Source of the DNA: a virus
DNA length: 34,549 nt
Virus record (IMG/VR): IMGVR_UViG_3300042691_010785
Location: 1 to 34,549 of that record
Strand: one strand, 5' to 3'
Shown in pieces: positions 1 to 34,549 of the stretch. The number at the start of each line of letters is the position of its first letter. Position 1 is the stretch's first letter. The translations under genes and the position numbers were made by a program. The notes beneath the pieces were generated by a model, which saw nothing but the letters and a program-made list of their open reading frames with translations, was not told where the DNA came from and did not search any database.

Positions 1-1
1 G

Positions 2-64
2 CGTTGGAATCCGCCCCCGTCGCTTATGTACCGCTCCCCCGCCGCCGCGCTTGTGGAGGGGTAG
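2..64 (+). CDS. 3' end of an upstream gene (partial)
   Basis: An open frame enters from the left edge and ends with TAG at 62-64, four bases before the next start codon. Only about 20 codons are present, ending in a Pro/Ala-rich tail. The other two forward frames are also open here, so the choice rests only on the tight spacing to the next gene, which is the usual pattern in this block. No function can be given. Confidence 0.25.
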   Translation, partial: RWNPPPSLMYRSPAAALVEG

Positions 65-67
65 GGG

Positions 68-748
68 ATGGGGCTTATTGCCGACATGATACGCGCTGGC
101 GTTTCGCCCGAGCTTGTTGAGCAGGCGGCAGAACGCATGGCAGACGAACGCGCCCGTGGGGCGTTGTTGGTTGCCCCTGCGCGATCAAAGGCGGCGGATC
201 GTCAGGCCCGTTATCGTGAGCGCAAGGCGTCACAAAGCGTAACAAACCATAACAGCGTTACGCTTGTTACGGAAAGTGACGCTTCCGTTACGCCGGAGGC
301 TGAAAATCGCGAAGCCTCGCGCGCATGTAGTAATACTAATCTTCCTTCGGAAGATATTAGTTATATACCCCCCTTACCCCCCAAGCCTGAAAAGGCACAA
401 TCCCGGCAAAGGGGTCATCGGCTTCCAAAAACCTGGCAACCGTCCGCAGACGTTCTCAGCTTCGCGAAGTCCCTTGGCTTCACGGAAGACCTTGAACGCC
501 GGGAACGCGCCGCGTTTTTCGATTACTGGCTAGCCATTCCGGGTTCCAAGGGCTGCAAGCTCGATTGGGACGCCACCTATCGCAACCGGCTTCGCGACAT
601 GGCCGGGCGGCTGAAACTCAAGCCAGCGGCCAACGTGTTGCCATTTGGCGCGGCTGCTGACCCGCCCCGCCCGCAAATGACGGAAGCCGAGAAACGGGCA
701 GCGGCTTTGAAGTTTGACGCGGAATACCGAGCAGGGAAATACGGATGA
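68..748 (+). CDS. DnaT-like phage replication protein
   Basis: 226 aa. Residues 119-181 look like the C-terminal DNA-binding domain of DnaT/phage replication proteins: a W-x-P-S start, then an F-x-x-Y-W segment (about 151-154), then the hallmark L-D-W-D-A-T-Y-R-N-R-L-R (165-176). The N-terminal third is helical and basic (RQARYRERK at 45-53). The middle is a low-complexity linker in which Ser-Val-Thr recurs, encoded by phased GTTAC repeats. The family brings single-stranded DNA and the host helicase or primosome together at the phage origin. The start ATG follows a G-rich Shine-Dalgarno (GGAGGGG) at good distance. It overlaps the next gene by ATGA, so the two are co-translated. The replication role is fairly sure; whether it is O-like or DnaT-like is not. 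Confidence 0.7.
   Translation: MGLIADMIRAGVSPELVEQAAERMADERARGALLVAPARSKAADRQARYRERKASQSVTNHNSVTLVTESDASVTPEAENREASRACSNTNLPSEDISYIPPLPPKPEKAQSRQRGHRLPKTWQPSADVLSFAKSLGFTEDLERRERAAFFDYWLAIPGSKGCKLDWDATYRNRLRDMAGRLKLKPAANVLPFGAAADPPRPQMTEAEKRAAALKFDAEYRAGKYG
237..368 (+). other. Putative replication origin: phased GTTAC repeats plus AT-rich hairpin
   Basis: Inside the replication gene, GTTAC or GTGAC occurs at 257, 266, 276 and 287, that is every 9-11 bases on one helical face. An inverted copy, GCGTAAC, lies at 237-243 and pairs with GTTACGC at 257-263. About 40 bases further on, 329-368 is markedly AT-rich and holds a perfect inverted repeat (ATCTTCC at 339-345, GGAAGAT at 349-355). Iterons followed by an AT-rich stretch inside the initiator gene is the layout of the lambda origin in gene O. 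Function is inferred. The repeats also encode recurring Ser-Val-Thr and could be selected at protein level. Confidence 0.4.
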
Positions 749-1248
749 ACCAAGCGGCAGAACAATACCACCAGCGAGCGTTGGCGTTTCAGCGGGCAAA
801 CCCCGGAATGGTGTTTGTCGTTCGCGGCGCGGATCACGCCGAACAGGTCAATGCGTGGTTCACGTATTTCCACGTTCGCGGCCAGACGGGGACCATCATT
901 ATGTTTCGCCAACTTCTTAACGGCAAGGGCGTCGTGCAGTTCCCTTGCGAGAGGCCGGAACACTTTGACCCGAGCTACATCGCGCCGGTGCATCAATGGC
1001 GCGCGCCGGAAGATGGCCCGCAGTCACGCGGCGACATGTCCCGGATCATTGATCGGACGCTTCATAGCCTTCGAAAAGCGGTCCCGCGCGGTCGCCAGCC
1101 GGTTCCAAAGGATCACTTAAAAGAACCGGAAAAGACGCCGCAGGAATGGCTTGAAGATTACAGGCACAACCCGCCGCCGATCCCGGTTTTTAGTGACGAG
1201 TTCCGCGACCGCTTGGGCCTCGCGGCACGCGACGAAGCCGCCGCCTAA
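745..1248 (+). CDS. Hypothetical early phage protein
   Basis: 167 aa, not recognised. The start ATG overlaps the stop of the replication gene (ATGA), so it is translationally coupled to it. The N-terminal half (to about residue 85) reads as a small mixed alpha/beta fold with aromatic and hydrophobic strands. The C-terminal half is Pro-, Arg- and Lys-rich and probably extended, ending in an Ala-rich tail. No catalytic motif, membrane segment or zinc-binding cysteine pattern is visible. Position suggests a replication accessory or host-takeover role, but that is only inference from its neighbours. Confidence 0.7.
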   Translation: MNQAAEQYHQRALAFQRANPGMVFVVRGADHAEQVNAWFTYFHVRGQTGTIIMFRQLLNGKGVVQFPCERPEHFDPSYIAPVHQWRAPEDGPQSRGDMSRIIDRTLHSLRKAVPRGRQPVPKDHLKEPEKTPQEWLEDYRHNPPPIPVFSDEFRDRLGLAARDEAAA

Positions 1249-1254
1249 CAACCA

Positions 1255-1268
1255 AGGGGGACAGAATG
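1255..1268 (+). promoter_or_regulatory. Duplicated ribosome-binding leader, copy 1
   Basis: The 14 bases AGGGGGACAGAATG, including the start codon, occur here and again unchanged at 1537-1550 before the next gene. Both give a strong Shine-Dalgarno at 5-6 bases from ATG, so both starts are well supported. Confidence 0.6.
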
Positions 1269-1529
1269 AGCGAATGGAAGCCAATCGAGACAGCGCCGAA
1301 GGATGGGAGCGAGTTTCTTAGTTGTGGCGGCCCAGACGGCTCAAAGGGTCAAGTATATCCGACGCGATGGCTTAGCCCCGGACCATACACCACTGAAAAC
1401 GGCAAGAATGTAGCAGGTGAACGGCGGTTCCAGTGGCCCGATGGGTTTTATTGGGCTGGATATGACGGCTTTGTTGGGCCGGTGACGCCAACTGATTGGC
1501 AACCGCTTCCACCACCGCCAGCATCCTAA
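1266..1529 (+). CDS. DUF551-like small phage protein
   Basis: 87 aa. The opening W-K-P-I-E-T-A-P-K-D-G (residues 4-14) and the closing D-W-Q-P-L-P-P-P-P are the signature ends of the short DUF551-type proteins found across phages and prophages. The family is rich in Trp, Gly and Pro and probably forms a compact beta fold; its function is unknown. The start is supported by a strong AGGGGG Shine-Dalgarno in a leader (1255-1268) that is repeated exactly before the next gene. It sits in the early block after two coupled genes. Confidence 0.7.
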   Translation: MSEWKPIETAPKDGSEFLSCGGPDGSKGQVYPTRWLSPGPYTTENGKNVAGERRFQWPDGFYWAGYDGFVGPVTPTDWQPLPPPPAS

Positions 1530-1536
1530 TTCACGC

Positions 1537-1550
1537 AGGGGGACAGAATG
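1537..1550 (+). promoter_or_regulatory. Duplicated ribosome-binding leader, copy 2
   Basis: Exact copy of the AGGGGGACAGAATG leader at 1255-1268. Identity over the translation signal but not the coding sequence suggests a spread or strongly selected initiation signal in this early block. Confidence 0.6.
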
Positions 1551-2030
1551 GCGAAACGAGGAAGGCCACGCAAAGCAGGGGCGCGCTATCCAAGCGGTGA
1601 GCTTAAGCGCCCAACGCTGGCGCAGATCGAGGAAGCCGAGCGCAGAAAGCGGTTGGCTGAGACTGCCCCTGTTATGGCGCAGCCTCATCGGGCATGGGCT
1701 GGGAAGCAGGCCGGGCACCCTTGGCTGGAAAACGCCTTGGGCCGGTTCATCATTGGCCGCAAGCTTCGAGAGGAACTATACCACGCGGGCGATCACTACG
1801 CGCTCACATTTGCTCGCTGGGCGGCTGCGAAGGGTATCCCGCATCCAAAGCGCCGCCACATGGTCGGCGGCGGTCTTGGGCCTTCTGACGCCACTGTAGC
1901 GGGATGGTGGCGCGAGATTGAAGGGATGGAAGGCGCGCTGCGCCAGTATGGGCGGGCTTACATCAACGTGCGCCACCTTTGCTTGGATGATTTAGGTCGG
2001 GCGTTTCGATTCCAGAGTTTGCCTGTCTAA
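1548..2030 (+). CDS. Conserved pre-terminase phage protein with N-terminal RGRPRK motif
   Basis: 160 aa. The N-terminus M-A-K-R-G-R-P-R-K contains the AT-hook core R-G-R-P, followed by a charged helix (residues 25-40). Residues 60-85 (a G-R-F/L-I-x-G-R-K-L-R segment, then Y-x-A-G-D-x-Y-A) and the C-terminal R-A-Y-I-N-V-R-H-L resemble a family I associate with alphaproteobacterial prophages, where it usually lies between replication and packaging genes. Its function is not known to me. An AT-hook and this position would fit a DNA-binding late regulator, but that is inference. The Shine-Dalgarno leader (1537-1550) matches the one before the preceding gene. Confidence 0.65.
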   Translation: MAKRGRPRKAGARYPSGELKRPTLAQIEEAERRKRLAETAPVMAQPHRAWAGKQAGHPWLENALGRFIIGRKLREELYHAGDHYALTFARWAAAKGIPHPKRRHMVGGGLGPSDATVAGWWREIEGMEGALRQYGRAYINVRHLCLDDLGRAFRFQSLPV

Positions 2031-2155
2031 AAATGCGAACGGCGGCAGCCGGGATGGGCAAAACCTTCGGCGGCCTCCCCTATCAGCCAGTCCCCTCCTA
2101 GCGCCTCGGGGTGATGTGCCGCCGATTCAATCCCGCGCTCATCTAGGACGCGCCC

Positions 2156-2386
2156 ATGACTGACCGCTATGTGATTGTGGACCGAGCTGGACGCATCGGC
2201 CCCGGAATGGATAGACAGGGGTCGGACACTGCGCTGTGCTATTCTCGGCTTTCGGGAAACCCCGGACGCTGGCCCGCCTACCGTATCCGCATAAGGGAGA
2301 AGGCGAGCAAGCCGCGCGTTAACCCGTTTATGACAGACTGGCGGCAGTTGATGAGCATTGCCGCGCCTGACGAGACTGGCGTCTAA
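2156..2386 (+). CDS. Hypothetical small early protein
   Basis: 76 aa, not recognised. It begins M-T-D-R-Y-V-I-V-D-R, likely two short beta strands, and is basic overall with no membrane segment. The start has a modest AGGA Shine-Dalgarno seven bases upstream. It is preceded by 125 bases without a convincing gene (2031-2155) and followed after three bases by the next ORF. Coding status rests on position, strand and spacing rather than on a known family. Confidence 0.5.
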   Translation: MTDRYVIVDRAGRIGPGMDRQGSDTALCYSRLSGNPGRWPAYRIRIREKASKPRVNPFMTDWRQLMSIAAPDETGV

Positions 2387-2389
2387 TCC

Positions 2390-2599
2390 GTGAAACTCAT
2401 CCAAGCCCCTTGCGACATTCTCATACTTACCGCAGATCAGGCTTGGGAAAACTACTGCACCGCGCTCCACTTGGCTTTAGGCCAGCGGTACAGAATAGAC
2501 GCCACCCGATACCACGACATAGCCGCGCGTTCCCTCGACCAGCATTTTGCCGAGGTAGAGCGCCGGATGATCCGGGCGAATGAGAGGGGCAGCGTATGA
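2390..2599 (+). CDS. Hypothetical small early protein
   Basis: 69 aa with a GTG start and no strong Shine-Dalgarno, so it is probably translated by coupling from the gene ending three bases earlier. The sequence is largely helical with aromatic residues and a charged C-terminal helix (F-A-E-V-E-R-R-M-I-R). It overlaps the next gene by ATGA. No family recognised. Confidence 0.5.
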   Translation: MKLIQAPCDILILTADQAWENYCTALHLALGQRYRIDATRYHDIAARSLDQHFAEVERRMIRANERGSV

Positions 2600-2805
2600 C
2601 ACGACCAATCCCCGACCGCCTAGACCGCATCGCCGCCGATGTAGAGGAACTAAAGCGCAGGCAACAGACCGCGCGGATACAGCAGATGACCGCCGACATG
2701 GCCTCCGAGATCGAGCGTATTAAGGGCGAAAACTGGAAAGAGCCGGAAGATTTGGTTGATTTTGCCAAGCAGGGCGAGTTTAAAGAAGGCGATATCGGTT
2801 CCTAA
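2596..2805 (+). CDS. Small coiled-coil early protein
   Basis: 69 aa. Residues 5-50 form one long charged helix with heptad-like spacing of Leu, Ile and Val (D-R-I-A-A-D-V-E-E-L-K-R-R and onward), then an acidic C-terminal tail. The start ATG overlaps the previous stop (ATGA). It is the last plus-strand gene before the convergent minus-strand block. Such short coiled-coil proteins are common in phage early regions and have no assigned function. Confidence 0.55.
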   Translation: MTRPIPDRLDRIAADVEELKRRQQTARIQQMTADMASEIERIKGENWKEPEDLVDFAKQGEFKEGDIGS

Positions 2806-2835
2806 AACATCAGAAGGCGTCTGGTTTAGTTTTAG
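2802..2835. terminator. Possible bidirectional terminator between convergent operons
   Basis: The sequence is nearly symmetric: CTAAAAC at 2802-2808 and GTTTTAG at 2829-2835 flank a small hairpin (CAGA 2811-2814, TCTG 2820-2823). Reading either way, the hairpin is followed by a T-rich run. It lies where the early plus-strand genes meet the minus-strand genes. The stem is short, so confidence is moderate. Confidence 0.4.
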
Positions 2836-3085
2836 CCCATATATGAATGGCGTCATCTATCCTGTGCGGCGTCCAGCCAGTTGCGGCAATCGCGCGTAGA
2901 AATTTAGCAACAGGCGCGGGCGGCCCGTCTGCGTGATTAGAAGATGCCCAATCGCGGGATGTCTTTTCGTTTACATCCAGAAAGCGGGCGGCGGAAACTT
3001 GGGATAGCCCAAGCGCATCTAAGGCAGCCCGGTAGCCTTCGGCGTCCATTGTCTTGAGTGCGCGGCGGTCTGGTTTGTCGGTCAT
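2810..3085 (-). CDS. Small helix-turn-helix regulator
   Basis: 91 aa. Residues 24-48 read as a helix-turn-helix of the XRE/Cro type: L-G-L-S-Q-V-S-A-A-R-F-L-D-V-N-E-K-T-S-R-D-W, followed by P-x-P-V-A-K-F-L-R-A-I, the usual closing helix. The C-terminal part could mediate dimerisation. The start is supported by GAGG eight bases upstream. It lies downstream of an intrinsic terminator in the minus-strand block, so it may need read-through or its own promoter inside the preceding gene. The obvious candidate target is the palindrome at 4466-4481, but nothing here proves this. Confidence 0.75.
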   Translation of the reverse strand: MTDKPDRRALKTMDAEGYRAALDALGLSQVSAARFLDVNEKTSRDWASSNHADGPPAPVAKFLRAIAATGWTPHRIDDAIHIWAKTKPDAF

Positions 3086-3100
3086 GGTGTCCTCGCAGAT

Positions 3101-3130
3101 AATAAAACAGCCCCGGACTATACCGAGGCT
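3101..3130 (-). terminator. Intrinsic terminator of the minus-strand operon
   Basis: On the minus strand an 8-base stem (AGCCTCGG with CCGGGGCT, one G-T pair) with the loop TATAGT is followed at once by GTTTTATT. It lies between the 201-aa gene and the helix-turn-helix gene, both on the minus strand, and would end or attenuate transcription before the latter. Confidence 0.65.
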
Positions 3131-3148
3131 TGAGAGTGGTGGACCTAA

Positions 3149-3754
3149 CTAGCCGTAGCTAGACCATTCTGCGGCTGTATAGACTGGCACGCCCGCGACG
3201 TTCTTGGGTTCTTGGTAAGAGGCGGTGCGGCAAGAGTCGATCTTAAGCCCGTACTTGGTCGCCTTGCACTTTTTCGGTTCGCTCTTTGCTTTAAACTCAC
3301 CAGGCAGTGGAACACACCTGCCGGTCATGTCGCCGGTGTTGATGCTTTCGGCGTTTATCTCGCGAACGGTAACAAAGCAGCCCTTCACTTCGATTGCCTC
3401 AAACCATTCCACATTGGTCTGATCGTATCCCCAACAAGTCCTGAAGATGTCGCCCACCTTGTAGGGGTTCGCCTTAGCAAAGGCGTTACGCTCAGCAGCG
3501 TAGGCGGCTTTGCGGGCGGCGGCTTCCTGCCTTGCGGCAAAGTAGGCGGTAATGCTCTTGGCGCGATCTGCCTCGTTTTTGTAGCGGTAATTTGCGATTG
3601 GCTTGCCTTGCTTGCCATAAAAGATTTTAGCGCACGGCTGGCCGCTCAGGACGCTTGAAGAGATATAGGCAACCGCATCGCTTTTCTTGTCGCTGATCTT
3701 GATTGCGCCCTTGGGAATGTAAAATTCGCGGGGCATGGTCACAGAGCGTTTCAT
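3149..3754 (-). CDS. Conserved hypothetical protein with WGYDQTN motif
   Basis: 201 aa from the ATG at 3754, chosen because GGAGG lies seven bases upstream; a longer frame to 3859 has no such signal and would overlap the neighbour. Residues 101-133 carry G-D-I-F-x-T-C-W-G-Y-D-Q-T-N-V-E-W-F-E-A-I and a following V-T-V-R-E-I strand, a signature I recall from hypothetical proteins of phages and plasmids. Residues 60-97 are a charged Ala-rich helix. The C-terminus ends in an A-x-x-W-S-S-Y segment, again typical of that family. Its biochemical function is unknown. It is the last gene before the terminator of the minus-strand operon. Confidence 0.75.
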   Translation of the reverse strand: MKRSVTMPREFYIPKGAIKISDKKSDAVAYISSSVLSGQPCAKIFYGKQGKPIANYRYKNEADRAKSITAYFAARQEAAARKAAYAAERNAFAKANPYKVGDIFRTCWGYDQTNVEWFEAIEVKGCFVTVREINAESINTGDMTGRCVPLPGEFKAKSEPKKCKATKYGLKIDSCRTASYQEPKNVAGVPVYTAAEWSSYG

Positions 3755-3791
3755 TTTAATCCTCCGGGTTAGAACCCTTGAGTGGGTAGCG

Positions 3792-4067
3792 TCAGGCAGA
3801 GAGTTTACGTGTCCAGAAAGGGTCGGCTTTGGTCCCAAGCTTACCAATCGGCAGGCCATTTGCGCCGGGGCGGGTCAGCTTAGTGACGCCAAAAACGTCA
3901 AACGCGGTAAATGGGTCGATCTCGTTGGCCTTGTTCCGCGCCCACACTACGTCGCATTCAGCGGCTTCCTTGGTGTCGTAAGGGCCAAGTAGCCAGCCAA
4001 CCTTTTGTCGCGGGCCGGGATCACGAACGACGGTGACATAAAAGCCGACCAATCCAGGTCCGGTCAT
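3792..4067 (-). CDS. Conserved hypothetical protein (FYVTVVRDPG family)
   Basis: 91 aa. The sequence G-F-Y-V-T-V-V-R-D-P-G, then K-V-G-W-L-L-G-P-Y-D-T-K-E-A-A and the closing F-G-V-T-K-L, resembles short proteins found on broad-host-range mobile elements and phages; I know of no function. Strand-turn-strand then helix gives a small alpha/beta fold. The start overlaps the stop of the upstream 56-aa gene by one base (TAATG), showing translational coupling within the minus-strand operon. Confidence 0.75.
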   Translation of the reverse strand: MTGPGLVGFYVTVVRDPGPRQKVGWLLGPYDTKEAAECDVVWARNKANEIDPFTAFDVFGVTKLTRPGANGLPIGKLGTKADPFWTRKLSA

Positions 4068-4237
4068 TAGAAGAGTTCCTTCTGTTTTGCGCTATCGCCA
4101 AACAGCGGCAAGGCGCTGGTATCGAAGTCCTGGGCCTTCTTCGGCTTCAAGGGCTGGTTGATCTTGAGGGTGGCGAGATTGGCGGGCTTAGGAGCCGCGC
4201 CGGGTATCTCGACTTGCTTGGGGAGTGGCTTGGTCAT
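4067..4237 (-). CDS. Small Lys/Pro-rich hypothetical protein (56 aa)
   Basis: A 56-aa frame on the minus strand that exactly fills the gap between two operon members. Its ATG directly follows the stop of the 65-aa gene, and its stop overlaps the start of the 91-aa gene by one base. The product is Lys- and Pro-rich in the first 35 residues and ends with D-T-S-A-L-P-L-F-G-D-S-A-K-Q-K-E-L-F, which reads like a short binding tail. It is too short to classify. The end-to-end fit makes it likely to be a real gene. Confidence 0.6.
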   Translation of the reverse strand: MTKPLPKQVEIPGAAPKPANLATLKINQPLKPKKAQDFDTSALPLFGDSAKQKELF

Positions 4238-4435
4238 TTAGGCCACCTTCACCTGATTGATGACTTCGGCCATGGCGGCCTCGATTGCGGCGTCATCGCC
4301 ACCGGCTTCCGCCACCTTCCGCCCAGCGTTGAGGATTTTGCCGAGGCTCATGATCGGCACGACCACGCAATTGCCGACCTTCTTGTAGGCGGCGCTAACC
4401 TTGGCTTCGACGGCCTTCTTGGAAAGCTTCTTCAT
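4238..4435 (-). CDS. Small conserved hypothetical protein (65 aa), first gene of the minus-strand operon
   Basis: 65 aa from the ATG at 4435, which has GGAGG six bases upstream; the longer frame to 4498 would run through the proposed promoter and operator. The product begins M-K-K-L-S-K-K-A-V-E-A-K-V and is mainly helical, with one hydrophobic stretch (V-V-V-P-I-M-S-L) too short for a membrane span. It is the promoter-proximal gene of the operon. No function known. Confidence 0.65.
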   Translation of the reverse strand: MKKLSKKAVEAKVSAAYKKVGNCVVVPIMSLGKILNAGRKVAEAGGDDAAIEAAMAEVINQVKVA

Positions 4436-4465
4436 CAGTTCCTCCGGGTTTCGACCCATGAGAGA

Positions 4466-4481
4466 CAAGCAACCTTGCTTG
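4466..4481. promoter_or_regulatory. Operator-like perfect palindrome
   Basis: CAAGCAACCTTGCTTG is a 16-base dyad with 7-base arms. It lies immediately downstream of the predicted transcription start (about 4482) of the minus-strand operon, where a repressor would block initiation. The helix-turn-helix protein at 2810-3085 is a plausible ligand. Confidence 0.5.
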
Positions 4482-4488
4482 CAGTCTG

Positions 4489-4517
4489 AATATCGCACAT
4501 CATTCGTTCAGGGTCAA
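4489..4517 (-). promoter_or_regulatory. Candidate sigma-70 promoter of the minus-strand operon
   Basis: On the minus strand, TTGACC (forward 4512-4517) and GATATT (forward 4489-4494) are separated by 17 bases: 5/6 and 4/6 matches to the -35 and -10 consensus. Transcription would start near 4482, about 46 bases before the first start codon. The -35 box lies inside the inverted repeat GGGTCAATAACCC (4511-4523). Confidence 0.5.
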
Positions 4518-4567
4518 TAACCCTATACTGCGGCAGGTTGTCGCAAGTAAGTAGGAGATTTGATGTT

Positions 4568-4990
4568 ATGCCTGCTGGCCGGCCTAGTGAGTATAACCCG
4601 CAATACGCTGATGAGATTCTTCGTCTCATGGCGAGTGGTCTTAGCCTGACGGCTGCGGCGGCTGAACTTGGGTTCGTAAAACAGACGATTTACAATTGGG
4701 CAGACAAGTATCCTGAAATAATGGACGCTATAAAGCTAGGGCAAGGGAAAAGAACGAACTTCCTAGAGCGTCGATTACTTAGCGCGGAGTCCGGTCCTGT
4801 TGTAACAAGTTCGATCTTTGCTTTGAAGAACTCTGCGCCTGATGAGTGGCGCGACAAGCAGGAACTAGAACACACGGGCAAGGATGGGGCCAACCTCATT
4901 CCCGCTGCGGACACCAACGAAATAGCGCGGCGCGTGGCTTTCTTGTTAGCAAGCGGCGTGGCGCGCACGGAGAATGGCAATGGCGATTAG
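4568..4990 (+). CDS. terS: Terminase small subunit
   Basis: 140 aa from ATG 4568, supported by GGAG ten bases upstream. Residues about 11-60 form an N-terminal helix-turn-helix (I-L-R-L-M-A-S-G-L-S-L-T-A-A-A-A-E-L-G-F then T-I-Y-N-W), followed by the P-E-I-M-D-A-I-K-L-G-Q and F-L-E-R-R-L-L stretches typical of phage small terminases. The protein recognises phage DNA and regulates the large subunit. It is the first gene of the late plus-strand block and diverges from the minus-strand operon across 132 bases. A TATACT -10-like box lies at 4524-4529 but has no good -35. Its terL partner is unusually distant (7856), with fibre-like genes between them. Confidence 0.8.
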   Translation: MPAGRPSEYNPQYADEILRLMASGLSLTAAAAELGFVKQTIYNWADKYPEIMDAIKLGQGKRTNFLERRLLSAESGPVVTSSIFALKNSAPDEWRDKQELEHTGKDGANLIPAADTNEIARRVAFLLASGVARTENGNGD

Positions 4991-5339
4991 ACCGGCAACA
5001 CTTCTTGCGGATTTCAACTACGAGCAGCAGCGCATTAGCTGGACTGCGCTCGCAAACACAGACACAGGTCAGCCTGTCGAATACGGGTTTTATTCCGACC
5101 GCTCCGTACAGGTGACGGGTACTTTTGGCTCTGGCGGTTCTGTGACTATTCAGGGGTCCAACGATGGCGGGACAACTTGGGCCACGTTGCTTGATCCTGC
5201 TGGCGCGGCTCTCACGTTTACGGCGGCTGGCTTGCGGCAAATTGTGACGCTGCCCGCGTTGATCCGCCCGATTGTAACTGCTGGCGATGGAGCCACGTCG
5301 CTTAACGTGTTCCTTTACATGGTGGGGAAGCGCCGATGA
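4980..5339 (+). CDS. Small beta-rich structural protein
   Basis: 119 aa from ATG 4980, which has GGAG seven bases upstream; an in-frame ATG at 4974 is too close to that site but is possible. It overlaps the end of the small terminase gene. The product is rich in Gly, Thr, Ser and Val and reads as alternating strands. The segment V-T-I-Q-G-S-N-D-G-G-T-T-W-A-T-L resembles the strand-turn-strand pattern of beta-sandwich decoration or fibre proteins. No transmembrane or signal sequence. A virion surface role is inferred from composition and neighbours. Confidence 0.65.
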   Translation: MAIRPATLLADFNYEQQRISWTALANTDTGQPVEYGFYSDRSVQVTGTFGSGGSVTIQGSNDGGTTWATLLDPAGAALTFTAAGLRQIVTLPALIRPIVTAGDGATSLNVFLYMVGKRR

Positions 5340-5857
5340 TCCCGGAAAAGCCCGCGCGCGAGGTAGTAGAGGCCGCGCTTCTATTCGGCAGGCAGTTGGA
5401 GAAGGTCATTGACCTCGCCAACTATGTTGATTCCGTCGAGCGCCTTAATCAGCTTTCGGCTGAGGCCGAGGGGCGCGCTGCATTGGCTGAAAAGGCCGAG
5501 GCCGAGGCAGTCGCTAAGCGTGCTGCCGCGTTGGCCCGTCTTGCTGAGGCTTTGGCTGCCAAGTCTGATGAAGCAGATTTGATCGTCGCGACTGCGAAGC
5601 AGGAGGCAAAGCGGCTGCGTGAGTCGGCTGATAGTTACGCCATCGGCGTAAAGGATGATGCGGACTTAGCCCTCCGCGTGTCCACGGCTCAGGCTGATGC
5701 TGTCAAATCTGAGGCTGCCGATATTCTGGAAACCGCAAAGGCCGAGGCTAACGCTGTGCAGGGGGAAGTCGCGTCTGCAAAGCTTGAACTGGCGGAAGTG
5801 CAAAAGCAGCTTGCCGACGCCCGCGCCGTTGTCGCAAAGCTCATGGGTATTAGCTAG
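5336..5857 (+). CDS. Long coiled-coil structural protein
   Basis: 173 aa. From residue 30 to 165 the sequence is almost continuous Ala/Glu/Lys/Leu-rich helix (A-E-A-E-G-R-A-A-L-A-E-K-A-E and similar), predicting a long coiled coil, probably oligomeric. ATGA overlap with the previous gene and a one-base overlap (TAGTG) with the next show tight coupling. Coiled-coil shafts next to beta-rich proteins are common in fibre assemblies, so a shaft or stalk role is likely but unproven. Confidence 0.65.
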   Translation: MIPEKPAREVVEAALLFGRQLEKVIDLANYVDSVERLNQLSAEAEGRAALAEKAEAEAVAKRAAALARLAEALAAKSDEADLIVATAKQEAKRLRESADSYAIGVKDDADLALRVSTAQADAVKSEAADILETAKAEANAVQGEVASAKLELAEVQKQLADARAVVAKLMGIS

Positions 5858-6321
5858 TGGCTCTTGAAGCCCTCACGGCCCGCGCCAACACCGGCGATGG
5901 GACGGACGAGTTAGCCGTCATTGACACGCCGGGGGGCAAGGCGGGGGCTGTGGCTCTCGTTGACTCTGACGGCGTTCTGCATGACGGAACTAACCCCGTC
6001 CCGGTTTCTGCGGACGATCTATCCGCCCTTCTCAAAGAGATAGCGGCGCGTCTGGTAGATATTGGCGACAGCGTTGCAGTCCTTATGCCTGATGTTGCGG
6101 GACGGCTTCGCGTCAATGCTGAATTGGTCGCCAACATTGCGACAATAACGACCGTTTCGACGGTCACAACGGTTACAACTGTGTCCACAGTCACAACGGT
6201 TGGCTCGGTGACATCGCTTGCTAACCAAGTAAGCATCGGCGGCTATGCTGCAAACCAGCACATGATTGCGCTAACTCAGATGGCTGAGGGCAATTTGCGC
6301 CGGAACATTGTAATTTCGTAA
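5857..6321 (+). CDS. Fibre-like protein with Thr-Val repeat
   Basis: 154 aa, GTG start overlapping the previous stop. Residues about 93-120 are a run of T-V, T-T-V and S-T-V units ending in G-S-V-T-S-L-A-N-Q-V-S-I-G-G-Y. That strict hydrophobic alternation fits a repetitive beta-structure, for example a trimeric beta-prism or triple beta-helix shaft. I recall similar Thr-Val tracts with the N-Q-x-x-I-G-G-Y ending in phage structural proteins of unknown function. The N-terminal half (G-D-G-T-D-E-L-A-V-I-D) is beta-rich and could anchor the protein to the virion. Confidence 0.65.
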   Translation: MALEALTARANTGDGTDELAVIDTPGGKAGAVALVDSDGVLHDGTNPVPVSADDLSALLKEIAARLVDIGDSVAVLMPDVAGRLRVNAELVANIATITTVSTVTTVTTVSTVTTVGSVTSLANQVSIGGYAANQHMIALTQMAEGNLRRNIVIS

Positions 6322-6330
6322 GGACCAAAA

Positions 6331-7758
6331 ATGGCAGTTGCTAATTACAATCGGCCCATTTTGGACCTCAAGCGCTGGACAGTTTTGCCCTCTCCTGCGC
6401 CTTCCGTGTCAGTCGCGGGCGCGTTTGTCATCTCATCACGTCTCGCGCAACAGCGCCAGATGTATTTGGTTAGTGCGACAGTCCAATATCTCTACTATCC
6501 GTTTGAGGATGGTTACGTTCAAATCCCTTCTGCCGCCCTGGCTGGAACCTTCGGCGCTGGCGCATGTGGCACGTCCGGGTCTATTGGCCCAACTGGAACG
6601 GCGACGAGCGGAACCACTACGACGCTCACGACCAATCTAACGCTGGCCCGTTCGCTTACTGGCTATCAGATTGAGATTACCGCAGGCCCCGGCGCGGGCG
6701 ATGTGCGCAACATTGCCTTCAATACCGTAGGCTCGAACGGCGTCATAACCGTGACTTCGCCGTTTAGTGCGTCGATCACATCTTCTAGCGTGTATCGCCT
6801 CGTCACGCCTCGTTATTATGTGCTGAATGCCGGTACGCTGGCCTCTGGTTCATTCAGGGTTTATTGCTTCGCGCTCAACACATGGACCACGCTTAGCAAC
6901 ACCGGCCTGCCTGCCACATGGGGCACGGATGGCCGCATGGTGGCAACGCCATCTTATGCGGACAATGGGCTTGATCTTAACTTTGCAACCGGCACAGCGA
7001 CCGCTGGCGCATCAACGACGCTGACCAACTCAGGCAAGGCTTGGGCCACAAACCAGTGGGCTAATTATCAGATTAAGATTACAGCCGGGACGGGCGCGGG
7101 GCAGATTAGGACCATCGCCAGCAATACCGGAACGGTTATCACAGTGTCTTCGGCATGGACGACCAACCCCGACGCGACCTCTGTTTATCACATCGAGGGT
7201 AACGACGATTTCATTTATCTGATGGGCAACAACGCGGTCACGCTCTACCGCTATTCGATCAGCGGCAATAGCTGGACCACGCTTTCACCAGTTGCCGCTA
7301 GAGCTGCGGCGCCCGGCGTCGGGCTGTCGGGTTCGTGGGTCTATAACGTCCCATCGGCGCGCGACTCCCGCTGGTCTGACGAGAACGCTATTATCAACGG
7401 GCGGCGAATCTATTCTTTCCGTGGCGGCGCTGGCGCTGTTCTTGATTACTACGACATAGCCTCCAATACGTGGGTGTCTGGTGTATCATACGCGCCGGGC
7501 GTCGAGACGTTCACAACGGGCAGCAAATACGTTTACGCTGATGGTTATTTGTACATGACGAAAGAAGCCACCGGGCGCTGGTTCCGATATGATTTTGCTG
7601 CGCAGTCGATGGTGGGGTGGAGCACAAACGTATATCCACAGGGCGCAGCAATCCTTGGGGATACCGCCTTCGATGTGATCGAGCCGGAAACCGGCGTTCG
7701 ATTTATCCAGATGATTCTCAATTCTTCAACAATTACTATGCGCTGTATGGTGGTCTAA
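6331..7758 (+). CDS. Kelch-like beta-propeller structural/fibre protein
   Basis: 475 aa, start after AAGGA. Two homologous modules of about 70 residues (around 85-160 and 215-285) share Y-Q-I-x-I-T-A-G-x-G-A-G-x-x-R-x-I-A-x-N and end in S-V-Y, a repeat seen in many phage structural proteins. Between and after them are Kelch-type blades: W-x-x-L-S patterns and the I-Y-S-F-R-G-G-A-G to Y-Y-D-I-A-S-N-T-W segment near residues 355-385. Propellers of this type bind proteins or glycans, so a receptor-binding or head-fibre role is likely. It lies between the two terminase genes. Confidence 0.7.
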   Translation: MAVANYNRPILDLKRWTVLPSPAPSVSVAGAFVISSRLAQQRQMYLVSATVQYLYYPFEDGYVQIPSAALAGTFGAGACGTSGSIGPTGTATSGTTTTLTTNLTLARSLTGYQIEITAGPGAGDVRNIAFNTVGSNGVITVTSPFSASITSSSVYRLVTPRYYVLNAGTLASGSFRVYCFALNTWTTLSNTGLPATWGTDGRMVATPSYADNGLDLNFATGTATAGASTTLTNSGKAWATNQWANYQIKITAGTGAGQIRTIASNTGTVITVSSAWTTNPDATSVYHIEGNDDFIYLMGNNAVTLYRYSISGNSWTTLSPVAARAAAPGVGLSGSWVYNVPSARDSRWSDENAIINGRRIYSFRGGAGAVLDYYDIASNTWVSGVSYAPGVETFTTGSKYVYADGYLYMTKEATGRWFRYDFAAQSMVGWSTNVYPQGAAILGDTAFDVIEPETGVRFIQMILNSSTITMRCMVV

Positions 7759-7856
7759 TGCTGTTGCTTTGGCTAGCTGCTGGCGTCGTCGCCTCGTCAC
7801 AGGCAAATCAAGGCGCTGATTATATCATTTACGCTCGCAGGCGTGGGCGTCGGTAG
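7758..7856 (+). CDS. Small hydrophobic peptide (32 aa)
   Basis: A 32-codon frame whose ATG overlaps the stop of the fibre gene (TAATG) and whose TAG overlaps the GTG start of terL (TAGTG). The product begins M-L-L-L-W-L-A-A-G-V-V-A-S-S and ends in a basic tail, R-R-R-G-R-R. It could be a short membrane peptide, or mainly a device for translational coupling into terL. Perfect end fits on both sides support it; length limits confidence. Confidence 0.45.
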   Translation: MLLLWLAAGVVASSQANQGADYIIYARRRGRR

Positions 7857-9415
7857 TGCTTGACGACATTCTAGCCCGGCTCAATGGGTTAGACCAAAAG
7901 GCAAGGCAGGAAGTCGAGGCTTTAGCGGCGCAAGCAACCGCTGGCATGAAGTGGCTTCCTAACCTGGGGCCACAGACCGAAGCTTATTTCCATCCTGCCG
8001 ACATCCTACTTTATGGCGGGCAAGGTGGCGGCGGCAAATCTGATTTAGGGCTTGGGTTGGCATTCACTGCGCACAGGCGCTCGCTTATCCTTCGGCGCAA
8101 ATACGCTAACCTTGGCTCACTCACAGAGCGGGCGCTAGAAATCAACGGGTCGCGCACTGGTTACAACGGCTCGCCGCCTCCCCTACTGCGGACTGATGAT
8201 GGCCGGTATATTCAATTTGCAGGAAACCAGCATCTAGGGGATGAGCAAGACTGGCAAGGCCAGCCGTTCGACCTAAAGGTTTTCGATGAGGCCACGCAGT
8301 TTTTAGAACTACAGGTGCGGTTTCATATCGGCTGGATACGCACGACAACGGAAGGCCAGCGCTGCCGGGCTTTGCTTGCGACCAATCCGCCCGTTGACGC
8401 GGATGGTGATTGGATCATCGGCATGTTCCGCCCTTGGCTGGATGTGACGCACCCCAAGCCTGCAAAGCATGGTGAATTGCGTTGGTATGTGACCGCGCCG
8501 GATGGTGCGGATTTAGAGGTTCATGGCCCTGAACCTATTGAGTTGCCCGGCGCGACTGGCGTCTCTCTGCCTATGTCGCGCTCGTTTATCCCGGCTGCAT
8601 TGAAGGATAACCCTTATCTTATCAACACCGGCTATCAAGCCAAACTCGACGGACTTCCCGAGCCTATCCGGTCTGCGGTTCGCGATGGCAACTTTATGGC
8701 CGCGCGTGCTGATGATGAATACCAAGTTATCCCGACGCAGTGGATCATTGAAGCCCAAGCGCGTTGGAAGCCTGACGGGTTCAAGGGCCTCGCTATGACG
8801 GCGTGCGGCCTCGACATCGGCGCGGGGCGGGACGAGACAGTGCTTGCCGCTCGCCACGGTGGATGGTTTGCAGAAGTCGAGACACTTACAGGCGATGCGG
8901 CAAAGGATGAGGCGCACGCGGCATCAATGGTGATGCGCAAGCGCAAGGATAATTGCCCGGTTGTTGTCGATGTCGGGGGCGGATTTGGCGGGCCAACCGC
9001 GTTGCTATTCAAAGAAAATGGCATTGCCTTTGCCCGCTTCAATGGCGCGGAAGGCTCGAATGCGAGAACGAAAGACGGCTCCCTGTCCTTTGTTAACAAG
9101 CGAGCCGAAGCTTGGTGGAGATTCCGCGAGGAACTTGACCCAAACCAGCAAGGCGGTTCCGCCATAGCTTTACCGCCTGACCCGCAACTAAGGTCAGACC
9201 TTGCTGCGCCAACGTGGAAGCTCACAACGCGCGGCATTCAAGTCGAGGCTAAAGACGAAATTAAAAAGCGGATTGGCCGCTCGCCTGACCGTGGCGATGC
9301 CTGCGTGATGGCTCTGAGCGAAGGCGCAAAGGCCGCTGAGCGCCAGAAGCATAGATGGTCAGGGTTTGCCCCTAGAGTTGTTATGAATGCCCCCGGACGG
9401 AGGATTATACGATGA
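7856..9415 (+). CDS. terL: Terminase large subunit
   Basis: 519 aa, of normal length for the family. The ATPase half has Walker A G-G-Q-G-G-G-G-K-S (54-62), Walker B with the catalytic Glu L-K-V-F-D-E-A (140-146) and the coupling motif A-T-N-P-P (175-179). The nuclease half has the RNase H-like acidic residues in C-G-L-D-I-G-A-G-R-D (D320), V-V-V-D-V-G-G-G (D372) and R-S-P-D-R-G-D-A (D478/D481). It packages DNA into the prohead through the portal and cuts concatemers. The GTG start is coupled to the 32-aa frame. All catalytic positions are present, so it should be functional. Confidence 0.95.
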   Translation: MLDDILARLNGLDQKARQEVEALAAQATAGMKWLPNLGPQTEAYFHPADILLYGGQGGGGKSDLGLGLAFTAHRRSLILRRKYANLGSLTERALEINGSRTGYNGSPPPLLRTDDGRYIQFAGNQHLGDEQDWQGQPFDLKVFDEATQFLELQVRFHIGWIRTTTEGQRCRALLATNPPVDADGDWIIGMFRPWLDVTHPKPAKHGELRWYVTAPDGADLEVHGPEPIELPGATGVSLPMSRSFIPAALKDNPYLINTGYQAKLDGLPEPIRSAVRDGNFMAARADDEYQVIPTQWIIEAQARWKPDGFKGLAMTACGLDIGAGRDETVLAARHGGWFAEVETLTGDAAKDEAHAASMVMRKRKDNCPVVVDVGGGFGGPTALLFKENGIAFARFNGAEGSNARTKDGSLSFVNKRAEAWWRFREELDPNQQGGSAIALPPDPQLRSDLAAPTWKLTTRGIQVEAKDEIKKRIGRSPDRGDACVMALSEGAKAAERQKHRWSGFAPRVVMNAPGRRIIR

Positions 9416-9615
9416 GCAAGCTTCTTTCCCCCAAGATGCCCAAGCCTGAGCCGCCCGCTCCGATTGTTGATGAGATGGACCCGGCTGTTCTTGAGGCTGG
9501 CCGCAAGCGTCGTCGCCAGATGGCGGCAGGCGGTGGGCGTGCTTCCACCATTCTTTCAGGTGGTGGCGGCGGCTCCAACATGGCCTCGGAATACTCCGGC
9601 CAGAAGCTAGGCTAA
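9412..9615 (+). CDS. Conserved small protein between terminase and portal
   Basis: 67 aa. Starts M-S-K-L-L-S-P-K-M-P-K-P-E-P-P-A-P and contains R-K-R-R-R-Q-M, G-G-R-A-S-T-I-L-S-G-G-G-G and the C-terminal S-G-Q-K-L-G. This unstructured Pro-, Arg- and Gly-rich layout recurs in podoviruses at exactly this site between terL and portal. The start overlaps the terL stop (ATGA), with GGAGG inside terL. Function unknown; likely a small virion or assembly component. Confidence 0.75.
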   Translation: MSKLLSPKMPKPEPPAPIVDEMDPAVLEAGRKRRRQMAAGGGRASTILSGGGGGSNMASEYSGQKLG

Positions 9616-9619
9616 CCAG

Positions 9620-11263
9620 ATGAAGCAACGCGCACGCGATCTTGTCGAAATGGGCGACCGGCTGTTCACGCAACGCCAGCCGCTTGTTTCGCTATGGCAG
9701 GAGATCGCGGATAACTTCTACCCCGAGCGGGGCGACTTCACTGTGTCGCGTCATTTAGGCAGTGAGTTTGCGGACCATTTGATGTCCGGTGCGCCTGTGC
9801 TTGCCCGCCGCGATTTAGCTAACCAGTTTGCCGCCATGCTGCGCCCGCGTGGCAAGGAATGGTTCTCACTTGCGCCAGAAGATGAGCGCATGAACGAAAC
9901 CCGTTCCGTTGCGGATTGGTCCACGTGGGCAACTGGCGTGCAGCGCCGCGCCATGTACGATCCAGCCGCGCGCATGACCCGCGCGACCAAGGAAGGCGAT
10001 AACGACTTTGCCAGCTTTGGGCAGGCTGTCCTGACCGTCGAATACGATGAGCAGGCCGTCTCGCTTCTTTATCGCTGCTGGCATCTTCGCGATGTCGTGT
10101 GGTGCGAGAATGATCGCGGCGACGTTGACGGCATCCATCGCAAATGGAAGATCAGCGGTCGCGCACTTGAAAAGAAATATGGCGATAAGGTCCCCCTGAA
10201 AATCAGGGACGCCAACAAGAAAGAGCCTTACAAGGAATATGAGGCCCGGCACGTCATCGTTCCGTATGACGAATACGATTACGCTTCGCAGAAGAAGGGC
10301 AAGCCCGGCCAATTCAAGTACATGTCGCTTCTCGTCCTCAAGGAGGATGAAGCCGTGCTTGAGGAAAAGCCGCTAGCGGATCATCCGTACATCATCCCGC
10401 GCTGGCAGACTGTCTCGGGTTCTCAATACGCGCACAGCCCTTGCACGGTTGTCGCTTTGCCTGATGCGCGCCTTTTGCAGCGCATCACGTTCACCTTGCT
10501 TGAGGCAGGCGAGAAGGCGACCAACCCGCCAATGCTTGCTGTGCAAGAGGCTATCCGCTCGGACATCGCGCTCTATGCCGGTGGCATTACATGGGCGGAT
10601 GCTGAGTATGACGAGCGGCTAGGCGAAGTCCTGCGGCCTATGACGATGGACAAGTCTGGTTTGAACTTTGGCGCTGAGATGGCGGATCGTCATGAAGAAA
10701 TGATCCGCAAAGCGTTCTATCTCGATCAGATCAACCTTCCTGCCTTCGACGGTAAGGCAATGACGGCGACCGAGGTTCGCGTCAGGACGGAAGAATACAT
10801 ACGCGCCGCCTTGCCGCTCTTTGAGCCTTTGGAAACTGAATACAACGCCGCGTTGTGCGAAAAGACGTTCAACCTTCTGTTGCAGAATGGCGGCTTTGGA
10901 TCGCCTGCCGATTGGCCTGATGAAGTGCGCGGCCTTGAATTGAAATGGCAGTTTGACAGCCCGTTGTCTGACGCCGCTCGCAAGGAAGATGCGTTTAGCT
11001 TCAAGGAAGCTGCTGACCTTCTCGCCATCGCGGGCCAGATCGACCCGGCGTTGGTCAAGGAATACGACGCGCGAGACGCTTTCCGCAAGGCGCTCAGGGC
11101 AATCAAGGCTCCGGTTGTTGATGAGAAGGACGCGGAAGCCGCTGCTGGCGAAGCGCAAGAGATGCAATCCATGCAGGAGATTATGAGCATGGTCGGCGCA
11201 GGCGCACAGACGGTTGAGCAAGTCGGCAAGGCCGGGCAGGCGCTTGGTGGAGTGGCCGCGTGA
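9620..11263 (+). CDS. Portal protein (podoviral head-to-tail connector)
   Basis: 547 aa, typical length for the T7/BPP-1-type head-to-tail connecting family. N-terminal segment L-W-Q-E-I-A-D-N-F-Y-P-E-R-G-D-F is a hallmark, followed by the L-A-N-Q-F-A-A-M-L-R-P-R-G-K-E-W-F stretch near residues 63-79. The clip/stem region has D-Q-I-N-L-P-A-F-D-G-K-A-M-T-A-T-E-V-R (about 366-384). The C-terminus is Ala/Glu/Met-rich. A dodecameric portal forms the DNA channel and binds terminase. It overlaps the next gene by GTGA. Confidence 0.93.
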   Translation: MKQRARDLVEMGDRLFTQRQPLVSLWQEIADNFYPERGDFTVSRHLGSEFADHLMSGAPVLARRDLANQFAAMLRPRGKEWFSLAPEDERMNETRSVADWSTWATGVQRRAMYDPAARMTRATKEGDNDFASFGQAVLTVEYDEQAVSLLYRCWHLRDVVWCENDRGDVDGIHRKWKISGRALEKKYGDKVPLKIRDANKKEPYKEYEARHVIVPYDEYDYASQKKGKPGQFKYMSLLVLKEDEAVLEEKPLADHPYIIPRWQTVSGSQYAHSPCTVVALPDARLLQRITFTLLEAGEKATNPPMLAVQEAIRSDIALYAGGITWADAEYDERLGEVLRPMTMDKSGLNFGAEMADRHEEMIRKAFYLDQINLPAFDGKAMTATEVRVRTEEYIRAALPLFEPLETEYNAALCEKTFNLLLQNGGFGSPADWPDEVRGLELKWQFDSPLSDAARKEDAFSFKEAADLLAIAGQIDPALVKEYDARDAFRKALRAIKAPVVDEKDAEAAAGEAQEMQSMQEIMSMVGAGAQTVEQVGKAGQALGGVAA

Positions 11264-11568
11264 GTGAAACAGGCAGGCAGCCGCGCCGGGCTTCAAAGTC
11301 AATCGGCCCGTCTGCGCTTCCTTGGGAGCCGCCCGCACTGAGCAAGGCTGACGCCTACGCCGTCAAGGCGCTCGCGGCGGGCAATGCAAACGAAGGCCAG
11401 CAAAAGACCGCCTGGGATTTCATCATGCGGCTAACTGGTGTGCGTGATCTTGAGTTTCGCCCGGATGAACGGGCTTCAACCTTTGCAAGCGGGAAGCGGT
11501 TTGTTGGCCTTCAATTGGTCAAGCCGCTCACACTGCCTGCAAGTGTTATCGACAAACTGGACCCCTGA
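11260..11568 (+). CDS. Bbp19-like small phage protein
   Basis: 102 aa, GTG start overlapping the portal stop, with GGTGGAG seven bases upstream. The middle (A-A-G-N-A-N-E-G-Q-Q-K-T-A-W-D-F-I-M-R-L-T-G) and the ending F-R-P-D-E-R-A-S-T-F-A-S-G-K-R-F-V-G-L-Q-L resemble the Bbp19 family of Bordetella phage BPP-1, in which a helix is followed by an F-x-x-G-x-R motif. Members lie between portal and scaffold genes and probably have a role in head assembly. The family name is a fair guess; the conserved position is the stronger argument. Confidence 0.6.
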   Translation: MSETGRQPRRASKSIGPSALPWEPPALSKADAYAVKALAAGNANEGQQKTAWDFIMRLTGVRDLEFRPDERASTFASGKRFVGLQLVKPLTLPASVIDKLDP

Positions 11569-11571
11569 CAC

Positions 11572-12546
11572 ATGGCAGAACAGATGACCGCCCCGCTGGC
11601 TGACGCCGATGCGGGTACGCTTCCTATTGTTGACACTAATCCGAAAGCGACGGCTCCCGATGCCGCCCCGGACGCCGGGGCCGCGCCGAAAGCCGATGCA
11701 GGCGATACGCTCAAGACCATTGCGGATGACCCGGCAGACAAGCCGGTTGCAACGCCAGCCACATGGCCCGAAGATTGGCGCGAGCAGCTTGCTGGTGAGG
11801 ACAAGGCATTCCTTGCGGTCCTCAAGCGGTATACGTCTCCTGCCAACTACGCCAAAGCGGGCTTTGAGGCGCAGCAAAAAATCCGCTCCGGTGAGTTTAA
11901 GAAGCCGCTGAGCAAGGACGCCACGCCCGAGCAGCTTGCGGAATGGCGCAAGGAACAGGGTATTCCTGAAAAGCCCGATGGCTACGAGTTCGATCTTGGC
12001 GGCTTTGTCCCCGGAGAGAACGACAAGCCCATCCTTGATAACTTCAAGGAGTTTGCGCACGCCAACAACATGGCCCCGGCGCAGCTAAACGAAATTGCCA
12101 AGTGGTACTTCGACCAGCAGGAACAGGTAGTCGCGCAGCAAATCGAAGCCGATAGGGCTTACCGCGCCACGGCAGAGGAAGAATTGCGGCAGGAATACGG
12201 GCCGGAGTTTCGTTCCAACATCAACGCAGTCCGCAACTTCCTGAGCCAGACGGCGGGCGAGGAATTGACCGGCCTATTGTTTGGCGCACGTCTCGCTGAT
12301 GGAACGCTTCTAGGCAACAACGCGCACGCGCTGCGCTGGCTTGTTGGCGTTGCCCGTGAGCAAGTCCCCGGCGCGGGCCTTGTGCCTGCCGGAACGCCTG
12401 ATGTCGGCAAGAGCGTTCAGGGCCGCATTGGCGAATTGGAAGCTATGATGCAAAGCGAGCCTGACAAATACTATCGTCAGGGCTTCGACCAAGAGCTTTT
12501 GCGCCTCTATGACGCGCAAGAAAAGATGAAAGGCCGCGCAGCCTAA
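11572..12546 (+). CDS. Scaffold-like head assembly protein
   Basis: 324 aa, acidic and Ala/Pro/Asp-rich for the first 65 residues, then mostly helical: W-P-E-D-W-R-E-Q-L-A-G-E-D near 67-79 and a coiled-coil segment around 170-205 (Y-F-D-Q-Q-E-Q-V-V-A-Q-Q-I-E-A-D). Its C-terminus is charged and helical. W-x-x-D-W-R followed by L-x-R-Y-x-S-P-x-x-Y-A-K-A is common in phage scaffolding or head-maturation proteins directly upstream of the capsid gene, as here. It would organise prohead assembly and then leave. No protease motif was seen. Confidence 0.75.
   Translation: MAEQMTAPLADADAGTLPIVDTNPKATAPDAAPDAGAAPKADAGDTLKTIADDPADKPVATPATWPEDWREQLAGEDKAFLAVLKRYTSPANYAKAGFEAQQKIRSGEFKKPLSKDATPEQLAEWRKEQGIPEKPDGYEFDLGGFVPGENDKPILDNFKEFAHANNMAPAQLNEIAKWYFDQQEQVVAQQIEADRAYRATAEEELRQEYGPEFRSNINAVRNFLSQTAGEELTGLLFGARLADGTLLGNNAHALRWLVGVAREQVPGAGLVPAGTPDVGKSVQGRIGELEAMMQSEPDKYYRQGFDQELLRLYDAQEKMKGRAA
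12424..12439 (+). repeat. 16-base direct repeat, copy in scaffold gene
   Basis: CGCATTGGCGAATTGG occurs here in the scaffold coding sequence and again at 12564-12579 in the downstream leader, 140 bases apart. A 16-base identity by chance is unlikely at this distance. It may mark a small duplication or a deletion endpoint. Confidence 0.6.
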
Positions 12547-12748
12547 CTGCGGCTTTCATAAATCGCATTGGCGAATTGGCTACCCCGCACAGCGGCCCCG
12601 ATAAACCAACGCAAACCACAACCCACCGAAACAGATGGCCCCGATCTAAACGCATTCGGCCCCGCGCAAGCGGCAACCCCGAAGGCGTGCGAACGGCTAC
12701 CCCGGACGTGTCGGCTCTCTCTCAACCTCTCACATAGGAGATTCTGAG
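12547..12748 (+). promoter_or_regulatory. Long untranslated leader before the capsid gene
   Basis: The longest gene-free stretch of the window (202 bases) in an otherwise overlapping operon. It contains repeated short blocks built on GGCCCCG, GGCTACCCCG and GGCAACCCCG at about 12577-12705, and a 16-base copy (12564-12579) of a sequence from the scaffold gene. It ends with a strong AGGAG Shine-Dalgarno. No open frame or clear -35/-10 pair is visible. Likely a leader that sets capsid output, but unproven. Confidence 0.35.
12564..12579 (+). repeat. 16-base direct repeat, copy in capsid leader
   Basis: Second exact copy of CGCATTGGCGAATTGG (first at 12424-12439). Here it is non-coding, just after the scaffold stop codon. 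Confidence 0.6.
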
Positions 12749-13585
12749 ATGGCTTCGACCGCCTTTCAGACACTTTACCGTCAGGAATTCGTCAACTCTT
12801 TTGAAATCCGCCAGTCGCTCCTTCGCTCGGCTACGACCACGGCTGCGAACATCAACGGCAACGCCGCTGTGTTCCTTGTCGCCGGTTCTGGCGGCGCGTC
12901 GGCTGTGACCCGTGGCGTTAATGGTCTTATCCCGGCTCGCTCGGATGACCTGACGCAGAACACGGCCACTCTGGCGGAATGGCACGACCTTGTGCAGCGC
13001 ACCGGGTTCAACGTCGAATCTTCGCAGGGCGATGCTCGCCGCATTATGCAGATGAGCACGATGGCCGTCATCAATCGCAAGATTGACGCGGACATTATCG
13101 CGCAGCTTGATACGGCGACGAACGACACCGGGTCTGCCGCGACCGCCTCCCTTGCCCTTGTGGCGAAGGCAAAGGCGATCCTTGGCAACGCCGAGGTTCC
13201 GACCGAGGACATGGAAAACATGTTCGGCCTCATCACTCCGGCGTTTGACGCCTACCTGATGCAGGTCGCAAGCTACACGTCCGCTGACTATGTGGATGTG
13301 AAGCCCTTTGAAGGACCGGCACGCCGTTTCCGTCGCTGGTTTGGTGTGAACTGGATTGTTCATCCGAACCTGACGGGCGTCGGAACGAACGCTGAGAAGT
13401 GCTACATCTTCCATCGTGACGCCATCGGCCACGCCTTCAACAAGGACATCCGTTCTGCGGTCGGCTACGACCAGGAGCAGGATTACTCCTACGCCCGTTG
13501 CTCGGTTTATATGGGATCGAAGCTGTTGCAGAACAGCGGCGTTGTTCAGGTGAACCACGACGGCTCGGCCTACGTCGCCGCCTAA
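12749..13585 (+). CDS. Major capsid protein
   Basis: 278 aa, start after AGGAG with eight-base spacing. The sequence is of the HK97-fold class found in BPP-1-like podoviruses: an N-terminal helical arm with F-x-x-L-Y-R-Q-E-F-V-N-S-F-E, a D-x-x-Q-N-T-A-T-L-x-E-W region, then the R-K-I-D-A-D-I-I-A-Q-L-D and L-G-N-A-E-V-P segments. The C-terminal half includes F-F/W-G-V-N-W-I-V-H-P-N-L-T-G and a V-G-Y-D-Q-E-Q-D-Y-S-Y strand. Position after the scaffold and before a small head protein fits. No diversity-generating reverse transcriptase or template repeat accompanies it. Confidence 0.88.
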   Translation: MASTAFQTLYRQEFVNSFEIRQSLLRSATTTAANINGNAAVFLVAGSGGASAVTRGVNGLIPARSDDLTQNTATLAEWHDLVQRTGFNVESSQGDARRIMQMSTMAVINRKIDADIIAQLDTATNDTGSAATASLALVAKAKAILGNAEVPTEDMENMFGLITPAFDAYLMQVASYTSADYVDVKPFEGPARRFRRWFGVNWIVHPNLTGVGTNAEKCYIFHRDAIGHAFNKDIRSAVGYDQEQDYSYARCSVYMGSKLLQNSGVVQVNHDGSAYVAA

Positions 13586-13591
13586 TGAATA

Positions 13592-13620
13592 GCCCCGTCC
13601 TACGGGGCGGGGTTCCCCGT
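13592..13620 (+). promoter_or_regulatory. Stable hairpin after the capsid gene
   Basis: GCCCCG (13592-13597) and CGGGGC (13603-13608) form a perfect 6-base stem with a 5-base loop. ACGGGG (13602-13607) can instead pair with CCCCGT (13615-13620). There is no following T-run, so it is more likely an attenuator or RNA-stability element separating abundant capsid mRNA from downstream genes than a classical terminator. Confidence 0.45.
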
Positions 13621-13643
13621 TCTCTAATCAAGGAGCTATCAAC

Positions 13644-13913
13644 ATGCCTTACAGCACCAGCAACCCTCCTGCCCTCATCGCTCAGGGCATCGGCGGCATT
13701 GGACACGTTTGGTTCTACTCGTCAGCGGACGCTCAGGCGGACGTTGACGCGGCGGGCTATTTCACCAATGCGGCAGCCCTTGGCATGGGCCCGCAGGACC
13801 ACGTTATCGTCGTTGACAACGACGCCTCTCCGATTGCGTCGAGCATCCACATGATGAACTCGGCCACCGACCTCAACAACGGTGTCGCGGTCACGGCAAC
13901 GGATAGTGACTGA
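13644..13913 (+). CDS. Small head decoration/fibre protein
   Basis: 89 aa, preceded by AAGGAG. The pattern Y-S-T-S-N-P-P-A-L-I, then G-H-V-W-F-Y-S-S-A-D-A, D-A-A-G-Y-F-T-N-A-A-A-L-G-M and a final V-I-V-V-D-N-D-A-S is a conserved small protein found directly after capsid genes in many podoviruses. It is predicted beta-rich with no membrane segment. A role as head decoration or fibre protein is generally assumed, not demonstrated here. Confidence 0.75.
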   Translation: MPYSTSNPPALIAQGIGGIGHVWFYSSADAQADVDAAGYFTNAAALGMGPQDHVIVVDNDASPIASSIHMMNSATDLNNGVAVTATDSD

Positions 13914-13946
13914 CACCAACTCCACTAGCTTTTCATCATAAAACGT

Positions 13947-13976
13947 CCTATGTGTGGTTTATCCCGCACATAGGAG
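13947..13976 (+). promoter_or_regulatory. Hairpin covering the endonuclease ribosome binding site
   Basis: CCTATGTG (13947-13954) is the exact complement of CACATAGG (13967-13974). Adjacent bases extend the stem to about 11 pairs including one G-T, with a 6-base loop. The 3' arm contains most of the Shine-Dalgarno AGGAG (13972-13976) of the HNH gene that starts at 13983. In a transcript coming from upstream, the hairpin would hide this site. Confidence 0.65.
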
Positions 13977-13982
13977 TTTGTG

Positions 13983-14597
13983 ATGGATGCTGATGAAGTA
14001 CGAAAAGCGAGGCAGCGCGAGCGAACCCAAAAGTATCGGGCAAAGCTTCGCGCTGCTGGCATCAAGCCGCCCCCAAAGACGCCTGAACAAAAGGTAAAGG
14101 CGGCTTGCAGGATGGCCGAACGCCGCCGCGTTGCGGCTGAACAAGGGGCAACTCTCCCATCTAATGTCTGGTGGCGCTCCAACCCTGATCGCCATCGAGA
14201 GAATGTCCGACGCTATCGCGCCGAAAACCAAGATCGGATGCGAGAGGTCAGTCGAGAAGCGCAAGCAAACCGGCGATCAACCCCATGGGGCGTTATAAAT
14301 AATCGTGTCTGGCCGATCATGCGCAATGCTGTCAGAAGCAACTCATCTCGGCAAAGCAAATACACATTGGCTCTCGGGTATCTCTGGTCAGATTTGCGAG
14401 CGCATTTAGAGGCGCAATTCTCGGCAGAAATGTCATGGGGCAATTGGGGTTCCGTTTGGGAATTGGACCACATCAAGCCTTTAAAGCTGTTCAAGTACGC
14501 AAGTCTGGACGATCCTTTATTTCAGGACGCATGGCGGTTTGAAAATCTTCGCCCTCTCCTGAAACACGAGAATGCCCGAAAGGGTAGCAAACACTAG
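13983..14597 (+). CDS. Free-standing HNH homing endonuclease
   Basis: 204 aa from ATG 13983 (six bases after AGGAG); a GTG one codon earlier is possible. The first 100 residues are highly basic (R-Q-R-E-R-T-Q-K-Y-R-A-K-L-R and similar), suited to DNA contact. The C-terminal catalytic part has W-E-L-D-H-I-K-P-L near residues 159-167, F-x-x-A-W-R-F-E-N-L-R-P-L-L and E-N-A-R-K-G-S, the usual DH...N...H/N signature of phage HNH enzymes. It lies between two head genes and is flanked by normal structural genes on both sides, so it looks like a mobile intruder. Its expression may be held back by a hairpin. Confidence 0.82.
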   Translation: MDADEVRKARQRERTQKYRAKLRAAGIKPPPKTPEQKVKAACRMAERRRVAAEQGATLPSNVWWRSNPDRHRENVRRYRAENQDRMREVSREAQANRRSTPWGVINNRVWPIMRNAVRSNSSRQSKYTLALGYLWSDLRAHLEAQFSAEMSWGNWGSVWELDHIKPLKLFKYASLDDPLFQDAWRFENLRPLLKHENARKGSKH

Positions 14598-14605
14598 GAG
14601 CATCT

Positions 14606-15052
14606 ATGTCCCTTTCTTTAAGCGCCGCCCGGTTTGGCCTTGCGGAACACAAGCGCAACGAGTGGCACGCTGTCATCCCCGAGGGGACGGATTACGAAGC
14701 CGTTTTCGATCCGGGCTTTTGGTCGCATGTCGCGGGCAAGATGCGCCCCGGCGACAAGGTGACTGTCATCAATGACCAGATGACGTTCCACGCTGAATTG
14801 ATCGTGAAAAACGCGGCCCGCCTTTGGGCGCAAGTTGTCGAAATCTCACGCACGGAACTCGCGTCGATGTCCCCGCCTGATGTTGTTTCTGATTATCAGG
14901 TTGATGTGAAATGGGCTGGGCCGCATGACAAGTTCCGCGTTGAGCGCGTGCGAGGCGGCAAGAAGGATATTCTTGCAAGCGGGATGGACAAGGACGCCGC
15001 CGAAAAGTGGAAAGCAGAACACTTGAAGACCATCGGTCAGAAGGCGGCCTGA
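14606..15052 (+). CDS. Conserved structural protein upstream of tail tube gene
   Basis: 148 aa, AGGAG five bases before ATG. The N-terminal half reads as a small beta-barrel-like domain (A-E-H-K-R-N-E-W-H-A-V-I-P, then G-D-K-V-T-V-I-N). The C-terminal segment F-R-V-E-R-V-R-G-G-K-K-D-I-L-A-S-G-M-D-K-D-A-A is basic. Position between head decoration and tubular A suggests a head-completion or virion protein. I do not recognise a named family with certainty. Confidence 0.7.
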   Translation: MSLSLSAARFGLAEHKRNEWHAVIPEGTDYEAVFDPGFWSHVAGKMRPGDKVTVINDQMTFHAELIVKNAARLWAQVVEISRTELASMSPPDVVSDYQVDVKWAGPHDKFRVERVRGGKKDILASGMDKDAAEKWKAEHLKTIGQKAA

Positions 15053-15053
15053 C

Positions 15054-15677
15054 ATGGCGACAAAACTCGGCCTGTTTAATAGTGCGCTGCGTGAGCTTGG
15101 GGAGCGCAAGCTTTCCAGCTTGACGGAAGCGCGCGAGCCGCGCCGGGTTCTGGATGACGTGTACGACCAGACGTTGAAGTATTGCCTTGAAAACGGGGCA
15201 TGGAATTTTGCTATCAGGACAATGCAGATCGAGCCTGACGAAACCGTGTCTGTTGATTTTGGCTACCGCAACGCTTTTACAAAGCCGACCGATTGGCTAC
15301 GTACAGTTGGCCTATCGGCTGACGAGTATTTCCAAGACCCGCTTTTGCAATACGTTGATGAACGCGGGTTCTGGTGGGCTGACATTACGCCGCTTTATGT
15401 GCGGTACGTGTCAAACGATATCAATTACGGGCTTGACCTGACCGTATGGCCTGAAAGCTTTTCGCGCTATGTCGAGATGACGCTTGCCTATCGTGCGGCG
15501 CTTGGCGTCACGGGTTCGGAAAGCACCCGCGAGCGCGTGGCTATGGATATGAAAAAAGCAATGAGCGTTGCAAAGGCGCGGGACGCTATGTCGGACCCGC
15601 CAGCATTTGCGCCTGTCGGCTCTTGGGCGCGTTCGCGCACCGGGGCTTGGATGGGCCGCAAGTACAACCGGGCATAA
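15054..15677 (+). CDS. Tail tubular protein A-like (head-tail adaptor)
   Basis: 207 aa, starts one base after the previous stop. The opening L-F-N-S-A-L-R-E-L-G-E-R-K-L-S-S-L-T-E-A, then E-P-R-R-V-L-D-D-V-Y-D-Q and L-E-N-G-A-W-N-F-A is characteristic of T7 gp11-like/BPP-1-type tubular A proteins. It would form the ring joining the portal to the tail nozzle. The C-terminal helix A-M-S-V-A-K-A-R-D-A is also typical. The tail tubular B homologue follows three bases later. Confidence 0.85.
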   Translation: MATKLGLFNSALRELGERKLSSLTEAREPRRVLDDVYDQTLKYCLENGAWNFAIRTMQIEPDETVSVDFGYRNAFTKPTDWLRTVGLSADEYFQDPLLQYVDERGFWWADITPLYVRYVSNDINYGLDLTVWPESFSRYVEMTLAYRAALGVTGSESTRERVAMDMKKAMSVAKARDAMSDPPAFAPVGSWARSRTGAWMGRKYNRA

Positions 15678-15680
15678 CCG

Positions 15681-18428
15681 ATGCCATCATTGCGCCCTGC
15701 GCTTTACGCTTTCAATCGTGGGCTAGTGTCGGCAACGGCGCTCGGTCGCGTTGATATTGAGCGCTTGCGCTTGTCTGCTGCTCAACAAACAAACTGGTTC
15801 CCGCGTTCGCTTGGTCCTATGTCCTTGAGGCCCGGCACGCAGTATCTCTTGTCTACACGCAGCGATGCAAAGGCGCGCTATATCCCGTTTTTCTTTTCGA
15901 CAACGGATAAGGCGCTTTTGGAATGCACAGCGTCATTCCTTCGGCCTCTCGTTAATCAGGCCGTCATTACGCGCGCCAGCGTGGCTACAGTCGTCACAAA
16001 CGGCGACTTCTCGTCAGGTACGGGCTGGACTATCACGGGCAGCGCGGGTGGGTCTGGTGCCATTTCAGGTGGCGTCCTTACGCTGTCCTGCGTGCCTATT
16101 GATAGTTCCGTTACATGCTCGCGAACGGTCACGGTTGCCAGCGGGGACCAGAACGTAGAGCACGCCTATAGGATCATTGTTACGCGGGGGCCTGTTACGT
16201 TCCGTTGTGGCTCTACGTCAGGTGGTGACAACTACATTTCCGCCACATCACTTGCGACGGGTACGCATTCCCTTGCGTTTACGCCTACGGGCGGAACGGT
16301 TTATATTGAATTTGAAAGCCGCGTTGCGCGTAACGTTATCGTTGATAGCATCGAGGTTGAGGCATCAGGCACACTGACGCTCCCGACGCCGTGGGATAGC
16401 ACGACCGACCTAGATAATATGCGGTGGGCGCAGTCTGGCGATGTGATCTATGTTGCCTGCTTTGGAAATCAGGAGCGCCGAATTGAGAGGCGCACGGCGC
16501 GCTCTTGGTCAATTGTTTTGTCTGAGCCTTTGGATGGCCCGTTTGCGGCGGTTCCAGACGTTGATAACGTAAAACTGACCATCAACAAGGCGCGCGGCAA
16601 CGGGACGTTGACCGCCAATAGGTCTTATTTTGATTCGAGCATGGTCGGCTCGTTGTTCCGGTTCTTCACGCCAGGATATAACTTTACATATGAGATTGGC
16701 GGCGAAGACATCTTTACGCCTGCTATTCGCGTGAATGGCGTTGGCACGGGGCGAAATGTCGTCATTACGACGACCGGAACATGGTCAGGAACGCTCACTG
16801 TCCAAAAGTCTTTGATCGGTGAAGAATCTGGATTCTATACAAACTCGTCCATAACCACGAACACAACGACAACTGTCACGGACACGTCCGACAATACCGT
16901 TATGTGGCTGCGCGTCGGGTTTGCCTCTGGCGGGTACACATCTGGCAAGGTTTTGATCAACGTCGTCTTTGGCAATGGCGGCGCGGCTCCACGACGTGGG
17001 GCGGCTGCTGTTGTTACTGCGCAAGGCGGGCGTGTTGGCATCTGCCGCATTATCTCGGTGACGGATTCGACGCACGCAGAAGTGGACATCATGTCGGACT
17101 TCTCATCAACGGAATCGACTGACGATTGGACCCGATCTGAATGGAACGAAACAAAGGGCTGGCCTTCTGCTGTAGCCTTTCATGAAGGGCGGTTATTCCG
17201 CGCCGGGCGTGATCGCGTGTGGGGTTCCGTCTCAGATTCGTTCATGTCCTTTGACCCTGCGGTTGAGGGCGATAGCGGGCCTATCCAACGCTCTATTGGT
17301 TATGGTCCCGTACAGACGATCAATTGGATTCTGCCTTTAACTCGCCTGCTCCTTGGGACGGAAGCTGCGGAAGTGGCGGTGCGTTCGTCGTCGTTTGATG
17401 AGCCTTTGACGCCTACCAATTTTTCCTTGAAAGATGTCTCCACCTACGGAAGTGCTCGCCTACCTGCGGTAAAGATCGACAATCGCGGCATTTATGTCGA
17501 GAAATCTGGCGCGCGGGTTATGGAACTACTTTATCAAGTTGAGGCGAACGACTTCACATCCCGCGACATGACGCAGCTTGTGCCTGACTTGAACCAGGGT
17601 AAGGCAATCGTGGATGTCGTGGTTCAACGCCAGCCAGATACGCGCATCCATTGCGTGCGAGATGACGGGTCTGTAGCTATCCTTGTGAGTGAGCCTGCCG
17701 AAGACGTGAAGTCGTGGGTTCTTTTCGAGACGGATGGCATTGTTGAGGGTGCGGTTGTCCTCCCCGGCAGTGAGGAAGATGAGGTTTATTACATCGTCAA
17801 GCGCACCATCAATAGCTCAACAAAGCGGTATCTTGAGCGGTTTGCCCTTGAAAGCGAGTGCGTCGGCGGCACCCTTAACAAGCAAATGGATTGCTTCAAA
17901 ACCTATTCAGGATCAGCCACAACGACCATAACCGGCCTATCCCACCTTGAAGGCAAGGCGGTTGTCGTGTGGGCAGATGGCAAGGACTTCTCGCCTGACA
18001 CGGGCGAGGCAAGGACGCAGACAACGTACACCGTGACCAGTGGGCAAATCACGCTTCCGTCAGCGGTGACGAGCGCAGTTGTTGGGCTTCCTTATGAGGC
18101 GCGCTACAAGTCAGCAAAGCTGGCGTATGCGGCGGCGGGCGGCACGGCTCTGACGCGCAAAAAGACGGTCAAGCAGATCGGCCTGTTGCTCAACAAGACG
18201 CATCACAAGGGCCTTTATTTTGGGACTGACTTCGACATCATGGACGGACTGCCAGCGGTTGAGGAAGGCACAACCGTTGCGGCAGATACCATCTACGATG
18301 ACTACGATCAGGATATGACGACCATGCCGCATACATGGTCAACGGATTCGCGCTTGTGCCTTTTGGCAAAGGCCCCGCGTCCTTGCACTGTAGTTGCGGC
18401 AATCATCGACATTGAGACGCATGGATGA
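15681..18428 (+). CDS. Tail tubular protein B-like (tail nozzle)
   Basis: 915 aa. The N-terminus F-N-R-G-L-V-S-A-T-A-L-G-R-V-D-I-E-R and R-P-G-T-Q-Y-L-L matches the conserved entry of podoviral nozzle proteins (T7 gp12-like). The middle holds an insertion of beta-rich carbohydrate-binding-like sequence (residues about 105-235). The later part contains E-G-R-L-F-R-A-G and W-G-S-V-S-D-S-F, conserved propeller segments of this family. At the C-terminus an E-x-x-Y-x-V propeller strand follows. Its length is above T7 gp12 but normal for alphaproteobacterial podophages. It overlaps the next gene by ATGA. Confidence 0.85.
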   Translation: MPSLRPALYAFNRGLVSATALGRVDIERLRLSAAQQTNWFPRSLGPMSLRPGTQYLLSTRSDAKARYIPFFFSTTDKALLECTASFLRPLVNQAVITRASVATVVTNGDFSSGTGWTITGSAGGSGAISGGVLTLSCVPIDSSVTCSRTVTVASGDQNVEHAYRIIVTRGPVTFRCGSTSGGDNYISATSLATGTHSLAFTPTGGTVYIEFESRVARNVIVDSIEVEASGTLTLPTPWDSTTDLDNMRWAQSGDVIYVACFGNQERRIERRTARSWSIVLSEPLDGPFAAVPDVDNVKLTINKARGNGTLTANRSYFDSSMVGSLFRFFTPGYNFTYEIGGEDIFTPAIRVNGVGTGRNVVITTTGTWSGTLTVQKSLIGEESGFYTNSSITTNTTTTVTDTSDNTVMWLRVGFASGGYTSGKVLINVVFGNGGAAPRRGAAAVVTAQGGRVGICRIISVTDSTHAEVDIMSDFSSTESTDDWTRSEWNETKGWPSAVAFHEGRLFRAGRDRVWGSVSDSFMSFDPAVEGDSGPIQRSIGYGPVQTINWILPLTRLLLGTEAAEVAVRSSSFDEPLTPTNFSLKDVSTYGSARLPAVKIDNRGIYVEKSGARVMELLYQVEANDFTSRDMTQLVPDLNQGKAIVDVVVQRQPDTRIHCVRDDGSVAILVSEPAEDVKSWVLFETDGIVEGAVVLPGSEEDEVYYIVKRTINSSTKRYLERFALESECVGGTLNKQMDCFKTYSGSATTTITGLSHLEGKAVVVWADGKDFSPDTGEARTQTTYTVTSGQITLPSAVTSAVVGLPYEARYKSAKLAYAAAGGTALTRKKTVKQIGLLLNKTHHKGLYFGTDFDIMDGLPAVEEGTTVAADTIYDDYDQDMTTMPHTWSTDSRLCLLAKAPRPCTVVAAIIDIETHG

Positions 18429-18787
18429 TTGAGGTTCGCCCTTCGACCATTCAAGACTTGATGGCTCATTGCGGCGACCTTCCACCCTATCGGCTTCGCG
18501 CATTCACTGGATTACTAGACGGGCAGATCATTGCAATCGGTGGTGTTGCTTATCTTCCGAACGGTGCGGTTCTGGCTTTCCTTGATGCAAGCGAAGAAGT
18601 GCGATCCAAGGGCAAGCTGTCTCTCTACAAGACGGCTAAACGACTAGTTGAAGAATGCAAGGCGCGCGGCGTCACCATGATAAACGCCATGCAGCAAGTA
18701 GACATTGAGGCGGCTGAACGCTTCCTTACGCGGCTTGGGTTCAAGCTTTCTGACCCGAAAAACCGCATTTTCACTTTAGAGGCTTAG
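18425..18787 (+). CDS. GNAT-fold protein in the T7 gp13 position
   Basis: 120 aa. The sequence fits a compact GNAT acetyltransferase fold: I-E-V-R-P-S-T-I-Q-D-L, then strands A-I-G-G-V-A-Y-L and A-V-L-A-F-L-D-A, a charged segment where the acetyl-CoA loop would lie, and a closing A-E-R-F-L-T-R-L-G-F helix-strand. The canonical Q/R-x-x-G-x-G/A loop is not clearly present, so catalysis is doubtful. T7 gp13, also GNAT-like, occupies the same place after tail tubular B and is needed for virion assembly. A structural use of a GNAT fold is therefore likely. Confidence 0.7.
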   Translation: MIEVRPSTIQDLMAHCGDLPPYRLRAFTGLLDGQIIAIGGVAYLPNGAVLAFLDASEEVRSKGKLSLYKTAKRLVEECKARGVTMINAMQQVDIEAAERFLTRLGFKLSDPKNRIFTLEA

Positions 18788-18798
18788 GGGGTAATCGA

Positions 18799-19359
18799 AT
18801 GGCGTTTCTCGCAGCGATCCCCGCTGTTATCGCATCCATCGGGTCAACTATTGCCGGGACTGTTGGAACGGCTGCGGCGGCAACCGGGGCCACGGCGTCC
18901 GGTCTTTCAACGGCCCTTGGCGTTCTAGGTACAGGCGCGTCTGCGCTTGGCGCTATCGCTTCCGGCAATGCGGCTCAGGCGGAAGGCAACTACCTCGCCA
19001 AGCAGCAGGAGATGAAAGCAAACGAGGAACGCGCGGTCGGCCAGCAGAAGATGCTGCGCAAACGTGCCGAGGCTGAGCGTTTGCAATCAACCCTTATGGC
19101 CCGTGCGGCGGCTTCCGGTGGCGATACGACCGACGCGGGGCTTGTCCGCTTGGGTGGCGACATTGCCGAGGAAGGCGAGTTTCAGGCGCTCAATGAATTT
19201 GTGCGCGGTGAAAATGCAGCGCGGGGTTATCTCGACATGGCGAAAGCATCTCGCGCCAAAGGCAACGCAGCAGCGCGCATGGCTCCACTAAAGGCAGGCA
19301 TGACAATCCTTGAAGGCGGCTCAAGCTTGTTTGGCAAGTACGCAAAGGGCCTTGGCTAA
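18799..19359 (+). CDS. gp14-like internal virion protein
   Basis: 186 aa. Residues 1-58 are Ala/Gly-rich and hydrophobic with repeated small-residue helices, suited to membrane insertion. The rest is charged helix with the recognisable Y-L-A-K-Q-Q-E-M-K-A-N-E-E and L-M-A-R-A-A-A-S-G-G-D-T-T-D-A segments of gp14-type ejection proteins. These proteins leave the capsid first and form a channel in the outer membrane. The start follows AGGGGGT; the stop overlaps the next ATG by one base. Confidence 0.8.
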   Translation: MAFLAAIPAVIASIGSTIAGTVGTAAAATGATASGLSTALGVLGTGASALGAIASGNAAQAEGNYLAKQQEMKANEERAVGQQKMLRKRAEAERLQSTLMARAAASGGDTTDAGLVRLGGDIAEEGEFQALNEFVRGENAARGYLDMAKASRAKGNAAARMAPLKAGMTILEGGSSLFGKYAKGLG

Positions 19360-21740
19360 TGCCGAGGCTCCCCGATGCCAATGCGCTAGGCGACCGTCGC
19401 CCTATCGAGTCCGGTCGGCCTATGTCTCAGGTTGACCTTGGGGCTGGCGCGCGTGCTTTGTCTGGCGTTGGGCAGTCTTTCTCGCGCATTGGTTCCGATG
19501 TCGGCCAGTATGCGGCCAAGGAAGACGCGGACAATCTGCGCATTGCAACGGCTCGCGCTGATGCCGCATGGCTGTCAAAAGAGAATGAACTTCGCAATTC
19601 CTTCAAGGATGATGACCCCGAGTTCCAGACATGGGGCGACCGCTACCAGAAGGGCGCAGACGAGCGCCGCAAGCAGATTGCCGAAAGCCTGATTACCGAC
19701 CGCCGCGCGCGTGAGTTTTGGCTTGCGCGCCGTGAGGGCGATGTTGTTCGCGGTCGCACTGCGATCGAGGGCAGGGCGGAAACCCGGAACAAGGACTATT
19801 ACTATTCAACCGGCCTTGAATCGCTTGAAAACCTGAAAAAGACCTATGTTGCGGCGGGCGATGATGAAGAAACCCGCAAGCAAGTCATTGAAGCGGGCAA
19901 AGGCGTCGTAGAAGACTTGCGCCGCCGTGGCGTGATTGACGAGACGCGGGCCAAGCAGTTTGGCGCACAATGGGCGGCGGGCGTTGCTGAGACTGAGGTT
20001 TCAAGCCTCAAGCCGCTTGAGCGTATCGCGCTTTTGCAGGGCAACCGCGCCGCATTGAAGGCGCGCGAGTCTGGCGGCAATCCGTCCGTTGTTAATCAGT
20101 TTGGTTACACCGGCCTTTATCAATACGGCGCTCCCCGCTTGCAGTCGCTTGGCGTCTATTCGGCGGGTGACGGCGAGGATATGGGCGCGTGGTCAAAGTC
20201 AGGCCGCAACGCGCCGGGCAAGTGGTCGGGCCGGTTTAACATTCCGGGCTTTCCCGAAGTCAAGACACATGAAGATTTCCGCCGCAACCCAGCCGCGCAA
20301 GAAGCCGTGGCTGAGATTGACGATGCGTTCAAGGATCGTGAGATCGTGCAGAACGGGTTAGAAAAATACATCGGGCAGACGGTCGGCGGTATCCCGATCA
20401 CGCGCGATGGCATCCGTAACATGATCCATTTGGGCGGGGCCGGGGGTGCAAAGCGCGCACTGGAAAGCGGCGGGGCTGAGGATCGGCAGGACGCCAACGG
20501 AACGTCCGTTCTGGAATACGCCCGCCTTGGCGCTGGCGCGTCCTCCAAGAGGGCTGCGCGACTTGCTGAGTACATCGCCCCGGAACGCAGGCAGGCTATC
20601 GCTGTAGCCTCCGAGCGCGAACATGCGGGCTTTGTGCGTCAACAGGAAACGGAGAAGCGCCAGCAGTCGGCGGATGTCGAGGCTTTGAAGCGCGATGATC
20701 TGGCGGCGGTTGAAAGCAAGGGAACAGGGCTTGCGCCTGAAACCCTCTCGCGCGCCAAGATTGCAGAAATACAAGGTGAAGAAGCCGCCCGCCTTTGGGA
20801 GAATGAGCGCGCCCGTGCGCAACGTGTATTCGAGGCGACGGACGGCGTTCAGACGCTTCCAGAGGGTGAGATTTATAGCAGGCTCGAAATTCTGGAACCG
20901 CGCCCGAATGCGCAAGGGTTCACGAATGAAGGCTATGCGGATGACATGGCCGCTTATGAGCGCGCCCGCAAGAAAGCTGACCGCATCGTGCAGGCAAGGC
21001 GCTCTGATCCTGCCCTAGCGGCGGAAGCCTTTGACACGGTGAAAAAGGCCAGAGCCAGCATCCAGTATGACGAGGATCGCGGCGTCCGCATGATCCGCCC
21101 GGAAAGCGCACAGACCATCATTGGCGCACGCCTTGCCGCACAGAGCCAGATGGGTATCGAACAGCCTATGGCGGTGACGAAAAGCGAGGCGGCAGTTATC
21201 GCCCGCAATCTGCGTTCGATTGGTGAAGAAAATCCGGATGGGCTGCGCAAGTTCATGGAAGGCTTGAACCGCACGTATGGCGAATATGCTGATGAGGTTT
21301 TGGCCTCAACAATCCAGCACGCCAACGTCAACCGTGACTTGTCAGTTTTGGCTGGTCAGATTTTGGGGAAGGTTGCGAACGGCACGATGCCGCGTACCGA
21401 CGAAATGCGGAAGGTTGATGCGCTGACGGATGCAGACGGCCTTGAGAACGTCATGCGGGGCGCAAGACCGCCAGCGGTTCCGCCAGTCAGGCGCGATGCT
21501 TTCGGGATGCGCCAGCAGATGCTTATCCGCGACCAAGCGCGGGAAATGGCAAGCCGTGAGCAGCAGCAGGCGCAGGCCCCGGCAACGCCACCCGCGCCAG
21601 CCTTGGCGAACGCGGAAGGCATCGCAGATATTCGCAGGCTTACGCAAGACCCGTCCTTGGCGACGGAGTTTGAAGCCAAGTATGGGCCGGGAACGGCTGC
21701 CGAAGCGCTCAAGCGCTGGCGCACAATGACGGGCCGCTGA
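19359..21740 (+). CDS. Internal virion protein with lytic transglycosylase-like domain
   Basis: 793 aa. Mostly helical and charged, with a lysozyme-like insert around 232-385. It contains A-R-E-S-G-G-N-P (candidate catalytic Glu at 237), Q-F-G-Y-T-G-L-Y-Q-Y-G (about 248-257) and a later G-I-R-N-M-I-H-L-G-G segment, a pattern of phage peptidoglycan hydrolase domains. It would be ejected with the DNA and locally cut the cell wall, as T7 gp16 does. The long helical tails probably stack around the portal. It follows the gp14-like gene and precedes the giant protein. Confidence 0.8.
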   Translation: MPRLPDANALGDRRPIESGRPMSQVDLGAGARALSGVGQSFSRIGSDVGQYAAKEDADNLRIATARADAAWLSKENELRNSFKDDDPEFQTWGDRYQKGADERRKQIAESLITDRRAREFWLARREGDVVRGRTAIEGRAETRNKDYYYSTGLESLENLKKTYVAAGDDEETRKQVIEAGKGVVEDLRRRGVIDETRAKQFGAQWAAGVAETEVSSLKPLERIALLQGNRAALKARESGGNPSVVNQFGYTGLYQYGAPRLQSLGVYSAGDGEDMGAWSKSGRNAPGKWSGRFNIPGFPEVKTHEDFRRNPAAQEAVAEIDDAFKDREIVQNGLEKYIGQTVGGIPITRDGIRNMIHLGGAGGAKRALESGGAEDRQDANGTSVLEYARLGAGASSKRAARLAEYIAPERRQAIAVASEREHAGFVRQQETEKRQQSADVEALKRDDLAAVESKGTGLAPETLSRAKIAEIQGEEAARLWENERARAQRVFEATDGVQTLPEGEIYSRLEILEPRPNAQGFTNEGYADDMAAYERARKKADRIVQARRSDPALAAEAFDTVKKARASIQYDEDRGVRMIRPESAQTIIGARLAAQSQMGIEQPMAVTKSEAAVIARNLRSIGEENPDGLRKFMEGLNRTYGEYADEVLASTIQHANVNRDLSVLAGQILGKVANGTMPRTDEMRKVDALTDADGLENVMRGARPPAVPPVRRDAFGMRQQMLIRDQAREMASREQQQAQAPATPPAPALANAEGIADIRRLTQDPSLATEFEAKYGPGTAAEALKRWRTMTGR

Positions 21741-21743
21741 CGC

Positions 21744-24700
21744 ATGGATGACTTGACCAACATCAACCAAGACGCGGACCTCATCGTACCAGGTGAATTT
21801 GTGTCTGGCGATGAAGCGGCAGCGTCTGATGTGTCGCCTGTCGTCATGCTTGGCGAAATGCAGGACCAACCGCCCGCGCCGCGTCTCAACATGACAAGGC
21901 CGGAGGGCGCAGAGTTTGGTGTCTCGTTCCGTGGCGCGCAACGCCAGAACACGATTGGCGGCGCGCTGTCTCAAGCGGCGGATATTTCGGTTGCTCGTTC
22001 GGCTCCTGCGCCAAGCCTTGATGATAGCGAGCGCACACGCCTTGAGGATTCGATCAATCAAACGGAAAGCCCCTTGCAGGCGTCCGTTGCTCGTCGCGCC
22101 TTGCAGCGTAAGGAACAGCGCGGAACGCTTAGCCCCTCTCGCCGTGAGCAGGCGGAAGAAAGCCTGATCGAGCAAATCGCCTATGAGATGTCCGGGGCCT
22201 TCAAGGCTAAGGAAGGCGTAGCCGGTACATTGCTCGGCTCGGTTGCGAGTTTTGAGAATGTCGGCGGCTTGTCTGGCCTTCTTGTGCGCCAGTTCCCGGC
22301 TTTGGCGTCCCGTCCGATTGTGACGCTGGCGGCTGATGCTGCGTTGACGAATACGCTAACTGACCCTGTTGTGCAGGGCATCCGTTTAGGTTCTGGCGCT
22401 CAGGAAGAATACGACCTGTTGCAGACGGCTCTTGCGCCGGTCGTGGGCGCTGCGGTCGGTGGCGCGCTTGGCGGCGCGGGCGTTGCTGTCTCGCGCGGTC
22501 TTGAACGCATGGAGATAAACCGCGCGCTTGATCCAAGGCTGACGCCGGAAGAACGCGCCGCAGATATGCGGATTGCAAGTGAACAGTTTGCCGTTGACCA
22601 GACGCTTGCGCCGCGTGCTGATGGGCAGTCTAGCCCTGTTGACGTTCGTGCGCCCGCCCCGATGGCTGGCGATGTGCAAGGGCGTTTTGTTGAGCCTACG
22701 TCCGCGTTTGCCGTGGATGTCAATGCGCGCGTAAACGATCCGCAGATGGCTCTGACATTTGGCAAGCCGGGCATCATGGCGCGCGGGCCTGATGCCGATA
22801 ACGTCAAAAAGCAATGGCGCACCGAGACGCCTTACGACGACATCAATGCTATGCTTGCCGCCGCGCCGGGAAACCAAAAGGCCATTGGGGATGCGGGTCG
22901 CCAGATTGCCGACGAACTAGGCGTCGAGTTTCGCGATCCGGGCGTCAAAGCAAACCGCGACCGCATCTTACAGAAGATGGGCGACAAAAAGCCCGGAACG
23001 CTGACCGACATCGTTCGCAGCGGTTTTGACATCAAGACGCCGGAACAGGCGGATGCCATCATTGACCGGTTGGCGCAACGGTTTGAGGTTATAGACGAAG
23101 GCTGGTTTACGACCGTTGGCGGCTATTTCGACCGCAAGTTATATGTACGCTTTCCCGATGGCATGATCGGGGAAGTACAGATGTGGCCGCCCGGCTTGTT
23201 CAAAGCCAAAGAGTTCGATGGCGGTCATAAGTTATATGAGGCAATGCGCGTCCTGCCCGAAGATGATTATGCAGGGCGGGCAAAACTGACGCGCGAAATG
23301 GAGGATTTCTACGCGCCGGTCTTGGCCGCGTTGCCCTCTGATTGGAGAAATGCAATCAGCGGCGGTGGGATCGCTGGCAGATCAAGCGCGCCAAACTTGG
23401 TCGAAAACGCCTCCGGCGTTAGCACGCGTGCCTCGTTGACCCAAGAAGGGTCTGGTGATTTCCAGACGCCATCGTCAAAGACCCGCGCCGTGCCTGCCAA
23501 CCAGACTAGCGGGTCACCGTCGAATGAACCAAATTTCCAAGCAACAGACATTGGGGCAACCTCCAATCGGAATATAGCACCGTCGCCAGCCGCAGACAAC
23601 ACTACAGCTAGTAGTCAACGCGGCGTATTGTCGCAGGCTAGCCTTATTGGGCAGCCCGTCGCCGCCATCCCCGCGCACAGAGTTTCAACCGCGAGCGGCA
23701 CAAGCATTGACGTCGCGCCTATCGTCATGGAAGCGGACGCGCTGCGCACATCGTCGGATGCAGGCTATGACGCCACATTGCAACCCCGTGATCGTGACCG
23801 CGCCGCATCTCAGGCCCAAATCCGCGACATCGCATCCCGCCTTGATCCAGAGCGCCTTGGGTTTTCCGCAGAGGCAGACCGTGGCGCTCCTATCGTTGGC
23901 AATGATGGCATGGTGGAAAGCGGCAACGGTCGCGTTCTTGCGATCCGTCGCGCATATGAGCAGGGCGGCGATGCGGCGGTTAAATATCGCGCTTGGCTGT
24001 CCTCTCAGGGCGTGGACCTGACGCAATACCGCGAGCCTATCCTCGTTCGCCAGCGCTTGACCGACCTTGCGCCAGAACAGCGGCAGGCGTTTACGGTTGA
24101 GGCTAATCAGGCGGCAACCCTCACGATGTCGGCGGGTGAACGGGCTATGTCCGACGCGCGGATGTTGAAGCCCGAGACGCTTGACCTCATCCGCAACGCG
24201 AACGATCTAGGCGCGCAAGGCAATAGGGATTTCACGCAAGCGTTTATCCGTGGCCTGCCTCAGTCAGAGCAAGGCATGATGGCGACGGCTGACGGGGCTT
24301 TGTCATCCGAGGGCCTGACCCGCATTCGCAACGCTGTTTTGGCGAAAGCCTATAGTGACGCCGACCTGATGGCCCGCATTGCGGAAGCCACAAGCGACGA
24401 CATCAAGAGCATTTCAAACGCGCTCATTGCGGCGGCCCCGGATTGGGCGCGCTTCCGTTCTGACGTTGACGCTGGCGTTGTCCGTCCTGATATGGACCTG
24501 ACGCCGTCGCTCATGGAAGCCGTAAAGCGCTCGGCAGACTTGCGCGCCAAGGGGACAACGCTAGACGCCTTCTTGCGCCAGCAGGATGCCTTTGACAGCG
24601 TACCCGCGCCCGTCGAGGCGTGGATGCGTATGTTTTACCAGCCTGACGGCAAACGCGCGGCTGGCGGTCCTGCAATGACCGAACGGCTGCGCGCCTTCGC

Positions 24701-27700
24701 ACAGGAAGCCCGCAAGGTCACAGCAGACGATGGATTAGGCTTTGACTTGCCGCCCGTTCGCGCGGAAGATGTGCAGGCACTAGCCGCAAGGAAAGGCGCA
24801 TCTGATGCAGCCCGAGAAACCACAGCAAACCTTTTCGAGTCCCGCCGCCCTAGCAATGGGCCGAGCAATGGCGCGGATGGGGCAGAAGCAGGGCGACCCG
24901 CAACTCAAGAAAGCGGGCGAGGACTTGAGCCGCAGAGCAATGGCGGCAATCGAGACGGGGCAGGAAACCTTGCCGCCCAAGACACAGAAATAGCGCCTCG
25001 CGTTGAACTTCGCGAACCTGACGTCAAAAAGGCCAGTGACGCCCATCGTGGCACAAGCCACACGCCCGAAAAGCGTGGACAGCAGGAAGTTGAAAGCTTC
25101 CGTTCCGATGTCGAGACATTCCGCACGACTCTAGCCAAGATTGCAGAGACGCCCGAACAAGTGGCGGTTGCAACTCGCCTTGGCGACGAATACCACAATG
25201 CGCTTTTAACCAAACTGGAAAGCATTTGGTCAACACGCTCCGGCGTGGCGAGCGCTATGATTGCTGGCCCTGCGAAGTTTAAGCAGACGACCAAAGCCAA
25301 CAACGCCTATGAGGCAAAGGTCAAAGACCTTGTTGAATGGCAAAAGAAGCAAATCAAGGACGCAGAAAAGACCGTTAAGGGTTTGCGTACAGAAGGCCAA
25401 CAGCTAGAGGAAAACTGGAAAAGCGCTCGCGCCGCGTTGGTCCACAATATCAACGTCATTCGCGGCATCGACTCTAACGATGGCCCGTGGAAGGGGTTTA
25501 ACCGCCCGACGTTTGTTAACTCGACGGCAAAGATCATTCGCACGCTTGACGAGCGCGGCCAGCCTCAGAATGTTAAGCGGGCGCTAGATTTTGTTCGTGA
25601 AGCGCAAGCGGCTATGGATAAGCCGATATTTACGGCCAAGCATCCGGCATGGAAGCTAGAGCCTGCTGACGAGATGCTGCCGGAAGCGCTTGCCCGGCGC
25701 GGCGGCAACGCTGTCACACAGAAGCCCCTAGCAAACCAACTAGAAGCGGGCCGCCCCAAGGCAGATCAAGGCACAAGCCCCGCTGCTGACGCTAAGGTGA
25801 CGCGCCTTGAGGACATCTCCCGCCAGCTTGTCGATTCATTTGAGACAATCGCCCGCACTGGTCGCGTCCAACCTGGCGCAAGGGGTATATACAAGACCCG
25901 TTCCGGCGTTGTCCGCGTTCGTTCTGTTTCCGACTTTGACACGCTCGCGCATGAAGTCGGCCATGCGCTCCATCTTGGCGGTGGGGCCAAGTCTGACTTT
26001 GACGCCATCGTGCGCGCAAACGTCAGTGAATTGCAGCAGTTCGGCGCTGGCGACGGCGCACAAGGGAACGCGGAAGGTTTTGCCAACCTCTTTCACGCCT
26101 ATGTGACCAATCTGCCTTTTGCGCAGATGAACTATCCCAACGCAACCGCCGCGCTTGATACCCTGATGCGGTCACGCTTTCCTGAGCAGATGAAAGCGGT
26201 CGAAGATGTCAGGCAGATGCTTGATGTTCTGCATCGTGCGCCTTCGCTTGAAGTCGTCCGTAGCGACCAGATTACGACGCAGCCGCCCAAGTTTGGCGAC
26301 CGCTTTCGCGAACTGGTTGCAGGCGACAAGGACCCGCAGGGCCGCGTTGTCTATTCGGCTTTGGATTCGCTCTACACGCAGTCTGTTGACAGCAATCATC
26401 CCGTTTATCGGGCGGTTGAGAACCTTGCCAACGTCGCAAAGGCCAACGGCAAGCCGGTTGATCTAAAGCCGTTGGATGACGCCTACATCCTTGCCCGCCG
26501 CCTCCCCGGCTCTCACGGGCGCGCTGACGCCATGTTGAAGTACGGGGTGGTCCCGGCAGGCAAGGTAAGCCCGGAAGGGCCTAGCCTGTCCTCTGGCATC
26601 GAAAAGGCGCTAGGCAAGAAATGGGACGCATCGCAGTTTGAAGACTTTGGCGCATACCTGACCGCTCGCCGTATGGTGGCTGAATATCAGCGCTTCTTTG
26701 CTGGTCAATTGGAGCGACCGCCCGGCAAGTTGTCTCTTTCGGATTACCAGAAAGCCGTTGCCGATTTTGAGGCCGCTAACCCGTCATTTAAGGCGGGTGC
26801 GGATGACATCTATGTATTCCAGAAAAACCACCTTAAGCGCCAGTTTGATAAGGGGCTAGTCACAAAGGAATATTACGAGACGGCCATTCAGCGCGCGGAC
26901 TACGTTCCGGCCATGCGCGATATGCGCAATTTTGAAGACACTGAGGCAAAAGTTCCGGGTGTTTCCGCTGGTGGGCAGGGGCTACTTTCCCGCACCATTA
27001 TGAAGCGCTTCCGGGGGTCTGACCGTCCGGTTATCAATCCGCTGGAATCCATCTTCAAGCGCGTGCATGACATTGAGTTTGTCATTGCCCGAAACGATTC
27101 AATCAATGCTCTTGCTCGCCTTGCTGATGAGGCTGGGCCGGGTGCAGGGTTCATCTACGAGGACATACCGAGCAACCAGCTAAAAGGCCAGCGCGTCGAT
27201 GTCATGGAAGCGCTCAAGAGTGCGGGCAAGACGGCGGGGCTTGATAGCGCCGACCTGACGCAGATGATGCTACAGGTCGAGGACGTTCTAGGCGATAGCA
27301 CGTGGGCGACCATCTTTCGGCAAGAGCCGATCAAGGAAGGCGCGGAGCCGATCATTTACCGTTGGGTGAATGGCGAACGTCGCGCGGGGCGCTTGGGTGA
27401 CGACCGCTTTGCGCGTGAATTGCACCATGCCCTAACGGCCATGAGCGATTATGAGAAGGACTTTCTGACAACCGTTCTGGCGATGGCGTCGGGTATCCTG
27501 CGAACCGGCATCACGAAAAGCCCTGACTTTATTCTGACGAACGCCATTCGTGACCAATCGACCGCGATGCTGACGGCGGGGCGGAAATACATCCCGTTTG
27601 TGTCGATGGCGAAGGGGCTAATCGAGGCCGTCAAGAAAACAGACGAGGCTATTGAGTTCGCCGGGCAGGGTGGCCTTGCTGGCGGGGCAATTGTAGAGGC

Positions 27701-29375
27701 AATCCAGTCAAGCGCCTTTGGTCGCAACGTCAAATCCTTGCAGGGCGGTAATTGGTTCGGTGAAGTGTTGAAGGCTTTCGAGATTTCGGAAACTGGAACG
27801 CGCCTCGGTCTGTACAAGAGCTACATCGAACAAGCCAAGGCTATGGGGTTCGATGACGAGAATGCCGCGCTGTATGCTGCCTTCAAAGCGGACGATTACA
27901 TTGATTTCCGGAAACATGGTGCGGCAATGGGTATTCCCCGCCGCATTTTCACGTTCCTCAACGCAGCCATCCAAGGCACAGACAGGGAAGTGCGCGCCGC
28001 TGGCGACTGGCCGGTGTTAGAGGCCAAGCGCGCCCGTGGCGAGACGTTGACAACCACAGAATTGGACCGTCTCAAGGATGCGCGTATCGGTGTTTTGAGG
28101 CTTGCCACGATGGGTGTTGTCCTTGGCTCTGGATTGGCGTTCCTTAACTCAGAAAATGAGAACGTTCAGAACGCCTCAAAATACTGGAAGGATACAAACT
28201 TCCTCTTTTCGGTGAACGGCACTGACTTCGCTATCCCAAAGGGGTTTGGCGTCGTGCAGTCAGTCGTCAATCTTTTTGAGCGTGGCGCAGAGTTCTCTAT
28301 GCGCGGCGATCCTACGATTGCGACGGATTGGCTAGAGGGGATGGCTAAGGCGTTTATGATGCCTGCATCTAACCCGGCGCTGACGCTTATGTACGATCTG
28401 CCCGCGAACTATGACCGCTTCCGTGACCGCAACATTGTCCCCTATTATATGCAGGGATGGGATGCGCCTGAGCAGTATTCCAAATACACATCAAGCCTTG
28501 CGCGCCAGCTTTCGGCGGCTGCGAACATGGTCGGCGTAAAGCTTTCTCCAATGAAGGTTGATTACACGATCCAGCAGCTTGGTGGCGGCATGGCCCGCGA
28601 TGCGCTGTTTGGGTGGGATGTGATGATGGGGACTGACCGTCCCGAGAAGCAAATTTATGACTACCCTGTGTTGCGCCGCTTTGTGAAGAACTTGGAACGT
28701 GGAAGCCGCGCGGCGGAAGACTTCAACAAGCTGGTGGGTGAAAAGACCGGCTCATATGAGCAGGCAGAAAATGCCTTCCGTGGAAAGATCAACAACGGTG
28801 AGCGTGCGGCGGCGAGTGAATATCTGCGCAATCTCAAGGAAGATGAACGCGCATGGGTAACATTGAACACATTGGGGTTTGACACTAAGGCCAAGCAGAT
28901 GCACCCGATGCTTAACGCCCGCGAGCGCGTGGCTTTGTCAAATGGCATGGTTCGCCAGTTGGTCAACGGAAACGTCATCAAGGAGGATGACCTAGACCGC
29001 CGCGACCTGACCCGCTCGCGCCGCGATGCTGAGCCGATCCCACTAACGCCGCGTGAGCGCGCTCTGTTGCAGGAGGAATTTCTGTCCTATTCCGTCGCCA
29101 CGGCGCGCAACGCAATGGTCACGGTCGGAGCAAAGGGAACAACCGGCTTAAAGCCGATGGATGCAACAAAGCTTGTTGAGCGCATCCGCATCATATCGCC
29201 TGCTGTTGCTGACGAGTTCACAGCCCGCATGGAGCGCAAGAACCTTCCATCTGCGGAGACGACCGCCCTCGCATGGCCTGAGATGAAGCGCAGGCTTCTT
29301 GTCGATGGTGAAAATGCGGACCTAGACGATCTAATCCCGGCTGACGTAAAGCGCCGCGCGCGCCGTCGCAACTAA
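21744..29375 (+). CDS. Giant polyvalent internal virion protein (RelA/SpoT-like, DdrB/ParB-like, zincin, LPD38-like)
   Basis: 2543 aa. Residues about 145-260: Ala/Gly-rich, probably membrane-active. About 355-545: RelA/SpoT-like pattern (D422, R425, G460-Y461, E477-V-Q479, H495, Y498). About 548-640: Ser/Asn/Pro linker. About 655-980: DdrB/ParB-like domain with Q-P-R-D-R-D-R (680-686) and E-S-G-N-G-R (725-730). About 1110-1300: helical region with M-I-A-G-P-A-K-F (1172-1179). Zincin H1403-E-V-G-H1407 with candidate third ligand E1444. About 1900-2300: LPD38-like core with N1933-A-I-R-D, F-L-N-A-A-I-Q-G (N2073) and I-P-K-G (2164-2167). Chains of this kind were described as polyvalent proteins of phages and conjugative elements, injected with DNA to counter host defences. 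That role is inferred here from domains and position. Confidence 0.85.
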   Translation: MDDLTNINQDADLIVPGEFVSGDEAAASDVSPVVMLGEMQDQPPAPRLNMTRPEGAEFGVSFRGAQRQNTIGGALSQAADISVARSAPAPSLDDSERTRLEDSINQTESPLQASVARRALQRKEQRGTLSPSRREQAEESLIEQIAYEMSGAFKAKEGVAGTLLGSVASFENVGGLSGLLVRQFPALASRPIVTLAADAALTNTLTDPVVQGIRLGSGAQEEYDLLQTALAPVVGAAVGGALGGAGVAVSRGLERMEINRALDPRLTPEERAADMRIASEQFAVDQTLAPRADGQSSPVDVRAPAPMAGDVQGRFVEPTSAFAVDVNARVNDPQMALTFGKPGIMARGPDADNVKKQWRTETPYDDINAMLAAAPGNQKAIGDAGRQIADELGVEFRDPGVKANRDRILQKMGDKKPGTLTDIVRSGFDIKTPEQADAIIDRLAQRFEVIDEGWFTTVGGYFDRKLYVRFPDGMIGEVQMWPPGLFKAKEFDGGHKLYEAMRVLPEDDYAGRAKLTREMEDFYAPVLAALPSDWRNAISGGGIAGRSSAPNLVENASGVSTRASLTQEGSGDFQTPSSKTRAVPANQTSGSPSNEPNFQATDIGATSNRNIAPSPAADNTTASSQRGVLSQASLIGQPVAAIPAHRVSTASGTSIDVAPIVMEADALRTSSDAGYDATLQPRDRDRAASQAQIRDIASRLDPERLGFSAEADRGAPIVGNDGMVESGNGRVLAIRRAYEQGGDAAVKYRAWLSSQGVDLTQYREPILVRQRLTDLAPEQRQAFTVEANQAATLTMSAGERAMSDARMLKPETLDLIRNANDLGAQGNRDFTQAFIRGLPQSEQGMMATADGALSSEGLTRIRNAVLAKAYSDADLMARIAEATSDDIKSISNALIAAAPDWARFRSDVDAGVVRPDMDLTPSLMEAVKRSADLRAKGTTLDAFLRQQDAFDSVPAPVEAWMRMFYQPDGKRAAGGPAMTERLRAFAQEARKVTADDGLGFDLPPVRAEDVQALAARKGASDAARETTANLFESRRPSNGPSNGADGAEAGRPATQESGRGLEPQSNGGNRDGAGNLAAQDTEIAPRVELREPDVKKASDAHRGTSHTPEKRGQQEVESFRSDVETFRTTLAKIAETPEQVAVATRLGDEYHNALLTKLESIWSTRSGVASAMIAGPAKFKQTTKANNAYEAKVKDLVEWQKKQIKDAEKTVKGLRTEGQQLEENWKSARAALVHNINVIRGIDSNDGPWKGFNRPTFVNSTAKIIRTLDERGQPQNVKRALDFVREAQAAMDKPIFTAKHPAWKLEPADEMLPEALARRGGNAVTQKPLANQLEAGRPKADQGTSPAADAKVTRLEDISRQLVDSFETIARTGRVQPGARGIYKTRSGVVRVRSVSDFDTLAHEVGHALHLGGGAKSDFDAIVRANVSELQQFGAGDGAQGNAEGFANLFHAYVTNLPFAQMNYPNATAALDTLMRSRFPEQMKAVEDVRQMLDVLHRAPSLEVVRSDQITTQPPKFGDRFRELVAGDKDPQGRVVYSALDSLYTQSVDSNHPVYRAVENLANVAKANGKPVDLKPLDDAYILARRLPGSHGRADAMLKYGVVPAGKVSPEGPSLSSGIEKALGKKWDASQFEDFGAYLTARRMVAEYQRFFAGQLERPPGKLSLSDYQKAVADFEAANPSFKAGADDIYVFQKNHLKRQFDKGLVTKEYYETAIQRADYVPAMRDMRNFEDTEAKVPGVSAGGQGLLSRTIMKRFRGSDRPVINPLESIFKRVHDIEFVIARNDSINALARLADEAGPGAGFIYEDIPSNQLKGQRVDVMEALKSAGKTAGLDSADLTQMMLQVEDVLGDSTWATIFRQEPIKEGAEPIIYRWVNGERRAGRLGDDRFARELHHALTAMSDYEKDFLTTVLAMASGILRTGITKSPDFILTNAIRDQSTAMLTAGRKYIPFVSMAKGLIEAVKKTDEAIEFAGQGGLAGGAIVEAIQSSAFGRNVKSLQGGNWFGEVLKAFEISETGTRLGLYKSYIEQAKAMGFDDENAALYAAFKADDYIDFRKHGAAMGIPRRIFTFLNAAIQGTDREVRAAGDWPVLEAKRARGETLTTTELDRLKDARIGVLRLATMGVVLGSGLAFLNSENENVQNASKYWKDTNFLFSVNGTDFAIPKGFGVVQSVVNLFERGAEFSMRGDPTIATDWLEGMAKAFMMPASNPALTLMYDLPANYDRFRDRNIVPYYMQGWDAPEQYSKYTSSLARQLSAAANMVGVKLSPMKVDYTIQQLGGGMARDALFGWDVMMGTDRPEKQIYDYPVLRRFVKNLERGSRAAEDFNKLVGEKTGSYEQAENAFRGKINNGERAAASEYLRNLKEDERAWVTLNTLGFDTKAKQMHPMLNARERVALSNGMVRQLVNGNVIKEDDLDRRDLTRSRRDAEPIPLTPRERALLQEEFLSYSVATARNAMVTVGAKGTTGLKPMDATKLVERIRIISPAVADEFTARMERKNLPSAETTALAWPEMKRRLLVDGENADLDDLIPADVKRRARRRN

Positions 29376-29713
29376 AAGCGCCGTATCCTGATTTCCTGCG
29401 GCGCAAGGGCGTCCTTTTGCCTTTGCATCGTAGACCTGTACTCAAGCAAGCGCCGCGTAGCTTCCGCTTCCGTCATTTCGCCAGAGCGAACCGATACGGC
29501 CAAGCTGTCCGCATAGGCGACAAAAGCATTCCCGTTTGCGCTGCAAGAATATGACGCGGTGCAACCTGTTGTCCGTGTTCTCTTTCCACATTCAACAATG
29601 TCCGTGAACCGCCCGCCATTTGCTGAGCAGGCGTCGTAATAGTCCCAAACATCACCCGTCGAGACGCACCCGGCAAGCAAAGCGGCAAACGCCGGAACAG
29701 CCATCCACTTCAT
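29372..29713 (-). CDS. Antisense lipoprotein (possible moron)
   Basis: 113 aa from ATG 29713 (AAAGG upstream). Residues 1-15 form a lipoprotein signal: M-K-W-M-A-V-P-A-F-A-A-L-L-A-G-C, lipobox L-L-A-G with acceptor Cys16. The mature part has five further cysteines (in D-A-C-S-A-N-G-G, V-E-C-G-K, T-G-C-T and Y-S-C-S) and an E-M-T-E-A-E-A-T-R-R-L-L helix seen in small lipoproteins of Alphaproteobacteria. It is the only minus-strand gene in the late region, overlapping the giant gene by four bases at its 3' end. Separate transcription suggests a cell-surface role such as superinfection exclusion or lysogenic conversion. Confidence 0.72.
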   Translation of the reverse strand: MKWMAVPAFAALLAGCVSTGDVWDYYDACSANGGRFTDIVECGKRTRTTGCTASYSCSANGNAFVAYADSLAVSVRSGEMTEAEATRRLLEYRSTMQRQKDALAPQEIRIRRF

Positions 29714-29741
29714 TTTAAGCCTTTCTAAACCACGCAATCGC

Positions 29742-29770
29742 GCGAGGATAACCGCCTATGGCTTCTGCAT
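29742..29770 (-). promoter_or_regulatory. Weak candidate promoter for the antisense lipoprotein
   Basis: On the minus strand, TTGATG and TATCCT with a 17-base spacer lie just upstream of the lipoprotein, overlapping the start of the tailspike gene on the other strand. Each box matches four of six consensus bases. It is offered only because the gene must be transcribed separately from its neighbours. Confidence 0.25.
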
Positions 29771-32076
29771 CAAATGACCGCTTTTCCGTCCTTCGGGAGG
29801 GTGTCGGCGTCAAGGCACCCTGCCGGGTGGCGACAACGGCTAACATCACGCTATCAGGCGAGCAAACGATTGACGGCGTTGCTGTTGTGTCGGGTGACCG
29901 TGTTTTGGTTAAAAACCAGACGGATACTACGCAAAACGGGATTTATAATTGCTCAACAGGCAATTGGACCCGAACGCTTGACTTCGACAATTCTGATGAG
30001 ATTGCCCAAGGGACAATGATTATTGTCGCCAACGGGACGACACAGAACGATAGCTTCTGGATGATTGCCACGGCAAGCCCGGCAATTGGTTCCGCGCTTA
30101 CGTTCTCACAGATCACAGACCCCATTGCCGCTGTTGATGTCATCGAATCCGCCAGGGATGACGCTATTGATGAGGTCGAGGCGGCGGCTAACGAAGCGGG
30201 GGCCGCGCAAGTCGCTGTTGTAAACGCCGCTGGCGTTGCAAATGCTGTTATCGTTGCGCAGGCTAGGTCAGCAGCGATTTACGCATCAACAGCCGACGCG
30301 CTTTCAAACGGAGTTGCAAGCTTCACGTCTATAGTTGGCGGCTCTGGCGGGACTAATGGCAGCTTTGATGTTGCGTTTTCGGGTGGCGGCGGGACGGGCG
30401 CAGCGGCGCGGTTTACAGTCGCAAGCGGGGCGCTCGTCTCCATAACCTTACTCAACAAAGGCCGTGGTTATACATCAGCGCCAACTCTGGCCTTTACTGC
30501 TTCGTCCGGTCTTACTGGTGCAAGCGCAACTGCGGTTATTGGTCAAAACCAGCCAGCCGGTACGCTCTTTGCCGTTTCCCCCACGAACGGGGGTATCTTT
30601 GACGTTTACGAAAACGTATCCGGCACGGCCACGTTGCGTGGTTCCGCTCCTTCTATTTCGTTGGCCGATACTGCCGCAACGGACAAGGGCATTTCGACCG
30701 GCTTCCTTGACGCCGATAGCCGCGTATTGATGGCGTTTTCTCCTGCGGGGCGGTTGCAGGATAGCGAGGTCTTCGCGCGCGATGTGGTCGAGCAGGCGGG
30801 GGCTATTGCACCGTATTTCGTTCTGCCTGCGCCGCACGGCTTCACGATCAGCCAGAAAAACTTCAATATCGCTTATATGATGGGCCAATCTCTTGGCGCG
30901 GGCTATTGGTCTCTTGCGAACGGAACGGGCGCAACCTCAATTCTGACGACCACGCAGCCTTATAATAACAAGATGCTCGCAAAGATTTGGACCCCAACGG
31001 CGGGCGCTGGTTCATTCTCTGCGGCTATTGAGCAAATCCAGTCAACGCACTACGGCGAAACCGGTATGGCGGCGTCTGTGAACCAAACGCGCTTTATGCG
31101 TGATGGCTTTGTTCCTCCGTGGGCGTCATGGACTCAGGATTGGATTGTCGGTTCAAACGCTGTGGTTTCAACAGCGTTGACGGGTATTGTGCAGGGTACG
31201 ACGCCTTATAACAACGCAATAGCTGCTGTCACGCAGATGCGGGCCTTGGCTGGCACATCCTGTGCATTGCGTGATGTGCAGCTAGAGCACGGCGAAAGCG
31301 ATATGCTCGCGGGTACGAGTCAAGCGACATACCTCGCTGGCATCCAGACGTTGCTTGACAACATACAGACAGACTTTTCAGCTATAACAGGGCAGACCGA
31401 TACGATATTCCTGCTTATGTCTCAGATTGCAACGCAGAGCATTTATTCTACATCATCGGACCTTGTTCCGACGACTGCGCTTGCAATGCTAGAAGCGCAT
31501 GAAAACAATACTGATATGTTCTTGATAGGTCCAAAATATCAATATCAGTATTCGCGCAACGACAAGGGCGTGTCACGTGACGGAATCCACCTTTCAAATC
31601 ACGGTTATCGCCATCATGGATGCAAAGTCGGGCAGGTTCGCCATCACCTTTATAATCTAAAGCGCCGATGGGAGCCGCTACGCCCGTCCAAGCTCACGCA
31701 AATCAGCCGAGATACACTGGAAATTGAGTTTATTGTTTTGTGTCCACCGCTTGTGTTTGACACAAAGACGGTTAGCAATCCCGGTGACATGGGCTTTGTA
31801 GTTTATAACAGCGGCGGAACTGAGCAATCAATTGATCGCGTTTGGATTGCTGGCCCGAATAAGGTTCGTATTAAGACAGTTAGCGCGTTGCCGTCAAATT
31901 GGGAAGTTAGCTACGCTTATAAGGTTTATAACAGGACGTGTGGATCACACAGATTTAGCGGCTCCCGTGGGAATCTGCGCGATAGCGACAACACGCCGAG
32001 CCTTTATAACGACGCGCAAGGCAAGCCATACCCGATGTGGAATTGGTGTGTTCTGTTCCGCAAGACGGAGACCTAA
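29758..32076 (+). CDS. Tailspike with SGNH (acetyl)esterase domain
   Basis: 772 aa. N-terminal residues 18-120 match the virion-anchoring pattern of podoviral fibres (R-V-A-T-T-A-N-I-T-L-S-G, T-I-D-G-V, G-D-R-V-L-V-K, N-G-I-Y). About 185-265 is a Gly-rich domain ending G-R-G-Y-T-S-A-P-T-L-A-F, another shared fibre module. The enzyme begins near 365: block I M-G-Q-S-L-G-A-G with S378 nucleophile, H511-G-E-S-D and the closing D608-G-I-H611 pair. This set is that of SGNH/sialate-O-acetylesterase-type hydrolases, so the spike probably deacetylates surface polysaccharide. The C-terminal 130 residues are beta-rich. It replaces the endoglycosidase usual in such spikes. Confidence 0.85.
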   Translation: MASASNDRFSVLREGVGVKAPCRVATTANITLSGEQTIDGVAVVSGDRVLVKNQTDTTQNGIYNCSTGNWTRTLDFDNSDEIAQGTMIIVANGTTQNDSFWMIATASPAIGSALTFSQITDPIAAVDVIESARDDAIDEVEAAANEAGAAQVAVVNAAGVANAVIVAQARSAAIYASTADALSNGVASFTSIVGGSGGTNGSFDVAFSGGGGTGAAARFTVASGALVSITLLNKGRGYTSAPTLAFTASSGLTGASATAVIGQNQPAGTLFAVSPTNGGIFDVYENVSGTATLRGSAPSISLADTAATDKGISTGFLDADSRVLMAFSPAGRLQDSEVFARDVVEQAGAIAPYFVLPAPHGFTISQKNFNIAYMMGQSLGAGYWSLANGTGATSILTTTQPYNNKMLAKIWTPTAGAGSFSAAIEQIQSTHYGETGMAASVNQTRFMRDGFVPPWASWTQDWIVGSNAVVSTALTGIVQGTTPYNNAIAAVTQMRALAGTSCALRDVQLEHGESDMLAGTSQATYLAGIQTLLDNIQTDFSAITGQTDTIFLLMSQIATQSIYSTSSDLVPTTALAMLEAHENNTDMFLIGPKYQYQYSRNDKGVSRDGIHLSNHGYRHHGCKVGQVRHHLYNLKRRWEPLRPSKLTQISRDTLEIEFIVLCPPLVFDTKTVSNPGDMGFVVYNSGGTEQSIDRVWIAGPNKVRIKTVSALPSNWEVSYAYKVYNRTCGSHRFSGSRGNLRDSDNTPSLYNDAQGKPYPMWNWCVLFRKTET

Positions 32077-32079
32077 TAA

Positions 32080-33261
32080 ATGTCTGTACTCTTCACAAAT
32101 GGTGGCGCTACCGGGTCAAACCCGCAACTTGCAAAAGCGACAACCACAGCCAAGACGTTCAAGGACACGACGAGCGCAGACTTTGCCACGATTACCGGGC
32201 TTGTCTCTGATAACGTGTTTGCGAACGCCGACGCAGTTATTGATGCGACTTGCGACACAACATACGGCGCTGACCTGACAGGTTCAACCAAATGGATCGG
32301 CTCGGCGCTTGGTCACGATGGCTGTATTTATGCCGCGCCCCAAACTGCAACCGACATTCTTAAAATCAATCCATTGAGCGGGAAGGCAACACGTTCCGCA
32401 ATGGGCGCAACGCTATCCGGCTCTAATAAATATGCTGGCATGGTCGCGGGGCATAAAAACAAGCTTTATGGCATACCGTTGAGCGCAACAACAATCTTGC
32501 AAATTGATGTTGAAGCGCAGACCGCCAACGATTCGTCTGCAATGGGCGCAACCATTGTTGGCGCAAGCAATTGGTATGGTGGCGTTTGTGCGTCAAATGG
32601 TAAAATTTACTGCGTCCCGCACAACTCATCAACCTTTCTGATTATTGACACCCTAGCTGAAACCGCAACCACATCAACGCTTGGGTTCTCCTTCCCGGCT
32701 GTAAATGGTAAATGGCGCGGCGGCGTGCTTGGCAAGGATGGCAAAATTTATTGTTGTCCTTCAACGCGCCCAACAATTCTGGTTATTGATCCTGTCGCTG
32801 GTTCGGCGTCCGAACAGACATTCGGGGCTACTATATCTGCGGGTAATTACAACGGCTGCGTTGGCGGGCCTGATGGGAAGATTTATTTTATTCCCGCAAC
32901 GGCGACAAGCGTTCTTGTCCTTGATGTTGATGCAGGCACTACATCAACGCTTGGCGCGTCCATCAGCAATTACAGCGGCGGCGTGATGGGGCCAGACGGG
33001 AAAATATACTGCGCTACAACTTCCGCCTCTCAATACACATTCTTAATTATAGACACAGCAGCCGTGACAGCTACTAAATCTGACCTGGGCGAGGCGGCTG
33101 TGCCTGTCGTCAACGCTACTGGCTCGCTAACTATGGCGCGAGCGGGGGACAAGCTGTTTTCAATACCACAATCAAACACGAAGCTAGCTGTGATTGGCGG
33201 GTTTGAGAAGGCCCTGCCATTTGCTGCCGAACACAGCGCGTTCTTTGCGCCGTCTTTCTAA
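32080..33261 (+). CDS. Seven-bladed beta-propeller virion protein
   Basis: 393 aa, start after CGGAGA. From residue 70, seven units of 41-50 residues repeat a core such as G-G-V-x-G-x-D-G-K-I-Y-x-x-P-x-x-x-x-x-x-L-x-I-D, each followed by T-x-x-x-x-G-A-T/S. The last unit is degenerate and ends the chain with hydrophobic F-F-A-P-S-F. The first 65 residues form a separate beta-rich segment. This predicts a seven-bladed propeller, likely a host-surface binding or fibre-associated protein, lying directly after the tailspike and before lysis genes. No enzyme motif is visible. Other propellers of the YVTN/NHL kind look alike, so no finer family is claimed. Confidence 0.75.
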   Translation: MSVLFTNGGATGSNPQLAKATTTAKTFKDTTSADFATITGLVSDNVFANADAVIDATCDTTYGADLTGSTKWIGSALGHDGCIYAAPQTATDILKINPLSGKATRSAMGATLSGSNKYAGMVAGHKNKLYGIPLSATTILQIDVEAQTANDSSAMGATIVGASNWYGGVCASNGKIYCVPHNSSTFLIIDTLAETATTSTLGFSFPAVNGKWRGGVLGKDGKIYCCPSTRPTILVIDPVAGSASEQTFGATISAGNYNGCVGGPDGKIYFIPATATSVLVLDVDAGTTSTLGASISNYSGGVMGPDGKIYCATTSASQYTFLIIDTAAVTATKSDLGEAAVPVVNATGSLTMARAGDKLFSIPQSNTKLAVIGGFEKALPFAAEHSAFFAPSF

Positions 33262-33367
33262 ATTTGCAGGCTGGCTTGCGCTTGTCGCGGGCTTCCTTCT
33301 CGCGCTTGCCATAGCGGCCATAGGGCTAGGCCCTTCAATCATCTTCGCGATTATTCTGAATAAATAG
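33221..33367 (+). CDS. Small holin-like membrane protein
   Basis: 48 aa, TTG start at 33221 with AGAAGG nine bases before it; an internal TTG at 33245 gives 40 aa with a weaker signal. It overlaps the end of the propeller gene in another frame. The chain has a basic N-terminus (R-S-L-R-R-L-S-K), one long hydrophobic stretch G-W-L-A-L-V-A-G-F-L-L-A-L-A-I-A-A-I-G-L, a second hydrophobic segment S-I-I-F-A-I-I-L and N-K at the end. It sits ten bases before endolysin, so a holin, pinholin or antiholin role is plausible. Non-ATG start and size keep confidence modest. Confidence 0.5.
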   Translation: MLPNTARSLRRLSKFAGWLALVAGFLLALAIAAIGLGPSIIFAIILNK

Positions 33368-33376
33368 GGGTTTCAC

Positions 33377-33754
33377 GTGAAACTAAACGACCGCTCCGAG
33401 CGGGCGCTTAATGGCGTTCATCCTGATTTAGTGAAAGTCGTTCGTCGCGCTGCTGCAATCACAAAATCGGACTTCATTGTGACCGAAGGCTTGCGCACGG
33501 TTGCTAGGCAAAAGCAGCTTTTAGCGGCTGGCGCGTCAAAAACAATGAAAAGCCGCCACATCACGGGCCATGCAGTTGATGTTGCAATGATGGTCGGCGG
33601 GAAAGTCCGTTGGGATTGGCCGCTTTATGCGGCGTTTTCAAAGACAATGAAGCAAGCCGCAAAAGACGTTGGCGTTTCAATTGAGTGGGGCGGGGATTGG
33701 AAGTCTTTTAAGGATGGCCCGCACTATCAACTTCCTTGGAGCAAGTACCCATGA
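33377..33754 (+). CDS. Endolysin, M15-type L-Ala-D-Glu/D-Ala-D-Ala peptidase
   Basis: 125 aa, GTG start six bases after AGGGG. The zinc site of the VanY/M15 family is complete: S-R-H61-I-T-G-H-A-V-D68 gives two ligands and D-G-P-H116-Y the third, with D113 as candidate catalytic base, three residues before the last ligand as in phage T5 endolysin. E-G-L-R-T (37-41) is the conserved substrate loop. The enzyme cuts the peptide of peptidoglycan. There is no signal peptide, so it needs a holin. Its stop overlaps the next ATG. Confidence 0.88.
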   Translation: MKLNDRSERALNGVHPDLVKVVRRAAAITKSDFIVTEGLRTVARQKQLLAAGASKTMKSRHITGHAVDVAMMVGGKVRWDWPLYAAFSKTMKQAAKDVGVSIEWGGDWKSFKDGPHYQLPWSKYP

Positions 33755-33840
33755 GGTTCGCAATCATCATCCTTTCATCCATCGCGCTCGCGGCTTGCCA
33801 GTCTGCCGCGATCATCCGCGACCTTCCCAAATACTGGTAA
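33751..33840 (+). CDS. Tiny lipoprotein (29 aa)
   Basis: ATG overlaps the endolysin stop (ATGA). The product is almost all signal: M-R-F-A-I-I-I-L-S-S-I-A-L-A-A-C with lipobox L-A-A-C (Cys16), leaving a 14-residue mature peptide rich in Ala/Ile and ending K-Y-W. It is too short for a normal outer spanin, and a longer lipoprotein that fits that role lies downstream. It could regulate lysis timing or be an entericidin-like membrane peptide. Confidence 0.55.
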   Translation: MRFAIIILSSIALAACQSAAIIRDLPKYW

Positions 33841-33852
33841 AGGAAAACTCAC

Positions 33853-34092
33853 ATGAACTCAGACACAGCATGGCAGATTCTGCGTTACATTCTCATTGCG
33901 GCAGGCTCTTGGCTTGCAAGTCGTGGGTACATCGGTGAAGCACAGTGGGAAACCGTTGTCGGCGGCATTGGCGCAATCTTCGGCGTTGCTTGGGGCTTGT
34001 TCGTTAAGAGCGGCACGAAGGCTGTTCCGGCTGCTGTTGCGGCCCGTCCTGATGTGCCTACGGTTAGTGGCGCAACGGGCGCGGTGAAGTGA
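33853..34092 (+). CDS. Putative holin (Pam3 gp28-like)
   Basis: 79 aa, AGGAAA before ATG. Two membrane segments: I-L-R-Y-I-L-I-A-A-G-S-W-L-A (8-21) and V-V-G-G-I-G-A-I-F-G-V-A-W-G-L-F-V (35-51), joined by a short loop with G-Y-I-G. The tail is cytoplasm-like, Ala/Pro-rich and basic. The pattern W-x-x-x-R-Y-I-L-I-A-A-G and the K-S-G-T-K motif after the second segment resemble the Pam3 gp28 family of putative holins. GTGA overlap with the spanin gene places it in the lysis set. Confidence 0.72.
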   Translation: MNSDTAWQILRYILIAAGSWLASRGYIGEAQWETVVGGIGAIFGVAWGLFVKSGTKAVPAAVAARPDVPTVSGATGAVK

Positions 34093-34310
34093 CAGAACTT
34101 GCAATCATCGGTGGCGCTCTCGCGTTCTCTGGTTTTCTGCTTTGGGCGCTCATAAAGGCGTCCGAAGGGAAGGCTATTGCGCAGGAGCGGGCCGAACAGG
34201 CAAAGGACGCCCTTGATGCTGTCGCCGCAAAGACGAAGGCTGATGCGGTTGTGGACCGCCTCAGCGATGATGCTCGCCGTCGCGAGTTGTCAAAGTGGGC
34301 GCGTGATTGA
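34089..34310 (+). CDS. Inner-membrane spanin (Rz-like)
   Basis: 73 aa, GTG start overlapping the holin stop. One N-terminal membrane helix (A-I-I-G-G-A-L-A-F-S-G-F-L-L-W-A-L-I, residues 5-22) is followed by a continuous charged coiled coil, E-G-K-A-I-A-Q-E-R-A-E-Q-A-K-D-A and so on, ending R-R-E-L-S-K-W-A-R-D. That is the i-spanin layout: anchored in the inner membrane with a periplasmic coiled coil. The gene for its outer partner overlaps its 3' end in another frame. Confidence 0.75.
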   Translation: MTELAIIGGALAFSGFLLWALIKASEGKAIAQERAEQAKDALDAVAAKTKADAVVDRLSDDARRRELSKWARD

Positions 34311-34440
34311 CACGTTCTGCGTGACCGAGAAACCAATCCGCCCCACGCGGGCTGAGATAACGTCTTGGACCGGGGAACAAGTTAACCGCGCCCTTTCGCA
34401 TAATCTGCGTGGCGCGGAACAGTGCGGGTGGAAAGCATAG
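34243..34440 (+). CDS. Outer-membrane spanin lipoprotein (Rz1-like), overlapping
   Basis: 65 aa in the +1 frame relative to the i-spanin gene, overlapping its last 68 bases. Signal M-R-L-W-T-A-S-A-M-M-L-A-V-A-S-C with acceptor Cys17 (lipobox V-A-S-C). The mature part has C-V-T-E-K-P-I-R-P-T-R-A-E and W-T-G-E-Q-V-N-R-A-L-S-H-N, recalling a conserved family found last in phage lysis cassettes. The Rz/Rz1 pair would fuse inner and outer membranes. A GAAGG site lies close to the start. A longer frame to 34177 would place an Arg-rich stretch before the signal and is unlikely. Confidence 0.72.
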   Translation: MRLWTASAMMLAVASCQSGRVIDTFCVTEKPIRPTRAEITSWTGEQVNRALSHNLRGAEQCGWKA

Positions 34441-34442
34441 CG

Positions 34443-34475
34443 AGCGCCGGGGGCTTTTGCCGAGTCCCCGACGCT
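34443..34475 (+). terminator. Possible hairpin at the end of the lysis operon
   Basis: AGCG-C-CGGGG pairs with CCCCG-A-CGCT across a 13-base loop, one mismatch in the stem, directly after the last lysis gene. No T-run follows, so it is only a weak candidate for a transcription end or RNA-stability structure. Nothing else is visible from 34476 to the right edge. Confidence 0.25.
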
Positions 34476-34549
34476 CTACAAGCGACCGCGCGCAAACGCG
34501 GCAGACTGGCCCCACAAGTTAGCCGCAACTGGTTAACGGGCCGCTACTC

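What the first reader, a model, noticed from the sequence alone, without database searches (positions are those of the whole stretch)
21744..29375. Composite polyvalent protein occupying about a fifth of the window
Seen: one unbroken frame combines a hydrophobic N-terminus, RelA/SpoT-like region, DdrB/ParB-like domain (Q-P-R-D-R-D-R, E-S-G-N-G-R), a HEVGH zincin and a large LPD38-like end. Established: such domain chains were described as polyvalent proteins of phages and conjugative elements, injected with DNA to counter host defences. The order RelA-like then ParB-like then zincin in a podovirus is one I do not recall. It suggests a modular first-response kit delivered in the virion.
Basis: partly seen in the sequence, partly recalled or inferred. 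Interest (0 to 1): 0.7.

Follow-up and report, generated by a model that had tools for sequence, protein, structure and literature searches.

The report
Podovirus ejection protein carrying alarmone synthetase
A short-tailed phage appears to carry inside its particle one giant protein whose swappable front half holds an enzyme that makes bacterial stress-signal nucleotides, so the virus may flip the cell's stress alarm as it enters.

Summary
One 2,543-aa ORF (21744-29375) contains a RelA/SpoT-like domain (residues ~346-541), a DdrB-like ParB domain, an HEVGH zincin and an LPD38 C-terminus. Pfam sees only ParB and LPD38. A 23-sequence profile matches solved alarmone synthetases (Tas1/Apk1, E 2.7e-28), and an AlphaFold model (pLDDT 94) matches the same fold with catalytic residues kept. 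The zincin model resembles known HExxH metalloproteases.

The gene lies between internal virion proteins and the tail fibre, as in epsilon15 and Pelagibacter podoviruses. Zincin plus LPD38 is a shared carrier (28 of 28 zincin-seeded contigs); the N-terminal cargo varies: DNA methylase, ParB, or, here alone, synthetase plus ParB. A scan seeded on synthetase motifs found 41 viral loci, 31 with the podoviral tail-tube gene on the same locus; they form one supported lineage.

Polyvalent proteins, including RelA+ParB chains in Helicobacter prophages, were described in 2017, and MuF (p)ppApp toxins of prophages are known, so this is a new variant. Virion location is inferred from mass-spectrometry-proven relatives (P1 DdrB, JC1 gp69). 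Activity, product (GTP- or ATP-derived), cleavage and effect on the host are untested.

The parts
21744..29375 (+). Giant polyvalent protein gene, 2,543 aa
21744..22778 (+). N-terminal region (res 1-345), Gly/Ala-rich, two mildly hydrophobic stretches (res ~163-181, 231-249)
   Evidence: no Pfam hit
22779..23366 (+). SYNTH domain (RelA/SpoT-like alarmone synthetase), res 346-541; D422, R425, Y461, E477, Q479, K489 conserved
23676..24764 (+). ParB-containing region shared with relatives (res ~645-1007); Pfam ddrB-ParB at res 652-771
25791..26240 (+). Zincin-like metallopeptidase domain (res ~1350-1499), HEVGH at res 1403-1407 and EGFA at res ~1444
26295..28988 (+). C-terminal carrier region (res ~1518-2415) with LPD38 at res 2141-2310
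15054..15677 (+). Tail tube A-like protein (phrog_394)
15681..18428 (+). Tail tube B-like protein (phrog_376; epsilon15 gp12 homologue)
18425..18787 (+). Internal virion protein (phrog_308; epsilon15 gp13 position)
18799..19359 (+). Internal virion protein (phrog_418; epsilon15 gp14 homologue)
19359..21740 (+). 793-aa protein with weak tail-lysozyme match and weak similarity to epsilon15 gp15 (lytic transglycosylase position)
29758..32076 (+). Tail fibre protein following the giant gene

Best explanation
The gene encodes an ejection (pilot) protein of a short-tailed phage, in the genomic slot of epsilon15 gp16. Its C-terminal half (zincin plus LPD38 region) is a shared carrier; its N-terminal half is exchangeable cargo, here an alarmone synthetase (SYNTH) domain and a DdrB-like ParB domain. 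Proposed action: (1) the protein is packaged in the head [inferred; shown by mass spectrometry for the relatives P1 DdrB and JC1 gp69]; (2) it leaves with the internal virion proteins and reaches the cytoplasm [inferred]; (3) the zincin, lying at the cargo/carrier border, cuts the chain and frees the cargo [inferred; P1 DdrB is known to be processed]; (4) the SYNTH domain moves pyrophosphate from ATP to the 3'-OH of GTP/GDP (about 45%) or ATP/ADP (about 35%), raising (p)ppGpp or (p)ppApp and draining the pool within minutes, which slows host stable-RNA, replication or translation activity before phage genes are expressed [inferred; fold and catalytic residues shown here]; (5) the ParB domain acts on DNA or NTPs [inferred from the family].
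For: Profile of the family hits Tas1/Apk1 E 2.7e-28, SaSAS (named SaEAS in PMC12691689) 2.2e-10, YwaC 1.4e-8 and RelA/Rel proteins. Model of res 336-541: pLDDT 94, pTM 0.89; VIA Z 15.4, rmsd 2.6 over 161 residues to Tas1, Z 14.0 to the Streptomyces exported synthetase; rows 1-26 of the list are all RSH/SAS/CapRel proteins. Seven active-site positions are identical to the window in 44 of 45 podoviral-type domains. Gene order tail-tube A, tail-tube B, two internal virion proteins, gp15-like, giant, tail fibre agrees with epsilon15, HTVC034P and L084. 31 of 41 viral loci found by synthetase motifs carry a tail-tube-B gene, against 0 of 13 loci of the other phage synthetases L010-L022. 28 of 28 zincin-seeded loci hold zincin then LPD38 region, with different N-termini. 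LPD38-bearing JC1 gp69 was found in virions with 51 unique peptides (its match to this carrier); P1 DdrB with 39.
Against: No direct evidence of virion location, cleavage or activity. PF04607 does not detect the window domain. The syn3 site is D-x-K, neither the S-x-H given for RSH nor the G-x-N given for Apk2, so the acceptor nucleotide is not predictable. No HD_4 alarmone hydrolase in the record, unlike Apk2 loci, so what protects the producing cell is unexplained. No BLASTP similarity of the giant to epsilon15 gp16 itself. A lytic phage that drains GTP or ATP could harm its own replication.
Confidence: 0.55

Rival explanations
1. The SYNTH domain is an injected polymorphic-toxin warhead, like the MuF-Apk2 toxins of prophages: its main use is to kill or stall competitors or cells that will not give a productive infection, not to manage the productive host.
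For: MuF-fused SYNTH domains exist in the same set (L009: portal, Acb1, MuF, SYNTH) and fall in a group next to the podoviral ones; MuF-Apk2 prophage toxins make (p)ppApp and are toxic in E. coli (PMC12226406, text part 1 and passages).
Against: No HD_4 hydrolase in the record and I recognised no cognate immunity gene; the Apk syn3 G-x-N is absent; the protein lies in the ejection locus, not in MuF; several relatives carry ParB or methylase cargo instead, which are not classic warheads.
Confidence: 0.17
2. Counter-defence: the alarmone or the change in nucleotide pools blocks host immune systems that work through nucleotides or toxic small alarmone synthetases, and the ParB and zincin parts act against other defences.
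For: Polyvalent proteins were proposed for this (PMC5512222, named sections); the related carrier holds DNA methylase cargo in many phages, which fits anti-restriction; P1 DdrB belongs to an anti-restriction set (PMC9024508, passages).
Against: No defence target can be named from sequence; nothing here separates this from host shut-off.
Confidence: 0.17
3. The RelA-like part is a catalytically dead or purely structural piece of a large ejection protein; the whole protein only builds the DNA conduit.
For: It sits in a structural locus; relatives lacking it (HTVC034P 1,229 aa, ct8d5349 1,280 aa) presumably still infect.
Against: K402, D422, Y461, E477, Q479 and K489 are identical in 45 of 45 podoviral-type domains and R425 in 44 of 45, although the five other sequences of A6 are only 32-50% identical to the window; the module is absent from most carriers, so it is not needed for the conduit.
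Confidence: 0.09
4. Assembly artefact: the ORF joins genes of two phages.
For: The record is one metagenomic contig of a virus with no close relative in the searches made.
Against: The zincin-to-LPD38 half is collinear with Thalassomonas phage BA3 over about 960 residues; L019 has SYNTH then ParB in one ORF, and L049 has ParB then zincin then LPD38; composition is even across modules (GC 0.56-0.62).
Confidence: 0.02

Closest known systems
Polyvalent proteins (Iyer et al. 2017, PMC5512222)
   Same: Several enzymatic domains in one phage polypeptide near virion genes; DdrB-ParB, zincin, RelA/SpoT and LPD38 all named there; RelA-SpoT plus DdrB-ParB in Helicobacter prophage proteins.
   Different: Here the synthetase sits on a zincin-LPD38 carrier in an epsilon15/HTVC010P-type podovirus; the 2017 text names Spirochaetes and epsilonproteobacterial (pro)phages and MuF fusions for RelA/SpoT.
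Tas1/Apk1, Apk2 and exported alarmone synthetases (PMC12226406, PMC12691689)
   Same: SYNTH fold, D-x-x-R and E-x-Q active-site residues; delivery out of the producing cell by an injection or export device.
   Different: D-x-K at syn3 instead of G-x-N; no HD_4 hydrolase in the record; delivery presumably by podoviral ejection; separate, well-supported branch from the Vibrionaceae exported type.
P1 DdrB
   Same: DdrB-type ParB domain with a C-terminal zincin (PMC5512222); head location shown for P1 (PMC9024508, table passage).
   Different: P1 is a myovirus; no synthetase or LPD38 reported in the passages read.
Burkholderia podovirus JC1 gp69 (DarB-like, 4,515 aa)
   Same: Podoviral giant protein ending in LPD38; my carrier profile hits it; found in virions (PMC9144972, passages).
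   Different: Its table lists an LT-like domain, LPD3 and helicase/methylase-type matches; my synthetase and ParB profiles find nothing in it.
epsilon15 gp16 and the gp16-like protein of Alcaligenes phage Piluca
   Same: Same gene slot; Piluca gp16 carries a ParB region 40% identical over 308 residues.
   Different: Neither was seen to carry a synthetase (Piluca gp16); epsilon15 gp16 shows no BLASTP similarity to the window protein.

Membership tests
Polyvalent protein | Two or more domains of unlike activity in one polypeptide of a phage or conjugative element | tested here: met
   ParB and LPD38 by Pfam; SYNTH by profile and fold; zincin by alignment and fold
Polyvalent protein | Delivered into the host with the DNA | not testable with these tools
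   Only synteny and mass-spectrometry-proven relatives
RelA/SpoT-type SYNTH (alarmone synthetase) superfamily | SYNTH fold | tested here: met
   pLDDT 94; Z 15.4 to Tas1; Foldseek E 2.1e-8
RelA/SpoT-type SYNTH (alarmone synthetase) superfamily | Catalytic residues (D-x-x-R, Y before syn3, E-x-Q, basic residues) | tested here: met
   D422, R425, Y461, E477, Q479, K402, K489; correspondence to Apk1 R330/E382 from PMC12691689 passages
RelA/SpoT-type SYNTH (alarmone synthetase) superfamily | Pfam PF04607 hit (a detection threshold, not a structural definition) | tested here: not met
   0 hits on the window sequence; 16 of 23 family members hit at E <= 1, best 1.1e-5. I therefore file it in the superfamily by fold, not in PF04607
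RelA/SpoT-type SYNTH (alarmone synthetase) superfamily | Pyrophosphokinase activity | not testable with these tools
   needs enzyme assay
Apk ((p)ppApp toxin) family | syn3 G-x-N signature | tested here: not met
   D463-R464-K465; signature as given in PMC12226406
Apk ((p)ppApp toxin) family | Linked HD-type hydrolase (Aph1) | tested here: not met
   0 HD_4 matches in the record at E <= 10; 11 of 14 control genomes ring. The record may be incomplete; IapK-type immunity was not searched
DdrB-like ParB | PF18763 above cut-off | tested here: met
   115.6 bits against 27.6
DdrB-like ParB | DNase or NTPase activity | not testable with these tools
   predicted in PMC5512222, section 15
Zincin metallopeptidase | HExxH plus downstream Glu ligand | tested here: met
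   Invariant H64 E65 H68 and E105 in 18 of 18 rows
Zincin metallopeptidase | Zincin fold | tested here: met
   pLDDT 84.9; best VIA Z 9.1, about 8.4-8.8 to lethal factor and Pro-Pro endopeptidases, rmsd mostly 3.4-5.3; Foldseek alone weak, best E 0.034; profile E 0.0028
Zincin metallopeptidase | Proteolytic activity | not testable with these tools
   needs protein
LPD38 | PF18857 above cut-off | tested here: met
   88.8 bits against 27
Podoviral ejection protein (gp16 slot) | Position after the internal virion proteins and before the tail fibre | tested here: met
Podoviral ejection protein (gp16 slot) | Sequence similarity to epsilon15 gp16 | tested here: inconclusive
   No BLASTP hit at E 0.05; ejection proteins are known to be highly divergent (PMC8954989, passages)
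Podoviral ejection protein (gp16 slot) | Presence in the virion and ejection | not testable with these tools
   needs virion proteomics

The most novel reading that the evidence does not exclude
A distinct lineage of alarmone synthetases has become standing cargo of podoviral ejection proteins: short-tailed phages inject an enzyme that makes (p)ppGpp or (p)ppApp with the first virion proteins, so the host's stringent-response state is set by the particle before any phage gene is read. The few copies expected could suffice: at the ~100,000 turnovers per minute reported for exported synthetases, 4-6 copies would make 4-6 x 10^5 molecules a minute, about 1 mM per minute in a 1 fL cell.
Probability: 0.4. 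Interest if true: 0.82.

Novelty: new variant of a known kind. Interest (0 to 1): 0.62.

Why it matters
If active, this would be an alarmone synthetase delivered by virion ejection in short-tailed phages, with related domains in dozens of environmental viral contigs, and would give a direct, timed way to test whether phages set the host stress response at entry. It also gives the polyvalent-protein idea a testable layout: a conserved zincin-LPD38 carrier with exchangeable N-terminal cargo, the protease at the border. Two sequenced strains (Rhodoblastus acidophilus DSM 137, Salipiger marinus DSM 26424) hold prophage-like loci with the synthetase, so the idea can be tested without isolating the window's phage.

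Tried and rejected
Direct Pfam detection of the RelA-like part failed on the window sequence. Single-sequence PDB search with that region gave only chance hits. tblastn with it found no phage record at E 0.1 and one plasmid record at E 0.03, which opened the family. The zincin alone found no viral contig by close search; an alignment did. BLASTP of the giant against epsilon15 gp16 and gp17 gave nothing, so the link with gp16 rests on position only.

A conserved basic C-terminal tail, as reported for T7 gp16 relatives, was tested: the window ends strongly basic (+5 over the last ten residues) but the 14 other named proteins range from -1 to +3 and 12 carrier contigs from -1 to +4, so I dropped it. 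The published name RelA/SpoT on Synechococcus phage MinM2 WEV89212 was not confirmed: no synthetase profile hit, no Pfam hit. I could not verify that the Vibrionaceae-type proteins (L007, L026-L037) are orthologues of VpEAS/RelV; that is recalled likeness plus leader-like N-termini in most of them (L028 shows none in its frame). In the tree they lie apart from the podoviral lineage, so VpEAS specificity cannot be carried over. CapRel and FaRel2 appear lower in the VIA list (Z 11.0-11.5 and 6.8); tRNA as acceptor is not excluded. The ParB-like motif seen by eye in the L003 protein has no Pfam support.

Limits and bias: the 41-locus set was seeded with six sequences, of which L003, L023 and L025 carry the tail-tube gene; several contigs are near-copies or apparent repeats of earlier loci (L078 and L023; L105 and L025). 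For the tree, 67 domains were cut to 51 rows at 90% identity; it is a quick tree with SH-aLRT support only, and long branches are flagged. In the 41, the ten loci without a tail-tube hit are L009, L080, L094, L102, L103, L104, L108, L109, L112 and L113; L102, L104 and L112 are ORFs open at the contig edge. Profiles for searches were built from my own small alignments that include the window. Paper searches showed no paper on an alarmone synthetase in a podoviral ejection protein; only open-licence papers are held.

Full report
What is there. The ORF at 21744-29375 is intact, 2,543 aa. Chance of a stop-free run of that length at the window's composition is about 1e-42. Pfam finds ddrB-ParB at residues 652-771 (1.9e-33) and LPD38 at 2141-2310 (6.1e-25), nothing else.

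The RelA-like part. It is invisible to Pfam in this sequence. The nearest sequences were one viral contig (L003, 46-48% identity) and a small Photobacterium protein that itself hits PF04607 at 3.1e-4, below the curated cut-off. With these as seed, 15 viral and 15 bacterial loci were found. The 23-row alignment has invariant K402, K411, D422, Y461, D463, E477, Q479, K489 and Y498 in window numbering. Its profile hits Tas1 (Apk1) at 2.7e-28, the Streptomyces exported synthetase at 2.2e-10, YwaC at 1.4e-8, then RelA and Rel proteins. 16 of the 23 members match PF04607 at E <= 1; the window does not. AlphaFold gives pLDDT 94.0 and pTM 0.89 for residues 336-541. Foldseek's first hit is Tas1 (2.1e-8). 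VIA gives Z 15.4, rmsd 2.6, 161 residues for Tas1 and Z 14.0, rmsd 3.0, 168 residues for the exported synthetase, with the first 26 rows all RSH, SAS or CapRel proteins. The syn3 site reads G-Y-F-D-R-K. PMC12226406 (passages) gives S-x-H for guanosine and G-x-N for adenosine enzymes, and reports that swapping motifs did not change specificity, so the product stays open.

The zincin. All 18 rows of the alignment (window and 17 relatives) keep HExxH and E-G-F-A. The model (pLDDT 84.9) gives VIA Z 7.1-9.1 in a list of 50 rows made up of lethal factor, Certhrax and Pro-Pro endopeptidase/Zmp1 chains. Foldseek alone is weak (best E 0.034) and the profile gives 0.0028. PMC5512222 (passage) linked the N4 polyvalent zincin to lethal factor too.

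Place in the genome. Window order: tail tube A (phrog_394), tail tube B (phrog_376), phrog_308 and phrog_418 internal virion proteins, a gp15-like protein, the giant, the tail fibre. The same order stands in epsilon15 (gp11 to gp17, tailspike), in Pelagibacter phage HTVC034P and in contig L084. Portal identity is 24.7-28.4% in the 25 rows listed, mostly Pelagibacter podoviruses. The giant is therefore in the epsilon15 gp16 slot; no gp17-like gene was seen before the fibre.

Carrier and cargo. Against Thalassomonas phage BA3, residues 1351-2314 align collinearly (E 2.5e-18) while BLASTP found no match between the N-terminal halves; BA3 has a methyltransferase there. A scan seeded on the zincin gave 28 contigs. 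All 28 also hold the LPD38 region after the zincin, 27 in one ORF and one (L071) split by an in-frame stop. Among these 28, 17 have the methylase module, 2 have ParB (one of them with methylase), 0 have the synthetase, and 10 have no N-terminal module that my profiles know; Pfam adds transglycosylase, methylase and helicase matches in one of the ten, L073. HTVC034P and ct8d5349 have the carrier with no zincin hit. Against L002, a phage of the same type, the ParB region is 68-70% identical while tail tube A is 46%, tail tube B 39-45% and the internal virion proteins 34-36%; outside the ParB region BLASTP found nothing between the two giants. That pattern is what module exchange would give.

A podoviral synthetase lineage. 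A scan seeded with six synthetase sequences gave 41 viral loci. 31 of the 41 carry a tail-tube-B gene; of the earlier viral loci L010-L022, 0 of 13 do. In many of these the synthetase sits towards the C-terminus of a protein of about 1,000-1,500 aa; in L084 that protein lies between the gp15-like and a gp17-like gene (phrog_684). In the tree (51 rows after dereplication of 67, quick method) these fall in one branch of 29 rows with SH-aLRT 99, apart from the Vibrionaceae exported type and other phage synthetases; the window pairs with L008 (the same contig as L003) and L077. Seven active-site positions are all as in the window in 44 of 45 rows; L111 differs at R425. ParB and synthetase share an ORF in the window and in L017, L019, L020, L025, L075, L079, L095, L105 and L112. 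The synthetase comes first only in the window and L019.

Is it in the virion? Not testable here. JC1 gp69, a podoviral giant with LPD38, gave 51 unique peptides in purified virions (PMC9144972, passages), and my carrier profile hits its C-terminus at 1.3e-25 in a one-sequence search. P1 DdrB, namesake of the ParB domain, gave 39 (PMC9024508, table passage), and PMC5512222 (sections 8 and 15) says it is processed, probably by its own zincin.

How it most likely works. The particle ejects the chain; the zincin frees the cargo; the synthetase changes the nucleotide state of the new host at once. Four to six copies (T7 gp16 numbers, PMC8954989, passages) at about 100,000 per minute (PMC12691689, passages) would make roughly 4-6 x 10^5 molecules a minute, near 1 mM per minute in 1 fL: enough to matter. 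This arithmetic is mine, and the rate is that of other enzymes. The host is not known; the nearest bacterial carriers of the domain (Rhodoblastus, Salipiger, a Hyphomicrobiales bacterium) make an alphaproteobacterium likely, by inference.

What is known and new. Polyvalent proteins, including RelA-SpoT with DdrB-ParB in Helicobacter prophages, are known (PMC5512222, passages and sections 8, 15, 22). MuF-borne (p)ppApp synthetases of prophages are known (PMC12226406). New here: a synthetase-plus-ParB cargo on a zincin-LPD38 carrier in a podovirus, and evidence that such synthetases recur as a lineage in podoviral ejection loci. No paper on this was found in the ten searches named under Tried and rejected. 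I rate it a new variant of a known kind.

Noticed in passing
window 29372-29737 (-): Small reverse-strand ORF between the giant and the tail fibre with a lipoprotein-like leader (LAGC lipobox by eye); could be a surface-exclusion lipoprotein.
   Followed up: no
window 32080-33261: 393-aa protein with DUF5074 repeat matches (E 5.9e-10), after the tail fibre.
   Followed up: no
window 68-748: Replication-initiation-like protein (phrog_1408, 1.9e-14) at the left end.
   Followed up: no
L009 751-5265: One viral ORF chains portal, Acb1 anti-CBASS, MuF and a C-terminal synthetase domain.
   Followed up: partly
L018 4340-18007: ORF of at least 4,556 aa with two synthetase copies, a zeta-toxin domain and a GNAT match.
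   Followed up: no
L031, L033, L034, L037: These Photobacterium loci carry two synthetase paralogues each.
   Followed up: no
L071 about 3603: In-frame stop lying between the zincin and the LPD38 carrier region in one contig.
   Followed up: partly
L004 2185-10596 (Synechococcus phage MinM2 WEV89212): Annotated RelA/SpoT in the public record, but neither Pfam nor the synthetase profile supports it.
   Followed up: yes
L073 1058-13117: 4,020-aa ORF with transglycosylase, Eco57I/N6 methylase, helicase, zincin and LPD38 region in one chain.
   Followed up: partly
L025 7124-10939: Salipiger marinus prophage-like protein joining an epsilon15 gp15-like stretch, ParB and synthetase in one chain.
   Followed up: partly
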